This document shows, piece by piece, positions 1 through 64,000 of a DNA stretch of 64,000 bases (position 1 is the stretch's first letter; each line of letters starts with the position of its first letter). The translations under genes and the position numbers were made by a program. Source of the stretch: Meghimatium bilineatum (Eukaryota > Mollusca > Gastropoda > Stylommatophora > Philomycidae); assembly GCA_034231615.1 (NCBI GenBank), contig CM067302.1:13682990-13746989 (forward strand), read 5' to 3'. The notes under the pieces were generated by a model that saw nothing but the letters and a program-made list of their open reading frames with translations, ran no database searches and had not been told where the DNA came from.

Positions 1-2355
1 CTCCTACTATTAAAACAACTACTATTACTACTGCTACTGCTACTACTACAACTAATACTCCTACTATTAAAACAACTACTATTACTACTGCTACTGCTAA
101 TACTACAACTAATACTCCTACTATTAAAACAACTACTATTACTACTGCTACTGCTAATACTACAACTAATACTCCTACTATTAAAACAACTACTATTACT
201 ACTGCTACTGCTAATACTACAACTAATACTCCTACTATTAAAACAACTACTATTACTACTGCTACTGCTACTACTACAACTAATACTCCTACTATTAAAA
301 CAACTACTATTACTACTGCTACTGCTAATACTACAACTAATACTCCTACTATTAAAACAACTACTACTACAACTGCTACTGCTAATACTACAACTAATAC
401 TCCTACTATTAAAACAACTACTACTACAACTGCTACTGCTAATACTACAACTAATACTCCTACTATTAAAACAACTACTATTACTGCTACTGCTAATACT
501 ACAACTAATACTCCTACTATTAAAACAACTACTATTACTACTGCTACTGCTACTACTACAACTAATACTCCTACTATTAAAACAACTACTATTACTACTG
601 CTACTGCTAATACTACAACTAATACTCCTACTATTAAAACAACTACTATTACTACTGCTACTGCTAATACTACAACTAATACTCCTACTATTAAAACAAC
701 TACTATTACTACTGCTACTGCTAATACTACAACTAATACTCCTACTATTAAAACAACTACTATTACTACTGCTACTGCTACTACTACAACTAATACTCCT
801 ACTATTAAAACAACTACTATTACTACTGCTACTGCTACTACTACAACTAATACTCCTACTATTAAAACAACTACTATTACTACTGCTACTGCTAATACTA
901 CAACTAATACTCCTACTATTAAAACAACTACTATTACTACTGCTACTGCTACTACTACAACTAATACTCCTACTATTAAAACAACTACTATTACTACTGC
1001 TACTGCTAATACTACAACTAATACTCCTACTATTAAAACAACTACTATTACTACTGCTACTGCTACTACTACAACTAATACTCCTACTATTAAAACAACT
1101 ACTATTACTACTGCTACTGCTAATACTACAACTAATACTCCTACTATTAAAACAACTACTATTACTACTGCTACTGCTAATACTACAACTAATACTCCTA
1201 CTATTAAAACAACTACTATTACTACTGCTACTACTACAACTAATACTCCTACTATTAAAACAACTACTATTACTACTGCTACTGCTAATACTACAACTAA
1301 TACTCCTACTATTAAAACAACTACTATTACTACTGCTACTGCTAATACTACAACTAATACTCCTACTATTAAAACAACTACTATTACTACTGCTACTGCT
1401 AATACTACAACTAATACTCCTACTATTAAAACAACTACTATTACTACTGCTACTGCTAATACTACAACTAATACTCCTACTATTAAAACAACTACTATTA
1501 CTACTGCTACTGCTAATACTACAACTAATACTCCTACTATTAAAACAACTACTATTACTACTGCTACTGCTAATACTACAACTAATACTCCTACTATTAA
1601 AACAACTACTACTACAACTGCTACTGCTAATACTACAACTAATACTCCTACTATTAAAACAACTACTATTACTACTGCTACTGCTAATACTACAACTAAT
1701 ACTCCTACTATTAAAACAACTACTATTACTACTGCTACTGCTAATACTACAACTAATACTCCTACTATTAAAACAACTACTATTACTACTGCTACTGCTA
1801 ATACTACAACTAATACTCCTACTATTAAAACAACTACTATTACTACTGCTACTGCTAATACTACAACTAATACTCCTACTATTAAAACAACTACTATTAC
1901 TACTGCTACTGCTAATACTACAACTAATACTCCTACTATTAAAACAACTACTATTACTACTGCTACTGCTAATACTACAACTAATACTCCTACTATTAAA
2001 ACAACTACTATTACTACTGCTACTGCTAATACTACAACTAATACTCCTACTATTAAAACAACTACTATTACTACTGCTACTGCTAATACTACAACTAATA
2101 CTCCTACTATTAAAACAACTACTATTACTACTGCTACTGCTAATACTACAACTAATACTCCTACTATTAAAACAACTACTATTACTACTGCTACTGCTAA
2201 TACTACAACTAATACTCCTACTATTAAAACAACTACTATTACTACTGCTACTGCTAATACTACAACTAATACTCCTACTATTAAAACAACTACTATTACT
2301 ACTGCTACTGCTAATACTACAACTAATACTCCTACTATTAAAACAACTACTATTA
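1..2355. repeat. 57-bp CTA-rich minisatellite, about 41 copies
   Basis: Unit of 57 bp built from CTA/ACT triplets around CTATTAAAACAACTACT. Variants alternate GCTAATACTAC and GCTACTACTAC, plus a shorter form lacking one ATT block. The plus strand has almost no G outside CTG triplets, an extreme strand asymmetry. The array continues beyond the left edge. Confidence 0.97.
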
Positions 2356-2856
2356 CTGCTACTGCTACTACTACCACAACAACTGGTACAACTACTACAA
2401 CTTCTACTGCTACTACAACTTCTACTGCTACTACAACTTCTACTGCTACTACAACTTCTACTGCTACTACTAGTACAATTACTACAACTTCTACTGCTAC
2501 TACAACTTCTACTGCTACTACAACTTCTACTGCTACTACTAGTACAATTACTACAACTTCTACTGCTACTACTAGTACAATTACTACAACTTCTACTGCT
2601 ACTACAACTTCTACTGCTACTACTAGTACAATTACTACAACTTCTACTGCTACTACAACTTCTACTGCTACTACAACTTCTACTGCTACTACTAGTACAA
2701 TTACTACAACTTCTACTGCTACTACAACTTCTACTACTACTACAACTTCTACTGCTACTACTAGTACAACTACTACAACTTCTACTGCTACTACAACTTC
2801 TACTGCTACTACCACCACAACTACTGCTACTGCTACTACTAGTACAACTACAACAA
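2356..2856. repeat. 18-bp CTACAACTTCTACTGCTA array with 33-bp variants
   Basis: Tandem ACAACTTCTACTGCTACT units, some carrying an extra ACTAGTACAATT block that makes a longer unit. It shares its triplet style with the arrays on either side. Confidence 0.9.
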
Positions 2857-3690
2857 CTGCTACTGCTGCTAACTACTACTAATATTAATACTGCTACTGC
2901 TGCTAACTACTACTAATATTAATACTGCTACTGCTGCTAACTACTACTAATATTAATACTGCTACTGCTGCTAACTACTACTAATATTAATACTGCTACT
3001 GCTACTGCTGCTAACTACTACTAATATTAATACTGCTACTGCTGCTAACTACTACTAATATTAATACTGCTACTGCTGCTAACTACTACTAATATTAATA
3101 CTGCTACTGCTGCTAACTACTACTAATATTAATACTGCTACTGCTGCTAACTACTACTAATATTAATACTGCTACTGCTGCTAACTACTACTAATATTAA
3201 TACTGCTACTGCTGCTAACTACTACTAATATTAATACTGCTACTGCTGCTAACTACTACTAATATTAATACTGCTACTGCTGCTAACTACTACTAATATT
3301 AATACTGCTACTGCTGCTAACTACTACTAATATTAATACTGCTACTGCTGCTAACTACTACTAATATTAATACTGCTACTGCTGCTAACTACTACTAATA
3401 TTAATACTGCTACTGCTGCTAACTACTACTAATATTAATACTGCTACTGCTGCTAACTACTACTAATATTAATACTGCTACTGCTGCTAACTACTACTAA
3501 TATTAATACTGCTACTGCTGCTAACTACTACTAATATTAATACTGCTACTGCTGCTAACTACTACTAATATTAATACTGCTACTGCTGCTAACTACTACT
3601 AATATTAATACTGCTACTGCTGCTAACTACTACTAATATTAATACTGCTACTGCTGCTAACTACTACTAATATTAATACTGCTACTGCTA
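2857..3690. repeat. 34-bp array, about 24 copies
   Basis: Units of ACTGCTACTGCTGCTAACTA plus CTACTAATATTAAT. Nearly identical; one unit near 2996 has an extra CTGCTA. It ends 45 bases before Dixin exon 1. Confidence 0.97.
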
Positions 3691-3734
3691 CTATTATTGT
3701 TGCAGCTAATGAATCATTTCTTTATCTTCTCAAG

Positions 3735-3850
3735 GAGGTGTTATGGTGACATCATGTGAAAGTGATAACGCCATGGGAGATTCAGGGTACTCTGAGATCT
3801 GTGATAGTTTGAAGGAGACCCACGAGATGCTCTTCCATCTTCATGAACTG
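3735..3850 (+). CDS. DIXDC1: Dixin exon 1 of window (coiled-coil start)
   Basis: Open in the frame that joins exon 2. It reads GVMVTSCESDNAMGDSGYSE and then an amphipathic stretch ending KETHEMLFHLHEL. The donor is ctg|gtatgt with a complete last codon (phase 0). The acceptor is probably tctcaag at 3734 or the GAG three bases later. A better-looking TTGCAG at 3700-3705 is excluded because it puts a TGA at 3710 in frame. The exon starts 45 bases after the end of a 34-bp tandem array. The acceptor choice is the least certain boundary of the gene. Confidence 0.75.
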
Positions 3851-6800
3851 GTATGTCGTGTGTACACACAGAATTATGCCATTATATCAAGTGACAATAG
3901 TTTTTCCCCAGAATGTTGTATTCTTCATGGATACACTGAATGCCTCTCTGTCCCGGGCAAGTAGGCCTACATTTTTAGCCGTAGACATTCATTCATTGTT
4001 CGATGTCGCTGGTCTTCTTGGTTTTTCTCTTTTTCTTTCACCCGGCATTCTGCCCACCTGAATCAGCCTTTTGATACCATTACTTCATATTTGCCATTAC
4101 TTCGTATGTTAATACAGTTGTTTTATAAGTATTTGGGGGGGGGGGGGGGGGGCTGTATGACTGCATTCTTCTTTTTATTTATTCTTCAGCTTTCATTCTC
4201 AAACTCCCGCTGGATCTCTCTTGTTGCAGGCTGATGATCCATTCTAGATTTCTAGCAGGATGTAGTCCAAAGAATGGAAATATTCTGTCGCCATTTTATT
4301 TGCGCCAATGGCCTGACACATCCATCTTTGGCGGTGTATGACTGCATTCAATCTCCATCATCAAAATCAGATCTTTTGTTTCAGACTGGAGTTGGCTGTC
4401 TCATCCCATAGGGATCAAAGTAATCCACAAGTCATGCTGAAGTCAGTTGTGTCAGGTCAAAAGGCTCAAGTATCACAGCCAAGCCGTAAACCATGATATA
4501 ATGCATTCCATTCTCTGGACGTAGTTTGTTCCTTTCGTGCCGCAAGCGACACATAGGGCAGAGGTTTTGGTTCTCCATATGATGCGGTCCGCTGCCTGCA
4601 GCTTTAGTTCCTGGATGGTCTTACAGCCTATTAATTCCCCTTCTTTAAGAATGGTATTTTTAAGGCTTGTTTTAGGTCTTCCTCTTTTTCAGTTACCCTC
4701 AGGTGACCACATAAGGGCTTGCTGGTTTATTCTGTTTACATCTAGTCGTAAAACGTGACCAAGGTATTTCCATCTTCGTTTTCTTCTGATGTTTGAAACA
4801 TACTCTTGGTGTGTTTTGTCTCTTAGATCACTATTTGTGACGAAGTCTCTCTATTTTATGTTCATCAGTTTGGGAAGACATTTGTTTTCGAAACTGTTTT
4901 CTGTTGCTTGAGTTTATTTCTGGACTACATTCTGCCAATCTGCAAGAGTTTGAGAATGAGCGTAGAAGAAGATCTTTTGCCAACTCCATAGCTACGGTTG
5001 GCTGCAATGGGTCTTATGATTTCTGTTGGCTGCTATTATGGAATACTGACTCACTGTTATGTGTTCTCTTGATGTTTCTTTCCCATTCAGCTGTCAGCAG
5101 TCTTGTGCTTACTTGTTTACTTTATTCTGTCACTTGAAGTGTTATTTCACTTGCCTTGTTGCCTCAAATGCATTTTATATCCTCACTCACAGTGTTGCTC
5201 CATTGCCCCACTTGCCTCACTATTTCATTTTCCTTGTTGCCTCGCTTGCTTTTCTGTCCCCTTTGCTGTACTGCCCATATTGCCTCACTTCCTTTTCTGG
5301 TCCACTTGCCTTTGTGTCCCACTTGCCTGACTGCTGTGTTTGCTTTGCTGCCTCACTTGTCTTTCTGCCCCACTTTTCTTTGTGGTCTGACTCACCTCTT
5401 CTTTACTTGCATTGCTCCCTTGCCATCCTGACTTGCCTCGCTGCTTTACTTGATGTGTCCCATGTGCACTCAAAATCTAAATGCAGGGGGGGGGCTGTTT
5501 TGAATGCATATTAATGTATATTATATTTTGTTCTTTCTGTGTAAGTTATTTTTATATGTAACCGCATTTGTAGTCAATGTAGCTTCTTTCCAAACATATT
5601 TATTGAGTATTAATTTGCCTTGCTGCCTCACTTGTCGTTCTGCCTCACTTTTCTTTCTGTCTCACTTGTCATTCTGCCTCACTTGTCATTCTGCCTCACT
5701 TTTCTTTCTGTCTCAAATGCTTTGTGGTCTGACGTGACTCTCTGCTTTACTTGCATTGCTGCCTTGCCATCTGACTTGCCTCTCTGCTTTACTTGCCTCA
5801 CTGCCTCATCTACATGTTGCCCCATGTAAACAGACTATAAGTCACACATTTTCTGTTGATCTTTCAGCTTCTGACTGGGGACTCATCAGCTGATGACAAA
5901 AATCATCCAGGATCAGAACTAGAGGGTGCCAACCCTAAGGAAACTATAGTAAGTTATTCAATTTTTACATGTGTTTATAGGTGGGTTGGTGGGTGAGTGA
6001 GTAGGTGGGTGAGTGGATGGGTGGTGAGTAGTGCAGGTAGAGTGAATGAGTAGGTGAGTGGGTAGATGAGTGAGTAGGGGGGTGACAAGCAGTGAGTAGA
6101 TGGATGAGTGGGTAGGTTGGTGGATGAGTGGCTAGGTGAGTGAGCAGGTAGAGTGGGTAGGTAGGTGAGTGAGTAGATGGATGAGTGGGTAGATTGGTGA
6201 ATGAGTTACAAGTGACTATCTGCTGGGCATCTGCTATACATGTTGTACAGAGTGACTTGTACAATTTGGTGTGAGTTTTGTTCCAGACTATGATATCTAC
6301 TTGGATAAAGCCTGCTGAGAACCCATACTTGAACTGCTGAAAGTTAATAGTTTTGTCTATAACATGCTCGAAATTGCAAGAAAATCATGGCAAAGTCCCC
6401 TCCGGAGAAGTAAAATGTCTAGCTCGTTCACTCCACCTTACATCTACATTAAACTGATCCTCTCGTTCACTCCACCTTACATCATTTTGTAATAGTCCTT
6501 GTCTCGATTAGTCTGTTCCGGTGACTTTGAGTGCACGATTTGAATGTCTAGACAAAATCGCATCTTTTTTTGGAGATGACATTAGTCAAGTACGGAAAAA
6601 CGCGTGTGAAATTGTTGCTAGGCGATTTGGTGCCGTAGAACGGACTGGTTCAATTCCCGTTAGTCTCAAGAATTTTTTTAATTGTCCTCTGGCTTCCTAC
6701 TTAAATTTACTTGTATAAACAATTATTTGAAGCAAAATTGTATTGTCTATATATGTTATCCATGTTTACAAGAAGACCTATCGGCCCTTGTATAACTAAT

Positions 6801-9800
6801 ACGGATATTATGTTATGTGTTTGTTGTTACTGAGGATATTTCAATACCTGTACGGGATGTTTGTTGTTGTTGTAATAGTCCTTGTCTCGATTGTTCCGTT
6901 CGGGTGACTTTGTGTGCACGATTTAAATGGCTTGATGAAATCGCATCTTTTTATGGAGATGCGGTTAGTCAAGTACGGAAAAACGCGTGTGCAATTGTTG
7001 CTAGGCGATTTGGTGCCGTAGAACGGACTGGTTCAATTCCCATTAGTCTCAAGAATGTATAAAATTCTCAGGTTTGCTGTATAAAATTATCATGTTTGCT
7101 GTATAAAATGCTCAGATTTTCTGTATAAAATGCTCAGGTTTGCTGTATAAAATGCTCAGGTTTGCTGTATAAAATGTTTTGGACTGCTGTATCAAATGCT
7201 CACATTTTCTGTATAAAATTCTCAGTTTTGCTGTATAAAATGTTCAGGTTTGCTGTATAAAATGCTTAAGACCAACGAGAATTGAACCCGTCTGTTCTGA
7301 CGGCACCAAATCGCCTAGTAACAAGAGTAAATGGGTATTTCCATTGCTTGACTAACCGCATCTCCAATAAAAGATGCGATTTTGTCAAGTCATTCAAACT
7401 GTGTACTCAAGTCACGTAGAGAAAACACACGCAAATGGCGCTCAAATGAAAGCAGACAGTGCTGCGTTACCTATGCCAGCATGCAAGGAGGGTGAAGACA
7501 TCATCACTAATGTTGTAAGAATTGATGAAGAATTGGGCAAAACAAAAACTATTTTGGTAAGGACAACAGGTAACAAATTATCCTCCGCACCAGGCTGAAT
7601 CACGTGATGTTGTGAAAGAAGACCAAACATTCATGACAAGCGGACGAGCATTGTCATGCAACAGAGTGATACTGAGCAACAGTATGCCGGGTCGCTTATT
7701 ATTGATGGATGTATTCAGCCTGCCTATTGTGGGTCTTGTAGCCAATAGCATTGATGTTCACACTAAACTCTTTAAAGTCCACCAACAAGAGGCTTTCTTG
7801 ATTAAAAAGGCAGATCGCATAACCTTTTCTGCAGAAATTTTCTCAACTCAGCTGCAGAAAAAAATTTGTTACCCGTCGCCCTTCCCAAAACATTCGTGAC
7901 CAATCATTTACTGTTATTTCCGAACACATTTTCCACCATACACCGCCTGCATTCTTTGATGAATGTTGGTCGGTCAACATCCTTCAGCTGTAAGGAACTG
8001 AATCACTGTCTGTTGGTTAAATTAGAATGAATTTGTTATCATACAGGCCAAGAATTCCATGTGATTCATTAGTTTATAAAGCATATACGAAGAGAGGAGA
8101 AGCAGAAAGAAGAGCCAAGGGTAGACCTAGAATACGCTGGATCGACAACATCAAGGAGACATTACACGAACACCAAATAACATTATCTGAAGCTGCCAGA
8201 AAAGCGAGAACAAGAACATTATATCTCCCTCGACACCCGTAAAGGGTAAAAGAGGAAGGAAAGAAGAAGAAGAAGACAGGCCATGTTGTCGACTGCCTGC
8301 ACAGGGCATTAAGCATACGAAGATAGTTATTTGTTCATCAATGTGCATTAATTATATCAGTGGTGACAGCTTCGCACTCCTTGCATGCTGGCATAGGTTG
8401 CAGCACGGGTGGGTTTCATTTGAACACGCCTCATGTGTGTGTGTATATATATACATGAAGCAAATGAGTCACACTTATGCAACTTGTACATCATCTTTAT
8501 ATTTCTGCCGGTAGGTTATTTTAAAAGGACGACTGCTGCACTCTGAGGAAGTTGCTGTGTCTCTAAGAGCAGACCTGACCAAAGTCAAGAAAGATTGTCT
8601 GGAGTTACAGGGAACAAGGGTTTGTACATGTGTATCTTGGGCTATCGCTCATTAATGACTAGATAAAAGAATTAATTTTTGGTAATTTATCTGAAGCACT
8701 GTAATTGGACATAGACGTCTACACAGAGAAAATTTGTAAAAAGATAGAAGGAATGCCAGGGCTCACGATGTCTTCGTAGGATAACTAACACCCATTGGAG
8801 TGAGTTGAAATCGAATGATAAAATCAGACAAATCAAAACTTCATCACAGATGATCAGAAAACGCTGTTGGTCCTACAATAGGCATGTCCTACGCATATGA
8901 CCAATTGATAGGTCACTGTAGCCAGGTGGGCCACCTTTACTGACTGAGGATCTTATGCACAGATGAGTATCTATGTGGATCTGGGATCCAAATTCTCATA
9001 CACATACTTCAGAACTGCCCAACATACAAAGAGTAGAGTCTGGCCATTTGATACAAATTTGACGCAATAACTATGGGGCAATAACTATGGGGCAGCCAGT
9101 CTGAGCTGGAGAAGACAGGAGACTTTGCCCCTGATGAAAGACTTGACAATCATGCATGACCGTAGATGCTGAACACAGGAGAAGAAAATGGAAAAGTAAT
9201 CAACAATCTATGGTATACAAATGACACAGTCTTGGCAGAAACTGAGCAGGAGCTACAAAGATTAATAGAAGCAAATAGTCAAATCAAGTAGGGAACGTGG
9301 TTTAGCTATTAACCTTTAACAAGCTGTTTTTACAAATCAAAAAACTTCCCCGTGCCACTGAATTCTTTTTTGAGAATTTGTGTTATTTATTGTGGCTGTT
9401 TTAAAAACTTTTTTTGTTGTTAGAGATAATTAATTAATATTTGTACATATAAATAAAGAATTGAATACTGCATATATTGGTGTAATTTTTTACGTGTGTG
9501 TGTGATACCAGACATATTAGAAAGTAGTAAATATGATTTTTTCACCAAAAAATAAAGAAATTATCACAGATAAAAAGGAAAAAAAATTATTAAAAAATTA
9601 CTTATCTATGGTTTTTATATTTTCTGAAGTGGGAACCCTGTAAAATAAACCTAATTCAAATTGTATTTATCTGGTTTCATTGTCAAATCATCATTTTGTC
9701 ACTGGTAAGAATGAATAAACCTCATAGATTTGCCATAAATAGTTATCTGAAAGATAGACCTAGTCATTTTTTTATCGCTCCACCACAGTTGATATTCACC

Positions 9801-12800
9801 ATCTAAATCATGAAAGCAGCGTGATCAATACTATATTCTATTCTAAAAATCAACTTACCTCTCAAAACACATCTAACACACTAACGTTATCAGATAGGCC
9901 TATATGTCCAACAACTTCATCGAAGTCGCTACGCCAATCATGGCTATATGCCGAAGGGACATGTGAATTTTCAACTTTTCCATCTTTCAAATTGTCCATA
10001 TCCATGCTTCCGAAAGACTCAGTGTCACTAAAATGACCTCTATCTAAAGTGGAAATGAATAGGCTTCATCTGCGCATGTCCCAGTTTATGTGCATTACCA
10101 AATAAGGCTGTGCTTTATCATATAAACATGCCTTGTTTATAAGTGGCCCAGGACACCTTTCGTCAAAACTAAGCTAGTACTGGAGGGGATCCGTACCACC
10201 CTTAGCTTGCTAAAGGTTAACATCCAAAGGAAACTATGATAATTAGTAAAAATGAGGAGAAACCAATGCTAAACATAAGAATAGAAATGGAGATACTGCA
10301 ACAAGTAGAACATTATCAATATCTCGGACACATAATCACAAATGATGACAGATGTGAAATAAAAGGAGAATAAGAAAGGTTAAAAGTACTATCGATGACA
10401 TGAAATATTTATTAACATTTAAACAAATCACAAATTAAAAATGAGAATTGAAAAGTGTGCTACATCCGTTCTATGTTAATATATGGCTCAGAAACATGGA
10501 TGACGAACAAAGAGCAGGAAGAAAGAATTGATTCCTTTGAGATGTGGATATATAGAAGAATAAGGCAAACTTCATGGAAAGAGAAGAAAACACAGAAAAA
10601 GCAACCAGCATAGTTAACATATGTGCACAACAAAATTACTTACTATGTTAAACTTCAAACAATAAGAAACAAAGGTTATTTCCCTTTTAGTCACCTATTT
10701 TCTTTCCCCAGGTGATTTGTTATCCACTCTTACCGTTAGGCATAGGGGTGATTAGAGTTTGAGCTTGCGTTCTAGATCCTGATGTGTGGCCTCGGCTGTA
10801 CTATGACCATGTTTGTTCAGGATGTCCCTGACGTTTTCTATCCATCTTTTCTGTGGTCTTCCTCTGGTTTTGTACCCTGACCTCATTTGGTTATATACCT
10901 ATACGGGCAACTTGTCGTGATGCATTCTCATTACATGGCCAAACCACTTGATCTGCTGCCTATGTATTCTTTGCACGGTATTATAATAATTATACCTATT
11001 CTTTCCCTGATATCTTCAATTCGTAATCTATCGAGCCTGGTGACCCCTGCGGCTTTCCTCAAGCATTTCATCTCACGTCACTATCTTTCTTTTTCGATAG
11101 ATATTAAGATAGATATGTATTTCCAAAGTGGGGTATCTTTTTATTGAGGTCACCTTAATATCTGTCATTCATCTCCAGGCTGGTTTGCAGCAAAGATTAA
11201 AGGAGCAGGAAGGAACATTGTCGGATCTAAAATCTGAGGTCATGAAATTGGAATTCGAGAAGGAAAAGTTGGCTTCAGAGATAGTGAGTTTCTCGCACTG
11301 ACTGACAATGCACAATAGCGAAACTGACTGACAGCACTACTGACAAACTGACAAAACTTGCTGATGGCACAACTAACAAAACTGACTGACAATGCACACT
11401 AACAAAACTGACTGACAGTACTACTGACAAACTAACAAAACTTGCTGACGGCACAACTAACAAAACTTACTGACAACACAGCTGACAGCACTGACTGACA
11501 GATGGCAACATCAATTTTCCTGTGTTCGTTCTCAAAGTTTTGCAGATTTGTAGAATATAGTCCAGAGAATGGAATGCATTGTATCTTGGTTTACAACTTG
11601 ACTGTGATCTGTGCCTTTTGGCCTGACACATCTGACTTCAGCATGACTTCTAGGTCTGGGACAGTCAACTTCACCCAAAAAACCTTCTTAGTCATCTCTT
11701 GCAATGAACATGGCGGGTAGCAATGCCACTATTCTTTGCTTCGCATTCGGATGGCGACAACACGCAGACATAGATGGCAACACTGACTGACACCACTGTA
11801 TGGCCTCACAGAACAATGACACTTGATACTTACTGACAGCACTTACTGATGTCAAAGAATGTGATAAAACTGACCGACAGCGCTGACAAGAAAGACACAA
11901 GTAATGTTAATCATGTTTTTTCCCTTCACTAATTACCTACAGGATTCATTAAAAAGACAGTTGGGCAGTAACGAACAGGTTCTGTCGGATATTAAGGTGG
12001 GTTCTCTGCTGCACATAATTCTTCTTTGTTACTTATATATTATCAACGCTCAAAACAAGACATACTATTATCAACACACAAAGCAAGACATACTATTATC
12101 AACACTCAAAACAAGACATACTATTATCAACACACAAAACAAGACATACTATTATCAACACTCAAAACAAGACATACTATTCTCAAAACAAGACATACTA
12201 TTATCAACACAAGACATACTATTATCAACACTCAATTCAAGACATACTATTATCAACACTCAAAACAAGACATACTATTATCAACACTCAAAACAAGACA
12301 TACTATTATCAACACCCAAAACAAGACATACTATTATCAACACCCAAAACAAGACATACTATTATCAACACCCAAAACAAGACATACTATTATCAACACT
12401 CAAAACAAGACATACTATTATCAACACTCAAAACAAGACATACTATTATCAACACTCAAAACAAGACATACTATATTACAAGACATACTATTATCAACAC
12501 TCAAAACAAGACATACTATTATCAACACTCAAAACAAGACATACTATTATCAACACACAAAACAAGACATACTATTATCAACACTCAAAACAAGACATAC
12601 TATATTACAAGACATACTATTATCAACACTCAAAACAAGACATACTATTCTCAAAACAAGACATACTATTATCAACACAAGACATACTATTATCAACACT
12701 CAAAACAAGACATACTATTATCAACACTCAAAACAAGACATACTATTATCAACACCCAAAACAAGACATACTATTATCAACACACAAAACAAGACATACT

Positions 12801-15800
12801 ATTATCAACACACAAAACAAGACATACTATTATCAACACACAAAACAAGACATACTATTATCAACACACAAAACAAGACATACTATTATCAACACACAAA
12901 ACAAGACATACTATTATCAACACACAAAACAAGACATACTATTATCAACACACAAAACAAGACATACTATTATCAACACTCAAAACAAGACATACTATTA
13001 TCAAAACTCAAAACAAGACATACTATTATCAACACACAAAACAAGACATACTATTATCAACACTCAAAACAAGACATACTATTATCAACACTCAAAACAA
13101 GACATACTATTATCAACACTCAAAACAAGACATACTATTATCAACACACAAAACAAGACATACTATTATCAAAACAAGACATACTATTATCAACACACAA
13201 AACAAGACATACTATTGGGTTTCAAAAGATGATGGGATTTTCACAGGATATGACTGCTTTTTTAGGTTCCGCTAAACAATGGTGTAGAAAATTAATGTGT
13301 TTTCTTTGTGTTGTATTTGATAAACTATTTACTCCAGAAAGCAATGGCAAACTACAGGAGTAATGTGCCTAGTCATTCTATTTTGGATATTCTGAAGAAA
13401 GATTAATAGCTGAAGGCAGAATTGATGGCAACAGGGCATCCAAGACGACGATGGTGCAATGATATATTTGATGTTTAAACATGTCTCTAGCTGTGGCAAT
13501 TCAACTCACCAAGAATTGTGGAGTGTTCAGAGAATCCATTAGGAAGATCACGTTCTGGAAAGAATATATCACATGATTGATTGATAGCTTGATAACGCCC
13601 ATGTGTTGCCTGGGCCCGAAAGGGGAGCAAAGATTAGCAACACTGTTTACCCTCCACGCATGTCATAAAAGGTGACTAAGAAGGTTATGGGATGGAGTTG
13701 GCTGTCCCATCCCATATAGGGTCAGTGACCCAAAGCCATGCTGAAGTCGGATGTGTCAGGCCAAAAGGCGCAGATATCGCAGCAATGCTGTAAACCATGA
13801 CACAACACATTCCGTTCTCCAGACTACATCCTGCTAATCTGCAGGAGTTTGAGAACCCCCGAACGCAGAAGAAGAAGAAGAAGTGCTTGATAAAAGTGTG
13901 TAATATTCCTTACTTCTGCTATGCCGATTAACATTGTATCATTAAGAATTATCAAGATTCCTAAATCAAATTGAATATAAGAATAGATTAGGGTTAAGGC
14001 TAGGGTTATAGTTTTAGGGTTATGGTTTTAGGGTTAAAGCTAGTATAGACAATCAGACACTATCATTTCAAGATATAGCCCAATGTTGGTCCCCTATGCA
14101 ACCTTAAGCATCATCATCATCAAGTGACCTCTCTACATTGAAGATTGGCCGCAAAGGACCTCCAGCGTCCCCAGTCTCTTGCTTTGGTTGTGCACTCTGC
14201 TAGACTGTAACCTTGTGATGTTTTTTTTCAATTTGTATCTCTGCCTACCTCTTGCTTGCCTTCCCTTTACCCTCAAGTAAGATCTTCAACAACGTATCAT
14301 GTCTTTTAATATGTCCAAAATAGTTTATCTGTTTTATTTTTTTTCAAGGTGTTGTTAGAACCTCTTTGTTTGTTTTCTTCTCTTTCCATGATGTTCTCCC
14401 TATTCTTCTATATACCCACATCTCAAAGATATTGCTTCTGTCTTCTTCTAGTTGTTGTTCATTGTCCATGTTTCAGAACTACACATGAATATTGAATGGA
14501 TGTCATCATCATCATCAAGTGCTGTCTCCGCAGCGAAGGTTTGCTGCAACAGATCTCCAACATCCCCTGTCTCGTGCCTTGGTGGTGCACTCTGCTAGAC
14601 TGTAACCTGTCCGTTGTGTGATGTTACTCTCCCTCTTGTATCTCTGCCTACCTATTGCTCGCCTCCCTTTGACTTTACCCTCAAGTAATGTCTTCAATAG
14701 GGTGTCATGTCTTTTAATGTGTCCAAAATATTTTATTTGCCTGATCTTTATTTCTCTTAAGTAGTTCTTTCTTCATATTAAGTGTCTTTAGCACCTCTTT
14801 ATTTGTTTTCTTCTCATTCCATGATGTTCTTTAAGTGTATGTTTAGATGGCTAATGAGCCCAGTCCAGACAATGAAAGATCTGTTGTTGTGTACCCTTGA
14901 CTAATGAGTCCAATCCAGACAATGAAAGATCTGTTGTTGTGTACCCTTGACTAATGAGTCCAATCCAGACAATGAAAGATCTGTTGTTGTGTACCCTTGA
15001 CTAATGAGTCCAATCCAGGCTGAAAGATCTGTTGTTGTGTACCCTTGACTAATGAGTCCAGTCCAGACAATGAAAGATCTGTTGTTGTGTACCCTTGACT
15101 AATGAGTCCAATCCAGACAATGAAAGATCTGTTGTTGTGTACCCTTGACTAATGAGTCCAATCCAGACTGAAAGATCTGTTGTTGTGTACCCTTGACTAA
15201 TGAGTCCAGTCCAGACAATGAAAGATCTGTTGTTGTGTACCCTTGACTAATGAGTCCAGTCCAGACAATGAAAGATCTGTTGTTGTGTACCCTTGACTAA
15301 TGAGCCCAGTCCAGACAATGAAAGATCTGTTGTTGTGTACCCTTGACTAATGAGTCCAGTCCAGACAATGAAAGATCTGTTGTTGTGTACCCTTGACTAA
15401 TGAGTCCAGTCCAGACAATGAAAGATCTGTTGTTGTGTACCCTTGACTAATGAGCCCAATCCAGACAATGAAAGATCTGTTGTTGTGTACCCTTGACTAA
15501 TGAGTCCAATCCAGACTGAAAGATCTGTTGTTGTGTACCCTTGACTAATGAGTCCAGTCCAGACAATGAAAGATCTGTTGTTGTGTACCCTTGACTAATG
15601 AGTCCAATCCAGACAATGAAAGATCTGTTGTTGTGTACCCTTGACTAATGAGTCCAATCCAGACTGAAAGATCTGTTGTTGTGTACCCTTGACTAATGAG
15701 TCCAGTCCAGACAATGAAAGATCTGTTGTTGTGTACCCTTGACTAATGAGTCCAGTCCAGACAATGAAAGATCTGTTGTTGTGTACCCTTGACTAATGAG

Positions 15801-18800
15801 CCCAGTCCAGACAATGAAAGATCTGTTGTTGTGTACCCTTGACTAATGAGTCCAATCCAGACTGAAAGATCTGTTGTTGTGTACCCTTGACTAATGAGTC
15901 CAGTCCAGACAATGAAAGATCTGTTGTTGTGTACCCTTGACTAATGAGCCCAATCCAGACTGAAAGATTTGTTGTAGTGTGAGCAGAAATGTAGTAGATC
16001 TTGTGACAAGGGAAAGCAGTCAAGTGACATACAGAAATCAAAAGAGTTTGCCTGTGTATTAGCACAACCTGAAATGGGAGCAAAGAATAGTGATACTGTT
16101 ATCTCATAGGCAAAGAGGCAACCAACAGTTTGTGGGGATGGAGTTGGATCCTTTAGTTGATCAGAGGGACTCATAGACTATACAGAAGTCAAATGTGTCA
16201 GGCCGAAAATGCAGATATCGCAGCTAAGCTGCATACTATAGTAACGTTCTCCATAATATAATGTTCTTAGTCTACATTCTGCTAATTTGCTGAAGATAGG
16301 GAATAAATGAAGAAGAATTTAGAAGTGTTATCAGCCAACACAGAACAGTTAGTTACCACATGGTGAAGGACATACTCAACAGCAGATGAGAACAGTATGG
16401 GCCAGTGCCATTTTTCTTCTTCTTCTTCTTCTTTCGTTCACTTGAAACATGTCTATATCTGTAATTCTGTCTCCTTAATAAAACTCACTGTCTTTTGTAG
16501 TTCATACAGTGTCCCATAGAGCTTTGATTCCAGTGTTGTTTCCTCTGGCCAATATGTCTGCCTCAGCGTTTCATGCTCAGAACACTCTTGAAGTATATGT
16601 TTGGCACTCTGTGCTGCCTGTCCACATGTACACATGGCTGTGTTGCCAATCTTGAACTTTGTATACATGTGACTGCGGAGTCGGTTGTGTCCTGTTCTGA
16701 GACGTAGAATTATAACTTGTTCTGGTCTGTTCATAATATGATAGTCATCTTGTGTTGGTGTTTGTGGCTTTCTTATTGACTTGATCATCTGTTTTTTCTG
16801 ATGGTAGGTGATTGGTATATCTGGTTGGTCTTCGGCAGCACCTTCCTTAGCCAGTTGGTCTGCTTTTTCATTTCCTGGTATTCCACAGTGAGGGGGTATC
16901 CACTGCATGGTTACCCTATACTGGTAAGACAATTCGCTAAGTAGTTTTTTCAAATCTGTTAGTATTTCAGACTGGAGAGCTTGAAGCACTGACCTTGCAT
17001 CTGTCAGGAATACCACAGGCTGTAGGTCAGAGTTGGAGTTCAGCAGTTTTTTAGGGCCAGTGCCATGATAATAATCCACTGACTAACTAAGGAACTCCCT
17101 ACAATACCTTCAAGAACATGATTTTTACAATTTCTTGTATGGATTTTCAGATCAGCTGTGTCAAACAGGTGGAGGACAAAGATCGAGTTGTCAGTGACTT
17201 GAGGGTAAGTTCAATTCTTTTGTGAGGGAAGGAGTCAGTTATGTTACATGCAACTTCATCCTCGTGTTCTACTTTCATGCGATAATCGATAATTATAGGA
17301 CAACAGTAACACTATTTACCAATAGATATTAACGGGAAACACAAAGTATTTATAGTTCACAAATCAGGCTGACTTTCGCAGAAACAAATATTCTTAACAT
17401 TCTGCATTAACAGAATGAAGCAATAATTCAGAAATTTCTTTACGATAGATTTTCTTAAAGAAAAAATACAGCTCAAACAATAAAAATAATGATGATGCAA
17501 ATTGATTACACTGTCGTTCGATCATTCATGTGCCGTGCCGAGTGTTGTTAATAAGTTCAGTTGGTGACATCTTATTTTGTGTCACGACAACCCATCCAGC
17601 AACTTCTTTGTCTGCTTCTTCTCCCCCGTAATCTTTCCGGTGGTTACTTTCTGGTGGTTACTTTCCAGTGGTACTAAATGTTCAAGTTTTTCTCATCTCA
17701 TCACGTGTTCTAAAAATCTTGATTGTCTGCTTCTAATTCTTGCTATAATTTGTCTTTTTACTCCAGCATCTCTGAGGACTTCTAGACTGTAGACATTTAA
17801 TAAGACTTTCATTCATTACTGCGTGTTTTCCTGTTAAGGAGTGCAGGGAGGCTGTTACGGCTGTGGAAATAAAGGCCGCTTTGCCAAAGCTGTCACCGCA
17901 ACGTGTACAGGAAGAATTTTTTATTGCACCTCCGAAAGATCAAAATCCTTGTCCCAACCGTGGATTGAACCCGAGCCCTCAGGAATCTGAGGCTGGCGTT
18001 CTAGCCGTACGGCCACGCGCTCCACAATAAGACTAAAAAGTAAAATGAAAACCAAGATAGCGATGATGTTTTGTGGTAGAGAGGCACTTGAAACAGCTGG
18101 AATGTATGCTAGTAAGTAATATATCCCAGAACTACCTAGAGTCACATGGTGCTTGAGAGGATGCGTCAATACACAGAGATTGTTATGTTTTACTGTTCTC
18201 TTTAGTGTGGACGAGTGTGTGGAATTCAAGTCTTGTCCATTCGTTGAGGCTGTCAATCCATGGTTTTCTCTGTGTTCCCCTCCTACTACTTCCCCCTCCC
18301 TCGATTGTTTCCTTGAAGATTGTTTTAGACAGGGTATTACAATACATATTGAATAATGTTGGGGACAAAATATGTTATAGTACAAGTAGATGCCACCACC
18401 TGTTGAATTATTTCCCTTGCCTGTGTTTGTAAATTTCATGTTCATTATTTAATAATTGAAGTATTTCTTTATTTAGGGTTTGGAGTTAGGGTTAATTATG
18501 TAACACACAACTACCCTAACCCAAAATTAAATTTATATTTAAATTATTAAATGATGAACACAAAATTTACAAACACAGACAAGGGAAATAATTTGACGAT
18601 GGTAGCCTCTCCTAATGCTGTAACCACAAAATACTCCCAACTCTTAGCAGTATGTACAAGAAAATTTCCAACTCTTAGCTACTACAGAATCAAACAACAT
18701 GACAATAATGTGTGTTCATGGTGTCTTTCAGAGAGAGCTGCTTATAAGGGACCACATAATAAATCAGTTGCAAGATCAAGTCAACCAAATTAAGAAAGGA

Positions 18801-21800
18801 ACGACAGAGCCCAAACTGGCAACAGATGGTGTTTTTACTTTGGCTAAAGATATAAAAATCAGCAAGACTGAGGTCAGTATTTCAGAGCTGGATTTTGTTT
18901 AAAGTTTGGACCAAATTAATTTTCAGTTGTGAAAGATGGTACCAAATATTTTCATTTTGTGAAATAATATTGATAACTATGGCACATAGTATCATATCTA
19001 TCATTCTAGCTATCGATGTCTTTCTATTTCTATCTATTGCTACGAGGGATAGTCAAAAATTAATGCCTAATTTTTATCAAAGTAAATACTGTGCAATTTG
19101 TTTTGGTTTTTTGTGAGAGAATCCCCAAACACTCTTCTGCACTGTATAGCTTAATCAACCTGTTTCATTAACAGGTTGTAACGCAGTAACCGTTTAAAAA
19201 TGGCTGTCAAAGAAGTATGGTTAAAACAACATGTCATAGAATTTCTCAGTGCTTGAAGGTGAGACCCCAATTTGCTTGAACATTTGAAGAATGTTTGTGG
19301 AGATTCAACAGTGAATGTTTGCACTGTCCAACGTTGGGTACATCGTTGTGATGAAGCTGAAGTAGGTCAATGCTCAATGGATAGCGCGAAGTGGATTAAT
19401 CGTCCGTCTACTGCAGTGACACCACACAACATTCATCGAGTTGATGACATCATTCATGCGATTGTTGGGTAACACTGGATGAACTTCTGCATGTCATGTT
19501 GTCAATTAGTAAAGATAGTATCCAGAACATCGGTTAAAAATCTGGGTTATTCAAAGGTTTCTGCACGTTGAGTGCCCAGAATGTTGACAGACATAAAGAA
19601 ACAGGGAAAACCATAACCATTAACTTTCAGCAACATTACAAAACTGAAGATGAGTTTTGATCGAATATTGTGACTGGCGATGAAACTTCGGTTCATTTTT
19701 TAAAACCAGAATCCAAGAGGCAGTCAATGGAATAGCTTCACATAACATCACAGACAAGAAAGAAGTTCAAAAGTTCACCATCTGTCGGGGAAAGTTACAG
19801 CCTCCATGTTTTGAAATGAGAAGGGTGTGATTCTTTTTGACTGCTTGCAAAACAGTGAATGCAGACCATATATAGAAACTTTGAAGAAGCTTAGAGGCCG
19901 TCTTCTGTGACTTTACCCATTAAAAGATCAGAGAACTGCACTACTACACCATAAACTGCTAAATGCACCATTGATGCAATTGGAGAATTTGGTTGGGCAG
20001 TGTTCCCACATCCCCCTTACAGTCCCAATCTTGCACCTTCGGACTTTGATCTGTTTGGACCACTAACAGACTTACGCAGACATCACTTAAAGAACACCAA
20101 CAACCTTAAACGTGCTGTATCCGATTGGTTTAGAAAAAAAGACACACATTTTTATCGTGCAGAATACATGCCCTTGTGCGAAGATGGACAAAAACTGTCA
20201 CAAATAACGGAGACTAGCTACATTGAGAAATAAATTTTTGAAGTACAGACTTCAGACTACATTTTAATATGAGTTTTATCTATTTTCATCCCATTTAATT
20301 AAATTATAAATTAGGAATCAGTACTTTTTGACCATCCCTTGTATGTATCTTTTTCTAACAATCTATTTCTATTTCTTTCTATTTTCTTTGCCCTAGCAGA
20401 TGTCGGAGGATGCCAGCTGTGATGATCAGAGACTTTTCCTTTTGACGCAGTGTCTCAGTAGACTGTCAGGACAAGACAGACCTACTGCTGGTCTAAAAGT
20501 AAGCTGTCTTATCATTCTAGCTTGTATATAAGTAAATGTCACTTAGACATCATTTGTACCGAAGATACAAGATTGGTACAACAGACTGAAAATAATCTGT
20601 ACCAGAGATATCAGTTATGAGATATTATTCAGATGCAGGTTACAGTCTAGCAGAGTGCACCACCAAAATAAGCGATAAGATGTTGGAGGTCTCTGAAAGC
20701 CAACCTGCATTGCAGAGATGATGCCAACCTTTGTGGCACTTGATGATGAAATGATTCAGATGGGAATTTAGCTGGAGAAGTAAACAGCGGAATCTAGTGG
20801 GTGATGTACTCGTGCGCATATGTGTTTTGCCATGTCCCAAAATATTAGCAAATAACATAGACACTGACTTGTCATGCATGTTGTAAGAGGTGATTAAGAA
20901 GGTTTTAGAAGTTGGTTTAATCCCATAGAGCGTCAAAGTGATCCAGAAGTTATGCGGAATTTAGATTTTGATGAAAGGTGCAGATATCACAGCGAATCTG
21001 TAAACCATTAAAGAATGCATGTAGTTCTCCAGAATATATCCTGCTAGTCTGCGGGAGTTTGAGAATGAACACAGAAGTGGTAGCATTAAGGATATTTGAA
21101 AAGAGCTTCATGCAAATTATATTAAGGATGTAGCATGTCATGATTCTGACTGGCATGGTTCGGACAAGTATGCAGGCACGATTCCTTGTCAATAACAATA
21201 CTGCAGTGTATTGTCGTGGGTGGAAGAAGCAGAGGAGGGCAAAAAAAGGCATGGACAGACAACATCAAGGAATGGACAGGGCAAGATATTAAAACACTCA
21301 TCCGCATCGCTGAGGATAGAATTCGCTGGAGGACTCTGTGTGCTTAGGCATCCAATGTGGTACCCCTATGACCCTGAAGGGTTACGGCTTTATTGATTGA
21401 TTGATGTATTGATTATCCAGAAATAGCAGAATAATTTACCCTAATGTTATCTAATTATGTTATGTAGCCTTGGTTTCTGGCCACGTTGTCTATCTGTGTT
21501 ATGTAGCCATGTTGTCTTGCTATGCTATGTAGACATGCTGTTATGTTATATAGTCATGTTGTTTATCTCTGTTATGTAGCCATGTTGTCTAGTAATGCTA
21601 TCTAGCCATATTGTGGAACCATACTATCATGTAGCCATGTTGTGGCACCATACTATCATGTAGCCATGTTGTGGCACCATACTATCATGTAGCCATGTTG
21701 TGGCACATACTATCATGTAGCCATGTTGTGGCACATACTATCATGTAGCCATGTTGTCAGCAATGTTATGAATCCATGTTGTCTAGCTATGTTATGTAGC

Positions 21801-24800
21801 CATACTGTTATGTAGCATGTTCTCTAGCTGTTTTGTAGCCATTATGCATTTGTGTTGTGTGGCCATTGAATCCATGTTGTCTAGCTATGTTATGTAGCCA
21901 TACTGTTATGTAGCATGTCTTCTAGCTATTTTGTAGCCATGTTATGTTGTCATGCCGTTATGCATTTATGTTGTGTAGCCATTGAATCCATGTTGTCTAG
22001 CTATGTTATGTAGACATGCTGTTATGTAGCATGTTTTCTAGCTGTTTTGTAGCCATTTTATGTTGTCATGTTGTTATGCATTTATATTGTGTAACCATGT
22101 TTTGTATCAATATTGTAATGTAGCCATGCTGTTATGTAGCAATGTTTCTATGTAGTCATGCTTTTATGTAGCTATTCTGTTGCGTAGTCATTCTGCTATG
22201 CAAGCTATGTTGTGTAACCATGTTGTTATGTAGCCATACTGTTATTTATCCATGTTGTGTATCAATGTTGTTGTTTAGCCATGCTGTTATGTAACCATGT
22301 TGCTTTATGACCCAGTTATGTAGCTACATTTTTTGTGACCCTGTTGTTATTTGTGTAGCCATTTTTTATACCCTGTTATGTAGCTTTGTTGTGTAACCAG
22401 GTTTTTATGTTGAATTGTTATGAAGACATGCTGTTATGTAGCTATTTCTGTTATGTAGCCATGCTGTTTTATGATCATTATTTAGCCATTTTGTTATGTG
22501 TCAATGTTATGTGGCCATGTTATGTAGCCATGCTAATAGTTTTAGAAGTTGACTCGGCACCTTATCTATATTTATCTCAGACATCAGAGATTGAAACAGC
22601 CAAAAATAGCATTCTGCAACACAGGTTCCAAATGTGCTCACAGCTGCCACCAAATCCTATCATTGACAAGTTGGAAGAAACTGTCATCAAACTTCTAGAC
22701 AAGATACACACCAATGGGTCAAGTGTGGGGTCAGTTTCCTCCAGTCGTGTTCTCAGTTCCAACAGGGTGAGTACTTGTATTTGCTTGTCTTTCTTGTTTA
22801 GTTAGTAAATAATATGCATATCAGAGTGTTGCCAGGGCCTGAAAGGGGAGAAAAGAATGATGACGCTGTTACTTGACATATACGTCATAAGAGGTTTTTT
22901 GTTTTGTTTGTTTGTTTTGCGTTCGCTCCATAGTAATCAGCACTGATATTAGTGTGATTTCTGTCGGGAACGTCGTTACGTTGTGTCACCATTATGTGCC
23001 TTGTAGGCCCAGCACATCCGATTTCAGCATGCCTTGACATTTCGGGTGGGCTACCATAGTCTGTGACAGGTCATAAGAGGTGACTAAGAAGGTTGGGGGG
23101 GGGGTGGAGTTAGCTGTTTCATTGTGTTCCGTAGATGGTCACAGTGATCCAGAAGCCATTCTGAAGTTGGATGTGCAAGGGCAGAAAGGTGCAGATATTG
23201 GAGACAAGCTGTAAACCATGATACAATGCATTCCATTCTCTGGAGTACATCCTACTAACCTGCAAGAGTTTGAGAATGAGCGCGGAAGAAGAAATGTATG
23301 CATTTAGGAGATGATAGCTGCATGTGGAAGGTCTCACCAACCGCCCATCGGACTAACCATTATGCAACGGTGTTCTTCTCATTTGAAGTTCAACATGTGT
23401 AGACACCAAGTGATTCTGTTGTGAAGACATGTTATCTAGTCATGTTGTGTGATACCATGGTTGCTGGTGCTCCTCTTGGCCTGGTATCTCCAACTTCAGC
23501 ACCAATGATTGCTTGGGCAGGTCTGTGGTCCAGCTCGATGTCAGGGATCAATCTTAGTTTCCAGCCTGTGTTTGCTGGACTAAGTTCCATCTCCATTTCA
23601 AGGAAAATATAAATAACCCAAATATCGGAGGATGTCAAACAAAATGGAAAATGCCGCAGTAACCAGACAAATAAAAGGTAAATTGTAAATAAAGTAAACA
23701 TGTTACTGTGAATACTTCACTATCGATATAAAACAATAACAAATAACAATAAAACATAGAACTAGGACAATTATCAATGTAGCGGTCCTATTGGGACCTT
23801 TATCAAGAAACAAATAACGGTTAAGAAAACACAACGGTAAAAACATTAATAACTAAGATGACTGGGAAAATGGGGTTTTTTTTTAGCTTCGTTACTGGGC
23901 AATGTTTTTTTGGTGAGGAAACCATTGTTACTGTCATCTTGGTTATTAATTTTATTATAGCTGCTAGATTGCAAGAAAGTCATGGCAAAGTCCCCTCTAG
24001 AGTAGAAGACTGTCCAGGACGTGGCATTGCATCTTACAGCCACATTGAGTAAAAGTTGTGCAGGACTTGTAAAATCTGTGGAAAACCTCATCAAAAAATC
24101 TGTGGGAAACCTCATCATCAAAACAAGAATGTCAGAGAAACAATTGTTGTTGTTGTTCATCCAGCACATGATGATGATGACCATTTGTTACATCCACTTT
24201 TGAAAATTCAATTTTAGTTATGTCCTTGATTATGAGTTCGTAGATGGCTAATGAGCCCTATTCGAGCTGTAAATGTCCTTGGACAGTTCGGACATGGAAT
24301 GACGACAGTAGACGGATCTTGGTCTATCCGTGACTTTCTAGCTGCTCTCATCTGTTGAGCTGCTGCATTTTTCCTCTTTTCACAAGAAGATACGCGCTCT
24401 TATTGATTTTAGAACGCCATGTAGATCTATTTTGTGCAAGTTCTTCCCATGTATCGTGGTCAATTTCAAAGGCTTTTAGTGAGCTCTTTAACGAGTCTTT
24501 GTAGCGCTTCTTTTGGCCACCTTGAGATCGTGTGCCCTTTTCCAGCTCACCATAGAGAAGTATCTTTGGCAGACAATGGTCTGGCATACGCACCAAATGA
24601 CCTGCCCAACGAATCTGTGTCTGCATCAGGATCGTGTCAATACTTGGGATACCAACTCTATCAAGGACAGTGGTATCTAGAATCTTGTCTTGCCATCGGA
24701 TGTTCATAACTTTTCTGAGACAATTTGTGTGAAAATGATTGAGTTTTTTTTAATGTCAGAGAGACAATAATCTGGATTTGACAGTAAAACTCTACCTCCT

Positions 24801-27800
24801 GGCACAGGGAATAAATAAATAAATGCTTGAACTCCCTCTACATGTATTATTTCATCATCAATTCTGGCATGAAAATGGCAGGGCTCATAATTATGAGTAT
24901 ACTTAATGTATTGTATACTTATAATGTACATTATAATGTATACTTAATTACAAATTAATGCAAAATTTTGACACAGGAAAAAGTAGAAATCCGACCAAAA
25001 GTCATAATTGATAATCAAACAGGCGAAGCTAGGAAATTGGACAATGAAGTTTTGTTAAGCACTGGAAACAAACATGATAACACGGAAATTTAAGTTCTGA
25101 CCAAAAGGCCTTTATCACAAACACATTCAGAACATAATATAATGAGTAAATACGACACTGTCCACTTTAACATGTAACATACACTAAACAATAAAATGGC
25201 ACAAGGTCATAGTAAATAAATCAGTTATAAATCATTTTTTATAGTGGTAGTTTCTGTAACACTTTTGTTTGACTTGCCAAAGTTGCTTCTAGCCTCAGAC
25301 ATACGCTATTTCTTCCAGTGGAAGTTTCTGTAACAACATGCTAAGGTTGCTACTAGCCTCAGACATACGCTATTTCTTCCAGTGGTAGTTTCTGTAACAA
25401 CATGCTAAGGTTGCTACTAGCCTCAGACATACGCTATTTCTTCCAGTGGTAGTTTCTGTAACAACATGCTAAGGGGTTGCTACTAGCCTCAGACATACGC
25501 TATTTCTTCCAGTGGTAGTTTCTGTAACAACATGCTAAGGTTGCTACTAGCCTCAGACATACGCTATTTCTTCCAGTGGAAGTTTCTGTAACAACATGCT
25601 AAGGTCGCTACTAGCCTCAGACATACGCTATTTCTTCCAGTGGTAGTTTCTGTAACAACATGCTAAGGTCGCTACTAGCCTCAGACATACGCTATTTCTT
25701 CCAGTGGTAGTTTCTGTAACAACATGCTAAGGTTACTACTAGCCTCAGACATACGCTATTTCTTCCAGTGGTAGTTTCTGTAACAACATGCTAAGGTTGC
25801 TACTAGCCTCAGACATACGCTATTTCTTCCAGTGGAAGTTTCTGTAACAACATGCTAAGGTCGCTTCTAGCCTCAGACATACGCTATTTCTTCCAGTGGA
25901 AGTTTCTGTAACAACATGCTAAGGTCGCTTCTAGCCTCAGACATACGCTATTTCTTCCAGTGGAAGTTTCTGTAACAACATGCTAAGGTTACTACTAGCC
26001 TCAGACATACGCTATTTCTTCCAGTGGTAGTTTCTGTAACAACATGCTAAGGTTGCTACTAGCCTCAGACATACGCTATTTCTTCCAGTGGTAGTTTCTG
26101 TAACAACATGCTAAGGGGTTGCTACTAGCCTCAGACATACGCTATTTCTTCCAGTGGTAGTTTCTGTAACAACATGCTAAGGTTGCTACTAGCCTCAGAC
26201 ATACGCTATTTCTTCCAGTGGAAGTTTCTGTAACAACATGCTAAGGTCGCTACTAGCCTCAGACATACGCTATTTCTTCCAGTGGTAGTTTCTGTAACAA
26301 CATGCTAAGGTCGCTACTAGCCTCAGACATACGCTATTTCTTCCAGTGGTAGTTTCTGTAACAACATGCTAAGGTTACTACTAGCCTCAGACATACGCTA
26401 TTTCTTCCAGTGGTAGTTTCTGTAACAACATGCTAAGGTTGCTACTAGCCTCAGACATACGCTATTTCTTCCAGTGGAAGTTTCTGTAACAACATGCTAA
26501 GGTCGCTTCTAGCCTCAGACATACGCTATTTCTTCCAGTGGTAGTTTCTGTAACAACATGCTAAGGTCGCTACTAGCCTCAGACATAAGCTATTTCTTCC
26601 AGTGGTAGTTTCTGTAACAACATGCTAAAGTTACTACTAGCCTCAGACATAAGCTATTTCTTCCAGTGGTAGTTTCTATAACAACATGCTAAGGTTACTA
26701 CTAGCCTCAGACACAAGCTATTTCTTCCAGTGGTAGTTTCTGTAACAGCATGCTAAGGTTACTACTAGCCTCAGACATAAGCTATTTCTTCCAGTGGTAG
26801 TTTCTGTAACAACATGCTAAGGTTACTACTAGCCTCAGACACAAGCTATTTCTTCCAGTGGTAGTTTCTGTAACAGCATGCTAAAGTTACTACTAGCCTC
26901 AGACATAAGCTATTTCTTCCAGTGGTAGTTTCTGTAACAACATGCTAAGGTTACTACTTGCCTCACCCTGTAATGTCCTTGCTGTCATGAAAAGTGAAAT
27001 CTTGCCATATAAAAAACTCTTGAGATTTATAAGAGAATGTTGCTTATTTACTTAGAATTGAATCTTACAGCAGTTTTATCATGTTGTTTAGTCTCTATGT
27101 TACTGTATGTTTTTTTAATTGATTTAAGGAACGGAATGTTATACCTGGGAAACGTACGGCCAATTTGGCCCAATCATGGCGTACACCTGGAAGCAAAGAG
27201 GTGCCTAAAGTTACTCCCAGAGTTAGAGCCTTAAGTTCATCAGTTAGCAACTTTCCAGGGCAAGGACCATCAACAAAATCCAGCTTGGTAGGTGCGGGAG
27301 TGTGAGAACCAGCATGTTATGTGGGATCGAGGAATGTGTTCTGTGAACTTGAATGGTAGGTTTGTATTTAGGGGTGAGGGCCGTGTCATGTGAGAACCAT
27401 CGTACAGAGAGTAAAGTATAATTTCTTCAACAATGAACCAAAGAACGTTGTTTGTCCGTTGAAGCAGACAAAACTTAAATGAACTCAATGTGGATGGAGA
27501 TGATAGTCAATGTGGATGGAGATAGTCAATGTGGATGGAGATAGTCAATGTGGATGGAGATAGTCAATGTGGATGGAGATAGTCAATGTGGATGGAGATA
27601 GTCAATGTGGATGGAGATAGTCAATGTGGATGGAGATGATAGTCAATGTGGATGGAGATAGTCAATGTGGATGGAGATAGCCATGGAGATAATGAAGATG
27701 ATGATGACTTAGTTAGCCAACTACACCCAGCCTTCCTTATCCTCCACTTGTGACATGCATTAGAGATCACATTGTTACTATTGTTTGCTCTTCCATTGAG

Positions 27801-30800
27801 GAATTCATGCAAACAACTCAAAGAATTCCTGTGTAAGAACTGTCTGCAGTCTAGAACTCAGCAAATTCCAATGGAAGAAATAAATTCCAGTGAAAGAACT
27901 AAACGAATTCCAGTGGGAGAATAACTAAACAAATTCCATTGGCAGAAGAACTAAACAAATTCTAATGGAAGAACTAAACAAATTCCAGTGAAAGAAGTAA
28001 ACATTCTGGTGAAAGAACTGAACAAATTCCAGTGACAGAACTAAATAAATTCCAGTGCGGGGAAGAACTAAACAAACTCAAGTGGAGAAAGAGCTAAACA
28101 AATTTCAGTAGATGAAGAACTAAGGAAACGGTGCTGGAGATGCCTCAAGTTGTAGTGAATTTATTTAATTATACTTGGGTTTTCCAATGACCTTGATGTC
28201 AAGGGCACCAGGATGATTAGAACCATTGAAATATGTATACATCTTGGTGCCCAGGTCATTGCAATAAAACAATCAAATCTTAATCCACCGAGGATTGTTC
28301 GGTGTTACACACTTGAAAATTGTTTTATATTGCAATATGGTACTCTTATGCCATTTGGTCTTAATATAAATCATTCATTATTTAGATTTGGGGTTGGCAT
28401 GTGGAGTTGTCATTCATGTTGTTTTGTTATTCCATTTGTTTTCAGTGGTAGCTGTTTTATTTAGTTTTCATTTTCCCATGTTTTTAATTTGTTTCTCTAC
28501 GATAGTATAACCAGAGTTTATATAAACAGCTTAGGTGAGTTGTACAAGGGAAATTTGGAAAGATTAGCGATAGCAATAACGAAATTAAAGGAAATGAGAA
28601 AAAAAAAGGAAAAACTATTATAAAGAGACAAACATTATAGTTCTTAGATCATATTTTCGCCCGTGTGTTGCTGAGGAACGAAAGAGGAGCAAAGAATAGC
28701 AACACTGTATATCTTTCACGCATGTCGTAAAAGGCGACTAAGGAGGTTATGGGATGGGGTTGGCTGTCCCATCCTATATAGGGTCAGTGACCCAAAGAGC
28801 CATGCTGAAGTCGGATGTGTCAGGCCGAAATATGGCAGCAATGCTGTAAACCATGACACAACGCATTCCTCGGACTACATCCTGCTAATCTGCAGGAATT
28901 TGAGAATGAGTACAGAAGAAGAAGAAGAAGAAGATCATATTTTTCCGGTTGCAAGACTTGGACAATAAATAGAACAACGGCAAAAAGAACATCGGCTTTC
29001 GAACTGAAGTGTTAGCCTATAGGACAATATTAAGAATTTCTTGGACAGAAAAGATAAGGAACAGTGAGGTTTTAAATTTGCTGAATGTAGAGGAAGGATG
29101 GTTGGTGAATACAATTTTACATAGAAAACTGAAATGTTTCAGACTTATAAAAAGACACAATGACATGGAAAGACGAATACTAGAGGGCAGAATTCTGGGA
29201 AGTAGAAGAAATGGTAGACCTAGAAAGAGATGGACAGATGAAATCAAAGAATGTATGAAGATATCATTGGAGGATGCAGGCAATATGGCACAGGATAGAA
29301 TTGGGTTCATGACATCAATTGCAAAGACAATGTTCTGGAAAGAATATATCACGTGATGATGATGGTAGTAAGTGAGGTCTGTCTGTGTGTATTTACATCA
29401 TTACCTTGGATTTTTCTGTCTGAAGTCTAGTCTTTGGATACAAAGCCAGGAGCAGACCATGATAAAAAATGGATTATAGAAATAAAAGAGTCAATGAAAA
29501 GAAACATGTATGAAACACGCACAAAAGATGTCTCCAGAGAACTCGTTTACCCCTAAAGCTACAAGGCATAATGAGGTATAAAGTGAAAATAAGCTGGTTC
29601 TTTCCCTGCCTGTACACTATAACATCATCTGCGAAAGATAATTTTCTGCCATTGCAGTCAGTATAATATCTGTAAATCCAAAGATCTAGGAAGAAACACC
29701 TGGCTAAAGTTATTCAACTCCTGTATCTTCCCAGTCTTAACATATGGAAGTGAAAGCTGGACATCAACTCAAGCAACAAACCAAAAATTAAATAGGTTCG
29801 AAAACAAATGTCTCCGAAAACTGATGAACATAAAATGGATGGATTTCCTCACAAATAGTGATTTAAGAAATAAAACCCGAAGAATATGTGTCAAACGTCA
29901 TAAGAAATAGCAGATGGAAATACCTGGGTCACGTTTTAAAACTGAATGAAAACAATAAACAAACAAGCCCTTATGTGGACAACTGAAGGTAGAAGAAAAT
30001 GAGGAAGACCTAAAGCAAACCTAAAAAACAACATACTTGAAGAGAAAATAATAGGCTACAAGACCATACAAGAACTAAAACTGCAGGCAGCGGACCACAA
30101 CACATGGAGAATCAAAACCTCTGCCCTATGGTGCCACCTGTGGCATGAAAGAAACAAACAAACTAACTAAATTGCGGTCAGTTGCTGTTTTGTTTAATTA
30201 CTGCGTAGACATTGTACATTACTGGGGAAAGAGATGAACCCTGTGACAGCCCTAGATACAGTGTAGTTGGTTCAGATGACCAAATGTCACAAGGCGGTAC
30301 CACCTTCCATTCATACAGTGTAGTTGGTTCAGATGACCAAATGTCACAAGGCGGTACCACCTTCCATTCATACAGTGTAGTTGGTTCAGATGACCAAATG
30401 TCACAAGGCGGTACCACCTTCCATTCATACAGTGTAGTTGGTTCAGATGACCAAATGTCACAAGGCGGTACCACCTTCCATTCATACAGTGTAGTTGGTT
30501 CAGATGACCAAATGTCACAAGGCGGTACCACCTTCCATTCATACAGCACTGATGATATCCATCAAATGGTGAATGTTTCCACCTGTAGTGGTATGAGGAA
30601 GCTGATGAGATATTCACACTGAAACTATTATAGGCATCCTGAAGATCAAGCACTGCAGCAATATTTAGAGCCTGTACTTCTGTAGAGTAGTTGAAGCAGA
30701 AGATTCCAGTTGGTGAACGAACTTGTGGATTCATTTTCTTTTTCTGGATGTTTTATGTACACCCAAACACCTCCATTCTTCACTGCTGTGGTTGCTGATC

Positions 30801-33800
30801 CGTCGGCGTATACGCTTCTCTTGGGTACATTTCAATCTTCTACTTCTCGTTCGCAGTTTGACATGTCTACACAGCAAGTCCTGTTTTCTTAATAAATGCT
30901 GCTGTATTTGAAAGCTCCTCAGTGCTCCCATACATCTTTCTGTGGATATCCATCTCTGTGTGCCAGTGTTCTTCTCTTAACTGGTTTAGTGTATTGCAGG
31001 ATATGTTCAGTGGTCTGTGCTGCCTGCCCATTAGGGCACAGTGGTGATGGGACCAATCTTAGCCTATTTAAGTGGTTGTTTAATCTGTTGTGTCCTGTTC
31101 TGAGGCAGAAGATAATATTTTGGGTGGTCGACTTTCCTGATAGCTTTGATGAGGGTCTTATTTTCTTGGTAGGTGATTTCTTGGTCTATTTGTTCCTGTG
31201 TTGCTCCATCCTTTGCCAGTCTGTCTGCCTCTTCATTTCCTGGTATGCCACACTGGGATGGTATCCACTGTAGTACTACCCTTCTTTGGAGGCTCACTTC
31301 TCACATGGCTTTCTTCAGGTCTGGCAGCTTATCGCTGTCAAGGGCTTGTAGGATTACATTTCTTCCGTGTAGGGGTACATTTCTTCAGTGTAGGGGTACA
31401 TTTCTTCCGTGTAGGGGTACATTTCTTCCTTGTAGGGGTACATTTCTTCCTTGTAGGGGTACATTTCTTCCTTGTAGGGGTACATTTCTTCCTTGTAGGG
31501 GTACATTTCTTCCTTGTAGGGGTACATTTCTTCCTTGTAGGGGTACATTTCTTCCGTGTAGGGGTACATTTCTTCCTTGTAGGGGTACATTTCTTCCTTG
31601 TAGGGGTACATTTCTTCCTTGTAGGGGTACATTTCTTCCTTGTAGGGGTACATTTCTTCCTTGTAGGGGTACATTTCTTCCGTGTAGGGGTACATTTCTT
31701 CCTTGTAGGGGTACATTTCTTCCTTGTAGGGGTACATTTCTTCCTTGTAGGGGTACATTTCTTTCTTGTAGGGGTACATTTCTTCCTTGTAGGGGTACAT
31801 TTCTTCCTTGTAGGGGTACATTTCTTCCTTGTAGGGGTACATTTCTTCCTTGAAGGGGTACATTTCTTCCTTGTAGTGGTACATTTCTTCCTTGTAGGGG
31901 TACATTTCTTCCTTGTAGGGGTACATTTCTTCCTTGTAGGGGTACATTTCTTCCTTGTAGGGGTACATTTCTTCCTTGTAGGGGTACATTTCTTCCTTGT
32001 AGGGGTACATTTCTTCCTTGTAGGGGTACATTTCTTCCTTGTAGGGGTACATTTCTTCCGTGTAGGGGTACATATCTTCCGTGTAGGGGTACATTTCTTC
32101 CTTGTAGGGGTACATTTCTTCCTTGTAGGGGTACATTTCTTCCGTGTAGGGGTACATTTCTTCCTTGTAGGGGTACATTTCTTCCTTGTAGGGGTACATT
32201 TCTTCCTTGTAGGGGTACATTTCTTCCTTGTAGGGGTACATTTCTTCCTTGTAGGGGTACATTTCTTCCTTGTAGGGGTACATTTCTTCCTTGTAGGGGT
32301 ACATTTCTTCCTTGTAGGGGTACATTTCTTCCGTGTAGGGGTACATTTCTTCCTTGTAGGGGTACATTTCTTCCTTGTAGGGGTACATTTCTTCCTTGTA
32401 GGGGTAACATAATAATGGGGTGTTCTAGTTCTAGAAAATAGATGTTGTTGTCACCGCCCCCCCCCCCCCCCCCATCCCCAATTTTAAATGGAATATTGAT
32501 CAAGTATAGTTTTATAATTTTCTGATACCTGTTGTGAGTTCTTCTTGTTTTGTGTGTTTGTAGAGTAGCAACCAAACTCCCGCTAGGGTGCAGCAGACGT
32601 CACCACGAGGTTCTGCCGGTGTGCATGCAATAAATAGAAGTGTCACAAGTATTAGCAAACTGGCACGATCGCAGATTCCCAGACCAACAGGTAAGTGATA
32701 TTATTACTATTATAAATTTGATTTTAACTAAATTTTTTAATTATAAATTAGGTTTTACATAGATTTTTTAAGTTCTAAATTTGATTTTAACTAATTTTTT
32801 TAATTGTAAATTTGGTTCAATTAAAGCAGATAAGTAATTCGCTCAAATAAATTTCATGTGGAGAACATTCCAACAATGGCGGGCAACAATGGTTTGGTCA
32901 TCTGGAAAGAATGCTGTGTGATTCATTAGTTTATAAAGCATATACGAAGAGAGGAGAAGCAGAAAGAAGAGCCAGGGGTAGACCTAGAGTACACTGGATT
33001 GACAACATCAAAGAGACATTACACGAACACCAAATAACATTATCTGAAGCTGCCAGAAAAGCGAGAACAAGAATATTGAAATCCACTGGTGACAATTGTA
33101 CATCCATCCAGGTACGGGTGGAGGTTTGAAATGTTGAACCCACACACACCACCACCCCCCGTACCAAATCTGAATATGACATTTAATACTAGGAACTTAA
33201 CCAAAAGGTCGGTAAAATCTCATCCCTAATCAATATTTTATTTTAAAAAGGCTTAAAATTACCCATCAGATAGGGAAATTTCCAGACGAATGTCCTTTTT
33301 TCATTGTTTTATTCTTTTATTCTTGTTATTATCATTATTATTAGGTAAAAACCCCCTCCTTACGGTAATCATATACGGTCATATCAAACAGGGGCAGACA
33401 GTCAAGATTTCTAGGGCATGTGCTGAGAAAAACACAGCTTGAACATTTAATAACCACTGGAACGATCAAGGAGAGAATAGATAGGGGACGACAAAGACAA
33501 AAGTTACTATAGATGGACTAGTATTGTGGCACAGTAGAAGTTTACCAAACTAGCTTATTAACAACACAAGAGACAGAGAGTTGTGGAGAAACATGATCAC
33601 CTACGCCACTCGGCATGGCACTTGATTGTTTGATATATGGCCCTAATCCAGACCATTCAGAAAGCAATAGCAACCTATTGAATGTAATATATTGTCCAGG
33701 AAATTAAAACAGCTAAATAAGTGCTGAGCTGACCACTGTCCTGTATAGGTTATGCTATTAACGTATAAAAGTAGATTACGATAATTATTTTTTATATTAC

Positions 33801-36800
33801 ATTTATGTAGATCTTTATTTTAAGTTTGTTTAAAGTAGATTTCTTTTATATTTAAGAATATTGTTATTTAATAATGTGGCTGATTTAAGTAAATTTATGT
33901 TTGTTTAATGAGTTTAGTTTCAATATATTTTTTATTATAAGTTGGTTTAGTTTTTGCAAATTTCTCCTATAATTTGGTTTAAAGTATATTTCTTGTATAA
34001 TGTGATTTAGTTTAAGTATAATTTTTTAATAATTTGGTTTAGTTAAGTATGTTTCTTGTATAATTTGATTTCATGTAAGTACATTTATCATATAATTTGG
34101 TTTAATTTAAATATAACCGCTGTGTAGTTTGGTTTACTTTAAGCATATTTATTGTATAATTTGGTTTTAAAGTATATTCCTTGTTTACTTTTAATTTTAG
34201 TTTATATTTCTATTGAATTTCTTCTTTGTTTTCCAATTTGATTTCTTTGATACTTTAGTTGAAAAGGTAAGTCAGCTGTAAGAGTGTAACATGACAAAAG
34301 GAGAGTGTTGCCATATCTAATTTGAAAACAAAAATAATTCCCAAGAGCTCTTTACTATCAGTTGAAAGAGGCGATTATGAAGGGTTATGCATGGCATTCT
34401 TTTGGCTTTTAATGCATACTGAATGGACATCTTAGTACTTGGGTTTTCCCAGATCCTCTGGTGTAGTGGTAAAGCCGTTCGCTTCATGTAAGTGAAAGAA
34501 TGCACTTATCTTGAAATCATCATATCATCGAATGGGAAATGTATGAATTCTTCTTCTTCTGCGTTCGTTCTCAAACTCCTGCAGATCAGCAGGATGTAGT
34601 CCGGAGAATGGAATGATTTGTGTCATGGTTTACAGTATTGATGCGATATCTGCGCCTTTCGTACCATATCTAATTTGAAAACAAAAATAATTCTTAAGAG
34701 CTCTTTACTATCAGAATCACATTCCATAAAGATTTTACATAAATTATACATATTGGCAGCCATTGTAGCCCACAGATAGATTCCAAACTAGATGTCTCAC
34801 GATATTTACAATTTTTTTTGTCTATCTTTCTCCTATATTTCATTGACTATACTGACAACAGAAGTAGAATGCTATTGCTAACTATGATTGGCTGATTCTG
34901 GTCACATTACATTAGCAATCATGTTGTTACACATCGAATGATTGCATTAGCAGTGTGCACCTAATGTCGCCAACATTCGTAGACAACTAAAGAAAACCAT
35001 TTTCGACAGTAGGTGACAATGGCATGCTAAAGGTTAATACTGAACCATTACAGGCTAAATAGTGACCCCTGTGGTCCCGGGTTCAATCCACGATTGGAAT
35101 ATCATTTTTTTCTTTCGGAGGTACAATTAAAATTCTTCCAGCCTAGTGGATAGTGAGCTTGCTTGCTATCATCTGGTTACAGCGTGCCGGGTTCGAAACC
35201 ACGTCCGGACATTTAAAAAAAAAAAAAATCCGGGTTGTGATTTCTCACTTGACACGACCACTCCTCCAGTCGACTCAGCTGTAAATGAGTACCTGACGCA
35301 TGAGTTAGGGAAGGTAAAAAACAGCAAGGAAGGGAACTGGCCACCCCACCTAATAGTTGCTGCGGCTTAGTACATGAAGAGTTATCTTCATCCCCGACGG
35401 CAGATGCCATGGGACCTACCTTTACCTTTACCTTTACATATCACGGCATCTACTATGGCAATATGGCTTTTATATCCACAGCTCATATAAAGCCTCCCAG
35501 CACTCCTTCACAGGAAAACATGCAGCAATGAAAGTTTTTTACTGGCTAACTTATAATATTGCATCATCACTGGCTAACTTGCAATATGGCAAAATCATCA
35601 CTGGCTAACTTATAATATTGCACCATAATCACTGGCTAACCCATAATATTGCATAACAATCACTGGCTAACGTATAATATTACATCATCACTGGTTAACT
35701 TATAATATTGCATCGCCACTGGCTTACTTATAATATTGCATCGCCATTGGCTTACTTATAATATTGCATCATCACTGGCTAAATTATAATATTGCATCAT
35801 CATCGGCTAACTTAAAATATATTGCACTATTTCTAGCTAAATTATAATATTGCATCATCACTGGCTAAATTATAATATTGCATCATCATTGGCTAATTTA
35901 TAATATTGCACAATCACTGGCTAAATTATAATATTGCACAATCACTGCCTAAATTATAATATTGCATCATCACTGGCTAATATTTTCACTATTGGCTAAG
36001 CTAAGCTGCAGCATCGTTAACATCATCATCCTCATCATCATCATCGCTGGCTAGCCTAAGCTTGAGCTAGATGTGACTAACCATACTTAACAAACTTACA
36101 GGAGCTTACAAAAAGACCCAGTCTTCCATCATCATTTCAGATGCTCAGACAAATGTGATGTACTACATCGATCAGTCAGACAAGCCATTGACATGTGTCA
36201 TCAACAAGCCGTAAGTTGCTCACACATTTCTTCACTCAGACAAGCCATTGACATGTGTCATCAACAAGCCGTAAGTTGCTCACACATTTCTTCACTCAGA
36301 CAGGCCATTGACATGTGTCATCAACAAGCTATTAGTTGCTCACACATTTCTTCACTCAGACAAGCCATTGACACGTGTCATCAACAAGCTGTAAGTTGCT
36401 CACACATTTCTTCACTCAGACAAGCCATTGACATGTGTCATCAACAAGCTGTAAGTTGCTCACACATTTCTTCACTCAGACAAGCCATTGACATGTGTCA
36501 TCAACAAGCCGTAAGTTGCTCACACATTTCTTCACTCAGACAAGCCATTGACACGTGTCATCAACAAGCCGTAAGTTGCTCACACATTTCTTCACTCAGA
36601 CAAGCCATTGACATGTGTCATCAACAAGCCGTAAGTTGCTCACACATTTCTTCACTCAGACAGGCCATTGACATGTGTCATCAACAAGCTATTAGTTGCT
36701 CACACATTTCTTCACTCAGATATTTTTTATCTAGCTTGATGTAGTTCTATACATTGAAATAGGAAATGCTGTACTGTTTATAATAGGTTTAACTAGCATG

Positions 36801-39800
36801 AGATCTGGTTTGATTATTGTGATTTAGTGTTCCAAATAAGTTACAGGGCTACATCTATTTTCTGCTTGAGCAGAACATCCAGCTGTCCTGGGATTGTGTA
36901 GTTTGAGCTAGTAGAAGTAGGCATAGTAAACACATTGCATAGTTTCCGATAATCAAAGGGAGAACAGTATTTGATAATCAAAGGGAGAACAATATTTGAT
37001 AATCAAAGGGAGAACAGTATTTGATAATCAAAGGGAGAACAATATTTGATAATCAAAGGGAGAACAGTATTTGATAATCAAAGGGAGAACAATATTTGAT
37101 AATCAAAGGGAGAACAGTATTTGATAATCAAAGGGAGAACAGTATTTGATAATCAAAGGGAGAACAATATTTGATAATCAAAGGGAGAACAATATTTGAT
37201 AATCAAAGGGAGAACAATATTTGAAAATCAAAGGGAGAACAATATTTGATAATTAAAGGGAGAACAATATTTGATAATCAAAGGGAGAACAATATTTGAT
37301 AATCAAAGGGAGAACAATATTTGATAATCAAAGGGAGAACAATATTTGATAATCAAAGGGAGAACAGTATTTGATAATCAAAGGGAGAACAGTATTTGAT
37401 AATCAAAGGGAGAACAGTATTTGATAATCAAAGGGAGAACAATATTTGATAATCAAAGGGAGAACAGTGTTTGATAATCAAAGGGAGAACAGTATTTGAT
37501 AATCAAAGGGAGAACAATATTTGATAATCAAAGGGAGAACAGTGTTTGATAATCAAAGGGAGAACAGTATTTGATAATCAAAGGGAGAACAGTATTTGAT
37601 AATCAAAGGGAGAACAATATTTGATAATCGAAGGGAGAACAATATTTGATAATCGAAGGGAGAACAATATTTGCAGATTACTTTATTTGATTCTGATGGT
37701 TTGTCTTTTCTTACATAATCTATAGACTGTGTCACATCCATTGCTGAGCTGCTTTTGTACGATATTATCTTTCAACCACTTCTTACATAATCTATAGACT
37801 GTGTCACATCCATTGCTGAGCTGCTTTTGTACGATATTATCTTTCAACCACTTCTTACATAATCTATAGACTGTGTCACATCCATTGCTGAGCTGCTTTT
37901 GTACGATATTATCTTTCAACCACTTCTTACATAATCTATAGACTGTGTCACATCCATTGCTGAGCTGCTTTTGTACGATATTATCTTTCAACCACTTCTT
38001 ACATAATCTATAGACTGTGTCACATCCATTGCTGAGCTGCTTTTGTACGATATTATCTTTCAACCACTTCTTACATAATCCATAGACTGTGTCACATCCA
38101 TTGCTGAGCTGCTTTTGTACGATATTATCTTTCAACCACTTCTTACATAATCTATAGACTGTGTCACATCCATTGCTGAGCTGCTTTTGTACGATATTAT
38201 CTTTCAACCACTTCTTACATAATCTATAGACTGTGTCACATCCATTGCTGAGCTGCTTTTGTACGATATTATCTTTCAACCACTTCTTACATAATCTATA
38301 GACTGTGTCACATCCATTGCTGAGCTGCTTTTGTACGATATTATCTTTCAACCACTTCTTACATAATCTATAGACTGTGTCACATCCATTGCTGAGCTGC
38401 TTTTGTACGATATTATCTTTCAACCACTTCTTACATAATCTATAGACTGTGTCACATCCATTGCTGAGCTGCTTTTGTACGATATTATCTTTCAACCACT
38501 TCTTACATAATCTATAGACTGTGTCACATCCATTGCTGAGCTGCTTTTGTACGATATTATCTTTCAACCACTTCTTACATAATCTATAGACTGTGTCACA
38601 TCCATTGCTGAGCTGCTTTTGTACGATATTATCTTTCAACCACTTCTTACATAATCTATAGACTGTGTCACATCCATTGCTGAGCTGCTTTTGTACGATA
38701 TTATCTTTCAACCACTTCTTACATAATCTATAGACTGTGTCACATCCATTGCTGAGCTGCTTTTGTACGATATTATCTTTCAACCACTTCTTACATAATC
38801 TATAGACTGTGTCACATCCATTGCTGAGCTGCTTTTGTACGATATTATCTTTCAACCACTTCTTACATAATCTATAGACTGTGTCACATCCATTGCTGAG
38901 CTGCTTTTGTACGATATTATCTTTCAACCACTTCTTACATAATCTATAGACTGTGTCACATCCATTGCTGAGCTGCTTTTGTACGATATTATCTTTCAAC
39001 CACTTCTCTGTTTTACTGCATTTAACAGTCTGAAACTGACATTGCTGTCTCGAGTATCTATCAAACTGTGACATTGCTGTCTCGAGTATCTATCAAACTG
39101 TGACATTGCTGTCTCGAGTATCTATCAAACTGTGACATTGCTGTCTCGAGTATCTATCAAACTGTGACATTGCTGTCTCGAGTATCTATCAAACTGTGAC
39201 ATTGCTGTCTCGAGTATCTATCAAACTGTGACATTGCTGTCTCGAGTATCTATCAAACTGTGACATTGCTGTCTCGAGTATCTATCAAACTGTGACATTG
39301 CTGTCTCGAGTATCTATCAAACTGTGACATTGCTGTCTCGAGTATCTATCAAACTGTGACATTGCTGTCTCGAGTATCTATCAAACTGTGGCATTGCTGT
39401 CTCGAGTATCTATCAAACTGTGACATTGCTGTCTCGAGTATCTATCAAACTGTGGCATTGCTGTCTCGAGTATCTATCAAACTGTGACATTGCTGTCTCG
39501 AGTATCTATCAAACTGTGACATTGCTGTCTCGAGTATCTATCAAACTGTGACATTGCTGTCTCGAGTATCTATCAAACTGTGACATTGCTGTCTCGAGTA
39601 TCTATCAAACTGTGACATTGCTGTCTCGAGTATCTATCAAACTGTGACATTGCTGTCTCGAGTATCTATCAAACTGTGACATTGCTGTCTCGAGTATCTA
39701 TCAAACTGTGACATTGCTGTCTCGAGTATCTATCAAACTGTGGCATTGCTGTCTCGAGTATCTATCAAACTGTGACATTGCTGTCTCGAGTATCTATCAA

Positions 39801-42800
39801 ACTGTGGCATTGCTGTCTCGAGTATCTATCAAACTGTGACATTGCTGTCTCGAGTATCTATCAAACTGTGACATTGCTGTCTCGAGTATCTATCAAACTG
39901 TGACATTGCTGTCTGAGTAGCTACCAAACTGTGACATTGCTGTCTCGAGTATCTATCAAACTGTGGCATTGCTGTCTCGAGTATCTATCAAACTGTGACA
40001 TTGCTGTCTCGAGTATCTATCAAACTGTGACATTGCTGTCTCGAGTATCTATCAAACTGTGACATTGCTGTCTCGAGTATCTATCAAACTGTGACATTGC
40101 TGTCTGAGTAGCTACCAAACTGTGACATTGCTGTCTGAGTAGCTATCAAACTGTGACATTGCTGTCTCGAGTATCTATCAAACTGTGACATTGCTGTCTC
40201 GAGTATCTATCAAACTGTGACATTGCTGTCTCGAGTATCTATCAAACTGTGACATTGCTGTCTCGAGTATCTATCAAACTGTGACATTGCTGTCTCGAGT
40301 ATCTATCAAACTGTGACATTGCTGTCTCGAGTATCTATCAAACTGTGACATTGCTGTCTCGAGTATCTATCAAACTGTGACATTGCTGTCTGAGTAGCTA
40401 CCAAACTGTGACATTGCTGTCTGAGTAGCTATCAAACTGTGACATTGCTGTCTCGAGTATCTATCAAACTGTGACATTGCTGTCTCGAGTATCTATCAAA
40501 CTGTGACATTGCTGTCTCGAGTATCTATCAAACTGTGACATTGCTGTCTCGAGTATCTATCAAACTGTGACATTGCTGTCTCGAGTATCTATCAAACTGT
40601 GACATTGCTGTCTCGAGTATCTATCAAACTGTGACATTGCTGTCTCGAGTATCTATCAAACTGTGACATTGCTGTCTCGAGTATCTATCAAACTGTGACA
40701 TTGCTGTCTCGAGTATCTATCAAACTGTGACATTGCTGTCTCGAGTATCTATCAAACTGTGACATTGCTGTCTCGAGTATCTATCAAACTGTGACATTGC
40801 TGTCTCGAGTATCTATCAAACTGTGACATTGCTGTCTCGAGTATCTATCAAACTGTGACATTGCTGTCTCGAGTATCTATCAAACTGTGGCATTGCTGTC
40901 TCGAGTATCTATCAAACTGTGACATTGCTGTCTCGAGTATCTATCAAACTGTGACATTGCTGTCTCGAGTATCTATCAAACTGTGACATTGCTGTCTGAG
41001 TAGCTACCAAACTGTGACATTGCTGTCTGAGTAGCTATCAAACTGTGACATTGCTGTCTCGAGTATCTATCAAACTGTGACATTGCTGTCTCGAGTATCT
41101 ATCAAACTGTGACATTGCTGTCTCGAGTATCTATCAAACTGTGACATTGCTGTCTCGAGTATCTATCAAACTGTGACATTGCTGTCTCGAGTATCTATCA
41201 AACTGTGACATTGCTGTCTCGAGTATCTATCAAACTGTGACATTGCTGTCTCGAGTATCTATCAAACTGTGACATTGCTGTCTCGAGTATCTATCAAACT
41301 GTGACATTGCTGTCTCGAGTATCTATCAAACTGTGACATTGCTGTCTCGAGTATCTATCAAACTGTGACATTGCTGTCTCGAGTATCTATCAAACTGTGA
41401 CATTGCTGTCTCGAGTATCTATCAAACTGTGACATTGCTGTCTCGAGTATCTATCAAACTGTGGCATTGCTGTCTCGAGTATCTATCAAACTGTGACATT
41501 GCTGTCTCGAGTATCTATCAAACTGTGACATTGCTGTCTCGAGTATCTATCAAACTGTGACATTGCTGTCTCGAGTATCTATCAAACTGTGACATTGCTG
41601 TCTCGAGTATCTATCAAACTGTGACATTGCTGTCTCGAGTATCTATCAAACTGTGACATTGCTGTCTGAGTAGCTATCAAACTGTGGCATTGCTGTCTGA
41701 GTAGCTACCAAACTGACCAGAAAACCCATGCTTAATCTTATATTGTACAGGATGGATGAGAAATGACATAACCAAAAGGAGAACAAAGAATAGCGACACT
41801 GTTACCTCTCATGCATGTCAAAGAGACGACTAAGAAGGTGTATGAGTGAATTTGACTGTCCCATCCCATGTAAGGTGAACGTGACCCAGACGCCATGCTG
41901 AAGCCGGATGTGTCAGGCTCAAAGGTGCAGATATTGCAACTAAGCTGTAAACCATGACACAGCATGTTCTGTTGTCTGGGCTATGTCCTGATAATCTACT
42001 TCGAGAGTTTGAGAACGAAAGTGGAAGAAGATGAGACTGTGATTCGATATCTGTTATTTAGCTTTATCAATACTAGGTTTGGAGAAATCAGACTGATTCA
42101 ATATCTGTTATTTCACTTTATCAATACTAGGTTTGGAGAGATCCGATTGATTTGATATTAGTTATTTCATTTCAACAATACTAGATGTTAGCAGAGATCA
42201 AAGTATGTGATTTGATATCTGTTATTTCACCATCAATACTAGGTTAGTAGAGATCAGACTCTGTGATTTAAAATCTGTTATTTTATTTCAACAATGTTAG
42301 GTTAGGAGAGATCAGACTCCGTGATTTCAAATCTGCAATTGAGGATTCAAACCTATACCATTACTTCTTCAAAGCTTTGGATCCTGAGTATGGCACAGTC
42401 AAGGAGGAGGTAGGTTTTCTGCGTAGTTTTGACCAGAGGCTGATGTACTGACCAATGTGGGTGATACACTGACCTATATACTGATGCACTGACCACTGTT
42501 ACTGCTGCATAGACCAGTGACCAATATTCTGCTCACTGTTGGTCTGCTGTACTGATCAGTTGCTGACACACTGACCGCTGTTGGTCTGCTGTACTGGTCA
42601 AGTGCTGATATACTGACCACTATATGCTGTGATGCATTTTCAGTAAGGGAGGGGTGAGTGGTTTGCCATTTTAAAAAAGGGTAGACGGTCATTCACCCAT
42701 TTTCTTGTTTAATTCTCTATTTTTTTCTTCAGATATTTGATGACCTATTATGTAACAATCATTGACTGTGAGTACTATACTAAGAGAAGAAAGTGTACTT

Positions 42801-43889
42801 TTGGTTCATGTTTGGTTAACAGGACTTTATATTGAAGCATTGACTCTTTGCATTTCTCATAACATCTGCCCACTTCAGAACATCTAAATATGCCGCCCCT
42901 CCAATGCTTCCTCCGAAGCACGAGCAGCTGTATTTCTGTTTCCAGGGTGCACCACGAGGAGATACTTTCGGGATCTTGGCTATCTGCTTATTGGGTCCGC
43001 CGAGATCAATTAGGTACTCCTTGCATCCCACACAGTAGATGAACCCAAACCATATACCAATAAGAGCATATGAAAAAAGAATATCCGGACATAAAACCAA
43101 AGGTAGACAAAGAAAATGGTGGATAGAAAACAAGAAGATAACCTTGAACAAATATGGACTCAACGCAACTACGCCAACACATCTGGCCTTGGAACAGCAA
43201 CTAAGGCAACACATCTGGCCTTGGAACAGCAACTAAGGCTCCAACCCCCAACATTTAATGACAAATTTGAATACTATCAACAATCATTCACCTGGAAAAA
43301 GACAATAGGCAATAGGATCTGTAAACATCCTAGGCAGCCCAAGGACTTGATTCATTGATTGATTGATTGATTGATTGATCTCTGTCAGATTTGCTGTTGA
43401 GTACATGCTCTAATTCTTAACACATTTAGCAAGTTGAAAGGAACTGTAGAATTGGTTGTGGAGTGCAAACATATAAATTGTTTATAAGTTTAACAAAAAA
43501 AGTACAGGGGAATTCCGTTGTAATAACTTGGTCTCCAGACTGACAAAATATGTATGTAATAACTTGGTCTCCAGACTGACAAAATATGTATGTAATAACA
43601 GAAATTTGTTATATACAGTACAAACAATATAGAATAAATATAATTGGGGATTTTGAAAATTGTTGTTATATAGGAAAATTTGTTATAAAAGGATGTGCTA
43701 TAGAGGGACTGTATATTTTTTTTTTCTTCAACGTTCATTCTCAAATTCCTACTTGATCCCTTGTAGCAGGACAATGATCCTACCTGATTTTTTTTTAAAT
43801 TTCAGCTTTCCTGTGATGATGACATCTTGCCAGGTTGGGAAGGGAAGATAGTTGCTTGGTTGGAAATTGAAGGTGGACCGACATGCTGA
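3735..43889 (+). CDS. DIXDC1: Dixin (DIXDC1/Ccd1) homologue, 3' part, 14 exons
   Basis: Spliced gene, about 510 codons visible. Dixin is a cytoplasmic Wnt-pathway regulator that polymerises with Dishevelled and Axin through its DIX domain; vertebrate forms have a calponin-homology domain, a coiled coil and a C-terminal DIX domain. Here exons 1-7 give a charged heptad-rich coiled coil, exons 8-11 a Ser/Thr/Pro-rich linker, and exons 12-14 a DIX domain with the hallmarks VMYYIDQSDKP, LGEIRLRDFK, YFFKALDPEYGTVKEE and DDDILPGWEGKIVAW before a stop. The ALDPEYGTVKEE and PGWEGKIVAW signatures fit Dixin better than Dishevelled or Axin. All junctions are GT-AG; introns are phase 0 except exon 11/12 (phase 1) and 12/13 (phase 2), and phases agree throughout. 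The N-terminal exons are not in the window. The span includes introns; exons are listed separately. Confidence 0.9.
4135..4152. repeat. Poly(G) run, 18 bases
   Basis: Uninterrupted G tract in the intron after exon 1. Its length is uncertain in any assembly. Confidence 0.9.
4170..4345 (-). mobile_element. SINE-like repeat S1b, reverse copy
   Basis: Reverse-oriented copy of the S1b subfamily (S1 with an extra roughly 45-bp block near TCTCTTGTTGCAGG). It shares TTCATTCTCAAACTCC and the following block with copies at 57675 and 61375. A forward S1 fragment follows at 4380-4520. Confidence 0.7.
4380..4520 (+). mobile_element. SINE-like repeat S1, forward fragment
   Basis: Matches the middle and 3' part of the full-length S1 copy at 28658 (GGAGTTGGCTGTCTCATCCC, CATGCTGAAGTC, GTAAACCATGATATAATGCA). 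The (GAA)n end is missing. Confidence 0.7.
4525..4885 (-). mobile_element. LINE-A remnant (C-terminal region)
   Basis: On the minus strand, broken frames read ENKCLPKLMNIK, then KRRWKYLGHVLRLDVNRINQ, then MENQNLCPMCRLRHE. The plus-strand copy at 29690 has the matching ENKCLRKLMNIKW and the copies at 46690 and 48215 match the later parts. A 3' fragment of a non-LTR retrotransposon with stops and frameshifts. Confidence 0.75.
5110..5830. repeat. Degenerate TGCCTCACTTGYCTTTCTG repeat
   Basis: CT-rich low-complexity repeat with irregular units of roughly 16-20 bp, in two blocks (to 5470 and from 5610). The open frames across it are repeat artefacts. Confidence 0.85.
5868..5948 (+). CDS. DIXDC1: Dixin exon 2
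   Basis: 81 nt, 27 codons, phase 0 at both ends. Acceptor gatctttcag, donor ata|gtaagt. It encodes an acidic polar stretch (LLTGDSSADDKNHPGSELEG) that ends NPKETI. No domain is recognisable; it is probably a loop between coiled-coil segments. A GTGA-rich minisatellite begins only about 30 bases after the donor. Confidence 0.82.
5975..6205. repeat. GTGAGTGGGTAG-type minisatellite
   Basis: Irregular GTGA/GTGG/GTAG units without pyrimidine runs, starting about 30 bases downstream of Dixin exon 2. Confidence 0.9.
6360..6470 (+). repeat. Interspersed repeat fragment (S6)
   Basis: Shares TTGCAAGAAAATCATGGCAA and AGTCCCCTC with 23955-24055. The CTCGTTCACTCCACCTTACA block is locally duplicated. Family unknown. 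Confidence 0.45.
6488..6712 (+). mobile_element. SINE family S2, copy 1
   Basis: About 225 bp. It contains a tRNA-like Pol III B box (GGTTCAATTCC) preceded by GGCGATTTGGTGCCGTAGAA, and ends with AATTGTCCTCTGGCTTCC. About 90 percent identical to the copy at 6871. The short open frame across it is not a gene. Confidence 0.75.
6871..7056 (+). mobile_element. SINE family S2, copy 2
   Basis: Same head and B box as copy 1, but it stops at CTCAAGAAT, where a 22-bp array begins. An inverted S2 copy lies on the other side of that array. Confidence 0.75.
7057..7264. repeat. 22-bp array between inverted S2 SINEs, about 9 copies
   Basis: Units of GTTTGCTGTATAAAATGCTC plus AG with substitutions. It exactly fills the gap between the 3' ends of two S2 copies in opposite orientation. 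Confidence 0.9.
7265..7415 (-). mobile_element. SINE family S2, inverted copy
   Basis: The reverse complement carries GGCGATTTGGTGCCGTC and GGGTTCAATTCTCGTT. More diverged than copies 1 and 2. Confidence 0.75.
7425..8435. mobile_element. Element with long imperfect terminal inverted repeats
   Basis: The ends (7425-7515 and 8345-8435) are inverted copies of each other, sharing CCTATGCCAGCATGCAAGGA and flanking CAAATGAAA. The interior holds unrecognised sequence and a LINE-D fragment at 8027-8245. It looks like a foldback-type DNA element. No transposase was recognised; interior open frames are short. Confidence 0.5.
8027..8245 (+). mobile_element. LINE-D remnant, ORF2 C-terminus
   Basis: Reads SLVYKAYTKRGEAERRAKGR, PRIRWIDNIKETLHEHQ, LSEAARKARTR. 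The GRPR.RWIDNI pattern is typical of the C-terminal end of RTE-like non-LTR retrotransposon proteins. Second copy at 32870. Confidence 0.8.
8515..8619 (+). CDS. DIXDC1: Dixin exon 3 (coiled coil)
   Basis: 105 nt, 35 codons, phase 0 at both ends. Acceptor ctgccggtag, donor agg|gtttgt (weaker than the other donors). It encodes VILKGRLLHSEEVAVSLRAD followed by LTKVKKDCLELQGTR, with hydrophobic residues spaced as heptads, typical of the Dixin central coiled coil. Confidence 0.87.
8750..9180 (+). mobile_element. Degenerate LINE 3' region
   Basis: Broken frames read RCLRRITNTHWSELKSNDKI, later NRHVLRI and HILQNCPTYKE, resembling the C-terminal tail and cysteine motif of non-LTR elements. GGGGCAATAACTAT is locally duplicated near 9075. 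Confidence 0.45.
9183..10620 (+). mobile_element. Non-LTR retrotransposon RT remnant, interrupted
   Basis: The frame reads WYTNDTVLAETEQELQRLIE (a decayed YADD reverse-transcriptase motif), then GLAIN at 9310. It resumes after a 904-bp insertion with IISKNEEKPM, then VEHYQYLGHIITND and IYGSETWMT. The order palm, YLG, YGSETW is right for RTE-like RTs. Multiple stops and frameshifts. Confidence 0.7.
9313..10216 (-). mobile_element. piggyBac-like non-autonomous element, TTAA target site
   Basis: 904 bp flanked by TTAA at 9309-9312 and 10217-10220. Termini are CCTTTAACAAGCT and its inverted partner AGCTTGCTAAAGG. Removing it rejoins a LINE reading GLAIN|IQ. A minus-strand stretch near 9850-10030 reads DTESFGSMDMDNLKDGKVEN, acidic like piggyBac transposase N-termini, but no catalytic domain is present. 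The CCYTTT ends plus TTAA duplication are the piggyBac signature. Confidence 0.75.
10705..11125 (-). mobile_element. LINE-C remnant, ORF2 C-terminus
   Basis: The minus strand reads QIKWFGHVMRMHHDKLPV, then GRPQKRWIENVRDILNKHGH and STAEATHQDLERKLKL. Same family as 43020 (+) and 44625 (-). It ends just before Dixin exon 4. Confidence 0.75.
11179..11283 (+). CDS. DIXDC1: Dixin exon 4 (coiled coil)
   Basis: 105 nt, 35 codons, phase 0. Acceptor catctccag, donor ata|gtgagt. It encodes AGLQQRLKEQEGTLSDLK followed by SEVMKLEFEKEKLASEI, a strongly predicted coiled coil. The first 18 residues resemble the whole of exons 5 and 6 (pattern ending SDLK/SDIK/SDLR), suggesting exon duplication. A degenerate ACTGACTGACA array starts right after the donor. 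Confidence 0.92.
11290..11505. repeat. Degenerate ACTGACTGACARCACA repeat
   Basis: Irregular units of ACTGACTGACA and AACAAAACTTGCTGACGGCA, beginning at the donor of Dixin exon 4. Similar units recur around 11760-11890. Confidence 0.85.
11512..11750 (-). mobile_element. SINE-like repeat S1, near full-length reverse copy
   Basis: Reverse orientation: GTGTTCGTTCTCAAAGTTTT, then the GAATGGAATGCATTGTATC block, through CTTCTTAGTCATCTC to CACTATTCTTTGCT. It lies between Dixin exons 4 and 5. Confidence 0.8.
11943..11996 (+). CDS. DIXDC1: Dixin exon 5 (18-residue coiled-coil module)
   Basis: 54 nt, 18 codons, phase 0 at both ends: DSLKRQLGSNEQVLSDIK. Acceptor attacctacag, donor aag|gtgggt. Same length and phase as exon 6 and similar to it and to the first half of exon 4. 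The 28-bp array starts about 50 bases downstream. Confidence 0.9.
12045..13217. repeat. 28-bp array, about 41 copies
   Basis: Units of CAAAACAAGACATACTATTA plus TCAACACT, with ACA/CCC variants and shorter units. The repeat has no stop in two frames, giving spurious open frames of over 440 codons. It starts 50 bases after exon 5. Confidence 0.97.
13395..13576 (+). mobile_element. LINE-F 3' end
   Basis: Reads ERLIAEGRIDGNRAS and ends ITFWKEYIT then stop, matching the MFWKEYIT end of the copy at 28550-29356. A TTGATTGATAGCTTGATAA tail follows; an S1 SINE is inserted there. Confidence 0.7.
13596..13884 (+). mobile_element. SINE-like repeat S1, full-length with TSD
   Basis: 289 bp from CGCCCATGTGTTGCCTGGGC to a (GAA)n tail. 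Flanked by GCTTGATAA at 13587-13595 and 13885-13893. S1 has no obvious tRNA A/B boxes at its head. Confidence 0.88.
13985..14045. repeat. Telomere-like TTAGGG/TAGGGTTA tract
   Basis: Irregular TTAGGGTTAAGGCTAGGGTT-type sequence with five imperfect TTAGGG motifs. A similar scrap lies at 18473-18500. Confidence 0.6.
14110..14505 (-). mobile_element. LINE-E 3' end, copy 1
   Basis: Minus-strand relative of the better preserved copy at 14512: the same GGTGCACTCTGCTAGACTGT and CATGTCTTTTAATATGTCC blocks. A (GATGAT)n tail sits at its 3' end. Confidence 0.7.
14512..14845 (-). mobile_element. LINE-E 3' end, copy 2
   Basis: The minus strand reads TLLEGKVKGRRAIGRQRYKR, then GYSLAECTTKARDRGCWRSV and ANLRCGDST, then a (GAT)n tail. 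This is a typical C-terminus of a non-LTR ORF2. It is in direct tandem with copy 1. Confidence 0.78.
14846..15972. repeat. 50-bp array with higher-order structure, LINE-derived
   Basis: About 22 units of GACTAATGAGTCCAGTCCAG plus ACAATGAAAGATCTGTTGTT and GTGTACCCTT; a 46-bp form lacks ACAA. Variant order repeats as a six-unit, 490-bp block (15055-15350 and 15545-15840). The first unit, TAGATGGCTAATGAGCCC, is antisense to GLISHL, the C-terminal zinc-finger motif of LINE-H at 24235. Confidence 0.95.
16068..16318 (+). mobile_element. SINE-like repeat S1, diverged forward copy
   Basis: Matches S1 from GGGAGCAAAGAATAG through GTGTCAGGCCGAAAATGCAG and GCTAATTTGCTG to AATGAAGAAG. Many substitutions and small indels. 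Confidence 0.7.
16412..17053 (-). mobile_element. LINE-B, 5'-truncated, RNase H end, with TSD
   Basis: A 642-bp insertion flanked by the 13-bp duplication GGGCCAGTGCCAT (16399-16411 and 17054-17066). The minus-strand frame is open for about 200 residues: a ribonuclease H domain (FLTDARSVLQAL, then TMQWIPPHCGIPGNEKADQL with the conserved D, H and N-x-x-A-D) and a cysteine motif CTCGQAAQSAKHILQEC. It ends in a (GAA)n tail like that of SINE S1. The intact frame and clean TSD indicate a fairly recent insertion. It ends 97 bases before Dixin exon 6. Confidence 0.88.
17151..17204 (+). CDS. DIXDC1: Dixin exon 6 (18-residue coiled-coil module)
   Basis: 54 nt, 18 codons, phase 0: ISCVKQVEDKDRVVSDLR. 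Acceptor ggattttcag, donor agg|gtaagt. Aligned without gaps to exon 5 it shares S2, Q6, V13, S15 and D16 plus conservative changes at most other positions. A TSD-flanked LINE insertion ends only 85 bases before the acceptor. Confidence 0.9.
17575..17790 (-). mobile_element. LINE-G remnant
   Basis: The minus strand reads RRQIIARIRSRQSRFLEHVM then REKLEHLVPLE across a stop. The plus copies at 33390 and 58785 have the same FLGHVLR...LEHL core. Sequence from 17210 to 17575 holds nothing I recognise. Confidence 0.55.
17815..18030 (-). mobile_element. tRNA-derived SINE S5
   Basis: On the minus strand it starts GTGGAGCGCGTGGCCGTACG (A-box-like), followed by the B box CGGGTTCAATCC and TCTTTCGGAGGTGCAATAAA, and ends near AGGAAAACACGCAGTAATGA. 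Related copies at 35045 (interrupted) and 53395 (partial). Not a functional tRNA gene. Confidence 0.75.
18150..18370 (-). mobile_element. Rearranged LINE fragment
   Basis: The minus strand joins an RT-like motif (MSPTLFNMYCNTLSK) directly to a C-terminal motif (GGGSSRRGTQRKPWIDSLNE WT). In an intact element these are hundreds of residues apart, so this is an internally deleted copy. Confidence 0.55.
18385..18620. mobile_element. Foldback (long inverted repeat) element
   Basis: The left arm near 18390-18460 (GAATTATTTCCCTTGCCTGT and TTGTAAATTTCATGTTCAT) is the reverse complement of the right arm near 18540-18615 (ATGAACACAAAATTTACAAA and CAAGGGAAATAATT). The loop carries TTAGGGTT and AACCCTAA-like motifs. 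Probably a MITE; superfamily unknown. Confidence 0.65.
18732..18872 (+). CDS. DIXDC1: Dixin exon 7 (end of coiled coil)
   Basis: 141 nt, 47 codons, phase 0. Acceptor gtgtctttcag, donor gag|gtcagt. It starts RELLIRDHIINQLQDQVNQI, the last clear coiled-coil stretch, then becomes polar (KKGTTEPKLATDGVFTLAKD). A foldback element lies in the preceding intron and a mariner in the following one. Confidence 0.92.
19043..20341 (+). mobile_element. mariner transposon, full-length but dead
   Basis: 1299 bp between TA dinucleotides (19041-19042 and 20342-20343). Inverted termini are CGAGGGATAGTCAAAAATTA and the complement of ACTTTTTGACCATCCCTTG. The broken plus-strand transposase reads MAVKEVWLKQHVIEFLSA, an HTH stretch CTVQRWVHRCDEAEVGQCS, the first catalytic region VTGDETSVHFLKPES, and the third, HPPYSPNLAPSDFDLF (canonical SPDLAPSD). 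At least several stops and frameshifts kill it. It sits in the Dixin intron between exons 7 and 8. Confidence 0.9.
20397..20498 (+). CDS. DIXDC1: Dixin exon 8 (linker), NAGNAG acceptor
   Basis: 102 nt, 34 codons, phase 0. It reads QMSEDASCDDQRLFLLTQCL then SRLSGQDRPTAGLK. The acceptor is ctttgccctagcag, so splicing can occur after TAG (20396, keeps Q) or after CAG (20399, drops Q); both keep the frame. Donor aaa|gtaagc. Confidence 0.9.
20640..20765 (+). mobile_element. LINE-E 3' end, forward fragment
   Basis: Reads YSLAECTTKISDKMLEVSES, matching the AECTTKARDRG region of LINE-E at 14512, followed by a TGATGATGA-type tail. Confidence 0.6.
20860..21085 (+). mobile_element. SINE-like repeat S1, forward partial copy
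   Basis: GTCATGCATGTTGTAAGAGG through TGCAGATATCACAGC and GTCTGCGGGAGTTTGAGAAT to ACACAGAAG. The head is missing. Confidence 0.75.
21120..21415 (+). mobile_element. LINE-I 3' end
   Basis: With one frameshift it reads KKAWTDNIKEWTGQDIKTLI then RIAEDRIRWRTLCA and stop, a non-LTR ORF2 C-terminus, followed by a TTGATTGATTGATG tail. Confidence 0.7.
21435..22530. repeat. Degenerate TATGTAGCCATGTTGT repeat
   Basis: Roughly 16-17-bp degenerate units; a tighter 32-33-bp subarray (CACCATACTATCATGTAGCC plus ATGTTGTGG) lies at 21605-21750, and a longer block (GAATCCATGTTGTCTAGCTA) recurs at about 21770, 21870 and 21985. It fills the intron up to exon 9. Confidence 0.9.
22581..22766 (+). CDS. DIXDC1: Dixin exon 9 (linker)
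   Basis: 186 nt, 62 codons, phase 0. Acceptor tatttatctcag, donor agg|gtgagt. It has a helical segment (NPIIDKLEETVIKLLDKI) then a Ser-rich tail (GSSVGSVSSSRVLSSNR). Just upstream the intron is a degenerate TATGTAGCCATGTTG repeat. Confidence 0.92.
22828..23293 (+). mobile_element. SINE-like repeat S1, forward copy with internal insert
   Basis: The S1 head (GTTGCCAGGGCCTGAAAGGG) and 3' part (GTCATAAGAGGTGACTAAGA to GAGAATGAGCGCGGAAGAAG) are separated by about 175 bp of other sequence (22896-23070), flanked by related CATAAGAGG copies. Confidence 0.7.
23295..24230. other. Intron sequence without recognised gene
   Basis: No exon or protein match recognised. It contains an S6-like fragment at 23955-24055 and a CTGTGGAAAACCTCATCA / CTGTGGGAAACCTCATCA short duplication near 24075-24115. 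Confidence 0.5.
24235..24710 (-). mobile_element. LINE-H 3' region with C-terminal zinc finger
   Basis: An open minus-strand frame reads IRWQDKILDTTVLDRVGIPS, then IRWAGHLVRMPDHCLPKILL, YGELEKGTRSQGGQKKRYKD and TWEELAQNRSTWRSKI. A second frame downstream gives CPNCPRTFTARIGLISHLR, a C2H2-type finger. This ending is common among animal non-LTR retrotransposon proteins. The RT domain is missing (5' truncation). Confidence 0.85.
25230..26965. repeat. 64-bp array with higher-order structure, about 27 copies
   Basis: Units of GCTACTAGCCTCAGACATAC plus GCTATTTCTTCCAGTGGTAG and TTTCTGTAACAACATGCTAA. A rare GGGG insertion variant recurs at 25471 and 26113, 642 bp (ten units) apart, and neighbouring variants match, showing a ten-unit block duplication. 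The last seven units carry their own ATAAGC/ACAAGC variants. Confidence 0.97.
27129..27287 (+). CDS. DIXDC1: Dixin exon 10 (basic Ser/Pro linker)
   Basis: 159 nt, 53 codons, phase 0. Acceptor tttaattgatttaag, donor ttg|gtaggt. The product is basic and Ser/Pro-rich (ERNVIPGKRTANLAQSWRTP, then a stretch with PKVTPRVRALSSSVS), consistent with the disordered linker before the DIX domain. Confidence 0.9.
27490..27685. repeat. 19-bp array, about 10 copies
   Basis: Units of GATAGTCAATGTGGATGGA with occasional GATGATAGT variants, shortly after Dixin exon 10. Confidence 0.95.
27860..28110. repeat. Degenerate AACTAAACAAATTCCAGTGG repeat
   Basis: About ten diverged units of 22-27 bp, purine-rich. Confidence 0.85.
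28200..28485 (+). mobile_element. Penelope-like element, 3' fragment
   Basis: Reads CYTLENCFILQYGTLMPFGL then NINHSLF, clearly related to the YALENRFICEFGTLKPFGFN end of the larger Penelope copy at 50480. Only the C-terminal end of the GIY-YIG region is left. Confidence 0.7.
28550..29356 (+). mobile_element. LINE-F remnant interrupted by SINE S1
   Basis: Reads LERLAIAITKLKEM before an S1 insertion. After it, with frameshifts, come AYRTILRISWTEKIRNSEVL, then KLKCFRLIKRHNDMERRILE, NGRPRKRWTDEIKECMK and MFWKEYIT with a stop. This is the thumb to C-terminus of an RTE-like ORF2. The tail is a GATGATGATGG sequence. Confidence 0.82.
28658..28931 (+). mobile_element. SINE-like repeat S1, full-length with TSD
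   Basis: 274 bp from CGCCCGTGTGTTGCTGAGG to (GAA)n, flanked by AGATCATATTTT at 28646-28657 and 28932-28943. It interrupts LINE-F. With 13596 it defines both S1 ends. Confidence 0.9.
29690..30170 (+). mobile_element. LINE-A remnant
   Basis: Reads LFNSCIFPVLTYGSESWTST, then NRFENKCLRKLMNIKWMDFL and TNSDLRNKTR, then broken frames with MEIPGS and TTTHGESKPLPYGATC. The YGSESW motif and following helix are the RT thumb of RTE-like LINEs. The preceding 29380-29690 is probably more LINE debris. Confidence 0.78.
30200..30870 (-). mobile_element. LINE-B-like rearranged fragment (RT and RNase H pieces)
   Basis: The minus strand has an RNase H start (ADGSATTAVKNGGVWVYIKH) at about 30810, followed, not preceded, by an RT motif (GLSQGSSLSPVMYNVYA) at about 30240. 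RT should come first, so the copy is scrambled. A 57-bp array lies inside it. Confidence 0.6.
30256..30545. repeat. 57-bp array, 5 copies, inside LINE coding sequence
   Basis: Identical units of TACAGTGTAGTTGGTTCAGA plus TGACCAAATGTCACAAGGCG and GTACCACCTTCCATTCA. On the minus strand each unit encodes YEWKVVPPCDIWSSEPTTL in the LINE frame that continues into the GLSQGSSLSP motif. 57 is a multiple of three, so the frame is kept. Confidence 0.95.
30893..31345 (-). mobile_element. LINE-B RNase H C-terminal fragment
   Basis: Reads ILQALDSDKLPDLKKAM, then RRVVLQWIPSQCGIPGNEEA, DRLAKDGATQEQIDQEITYQ and a NGQAAQTTEHILQY motif, collinear with LINE-B at 16412. It has a stop after KKAM and a frameshift near the cysteine motif. 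Its 5' side is cut by the 21-bp array. Confidence 0.8.
31350..32407. repeat. 21-bp array, about 50 copies
   Basis: Units of GGGGTACATTTCTTCCTTGT plus A, with a C>G variant (TTCCGTG) scattered in runs. The period is a multiple of three, so it is open in several frames (YPYKEEM on the minus strand); these frames are not genes. It begins where the LINE-B RNase H homology stops. Confidence 0.97.
32457..32473. repeat. Poly(C) run, 17 bases
   Basis: Uninterrupted C tract about 90 bases before exon 11. Confidence 0.9.
32564..32690 (+). CDS. DIXDC1: Dixin exon 11 (linker before DIX)
   Basis: 127 nt, 42 codons plus one base (phase 1 end). Acceptor tgtgtgtttgtag, donor aacag|gtaagt. It encodes SSNQTPARVQQTSPRGSAGV then a basic segment with SISKLARSQIPRPT. 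The split codon completes as Gly in exon 12. Confidence 0.92.
32870..33130 (+). mobile_element. LINE-D remnant, ORF2 C-terminus
   Basis: Reads SLVYKAYTKRGEAERRARGR, VHWIDNIKETLHEHQ and LSEAARKARTR, about 95 percent identical to 8027-8245, then STGDNCTSIQ. It ends in a CACACACACCACC stretch. Confidence 0.8.
33390..33625 (+). mobile_element. LINE-G remnant
   Basis: Reads GRQSRFLGHVLRKTQLEHLI then TTGTIKERIDRGRQRQKLL, with stops, and a 3' RHSAWHLI. Collinear with 58785-59290. Confidence 0.7.
33630..34540. other. AT-rich intron sequence with degenerate TTTGGTTTAGTTTAAGTA motif
   Basis: From about 33760 to 34230 a diffuse motif (ATAATTTGGTTTAATTTAAGTATATTT) recurs every 40-60 bases. No gene seen. 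AATTTGAAAACAAAAATAATTC occurs at about 34318 and again at 34671, a local duplication around an S1 fragment. Confidence 0.5.
34545..34665 (-). mobile_element. SINE-like repeat S1, reverse 3' fragment
   Basis: TTCTTCTTCTGCGTTCGTTC through GCGATATCTGCGCCTTTC. Bounded by the duplicated AAGAGCTCTTTACTATCA sequence seen at 34345 and 34696. Confidence 0.75.
35045..35540 (+). mobile_element. SINE S5 interrupted by SINE S4
   Basis: S5 head (GGTCCCGGGTTCAATCCACG, TCTTTCGGAGGTACAATTAA) at 35067-35126 and S5 body (ATATCCACAGCTCATATAAA to AGGAAAACATGCAGCAATGA) at 35441-35540, in the order seen at 17815-18030. S4 fills the gap. Confidence 0.7.
35127..35440 (+). mobile_element. tRNA-derived SINE S4, full-length
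   Basis: tRNA-related head with A box CCTAGTGGATAGTGAGC and B box GGGTTCGAAACC, a central conserved-looking body (CGACTCAGCTGTAAATGAGT, GAAGGGAACTGGCCACCCC) and a (CCTTTA)n tail. A 3' fragment in reverse lies at 52735. Confidence 0.82.
35540..35990. repeat. 28-bp array, about 16 diverged copies
   Basis: Units of TATAATATTGCATCATCACT plus GGCTAACT with many substitutions, ending about 110 bases before exon 12. Confidence 0.92.
36102..36210 (+). CDS. DIXDC1: Dixin exon 12 (first half of DIX domain)
   Basis: 109 nt. Acceptor caaacttacag; phase 1 start, phase 2 end. It encodes AYKKTQSSIIISDAQTNVMY then YIDQSDKPLTCVINKP, the first beta strands of a DIX domain. The donor cc|gtaagt lies inside the first unit of a nine-copy 60-bp array, so seven GTAAGT donors follow each other. 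Only the first gives an open frame: reading past it meets TAA (ccg taa) at once. The array therefore duplicated the last 33 bases of the exon, the donor and 27 intron bases. Confidence 0.93.
36178..36720. repeat. 60-bp array of the exon 12/intron junction, 9 copies
   Basis: Each unit holds the last 33 bases of Dixin exon 12, the donor GTAAGT and 27 intron bases ending TTTCTTCACTCAGA. Seven units keep GTAAGT; units 3 and 9 (36301, 36661) have ATTAGT and AGG instead of AAG. The unit end also makes a plausible acceptor (TTTCTTCACTCAG). Unit 1 is the real exon end. TCAGA is shared at the breakpoints. Confidence 0.97.
36955..37672. repeat. 25-bp array, about 29 copies
   Basis: Units of TTTGATAATCAAAGGGAGAA plus CARTA, with A/G alternation at one site. 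In the Dixin intron between exons 12 and 13. Confidence 0.97.
37712..39008. repeat. 72-bp array, 18 nearly identical copies
   Basis: Units of CTTACATAATCTATAGACTG plus TGTCACATCCATTGCTGAGC, TGCTTTTGTACGATATTATC and TTTCAACCACTT. Only one substitution (a CCATAG at 38080) is evident. Because 72 is a multiple of three it leaves a 463-codon open frame on the minus strand with a 24-residue period, which I do not consider a gene. Confidence 0.97.
39035..41715. repeat. 32-bp array, about 84 copies
   Basis: Units of GTGACATTGCTGTCTCGAGT plus ATCTATCAAACT. Each carries the palindrome CTCGAG. Variants lack CTCG (CTGAGTAGC) in pairs at 39910, 40105-40140, 40390-40430, 41000-41035 and at the end. Confidence 0.97.
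41745..42033 (+). mobile_element. SINE-like repeat S1, forward copy
   Basis: AAAAGGAGAACAAAGAATAG through GTCAAAGAGACGACTAAGA and GTAAACCATGACACAGCATG to CGAAAGTGGAAGAAG. It separates the 32-bp array from the exon 13 junction repeats. Confidence 0.75.
42034..42335. repeat. Diverged 54-58-bp array of the intron/exon 13 junction
   Basis: About four and a half decayed units upstream of the real junction, each with a polypyrimidine stretch, CAATACTAG and then GTTTGGAGARATCAGA-like sequence and GATTT.AAATCTGTTATTT. The last unit is the functional acceptor (CAACAATGTTAG) plus the first 35 bases of exon 13. Decoy acceptors end at 42076, 42130, 42184 and 42242. Confidence 0.88.
42301..42409 (+). CDS. 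DIXDC1: Dixin exon 13 (core of DIX domain)
   Basis: 109 nt: one base completes Pro, then 36 codons. It starts LGEIRLRDFKSAIEDSNLYH and continues YFFKALDPEYGTVKEE, covering the helix and the VKEE strand used for head-to-tail DIX polymerisation. The acceptor is caacaatgttag and the donor gag|gtaggt. The acceptor and roughly the first 35 exon bases also occur as diverged tandem copies upstream (42040-42300). Confidence 0.94.
42425..42625. repeat. Degenerate CTGATACACTGACCACTGTT repeat
   Basis: Short irregular units just after exon 13. Confidence 0.8.
43020..43378 (+). mobile_element. LINE-C 3' end
   Basis: Reads MNPNHIPIRAYEKRISGHKT, KGRQRKWWIENKKITLNKYG and TPTHLALEQQL, then a (ATTG)n tail. 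GCAACTAAGGCAACACATCTGG-like sequence is tandemly duplicated. Same family as 44625 (-). Confidence 0.78.
43505..43712 (-). mobile_element. CAGTGGAATCCC MITE, diverged, with 36-bp internal duplication
   Basis: Reverse-oriented member of the MITE family at 53209 (TGTTATATACAGTACA, TAATTGGGGATTTTGAAAAT, TTATAAAAGGATGTGCTATA). The block TAATAACTTGGTCTCCAGAC plus TGACAAAATATGTATG is duplicated in tandem. Confidence 0.7.
43722..43805 (-). mobile_element. S1b fragment abutting the last Dixin acceptor
   Basis: TTCATTCTCAAATTCCTACT, TGATCCCTTGTAGCAGGA and CAATGATCCTACCTGATT match S1b copies at 4200 and 61375. The S1b consensus continues GATTTCCAACAGGATG, where this copy has GATTTTTTTTTAAATTTCAG and the exon. 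Confidence 0.6.
43806..43889 (+). CDS. DIXDC1: Dixin last coding exon (end of DIX domain, stop)
   Basis: 84 nt including TGA at 43887-43889. It encodes LSCDDDILPGWEGKIVAWLE and then IEGGPTC. The D-D-D, P-G-W-E-G-K-I-V pattern is the final DIX strand in its Dixin version. The acceptor ttttaaatttcag lies directly beside, perhaps inside, a fragment of interspersed repeat S1b. Confidence 0.94.
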   Translation, partial: LSCDDDILPGWEGKIVAWLEIEGGPTC

Positions 43890-43928
43890 TTGGTATGATT
43901 CTTTTCCACAGCTGCACATTGTTAGTGA

Positions 43929-43934
43929 AATAAA
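43929..43934 (+). promoter_or_regulatory. Candidate Dixin poly(A) signal
   Basis: AATAAA 40 bases after the Dixin stop codon. This would give an unusually short 3' UTR; later AATAAA motifs could be used instead. Transcript data would decide. Confidence 0.35.
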
Positions 43935-44149
43935 GGCAAAGTGCTTCGGCTAAATCTAGCAATTAATAGATGAAAATGAATGTTATTTAATTATATTTGT
44001 GTCCAATGTTTGCAAATTTGGTTTGTAAAAATATGCATTTGTGATAAATATCTGGCAAGTCACAATTTTTGAAACATTGCTATGACATTCATGTTTTGGT
44101 CTCAATTTTATTTTTTATGTGTAGAAAATATTAGACAATTTGACAACCT

Positions 44150-44245
44150 GGCACGGTAGGAAAACAGCAGCAAGCTTGATACATAATACTGAGACAGAGA
44201 GCTGTGGAGAGCCATGATCGCCTAAGCAAGCCAGCATGGTGATGA
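44150..44245 (+). mobile_element. LINE-G 3' end fragment
   Basis: ACTGAGACAGAGAGCTGTGG through CATGATCGCCTAAGCAAGCC, matching the GAGACAGAGAGTTGTGGAGA end of 33390-33625, with a GATGATG tail. Confidence 0.6.
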
Positions 44246-44624
44246 TGTGTAGAAAATATAATTGGTCCCTCTGGTCAAACAATAACATTAGAATCCAATC
44301 CAATTTTCAGTTTTGTCCTAAAATTTCTGATTTTTATTTTGCAGTACCTAGTATTTGGGGGCCCCTGAAATGTGAGATCGCTAACATCTCATATCACTAC
44401 GGCATTAATGAATGATATGGGTTACTTTACTTTACTACCTAGTATTTACCTCTATCCCATAAAGCATTTACCTCTATCCCATAAAGCATTTACTTCTATC
44501 CCATGAAGCATTTACCTTTATCCCATGAAACATTTTGATACAATTTGTCATTTCTGTAAGAACTTCAAGATTTGTTTCTCCAAAATTAAACTGTTTTATA
44601 AGTAAATATTTTTACCAACGGCTA

Positions 44625-45790
44625 ATGTCTCTCCCCAGGTGGAATCTGGTTGATAGCATCCACACTTGCCGTTAAGTGTAGGGGTGGGAGCTGTAAGTTT
44701 CTGTTCAAGGCCAGATGTGATGCCTGAGTCGTACTGAGTCCGTGTTTGTGGAGGGTGGTCGTGACGTTATCGATCCAACTCTTTCTCTGTCTTCCCTTTG
44801 CTCCGTATCCATCTGATCGTTTGTTATAAGCTCTCAGTGGTATTTGGCTGGGGTCCATTCTCATAAGGTGATCAAACCACTTATCTGCTTATGTTATAGA
44901 TGTTCGATGCAAGGCATTATTCCTACTCTTTTTCTGATATCCTCGTTTCTTACTCTGTCTAGTTTGGTGACCATAGCTGATTTTCTTAAACATTTCATCT
45001 CACATGTGATGATTTTTCTCTGCTGGGAGTTGTTAAAGAACATGTTTGACACTGGTAAAGTGTTGGTATGAAAATTGTAGAGATTATCTGTCTTTTTATG
45101 TCCATATTGATATTTGGATGCAGGAGTAATGGTGAAAGTTGATAGGTCACCGCATTTGCTTTCTGACATCTTGATTTTATTTCTCAGTCTAGTTTCCCAT
45201 TTTCTGAGAAAACTTTTCCTAAATATTTGAATTCTATTGTTTGTTTCACTGCTGAAACGTCTATTGTTATATCTATTGTTGTTGGTGACTTGCTGATTTT
45301 CATAACTTCCGTCTTTTGTATGTTGATTTTCATGTTATACTTCTTACAAGCTGTTGACAGTGCGGTGGATTTGCATGTTTTCTACATCATTGTATATCAG
45401 ACTTTGATCATCGGTGAACAGAAGCCCCTTTTTTTTCATTTGTGTTTTCATCTACTTTTTTCGTCTGCATTGTTTATATTTTCCTCTGTTAGAATAATAA
45501 CTTTTTTCGTTATTCTATCCATATAGATATTGAAAAGTAAAGGGGAAATCATGCAGCCCTATCTCACCCCTGATTTAGTTTCAAATGTTTCAGTCATTCC
45601 ATATTCTGTTCCCACTACACGTATGCAATTTTGGTATAGTGTTTTTGTCAAATAGCTGACCACTGATGTTGTACTCTAATGTTCCCCAGAGAATATTCCT
45701 ATGTACTCCATTGAATGACTTTTCCTGGTCTATAAATATAGTGTTAATGTCTTGATTGTACCTACGGCTTTCTAAAACAAAATAATAAGC
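44625..45790 (-). mobile_element. LINE-C remnant, RT palm to C-terminus
   Basis: In minus-strand order and with frameshifts: FIDQEKSFNGVHRNILWGTL (decayed catalytic D region), GCMISPLLFNIYMDRITKKV, QSLIYNDVENMQIH (decayed YADD), EFKYLGKVFSENGKL, MKCLRKSAMVTKLDRVRNED, then MDPSQIPLRAYNKRSDGYGA and KGRQRKSWIDNVTTTLHKHG. This is the longest retrotransposon remnant in the window and defines family C as RTE-like in motif order. Confidence 0.85.
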
Positions 45791-45974
45791 ATCCCAACTG
45801 TGGTTTTAACCTGAAGATGGTTCGGTCTGTGGTTAGATCTTCAAGGCCGAAGATGTAGTCGAAAAGAACCTGTAATTTTTATTTTTTTTTTCTCATTTCA
45901 TCGTTTTCTTTTTAAGATTTAGAAAATTGCCACAAGGATGTATATATTCGTGAACAAATATTTATTATTGCTTG

Positions 45975-46275
45975 ATTTATGATTCACCAAATGTTTAAAC
46001 ATGACCTTATCTACTGCAGGGTCAACTCACTCAGAATAGTGAGGAGTTCAGGGTTTCCATAAAATGTCCTTATCTGCTGCAGGGTCCACTCAGAATAGTG
46101 AGGAGTTCAGGGTTTCCATAAAATGTCCTTATCTGCTGCAGGGTCCACTCAGAATAGTGAGGAGTTCAGGGTTTCCATAAAATGTCCTTATCTGCTGCAG
46201 GGTCCACTCAGAATAGTGAGGAGTTCAGGGTTTCCATAAATACAAGATGAGTATGTTTAGGGGAAAAATATATGA
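45975..46275 (+). mobile_element. LINE-F 3' end carrying a 59-bp array
   Basis: Starts TGTTTAAACATGACC and continues CAACTCACTCAGAATAGTGA, collinear with LINE-F at 13475-13576, and ends with a decayed GGGGAAAAATATATGACCTGA. Confidence 0.6.
46010..46240. repeat. 59-bp array, 4 copies, inside LINE-F
   Basis: Units of CTTATCTGCTGCAGGGTCCA plus CTCAGAATAGTGAGGAGTTC and AGGGTTTCCATAAAATGTC. The first unit is slightly different (CAACTCACTCAG); the others are identical. Confidence 0.95.
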
Positions 46276-46309
46276 CCTGAAGAACTTTAAATAATGTAGA
46301 AAAGACAAT

Positions 46310-46568
46310 GTATTTCCAGAACATGAAGGGGAAGAAAATAATAGCATCACTGTAATCTGCCATATATGTTGTAAGAGATGATTAAGCAGGGTTGAGTTAG
46401 CTGCGTCATCGCATAGGTAAAAGTTGCCGAAAAGCAATTTTATAGTTGGATACGTTAGGTCAAAAGGTGTGGATATCATAGCACTGTCAACCTCAACGTA
46501 ATGTATTCCGTTCTCCAGACTATATTCTGCTAACCAGCGGGATTTTGAGAATGAATGTAGAAGACAAT
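46310..46568 (+). mobile_element. SINE-like repeat S1, forward copy
   Basis: GAAGGGGAAGAAAATAATAG through TTGTAAGAGATGATTAAGCA and GTTCTCCAGACTATATTCTG to GAATGTAGAAG. Diverged. Confidence 0.72.
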
Positions 46569-46689
46569 AATATTGTGAGAAATTATAATTCATAAAGTAC
46601 TGCCATATAGATACATGTAGCATCCTTAATATATAAAATAGAGGTACTTTGTCTCAAATAATGATTAAAGAGATAAAACACATCAAAAG

Positions 46690-46905
46690 TATGACCAGCA
46701 CATGCCGTAAGAAAATGTAGGTGGAACTACCTGGGACACGTCCTAAGACTAGATGGCAATAGATTGAACCAACAAGCACTCACATGGAAACCCGATGGGA
46801 AAAGAAAATGAGGAAGACGTAATATTACTCTAAAAAGCACCATACTTGAAGAAGGAGAAACAATGGGCTGCTAGTCAATGCACAAAATAAATAAAAGGAA
46901 CAAAC
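46690..46905 (+). mobile_element. LINE-A 3' fragment
   Basis: Reads WNYLGHVLRLDGNRLNQQAL then TWKPDGKRK and LKSTILEEGETMGC, matching LINE-A at 4525. Confidence 0.7.
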
Positions 46906-46909
46906 TAAA

Positions 46910-47650
46910 TATATTTAATTTACTGGCATATTTTCTTTAGCTGCTGTATTTCTCAGCAAATGTCTCAATCTCCTGCAGATTAGCAGGACATAGTCTGAGA
47001 ACATTTCTGGTGGGGGTTTTTTTGGTGTGAATTAGCATCATAACTAGTTTCCTTTTCCTCTGTCAATGTGTATTCCAAATCAGATTTAGTATGTCACAGA
47101 GTGACGTCGAGAATGACATGTGATCATGTCTGTACGCTCTCCCTCTCTCAATCACAGAAAAATACCGAGTCTATTCTCGAACATGCAACAATGAACAAAT
47201 CATTTTTGTATTTTTTAAAATTTGAAATATAATGTAAATAAAAAGAAGAAGAAGTTATTGAAACTTGTGTACTTATATACTTAGATTTTATGAAATATTT
47301 GCTTTGAAACAGTTCATTTATTCTGATGTTTTTTTCCCCTTGAATTTTGACACATTATGATTCCTCACTTTACAGTTGTTTTTTTTTAATATTTATTTTC
47401 TGTTTGGTGGAGACAGCTTTCACAACATATGTTAAAGCAGATATTAGATCGGAGTTTAACTGTCGTAGGTTGATATTTTTACTTATTTTTTTTTCCAGAC
47501 GTTTATTAGGTATACATATACGGTAAAGTAATATATATATATCATTTACATTTGATTCATTTCTGAATTTTAAGCAGTTGCTAATTTGCCAGTTTTATGT
47601 GAGAATATATTTTGTATATAGTTATTTTATAAGTATTGTTGCCGTTTTCA
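46910..47650. other. Intergenic AT-rich sequence
   Basis: Holds only a short S1 scrap near 46965-47005 (CTCCTGCAGATTAGCAGGAC). No gene or array recognised. Confidence 0.5.
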
Positions 47651-47655
47651 CATTA

Positions 47656-47816
47656 CAGTGGAATCCCTCTATAACACATTCTTTTATAACAAATTTCCCT
47701 GTATAACAACAATTCAAAATCTCCAATTATATTTATTCTATATTGTGTGTACTGTATATAGGAAATATCTGTTATTACATACATATTTTGTCAGTCTATA
47801 CCAAGTTGTTATAATG
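47656..47816 (+). mobile_element. CAGTGGAATCCC MITE, right end missing
   Basis: TA followed by CAGTGGAATCCCTCTATAAC and the shared body (TCCAATTATATTTATTCTAT, ATTACATACATATTTTGTC, CAAGTTGTTATAATGG). The inverted right terminus is absent. Confidence 0.78.
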
Positions 47817-48214
47817 GTATTTGATTGTATTTATTTTATTTTATTTTTTGCAACTTTTTATTAAATTATTAAGTTTAAGTTTGATGTTTCTTCTCTAAAA
47901 CTAGTTTATGTAAGTTACATATCATCTCTTTCTAGGAATGTCTTCTAGTTATAGATTATACTTATTTTGTACTCTTTTTATTATCACATAATTTGTACAT
48001 GTTTTGTAATCTTGTAGTTATCACATACTTTGTACATTTTTTCTAATCTTCTAGTTATCACATACTTTGTTCTTGTTCTGTACTCTTCTGATTATCGCAT
48101 ACTTTGTCCTTTTTGGTTATTGGTTATTCATATTGCTTCATTTGTGTTGTACTTTGGTAGTTAATCAAAGGAGTGATGAATCAAAGGCCCAGTGATTAAA
48201 CAATTTATCTCTTG

Positions 48215-48410
48215 CAAGCCCATATGTAGACACCTGCGGGGAAATGGAAAAAAAGGAAGACCCAAAATTACCCAAGCACCATACTTAAACTAGAAATAAT
48301 AGGTTGCAAGTCCTTACAAGAACTAAAAGTACAGGTAGAGACCGCAACGCATGGAGAATCAAAACTTCTGCCCTATGTGTAGACTGTGGCACGAATGGAA
48401 AAAAACTAAC
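48215..48410 (+). mobile_element. LINE-A 3' fragment
   Basis: Reads RGNGKKGRPKITQAPYL then MENQNFCPMCRLWHEWKK in shifted frames, like the end of the copy at 4525. Confidence 0.65.
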
Positions 48411-48794
48411 TTTTCATATCTTGTACGGGTATGAAATTATTCCACATTATGGTCAATATTGTGTCTTTTTTTTACATTCCGTCTGACATTAATTACATTT
48501 AGGCCTAAGTGTATGAGGGGCTGGACATGTGTCTGGGAGAAACAATAGTAAATAACTTTGGATCCTGGAACTTGAAAAAAGGTCCTAGACACCATTAGCT
48601 CCGGAACAAATGAGTGACCTTTGAACTTGGGATTAACAATTCTTTTAGCACTATTGAATCATGGATACACAATAACTTGTTAAAATTCTATTATTCCGAT
48701 TTGTTTTGAGCAGATAATTGATAAAATTGTGTTAATACACACAAAAATATTCATTCCATTTTATTTTAAATAAGTACGTTTTATTCCTTTTTCT

Positions 48795-48935
48795 TTTATA
48801 AGAAATTTTCCAATTCAACACTTTTAAAATCTCGCCGAATAATTTGTATTGTTTATACTGTATATAGAGAATTTATGTTATTATATAAATATTTTGATCG
48901 TCCAAACTAGGATGTTATAAAGGGATTTCACCGTT
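48795..48935 (+). mobile_element. CAGTGGAATCCC MITE, diverged fragment
   Basis: TTTTATAAGAAATTTTCCAA, TTGTTTATACTGTATATAGA and AGGATGTTATAAAGGGATTT follow the MITE order; both tips are degraded. Confidence 0.6.
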
Positions 48936-49227
48936 TCAGCAGCTGATTATGTTGAAGACGTGTGGAATTTTGCTGCAGTTCCCTATTCATTCCATTTTAT
49001 TTTGAGCAGAACATTTATTACATTTTGGTTTGAGCAGAAAATGTTTTACTGGTACATTTTGTTGTGAGTAGAAAAGCGAATCGGCTGTCTTGCGTTGCTA
49101 CTGTGTCTGGCGGTAGAGCAATGTGTGCAAATATTTTGAACTCCTTGCAAAATAACAACACGGACAAATGAAATTATTGTGGGTGACTATTCATTTTCCA
49201 TGTCCAGAATAAAAGAACTAGGATTGA

Positions 49228-49460
49228 AATGTGACATTGCCAGGAAATGAGCATTATGATGTGTGAAATGTGGCATTGCCAGGAAATGTGCAGTATGATG
49301 TGTGAAATGTGGCATTGCCAGGAAATGAGCATTATGATGTGTGAAATGTGGCATTGCCAGGAAATGAGCATTATGATGTGTGACATGTGGCATTGCCAGG
49401 AAATGAGCATTATGATGTGTGACATGTGGCATTGCCAGGAAATGAGCATTATGATGTGCT
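49228..49460. repeat. 39-bp array, 6 copies
   Basis: Units of GTGTGAAATGTGGCATTGCC plus AGGAAATGAGCATTATGAT. 39 is a multiple of three, giving spurious open frames on both strands. Confidence 0.96.
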
Positions 49461-49589
49461 TAGAAGAATGTTTGTCAACAAACAAATAACTAGAAAACTG
49501 TCAGAAATTGTGCACTATTGGGTACACTCAAGTGGAGATCTGAGCACTTATGGATGTGTACGGAGTGCAGTGATGATGATTCGACAACT

Positions 49590-49760
49590 AACGAGCAGAA
49601 AATTCATTCCATTTTGTTTTGCGCAGGAAATACCTTACTTTTTTATGTTGGAATATTTCTTTTCAGAATTCATTCCATTTTGTTTTGAGCAGAAAATACC
49701 TTTTTTTGTTGTCAGCATACTTTTTTTCAGAATTCATTCCATTTTGTTTTGAGCAGATAA
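49590..49760. repeat. ATTCATTCCATTTTGTTTTGAGCAGAAAAT repeat
   Basis: Three to four spaced copies (about 49600, 49667, 49728), with diverged relatives at 48700-49070 (TTATTTTGAGCAGAACA). Irregular spacing. Confidence 0.7.
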
Positions 49761-50214
49761 TTCAATCTATTATGTGTTTAGTTAACTGAATCAATGTTTA
49801 AGATGTGCTGGAAATGTTATTTTTCTGTTTTTGATGAATTTCATATTTGATTACACACAAATTGCTTGTCGTTTGTTAAAGACTCTTACAGTCCCTGAAT
49901 TATTTATTCTAATCTCTGGGAATTATGAACAATAGAGCTTTTGTATTCTTTTGTGCAATGGGGAGGTTTCTCCAGAGATTTATTTCATATCAAGAAGATA
50001 ACATCTCTTGACAGTGTGCAATACTTTGAGAAGGTGCTTCCTACTCAGAGGGGTTAGAAACATAAATGTATAGATGAAGTGATGTGGGATTTCTAGAAAA
50101 TGAAAGGAAGGTCTCACTATATATGCATGTCATCTAGTATAGGTTTGTTATAGCTTGTCATTTATTAGAGGTTTGTTATAGCGTATAGTCATTTATTAGA
50201 GGTTTGTTATAACA

Positions 50215-50475
50215 TGATGGTTTGGTGGGCTTGGTTGTGGAAATATTGTTGTCAGAAGTGGGCTTGGTTGTGGAAATATTGTTATGTCAAAAATGGGCTT
50301 GGTTGTTGGAATATTTTGTCAGAAGTGGGCTTGGTTGTTGAAATATTGTCAGAAGTGGGCTTCGTTGTGGAAATATTGTTGTCAGAAGTGGGCTTGGTTG
50401 TGGAAATATTATGTCAGAAGTGGGCTTGGTTGTGGAAATATTGTTGTCAGAAGTGGGCTTGGTTGTGAAAATAAT
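50215..50475. repeat. 33-bp GGGCTTGGTTGTGGAAATAT array, about 8 copies
   Basis: Units of GGGCTTGGTTGTGGAAATAT plus TGTTGTCAGAAGT. A closely related 35-bp array resumes at 51778 on the far side of the Penelope element. Confidence 0.93.
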
Positions 50476-50479
50476 GTAT

Positions 50480-51775
50480 TATAAATACTTCTACTACCTC
50501 TGTCAACTTTTTTCACATTATTGTCACTATTCATCCCCCCTTACCTCAGCACATCTGTTTACTACAAACCTACTGATGCACATCCCCCTTACCTCAGCTC
50601 ATCTGTTTACTACAAACCTACTGATGGACACAGTTTTCTGCTCTAAAGCTCTTCTCATCCTCCTGCTTGTTGCAACTCTGACATTCTCCCAGATTTTTGC
50701 CATCGTCACTTATGTAGTGGTGGTGACGACTTTCTTGATAAATTCTCTAGGATTGTTGATTTCTTTCGTAGATGTTCATTCCCTGACAGTGTCCTTTCAT
50801 CGGCTAGGCTTCGTGTCCGTAAGTTATCTCGACTTGCTACCTTGACTAATATTCAGGGTACTTCATCCTCCTCTGATAGAGTTAAACTTGTCCTTACTTT
50901 TAATCCCCATAACTCTACTGTCCGTCGAATCTTATTCAAGCATTATTCCCTTCTCCAGTCTGATTCTGAAACCCGTGCCGCTTTCCAGGACTTTCCTTTG
51001 GTTGCCTATAGACGTGATAAAAATCTTAATATCTTGGTCAACATCCACCTCAGGTCTTATGTTCTGATCATTTTGGCACTGTTCATTGCAAACTCAGTCT
51101 TGCTACACATGTTCCTATGTAGTTCAGATTTGCTCTGTTTCATTTCCTACGGTCACTATCGATGAGGCCTTCACATTGTAAATCCTGTAATGTCATTTAT
51201 GTTATCATATGTAAATGTTGTGACAAGAAGTATGTAGGTGAAATGGGCTTACGATTGAGTGACTGTTTCTGTAGGTATCTTCATGCCATAAAACAAAGAG
51301 AACCTATCCCTGTCGCCATTCATTTCAATGGTGATGGTCGTCATGATGACCTTGGAGGTCTGGTCACTGCCCTCAGATCCAGCACCATGGATGATAGATC
51401 TCAGTATGCTCTTGAAAATCGATTTATTTGTGAGTTTGGTACCCTCAAGCCTTTTGGATTTAATTCCAAACATTCGTTTCAATTTTATTTTTGTGATCCT
51501 TGTTGTATTGCTGTCCATGTTGTTTTGGGTAACAATTTTTCCTTTCTGTTCTCATATCCCATCCTGTTTTTCAACATACCCGTTTCTATGACTACATGTG
51601 TTTACATGTATGTCATTGTCACGTGGAACTTTGTATTGTTTACATTGCGTTCTAGTGCCTCTGTTATGGTAATATTGTTTTTACTGTCTTTATAGTTTTT
51701 TCATTGTTTGTTTTGTATATTCTTGAGAAAGACCGAAATGTTGAAAATGTCTTGTGCATTGTCATTTGTATTTTT
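50480..51775 (+). mobile_element. Penelope-like retroelement, RT end and GIY-YIG endonuclease, decayed
   Basis: Broken frames read VYYKPTDGHSFLL, then FCHRHLCSGGDDFLDKFSRI, RLRVRKLSRLATLTNIQG, VKLVLTFNPHNSTVRRILFK, PLVAYRRDKNLNILV (Penelope RT thumb). The GIY-YIG domain follows: NVIYVIICKCCDKKYVGEMG, then IPVAIHFNGDGRHDDLGGLV and YALENRFICEFGTLKPFGFN. The usual YVGET is YVGEM here. A CCCCCTTACCTCAGCACATC-type 53-bp block is duplicated at the left. Stops and frameshifts are present; the 5' half of the RT is missing. Confidence 0.88.
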
Positions 51776-52018
51776 TTGTAGAAGTAGGCTTGGTTGTGGA
51801 AATAATGTATCATTAGAAGTAGGCTTGGTTGTGAAAATATTGTATCATTAGAAGTAGGCTTGGTTGTGAAAATATTGTATCATTAGAAGTAGGATTGGTT
51901 GTGAAAATAATGTATCATTAGAAGTAGGCTTGGTTGTAAAAATATTGTATCATTAGAAGTAGGCTTGGTTGTAAAAATATTGTATCATTAGAAGTAGGCT
52001 TGGTTGTGAAAATAATGT
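51776..52018. repeat. 35-bp AGAAGTAGGCTTGGTTGTGA array, 7 copies
   Basis: Units of AGAAGTAGGCTTGGTTGTGA plus AAATATTGTATCATT. Related to the 33-bp array left of the Penelope element. Confidence 0.95.
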
Positions 52019-52059
52019 ACAAGTTATTGATCCAATATTTTGTGTCTCTATTGCTTGCC

Positions 52060-52420
52060 CTTGTTACTACCACTGTTTTTCAGCATTCTGTAGAAATATT
52101 GCCCCTAGGACCAGACGTTTGCACAACACTTTGTAGAAATATTGCCTCTATGACCACCAAGGGTTTTCAGCATTCTGTAGCTATATTATCCCTAGTACCA
52201 CTGAAATTTCAAGCATTCTGTAGCAATATAGCCCCCTGGAACCACTTTTTTCCAGAAATCTTTAGCAGTATTTGCTCCTATAACCACTACGGGTTTCTAG
52301 AATAATATTGTCCCAGGAGGGAGATTACTGAAGTTCATCCAACAATCTGTAGAAATTTTGTTTAAGGATCAAAGGTTTATCTATTAGTCTGTACTGCCCC
52401 TATGACGAGTGAGTTTTTAC
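52060..52420. repeat. Degenerate TTTTCAGCATTCTGTAGAAATATTGCC repeat
   Basis: About six diverged units of 50-60 bp, each with a TGTAGAAATATTGCCCCTA core and a GACCACCA-like spacer. Confidence 0.75.
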
Positions 52421-52494
52421 ATCATAGAGTGACAGCATTACTCCGATAACCCCAGAACTATCATCCATTGACCAGATTTACCTGTGTTGCAAAA

Positions 52495-52690
52495 ATCCTG
52501 AAAAGGGGGTCAAATAATTGCAACACAATTACCTGCCATAGAGGCACCTCAGGGTAGGGGTTGGCCATTCCATACTTTTGGTCAAAGTGGCCTACGAGTC
52601 ATGTTGAAAGACACAGATACGACAATGTATAGTTCTCCGGACTACTACCTGCCAATGTGCAGGAGTTTGAGAATGAACACAGAAGAGAGG
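52495..52690 (+). mobile_element. SINE-like repeat S1, forward copy, shortened
   Basis: GAAAAGGGGGTCAAATAATT through CATAGAGGCACCTCAGGGTA to GTGCAGGAGTTTGAGAATGA and ACACAGAAG, with internal deletions. Confidence 0.65.
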
Positions 52691-52734
52691 CTTGACTTGA
52701 ACTCTCACCATTCTAGGAAAATCATGTTCACCAT

Positions 52735-52885
52735 TAAAGATAAAGGTAGGTTACATGCTAGCAACTACCGTCGGGGATGAAGATAAACCTTCATGTACTA
52801 AGCCGCAGCAACTATTAGATGGGGTGGCCAGTTCCCTTCCTTGCTGTCTTTACCTCCCCTAACTCATGCGTAGGTAAAATGTTCA
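52735..52885 (-). mobile_element. SINE S4, reverse 3' fragment
   Basis: The reverse complement matches CATGAGTTAGGGGAGGTAAA, GAAGGGAACTGGCCACCCCA and ATCTTCATCCCCGACGG of the S4 copy at 35127. Confidence 0.8.
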
Positions 52886-53208
52886 CCATTACAGGGTTCT
52901 TATCATGTCTATTATATTATTTCCTTGATATTAATTATTATATTTGAGGTAATGTTTACATCTCATTTTTGTATGTTATCTCCGCTGCTTCAAAAATGAA
53001 TATTAGTTCGCTACATGTTGTACAGGCTTCACAATAGTTTCAAGCGCTTATTCACATAAACCACACTGGCCAAGGTCCAATATCTTGTGGATTTATTATA
53101 GCGTTTATATTTCGTATAGTACGTTCTGAAATTCGTGAACCTCTTATCTTTTGTAATTTTCTCTCAATCTATTGCATATCTGATGTTGAATTATTTCTGC
53201 ATACAGTA

Positions 53209-53382
53209 CAGTGGAATCCCATTATAGCACATCCTTTTATAACAAACTTTCCTATATAAAAACACTTTTCAAAATCCACAATTATATTTATTCTATATTG
53301 TTCGTACTTTATATAGCGAATTTCTGTTATTACATACATATTTTGTCGGTTCGGACCAAGTTGTTATAACGGGATTCCACTG
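53209..53382 (+). mobile_element. CAGTGGAATCCC MITE, intact with TA duplication
   Basis: 174 bp between TA dinucleotides (53207-53208, 53383-53384). Perfect terminal CAGTGGAATCCC and GGGATTCCACTG; the subterminal TATAACA and TTGTTATAAC also invert. TA targets and CAGT termini suggest a Tc1/mariner (pogo-like) relative. No coding capacity. Confidence 0.88.
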
Positions 53383-53392
53383 TATTAGTTTG

Positions 53393-53486
53393 CTGATTAA
53401 AAAAGACTTAACTTTCATTGCTGCATGTTTTCCTGTGAAAGAGTGCAGGGAGTATTTCTATAGGCTGTGGAAATAAATGCCGCTAT

Positions 53487-53490
<4 letters not shown>
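53393..53490 (-). mobile_element. SINE S5 tail fragment
   Basis: TTCATTGCTGCATGTTTTCC, GAGTGCAGGGAGTATTT and GGCTGTGGAAATAAATGCCG match the S5 body at 17815. The first 36 bases (GATTAAAAAAGACTTAACTT on) recur at 56688. Confidence 0.65.

Positions 53491-53493
<3 letters not shown>

Positions 53494-53513
<20 letters not shown>
53494..53513. repeat. Poly(C) run, 20 bases
   Basis: Longest homopolymer in the window with 55460-55480. Confidence 0.9.
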
Positions 53514-53514
<1 letters not shown>

Positions 53515-53517
<3 letters not shown>

Positions 53518-53705
53518 TCTCAAACCCCTGCAAATTAGCAGGATAAAGTCCGGAGAACAATTCATAGTCGCGGTTTACAGCTTTGCTGTGATATCTGCAC
53601 CTTTCGACCTAACTCATCCAACTTCAGCATGGTTTCTGGACCACTTTAACCATACATTCTGTTCTCCATCCTACGAATTTGCAGGAGTTCGAGAACATGC
53701 ATAAA
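53515..53705 (-). mobile_element. SINE-like repeat S1, reverse copy joined to forward scrap
   Basis: AAATTAGCAGGATAAAGTCC through GCTGTGATATCTGCACCTTT to TTCTGGACCACTTTAAC in reverse, then a forward 3' scrap (TTCTCCATCCTACGAATTTG, CAGGAGTTCGAGAACATGC). Confidence 0.65.
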
Positions 53706-53959
53706 AAAAAAGACAGGCATATATTACACGATGGCATTAGGTCAAAGGGCATGAGCCGGACATTTTCTCAAGATTATGAATTTCATGAGAGAAAAAAAAA
53801 TTGTGCAGCGTCCATGTTAACAGCACATACCATTGTTGTGGTCAAATTGATACAATGTTGGGTACGAGTTTCGGAACGTACATTAACATGATGTTATGGG
53901 CTCATGTTTCATTTATTTGTATATCTGTACATAGATTTGTTGTGTATTACCAAAGCACT

Positions 53960-55065
53960 TCAGCATTGTTTTGTATCTTTGAAGACTCATTAGTTCCATG
54001 ATTTTGTTTTCTGTCATGAAGACTCATTAGTTCCATGATTTTGTTTTCTGTCATGAAGACTCATTAGTTCCATGATTTTGTTTATCATAAAGACTCATTA
54101 GTTCCATGATTTTGTTTTCTGTCATGAAGACTCATTAGTTCCATGATTTTGTTTTCTGTCATGAAGACTCATTAGTTCCATGATTTTGTTTTCTGTCATG
54201 AAGACTCATTAGTTCCATGATTTTGTTTATCATAAAGACTCATTAGTTCCATGATTTTGTTTATCATAAAGACTCATTAGTTCCATGATTATGTTTTCTG
54301 TCATGAAGACTCATTAGTTCCATGATTTTGTTTATCATAAAGACTCAGTTCCATGATTATGTTTTCTATCATGAAGACTCATTAGTTCCTGATTATGTTT
54401 ATCATAAAGACACATTAGTTCCTGATTATGTTTATCATAAAGACTCATTAGTTCCATGATTATGTTTTCTGTCATGAAGACTCATTAGTTCCATGATTTT
54501 GTTTATCATAAAGACTCAGTTCCATGATTATGTTTTCTATCATGAAGACTCATTAGTTCCTGATTATGTTTATCATAAAGACACATTAGTTCCATGATTA
54601 TGTTTTCTATCATGAAGACTCATTAGTTCCATGATTATGTTTATCATAAAGACTCAGTTCCATGATTATGTTTTCTATCATGAAGACTCATTAGTTCCTG
54701 ATTATGTTTATCATAAAGACACATTAGTTCCATGATTATGTTTTCTGTCATGAAGACTCATTAGTTCCATGATTTTGTTTATCATAAAGACTCAGTTCCA
54801 TGATTATGTTTTCTATCATGAAGACTCATTAGTTCCTGATTATGTTTATCATAAAGACACATTAGTTCCATGATTATGTTTTCTGTCATGAAGACTCATT
54901 AGTTCCATGATTTTGTTTATCATAAAGACTCAGTTTCATGATTATGTTTTCTATCATGAAGACTTATTAGTTCCGGATTATGTTTATCATAAAGACTCAG
55001 TTTCATGATTATGTTTTCTATCTTGAAGACTTATTAGTTCCATGGTGCTTTTTCTATCTTGAAGA
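53960..55065. repeat. 37/33-bp array, about 31 copies
   Basis: Units of AAGACTCATTAGTTCCATGA plus TTTTGTTTTCTGTCATG or, shorter, TTATGTTTATCATA. Long and short units alternate in recurring blocks (for example AAGACTCAGTTCCATGATTA follows the short unit repeatedly), indicating block duplication. Confidence 0.95.
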
Positions 55066-55069
55066 CTTG

Positions 55070-55820
55070 TTAGTACTTTGAGTATGCTGATATATTTTCT
55101 GTACAGCCTATGAATCTAGTCCTTGTATACATAGTGTTATTTCATTATTTGTATCATTTGTCTGTGATGTATGCTTTATCCAATCAGATTGAAGGATACT
55201 GTCTGGACTCACCGAGTTAAGTGTGGGAAGTGGTGTCTGACTCACCGAGTTAAAATATGGACAGCACCAGCACTTTGTTACTCACCAAATTAAATATGGA
55301 GAGCTCTTTATGACTTGCAGAGTTTACTGTGAGAAATTAGCTTGATAGAAAACTGTTGACATCCAATTGGTTTAGCTTAGTATTGTGCGATCCCTTCACA
55401 TTTCTTTATGTCCCCATTATCAAGAATACCTTCCTGACCCCCCCCCAGTAGTTTCTCTGACCCCCCCCCCCCCCCCCCCCCAGTAGTTTCTCTAATTATG
55501 TTTGCAAATTTCATGATTATAACAAACTACTTGCTACATTATGTGGTATTGTTTCTGAAGCTGCCTGGAAATGTAGGGGTGTGCATTTAATTGTCACTTT
55601 TTTTTTCCCCCCTAGAATATTCCTTGTTATGCTGATATCATTATTTGTGAATCCATGTTCATTGTTTATGCCTGTGTGTTTTAACTATATTCATTTGGTC
55701 TGATTAAATGTGGAAGTCAATTACAATAGTGAACTTGCAATGCTGACCTTTTCCTAGATTTGACTCTTTTTTTGTGTGTGTGTTATTGCCATGTGTTATT
55801 GACTTGTTTTAAGAGAGATG
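55070..55820. other. Intergenic sequence with short repeats and poly(C)
   Basis: ACTCACCGAGTTAA recurs three times at 55205-55290. Poly(C) runs sit at 55439-55446 and 55460-55480, both followed by AGTAGTTTCTCT, so the block is a short duplication. No gene seen. Confidence 0.55.
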
Positions 55821-55823
55821 TAT

Positions 55824-56040
55824 GGGGAGCAGCGTAGCGCAGTGGTTAGTGCACTGGCTTCGTATATCAGTGGTCCTGGGTTCATTCCCCAGTTGAGGCG
55901 GAAATATTTTTCATATCACAACGGCTCCCACATACATATATATTTCAGAAATATTTCCGCCTCAACTGGGGAATGAACCCAGGACCATTGATATAGGAAG
56001 CCAGTAGACTAACCACTGCGCTACGCTGCTCCCCATACAT
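55824..56040. mobile_element. Inverted pair of tRNA-derived SINE S3
   Basis: The forward head GGGGAGCAGCGTAGCGCAGT (A box) and B box GGGTTCATTCCCCAG at 55824-55940 are followed at once by a reverse copy (GGGGAATGAACCCAGGACC to GCGCTACGCTGCTCCCC, to 56033). A partial third piece (GTGGGAGCCGTTGTGATCTG) lies at 56070-56110. The transcript would form a long hairpin. Not functional tRNA genes: the anticodon arm is not tRNA-like. Confidence 0.8.
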
Positions 56041-56171
56041 ACAATCTCCCATATATATATATATATATGTGGGAGCCGTTGTGATCTGAAAAATATTTCT
56101 GAAATATATATATACATGTATATGTTTATTTTGTTTGTACTGTATATAGCAAATTTGTTATTAAATACATA

Positions 56172-56326
56172 CAGTGGAATCCCATTATAACATGGTCCGG
56201 ACCAGCAACAATATGTATGTAAAAATGGAAATTCGCTATATACCGTACACACAATATAATTGGAGATTTTAAAAGATATATAGGGAAATGTTTTATAACA
56301 GAATGCGCTATAGTGGGATTCCACTC
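56172..56326 (-). mobile_element. CAGTGGAATCCC MITE with TA duplication
   Basis: 155 bp. Termini CAGTGGAATCCC and GGGATTCCACTC, TA on both sides (56170-56171, 56327-56328). Body in reverse relative to 53209. Confidence 0.82.
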
Positions 56327-56339
56327 TATTTTATTGATC

Positions 56340-56865
56340 CAAACCTAGCAGTTATAATGAGATTCTACCATATATGGCTGCGCCACAAGGATTTCTATGA
56401 AAAGGTCAGACGAAGGTTGGCCATTGCATCAAGTCAAATGAAAAAGATGGCTAGTCAGCAACAGAATAGCAAAACTAACTTTCTTGCATATTCAAAATGT
56501 ACAATATGTGAATCTTGGACAATCACCGGTAAAGTGAGAAACAAAATTGCAGCATTTGAAATTGTTATAGAAGAATCTTCAGAATATCACGGACCCAAAA
56601 AAATAGCATCACTAGGGAAATTCTGAGAGAATATAAAAGAACTGTTTTAAAATATGATTTAAATAGCCAAACAAACAAGGTTTTGCTGATTAAAAAAGAC
56701 TTAACTTTCATTGCTGCATGTTTTGGCCATATCAGACTGCCAAGATAAGACCATAATCGAGGGGATAATAATCATGGAAATGAAAAAGAGGCAAACTACA
56801 AAGAAGATGGAAATGATGCTCACACTAGCAGGAAGATTAGTAGAGCTTTTTTGAAAGGTTGTGAT
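56340..56865 (+). mobile_element. LINE-F-like remnant (RT thumb)
   Basis: Reads KVRRRLAIASSQMKKMASQQ, NSKTNFLAYSKCTICESWTI and KVRNKIAAFEIVIEES; a later frame has CFGHIRLPR. The pattern of R-R-x-A, K-x-K, C-x-S-W-T and AFE matches the region before RISWTEK in LINE-F. An S5 scrap is inserted near 56688. Confidence 0.65.
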
Positions 56866-56869
56866 TGCT

Positions 56870-57670
56870 ACATCTTGTCCATGATATTCTACCTGATGAT
56901 GGAATTGTTCAATGTGTGGGAGTGACTTGTTAGAGTTACAGAATTATGTGCTACCAGTGGTGCTTTCATCAGGCAAGGTGCTGCTTTGTTAAGTATGGGA
57001 CAGAGAAACTCAAGTACAGTAAAGTGTCTTCTCTACATGTCTGAGCCCTTAACAGTTCTAGGAAATAAACCTCTCAATTTTGTCTATCTGTCTATCTATT
57101 GTCATTTCCACTTGTGTTAAGAGTCGTGGAGGGAAAGTTGCAGTTGTCTGTCTTTGGCCATTTGGGTTGCCATTGATCATGGTCAGTCCGTGTCTCTTTA
57201 CGGTATCTTTGTCTCCACATCATCTATTTCTTTAAGGTGTCTTTGTCTCCACACATCATCTAGTTCTTGGTACGTATTTTGTCAAGAACACAAAAATATA
57301 CCATTTCTCAGACTTTGTCAAGTTTTAATTGTATTAGAGAACTCTTGGACCCTGACACGTATGAGATAAATGTAAACAAAATCTGGAGACATACGATGAT
57401 ACATGATGTGTGCGTGTTTGATGAGAAAGTTTACAAATCAAATGCATAGTTTGACATAATGAAGTTCATCGCCAGATCATCACAGGACACTAGCCCGTAG
57501 ATTGGGGATGTAGGCGTAATTCTATGTCCTCTTAGGAAAATAGAAAGTGGCAGCTCTATAAAAATTAGCAATAGATGTGTAAAAATTCAACATTCCGGTG
57601 ATTACTAAATGTTTACGTTTTCTCTTCACATCACAAGCACTCAATATATTGACTGTTTCGAATGTTTGTT
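56870..57670. other. Intergenic sequence without recognised features
   Basis: A local duplication of ATCTTTGTCTCCACATCATC near 57205-57260 is the only structure noted. Short open frames are not convincing. Confidence 0.5.
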
Positions 57671-57674
57671 ATAA

Positions 57675-57835
57675 TTTGTCTTCTTCAGAGCTCATTCTCA
57701 AACTTCCACTGGTTCTCTCTTGTAGCTGAACAGTGGTACTAGATTTCCAGCAGGATGAAGTCCAGAGAATGGAGTACTAATTTTATTTACACAAATGGCC
57801 CTACACATCTATATTCCACAAGATGCTGCACATTT
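57675..57835 (-). mobile_element. SINE-like repeat S1b, reverse copy
   Basis: TTCTTCAGAGCTCATTCTCA, TGGTTCTCTCTTGTAGCTGA, TAGATTTCCAGCAGGATGAA and the ATTTACACAAATGGCC block match 4170 and 61375. Confidence 0.72.
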
Positions 57836-57870
57836 TTTATTTACTGTACATCACCATGTAGATCTGTTAG

Positions 57871-58090
57871 CTCCTTAGCTGAGGAGGTTTCCTTACGGAT
57901 ATGATGAGGGGTTGCTGCCATTTTACAGAGATATTTTACATCTTAGTTTCCCAGGGGAAACAATTCATCTGAATGCTTTATTATAAGCATCCAGATTTTT
58001 TCCACGGGAGGCTAAGAAGAGAAGGATCTCTGCAAAATGGCAGTGGTTTTTCATCATATCCTTAAGAATGTCTCCTCAGCAGCTAAGGGG
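57871..58090. mobile_element. 220-bp TTAA-type MITE (piggyBac-like termini)
   Basis: Long inverted arms: CTCCTTAGCTGAGGAGG...GGATATGATGA at left and its partner TCATCATATCC...CTCAGCAGCTAAGGGG at right, nearly 80 bases each. The right flank is TTAA (58091-58094), the left TTAG (57867-57870). Confidence 0.62.
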
Positions 58091-58499
58091 TTAAACTTCC
58101 CTTGTCATGGTTTATTTACTGTAGATCTGCTGTTTGAAGCAGTTCCTTCCCTTATCATGGTTTATGACAAAGGCATCTAGTGAGTTAATTAACTGGTCCA
58201 TGTAGATGCTTCGTCTGGACACCTTGTGATCACATACACTTCTGCATCTCACCATCAGAGTATTTTTGGGAGACTGATGTGGCATGTATAATTTTTTTAT
58301 TTTGGGAAGAGAACGCTCCAGAAGAACCACAAGGATCTGAGGGTATCAGTCCCTTCTATTTCTCTACATCAATTGATGTATACTATCATTACATCAAACA
58401 ATTCAAAACTGTTGATTCTGGGAGAGAAATATCTCAACTCTTGGCACAAGTCTCAGCGATTAGTTTCAATAACAGCTACATATTGCTGTCTGGAACATC

Positions 58500-58625
58500 C
58501 TCTGCGTTCGTACTCAAACTCCCCGATTAGCAGGATGATTTCCTCAGAATGGAGTGCATTGTGGAATGGTTTACAAATTGGCTACAATATCTGCATTTTT
58601 CAAAATGCATCTCGGACATTTGTGT
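58500..58625 (-). mobile_element. SINE-like repeat S1, reverse 3' fragment
   Basis: TCTGCGTTCGTACTCAAACT, GATTAGCAGGATGATTTCC, GAATGGAGTGCATTGTGGAA, CAATATCTGCATTTTTC. Confidence 0.72.
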
Positions 58626-58784
58626 AGTTTATTTTTATCCATAATAATCACAAGCAATAAAGCACTTGTATCCTTTTCAAGAACGGGGTAGCTCACGTCA
58701 AATCAGCATTTTCCAAAAATTATAAACATTCTATACAATGCATGTGCACATTCAAGTGCTAGGATGTTTATATTGAACCAAATC

Positions 58785-59300
58785 TTTATGGATGTGAAGC
58801 ATGGACAGTAAACAAAAGAGCTCAAAGTGATCTGGAGGCTACTGAGATATTTCTGAGAAGAATGATGAAAATTCCATGGACAGCCAACTAATGTAGAAGT
58901 CATCAGAGATGCAGGAGCTAAGAGTTACAGCAAACTTTTTAGGGTGTGTTATAAATTCTTGAGACTAACGGGAATTGAACCAGTCCGTTCAACGGCACCA
59001 AATCGCCTAGCAACTAATTTGGTGCCGTTGAACGGACTGGTTCAATTCCCGTTAGACTCAAGAATTTTTAAAAATTGTCCTCTGGCTTCCTACTTAAATT
59101 TAGGGTGTGTTATGAGAAGGACAATACTTGAGCATTTAGCAAACACAGGAAAGATACAGGAGAGGAAGACAGAAATTTCTGGGTTGTCACTGTGGCATGA
59201 GATAATATTACCAACTGAACTTATAAACAACATACGAGTTGTGAAGAAACATGATTGTCTACGCCATTCGGCACGGCACTTGATTAATCCTTTTGTGCAA
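58785..59300 (+). mobile_element. LINE-G remnant interrupted by palindromic S2 insertion
   Basis: Reads FYGCEAWTVNKRAQSDLEAT, EIFLRRMMKIPWTAN, then across the insertion FRVCYEKDNT and later a decayed tail with GAAGAAACATGATTGTCTAC and GCCATTCGGCACGGCACTTG. The last part is collinear with 33390-33625. Confidence 0.75.
58953..59098. mobile_element. Palindromic SINE S2 insertion with 15-bp TSD
   Basis: 146 bp flanked by TTTAGGGTGTGTTAT (58938-58952 and 59099-59113). It contains two S2 3' halves head to head: AACGGGAATTGAACCAGTCC...GGCGATTTGG inverted against TTTGGTGCCGTTGAACGGAC...TTCAATTCCCGTTAG, ending in the normal S2 tail AATTGTCCTCTGGCTTCC. LINE-G is restored when it is removed. Confidence 0.9.
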
Positions 59301-59459
59301 TTGGAGATTTCACGAGAACTTTATTTCATACCTAGAACATTCACAGCGGTGTGCTAATAATATTTCCACCTCACAGCGGTGTGCAATACTTCTGAGAAGA
59401 ATCTCCCTACTCCAGAGGTGGTAAAAGCATCATCAGGTGCAGTGCCACATGATGTAGGT

Positions 59460-59715
59460 GACCATGTATCTCCACAACTCTCTATTTTCAGTATCTCTTG
59501 TTAGATTAGGGTCCTTGTTGAATCTTTGCCATGCCACAATGTTAGAATATCTCATTATTTCCTCACATTGTTTTCCTCAATCCATCTAGTCTATTGTAAC
59601 TATGTTCTCTAAACCTCCCCGTCTCATAACATGTCCAAATAATCCAGTTTGTCTCTGTCTCACATTATCTACCAAAATCCATTTCACTCTTTCAGCGCCT
59701 CCTTGTTAGCTTTTC
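59460..59715 (-). mobile_element. LINE-G remnant, reverse
   Basis: The minus strand reads DRDKLDYLDML, TRWIEENNVRK, LTLWHGKDSTRTL and IESCGDTWSPT across stops; the ESCG end matches 33390 and 44150. Confidence 0.6.
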
Positions 59716-59944
59716 TAGGTAAAAACATAACACCGGACATTTCTTTTTATCTCAACAAATTACAAGTGATAAAATTCTTCTTTCCGAGACGGGCAAGAGA
59801 AGAGATTGATGGTTATCTGAAGATTACATACCTAGAAGATTCCTCCTCTCTGTGTAACATTCAATGCTTTCTGAATGAATCTCATACTCAGATTGGGCCT
59901 TAAGTGTGTACGTAAAAGACATCTTTTCATATAAAAGTTAGATC

Positions 59945-60780
59945 TATCAATGTTAGCCACACATCCCTATGGCTTCAATACAGCCACTTTTGACCACACA
60001 TCCCATGTGACTTCAGGGCTTCAATACAGCCACTTTTGACCACACATCCCATGTGACTTCAGGGCTTCAATACAGCCACTTTTGACCACACATCCCATGT
60101 GACTTCAGGGCTTCAATACAGCCACTTTTGACCACACATCCCATGTGACTTCAGGGCTTCAATACAGCCACTTTTGACCACACATCCCATGTGACTTCAG
60201 GGCTTCAATACAGCCACTTTTGACCACACATCCCATGTGACTTCAGGGCTTCAATACAGCCACTTTTGACCACACATCCCATGTGACTTCAGGGCTTCAA
60301 TACAGCCACTTTTGACCACACATCCCATGTGACTTCATGGTTTCAATACAACCACTTATTTGACCATACATCCCACATGGCTTCAATACAGCCACTTTTG
60401 ACCACACATCCCATGTGACTTCAGGGCTTCAATCCAGCCATTTTTGACCACACATTACATGTGACTTAATGGCTTCAATACAGCCACTTTTGACCACACA
60501 TCCCACATGGCTTCAATACATCCACATTTGACCACACATCCCACATGGCTTCAATACAGCCACATTTGACCACACATCCCACATGGCTTCAATACAGCCA
60601 CATTTGACCATACATCCCACATGGCTTCAATACAGCCACTTTTGACCACACATCCCACATGGCTTCAATACAGCCACATTTGACCACACATCCCACATGG
60701 CTTCAATACAGCCACATTTGACCACACATCCCACATGGCTTCAATACAGCCACATTTGACCACACATCCTGTATGGCTTC
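59945..60780. repeat. 46-bp array passing into 38-bp array
   Basis: About nine units of GCTTCAATACAGCCACTTTT plus GACCACACATCCCATGTGAC and TTCAGG to 60340, then mixed units, then about eight 38-bp units that have CACATG in place of the CATGTGACTTCAGG segment and CACATTTGACC. Confidence 0.96.
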
Positions 60781-60784
60781 CATA

Positions 60785-61370
60785 CAACACAGAACAACTA
60801 TAAAATCATTGAAACTCTGACTATTGGCACTAAATCGATCTGATCATGGCCGAAGTCTATTTAGTGATTTTTTTTTAACTCTTAAAATATAAGATGCCAC
60901 TTAAAGTTGCTCTTAATTGTGCCCATCTTTACTAGAGGCCACATAAGTGGCTTTAGTAGTTCATAAGTGGCTTTAGTTCATAAAGATGCTTATAAAAATG
61001 TGGTTTTAGTCTTCATATACATTAATAAGTAGGAAACTCTCAAAATGTAATACCATAATTACATGTGCATAATTTGCCTGCACAATTTTACACGGAAAAA
61101 GTCATACCCACAGAGGACAAAAGTTGTCCCTGACAGTGATTGGGGGATTTTGCTCTGGTGACGTTTCCCATCGGCGTCAGCTAGTGTTCAACATTTATTG
61201 TATTTAATTGTTGATAACCTTACTGGCGTTCATTTTTTCCACATTCCAATAAAACTTATGAGGGTTTTCATTGCCTGAATACATTCTATATCCTGATTTT
61301 GGCCACACTATCATGTACAGCCACATGTGGAATTTTATGTTTATCCCTGCCTGTTTGTGGTGGAAATTTT
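60785..61370. other. Intergenic sequence without recognised features
   Basis: Apart from a local CATAAGTGGCTTTAGT duplication at 60945-60980, no structure or gene was seen. Confidence 0.5.
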
Positions 61371-61374
61371 TGTG

Positions 61375-61525
61375 TTATTTGTTCTCAAACTCCCATTGGA
61401 TCTCTCTTGTAGCAGGATGATCCTATTAAGATTTCCAACAGGATGAAGTTCAGACAACAAAATTGTGTTGCGCTGAGGTTTTATTTGTGCCAATGTCCTG
61501 ACATTTCTGACTTCAGTCGTGGTTA
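61375..61525 (-). mobile_element. SINE-like repeat S1b, reverse copy
   Basis: GTTCTCAAACTCCCATTGGA, TCTCTCTTGTAGCAGGATGA, AAGATTTCCAACAGGATGAA and TTATTTGTGCCAATGTCCTG. Closest to 4170. Confidence 0.75.
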
Positions 61526-61529
61526 CTAA

Positions 61530-62070
61530 TACATCCAGTATTTTTATCACTTTCACTGAACGGTTGATGTCTGGAACCCTATCACTACAAGTAGGTCAGT
61601 CGTACAAGAGAACTGGTTCTCGTATTGTCTCATTGGCCACCATGCTCAAAGCTAGCCTCGGTCAGGCATATTTGACATTTTTGCTACTGTCTGTATCGCT
61701 ATCAACCTGGTCAGAGAAGCTCACTGGTAAAATTCAATGTCATCATCACATGACACTAGAATATTCTAGAAATGAGAATCATTCCTCTATATTGTTTTCC
61801 AAGCTGCAAACTATGACACAACATACTCTTTTCCTCATAACTACTTTTTGCCAACCAACAAAAAATTTGAGAAGATGAAATCCTCATCATGTTTCTAGTT
61901 CTGTTTGCAAAATAAATTTCTGGGTTGCCTTCATTGCTATCTAGTTTGGCTGTCACACATCTTGTCTTATGAATATGTATGAATGTATCCCTCGCACTTT
62001 TGTTTGCTGCTATCACCAGGGATGGTGAAGACTTGTATCCTTCTATGTAACTGAGAGATTTATCCAGAAC
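61530..62070. other. Intergenic sequence downstream of POU2
   Basis: Holds a weak S1 scrap near 61720-61880 (CTGGTCAGAGAAGCTCACTG region, AAACTATGACACAACATACT). Two open frames of about 100 codons overlap on opposite strands and match nothing I know. Confidence 0.45.
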
Positions 62071-62076
62071 TTTATT
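62071..62076 (-). promoter_or_regulatory. Candidate POU2 poly(A) signal
   Basis: AATAAA on the minus strand about 245 bases after the POU stop codon. It is the nearest canonical signal I found. Confidence 0.4.
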
Positions 62077-62319
62077 TCATGCTCAGAAGTATTCAACTCT
62101 CAGTAATGAGTCTCCAACTCTCAGTAATGAGAAGAGACCTGCTACTCAGGGTCAGGGTGTCAATAGATAATTGTATAGGTGAAATGTCGTGTGGATTCAA
62201 CAAGGGGGAAACCACTATATTTGCATGCCATGTACTTAACTGTTGTAATCTGAAATTTCCAATATCTTGTCTCATGAAGTTTATCTCAGATACATAACAC
62301 TGTAAATATTCGAGTAACC

Positions 62320-63057
62320 TTAAACATCACCGTTAGATGACAATTGTGAGAAAAGTTGAAATGATGACCCGTTTGATGAACCGGGACTAGTTTTTATTAA
62401 AGTCGAGGCTGTGGTCGGGTGTAGAGTGAGTTGCTGTGGTGATGGCCGGGACACCAAGGATAAAAATCCCGAAGTCTGAGAGTGAGAGACGGTTGAAGGA
62501 AGTGTAAATGGCTTCTGAGATAATGACAAGATGGTTGCATCCGTATTTGTAACCATATTTGATGAGGTGGAGTCTGAAAGTACAGTCGGTGAGAACAGCA
62601 AACTCCCGTTTGAAATTGATGATGATAACGCTGATGAGAAACTGCTGTTGCTGGAGGACTGAGCACAATCACCGCTGGCGGTGTTGGTGCTGCCAATGTT
62701 TGTGATAATGATGGTGTTGTCGGAGAGCTGCTGATGTAGTGGTGGGGATGGTGAAGATGACGGTGATGATGCAGAGAATGTGCTTGAAGCTCCCTCGGCC
62801 AGCTTTGCTTCAATTTGTCGTTGTAGTCGAAATTGTTTCTGCTGATGTTGCTGGTGCTGTTTGAGCAGTTGGTTCAGCTGTTCCTGTTGGTTCGATGCTA
62901 GTAGGATCCCTGTGTTGCTGCCATCAGTCTTGGAGGCTCCATTAGAGCTGACATCAACTGTCGAACTCAGATGGAGACGGTTCTGGCTGTAGCTGGAACT
63001 CGGAGGATTGATGCGCTTCTCTTTCTGTCGTCTGTTGCAGAACCAAACTCGAATCAC
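62320..63057 (-). CDS. POU2F: POU class 2 (Oct1/nubbin-like) homeobox gene, terminal exon
   Basis: On the minus strand the exon opens after a good acceptor (tgacctcttacag) with VIRVWFCNRRQKEKRINPPS, the third, DNA-recognition helix of a POU homeodomain (the WFCNRRQKEKR signature is POU-specific; RINPP matches class 2). About 225 further residues are low-complexity: a Q/H-rich helix (LNQLLKQHQQHQQKQFRLQ), then long Ser/Thr/Asn stretches, ending LSSNGDV and TAA. This resembles the transactivation tail of POU2 factors. The POU-specific domain and the rest of the homeodomain lie upstream, beyond 64 kb. The protein would be a nuclear octamer-binding transcription factor. Class assignment rests on about 19 residues. 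Confidence 0.9.
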   Translation of the reverse strand: MIRVWFCNRRQKEKRINPPSSSYSQNRLHLSSTVDVSSNGASKTDGSNTGILLASNQQEQLNQLLKQHQQHQQKQFRLQRQIEAKLAEGASSTFSASSPSSSPSPPLHQQLSDNTIIITNIGSTNTASGDCAQSSSNSSFSSALSSSISNGSLLFSPTVLSDSTSSNMVTNTDATILSLSQKPFTLPSTVSHSQTSGFLSLVSRPSPQQLTLHPTTASTLIKTSPGSSNGSSFQLFSQLSSNGDV

Positions 63058-63830
63058 CTGTAAGAGGTCAAGGACATCTATTAGGCATCAACAGGAAATA
63101 CAGGTTGTTTTACAGTTCAGAAAACAAACTGACACAAAGAAAATAGTTAACATTTTACATGACCGAATAGATGTTTTGACCAAAAGGTCTATAATAAAAA
63201 AAAACATACAACATAAAATGGAGAACAAACAATAAAAATGATATCACAAATAGACTAGACTGAAGGCATTTAATAACAGAAAAAAGCAAAACAGAGTGTG
63301 ATAGAAGACGCACACTATTATCATGCTTGCGTACTTAATGAATCAATGAACATGCTCCGCAAAGTTGAAGCAAGAGTCGCCTGCCACCAATAGATGGAGT
63401 TATTGATGCACGCTTATCACGAGAAATATTACATTTATTATCATGCCAGGACATGCGGCTATTGGGAGCAATGAGCGGATCGATACACTGGCGAGCATCA
63501 TCACAATGTTAATAGGTACATCAATAAATCAACCAGACATAGTTAATGCGCTTGTGTAAAGATCGGAACAGCCCGCAAAAAGAAACACAACAGATATATA
63601 AAGAAACTGATAAATCTGCATCGAACTGTCAACTGCTGTACTCTGATGGATTTATTGAGATGGTGATCATATACTCTGTTCATTCTAAGAATGAAGTAGG
63701 TCAATGCTTATGATTGGCTATTAGACGCAAAACGCAACAATCGAATGTTACGTGCGCAATAATATAGTTCATTAGAACTTAATGCTACTAATCATTTAAA
63801 TCAATTGTTGCTTAAATGAAACGTCTATCA
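63058..63830 (-). other. POU2 intron, unique sequence
   Basis: Upstream intron of the POU gene. The conserved-looking splice position is just before the VIRVWF of homeodomain helix 3. I see no exon, RNA gene or recognised transposon in it. It passes into a 31-bp array at 63830. Confidence 0.5.
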
Positions 63831-64000
63831 CAACAGTAACGTATGTTTTACATGTCTATCACAACAGTAACGTATGTTTTACATGTCTATCACAACAGTA
63901 ACGTATGTTTCACATGTCTATCACAACAGTAACGTATGTTTCACATGTCTATCACAACAGTAACGTATGTTTCACATGTCTATCACAACAGTAACGTATG
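63830..64000. repeat. 31-bp array, at least 5 copies, runs off the edge
   Basis: Units of CATGTCTATCACAACAGTAA plus CGTATGTTTTA, in the POU2 intron. A T/C variant (GTTTCAC) marks the later units. Confidence 0.96.

Follow-up and report, generated by a model that had tools for sequence, protein, structure and literature searches.

Both splice junctions of one intron of the Dixin gene in Meghimatium bilineatum lie within tandem arrays whose units comprise the end of a real exon together with its splice site, that is, junction-spanning minisatellites. The window, by which we mean the whole stretch of 64,000 nucleotides analysed here, belongs to an array-rich contig (C5), and the double array of Dixin appears to be a chance product of a repeat-rich contig. 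We consider it probable that frequent local tandem duplication in an array-rich genome sometimes catches an exon end by chance.

The gene carrying the double junction arrays is Dixin, a member of the Wnt pathway. Exon 12 (36102..36210, + strand), which encodes the first part of the DIX domain, is preceded by AG and followed by GTAAGT, and ends ...AACAAGCC in phase 2. Exon 13 (42301..42409, + strand) opens with G|TTAGGAGAG, preceded by ...AATGTTAG; the final coding exon with its stop (LSCDDDILPGWEGKIVAWLEIEGGPTC*) lies at 43806..43889 on the same strand. The numbers 12 and 13 are labels taken over from an earlier sequence-only reading of this DNA and not from a full gene map. Exon 12 was assigned from its in-frame translation and from the matches of the joined protein: the three exons together gave an in-frame, complete DIX domain, and this protein, used as a query minus one leucine, matched Pfam DIX at 3.1e-24 and had Dixin (5y3b) as its top PDB match at 8.6e-25, with Dishevelled at 3.1e-14 and Axin at 0.0043. 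The alignment with the PDB Dixin crosses the exon 12/13 junction without a gap (INKP|LGEIRL vs IPKRLGEVTL), and thus identifies AAGCC|GTAAGT as the true donor and AATGTTAG|GTTAGG as the true acceptor. The sequence-only reading had named the gene as Dixin with its DIX domain split by an intron, and had taken the junctions in question for true DIX exon ends; the database matches and the ungapped alignment bear it out on both points. Further Dixin exons upstream, at ~8519, 11179 and 20400, are suggested by reading frame and splice motifs only.

At the 5' end of intron 12 (36211..42300, + strand), TRF called an array at 36172-36720 with a period of 60, 9.1 copies and a match of 96%. This array consists of nine 60-bp units (36178..36717, + strand), in each of which 33 nt from the exon end are followed by 27 nt of intron from the donor on, the units beginning at 36178 with AGACAAGCC...AAGCC|GTAAGT...CACTC. 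The earlier count of nine repeats at the donor (given as 36178-36720) was therefore correct, while the 27 intron bases proved to include GTAAGT and not to be additional to it, and the units to end at 36717. Placing the true donor in the exon-proximal unit also agreed with the protein alignment, by which exon 12 ends at 36210. The junction is straddled by all eight extra copies (8/8). Units 1, 2, 6 and 8 do not differ at any of their 60 bp. Units 3 and 9 likewise share one sequence, in which the donor GT has been lost; the other seven of the nine donors, the real one among them, keep it. A genome-wide search queried with exon 12 plus a portion of the first unit, which scores best candidates only, returned nine places among the matches listed, all of them in this array. 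The possibility that the 5' unit is a dispersed repeat was rejected, since among those matches none lay outside this locus. The pentamer TCAGA is common to the exon (36176..36180, + strand; GATCAGTCAGACAAG) and to the right end of the array (36716-36720; CACTCAGATATT), and may represent a breakpoint microhomology. Such sharing would fit a tandem duplication joined by microhomology, a five-base match being weak evidence.

At the 3' end of the intron, the TRF call was 42029-42335, with a period of 54, 5.5 copies and a match of 79%. The units of this junction array (42029..42335, + strand) follow a period of ~54-58 in ~5.5 decayed copies, and the true acceptor and the start of exon 13 lie in the exon-proximal one. 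This is in line with the earlier description of the acceptor and exon 13 start as about 4.5 decayed tandem copies, with the exon-proximal one as the real junction; upstream of 42301, the acceptor and the first ~40 nt of exon 13 are repeated in about four decayed copies. The four intron copies straddle the acceptor, and the first 40 nt of exon 13 agree with the nearest copy at 35/40 positions and with the next at 31/40. Compared with the intron, exon 13 reached a score of 60, whereas for 200 random 109-mers from the window the median was 24, the 95% point 34 and the maximum 58; chance similarity was rejected because the score exceeded the best of these. The nearest intron copy, translated in frame, is still DIX-like (LVEIRLCDLKSVI vs LGEIRLRDFKSAI), and exon 13 is thus probably the source of the copies.

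Copies of both junctions are located inside intron 12, and the outer junctions join normal Dixin sequence without a gap. The arrays of the intron lie at 36172-36720, 36948-37673, 37708-39007, 39037-41715 and 42029-42335, and tandem arrays cover 90% of intron 12 and 34% of the window. In 10-kb samples, array cover was 21% on C5, the window's own contig (7 loci), and 8.9% on other contigs (10 loci; Mann-Whitney p=0.055). An assembly artefact is unlikely, given the unit variants and five similar loci described below (L040, L058, L059, L064 and L068). The two Dixin arrays probably arose separately, because their unit match differs (96% vs 79%), a difference that falls short of proof of separate ages, as later homogenisation could contribute to it or mask age. 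A single event at both junctions was rejected on the same comparison, with the same limit.

A density model based on the 47 arrays of the window, with random seeding and at least 10 nt on each side, gave 0.017 for a straddled junction and 0.0003 for both ends of an intron. Since the case with both ends is rare under this model, other exons were sampled. The sample was small, with 35 other conserved exons (4 DIX, 25 kinesin, 1 myosin and 5 Ras) that were fetched by domain match with their flanks unseen. The DIX exons were four of five places, the fifth being Dixin itself; the kinesin exons were 20 of 123 places near the top of the list and then five more; the myosin exon was one of 67 places; and the Ras exons were all five C5 places among 150. 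Kinesin, myosin and Ras places were chosen by coordinates before their sequence was seen, those on C5 being chosen for the contig. Placement of the exon ends relied on an approximate score for splice sites based on donor frequencies; some placements are uncertain, and the 70 ends may include a few that are no splice junctions (L062 appears to open with a start codon). For L011 and L013 an orientation was assumed, and no array lies over the match of either.

Arrays straddled four of the 70 exon ends (L040, L058, L064 and L068; 5.7%, 95% interval 1.6-14%), a rate ~3x that of the window-density model; five of the 35 exons had been taken for lying on C5, and the other contigs alone gave 3/60 ends. 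At donors, a Rab-like gene on C5 (L058) has a 114-bp unit with three matches of 100, 96 and 81%, a kinesin gene (L064) has a 47-bp unit of 45 exon nt plus GT with five exact pattern matches over six 47-bp steps, and a myosin gene (L068) has five matches at spacings of 35, 35, 43 and 43. At the acceptor of another kinesin exon (L040) stands a 40-bp unit that overlaps the exon by ~10 nt by eye and by 2 nt in TRF. Additional to the four, the first exon bases of a Rab-like gene on C5 (L059) are copied upstream (38/41), and at L060 an array starts at the donor. If ends were independent, introns with arrays at both ends would come to ~0.3%, or to 0.5% with L059 counted. Arrays of this sort seem to be common in this genome, the Dixin pair being two of them. 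The myosin exon-end pattern occurred at 13 places, five of them assigned to the L068 array and eight left unassigned, and the kinesin pattern at 10 places, five of which are in the L064 array.

The sequence-only reading had implied that both junctions of one intron were targeted, while knowing of no described mechanism. Array seeding could in principle be directed to splice junctions, by transcription-linked breaks or with AG/GTAAG serving as microhomology, and the kinesin unit of L064, whose 47 bp span an exonic TAAG to the donor GTAAG with the breakpoint inside the donor, would fit such seeding, as would the threefold rate of straddling and the fact that, in Dixin, L058 and L068, the portion of the unit taken from the intron ends in CAG. 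The nearest array edges of the 35 sampled exons, however, showed no excess at the junction, with four straddling it and then 3, 3 and 3 per 20 nt into the intron, and within 60 nt there were four edges on the exon side vs nine on the intron side (p=0.27). Nor were donor-like sites enriched in the units of 145 arrays from the sequences analysed: a donor score of at least 6 was reached 19 times, vs 31 in reversed units and 28.4 in shuffled units, which keep base content only, and a score of at least 10 was reached twice, vs 2 reversed and 2.0 shuffled. That array units are generally splice-site-derived was rejected on these counts. Genome-wide, AGGTAAGT in tandem triples was not commoner than its reverse (3588 matches vs 3851), in counts that cover gaps of 20-50 only and in which long arrays weigh heavily. 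Single octamers numbered 57460 for the donor and 75933 for its reverse, and the fraction in triples per octamer was 6.2% vs 5.1%, at most a slight excess, which leans towards directed seeding. Taken with the unequal divergence of the two Dixin arrays, these results leave such targeting unsupported, and we regard directed seeding as distinctly unlikely. A mild junction or exon-flank bias would suit the sampled rate and the breakpoint within the L064 donor. That splice junctions are recurrent array seeds, at several per cent of exon ends in unrelated genes and with some introns bounded at both ends, is possible and, in our view, rather doubtful. The growth of the arrays into the intron had likewise been put forward, and the true unit is indeed exon-proximal at each end. 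This polarity is little informative about mechanism, because a copy displacing the exon-proximal site would break the protein and selection would leave the same polarity, an argument that is a matter of reasoning and not of a test.

Of the combinations tested, only donor 1 joined to the last acceptor yielded the Dixin protein. At all eight downstream donor positions the frame runs into TAA just past the first GCC|G, and the four tested acceptor copies, as well as the 31-nt unit taken as an exon, all led to stops; in the decoy combinations tested the exon 12 frame ended after 36-61 aa, inside DIX. Decoy donors and acceptors adjoin the real sites at both intron ends, and in units 2-9 an acceptor-like TTTCTTCACTCAG stands ahead of the exon-derived part, with GTAAGT behind it in six. 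The arrays could thus be imagined as functional decoys, whose copy number tunes Dixin output or whose donor unit serves as a 31-nt poison exon, and the stops inside DIX, the six intact decoy donors and the several acceptor copies would be in keeping with such a role. Against it, GT is absent at two downstream donor positions, leaving it in seven of nine, AG is absent at the aligned place in one of the four tested acceptor positions, and the similar arrays in kinesin, myosin and Rab-like genes give no sign of Dixin-specific selection. We find a functional role very unlikely; the arrays are probably close to neutral, though decoy use may carry a small cost. It is highly improbable that intron 12 is instead young, having been made or lengthened when exon sequence was duplicated in tandem (Rogers-type intron gain), with the arrays as its remnant. 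Two other DIX exons here do match profile positions 1-55 unbroken (one with an internal TAG), the match of Dixin exon 13 starts at profile position 18, and introns of exon-derived tandem copies are described in parts of two published studies (PMC4974935, PMC3629103), but other arrays make up most of intron 12 and divergence differs between its two ends.

Under the explanation that we favour, chance capture of exon ends by frequent tandem duplication, local duplications would arise often in this genome and expand into minisatellite arrays, and a duplicated segment would at times happen to cover an exon end. Its copies would then sit intron-side, because the exon-proximal site still yields normal mRNA whereas an exon-side change would break the protein. 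We infer that Dixin intron 12 was struck in this way twice, probably independently, giving the more diverged acceptor array and the less diverged donor array, the latter possibly joined via the shared TCAGA. The arrays would then have grown and homogenised by slippage or unequal exchange, as the identity of units 3 and 9 may indicate.

The human CBS gene shows that junction arrays exist in humans; here perhaps 1 in 15-20 exon ends may carry one (4 or 5/70 sampled). If they are so common, this genome would be a natural library for the study of spliceosome choice among adjacent near-identical sites, and the same library would bear on the frequency with which intron boundaries are shifted or newly made by tandem duplication. 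If junctions seed arrays, splicing must routinely pick the exon-proximal site among many near-identical ones. The arrays are also a warning for gene predictors, which may pick the wrong junction copy.

In the searches made of the literature on junction arrays, we found no intron with such arrays at both of its ends and no genome in which they are this common, and a search on minisatellites in mollusc introns gave nothing of use. Known systems resemble the single ends. The 31-bp VNTR of human CBS, c.1444_1467+7(16_21), at exon 13/intron 13, occurs in 16-21 copies according to portions of two reports (PMC2630376; PMC1395315), and by its notation the unit comprises 24 nt of exon end plus the first 7 intron nt, donor included, the same donor architecture as in Dixin (PMC2630376). 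As far as these portions go, CBS has the array at one end only, with a 31-bp unit that is polymorphic in humans, whereas Dixin has a 60-bp unit and an array at the acceptor end too, in one assembly. De Grassi & Ciccarelli 2009 (PMC2812944) surveyed internal tandem repeats of duplicated human genes at exon-intron boundaries and report 27 intron modifications; as in Dixin, minisatellites have expanded across boundaries there. Those cases vary between paralogues and often alter the transcript, whereas Dixin is known from genome sequence alone. In potato RdRp, as outlined in sections of PMC4974935, the duplicated piece reaches across the 3' end of an intron into the exon that follows, as it does in Dixin, but there the duplication created a new intron, whereas the Dixin array lies inside an existing one whose outer sites are presumably in use. 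The tandem dual-specific splice sites of UBC (PMC10809524, in the sections concerned) share with Dixin that each tandem unit bears splice sites; the UBC units consist of coding sequence and the number spliced varies, in contrast to the Dixin decoys, which lead to stops. Thus each Dixin array looks to belong to an already known type of junction-spanning repeat, and it is the frequency of such arrays here that is the surprise.

At the kinesin exon L064, whose array straddled the donor junction (L064:1-172; C21:5035896-5036200), the exon end HIPYRDSKLTRLLQ was found to recur every 47 bp, with the breakpoint of the array lying inside the donor, where TAAG is common to the exon and GTAAG. The end of the myosin exon L068 occurred five times (L068:267-408; C1:3050367-3050542) in units of two lengths, 35 and 43 bp, a pattern that looks as if two duplications had begun from the same junction.

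The donor array of L058, in a Rab-like gene (L058:377-653; C5:18811590-18811917), consisted of three units of 114 bp, the first of which included about 52 nt of exon. Its copies were separated by a 63-nt GT...CAG stretch which, judged from the sequence, looks like a mini-intron, and an in-frame 17-aa repeat could therefore, speculatively, be spliced. At L059 (coding strand 1-266; minus strand of C5), also Rab-like, an array of about 37 bp in the upstream intron was made up of copies of the exon start, with no obvious acceptor copy found alongside them.

Contig C5, which carries the window, was the smallest among those sized (25.7 Mb), and its tandem-repeat share was about twice that of the other contigs sampled (21% versus 8.9%, p=0.055). 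No kinesin or myosin places fell on C5 among the matches listed. Within the window, what is probably an upstream exon of Dixin (about 11179-11286) was followed by a further tandem array (11297-11501) that started 11-15 nt past the exon's donor. Separately, open frames resembling a mobile element were observed at 50647-51692, where the stretch CKCCDKKYVGEMG suggests a putative GIY-YIG of a candidate Penelope-like element.
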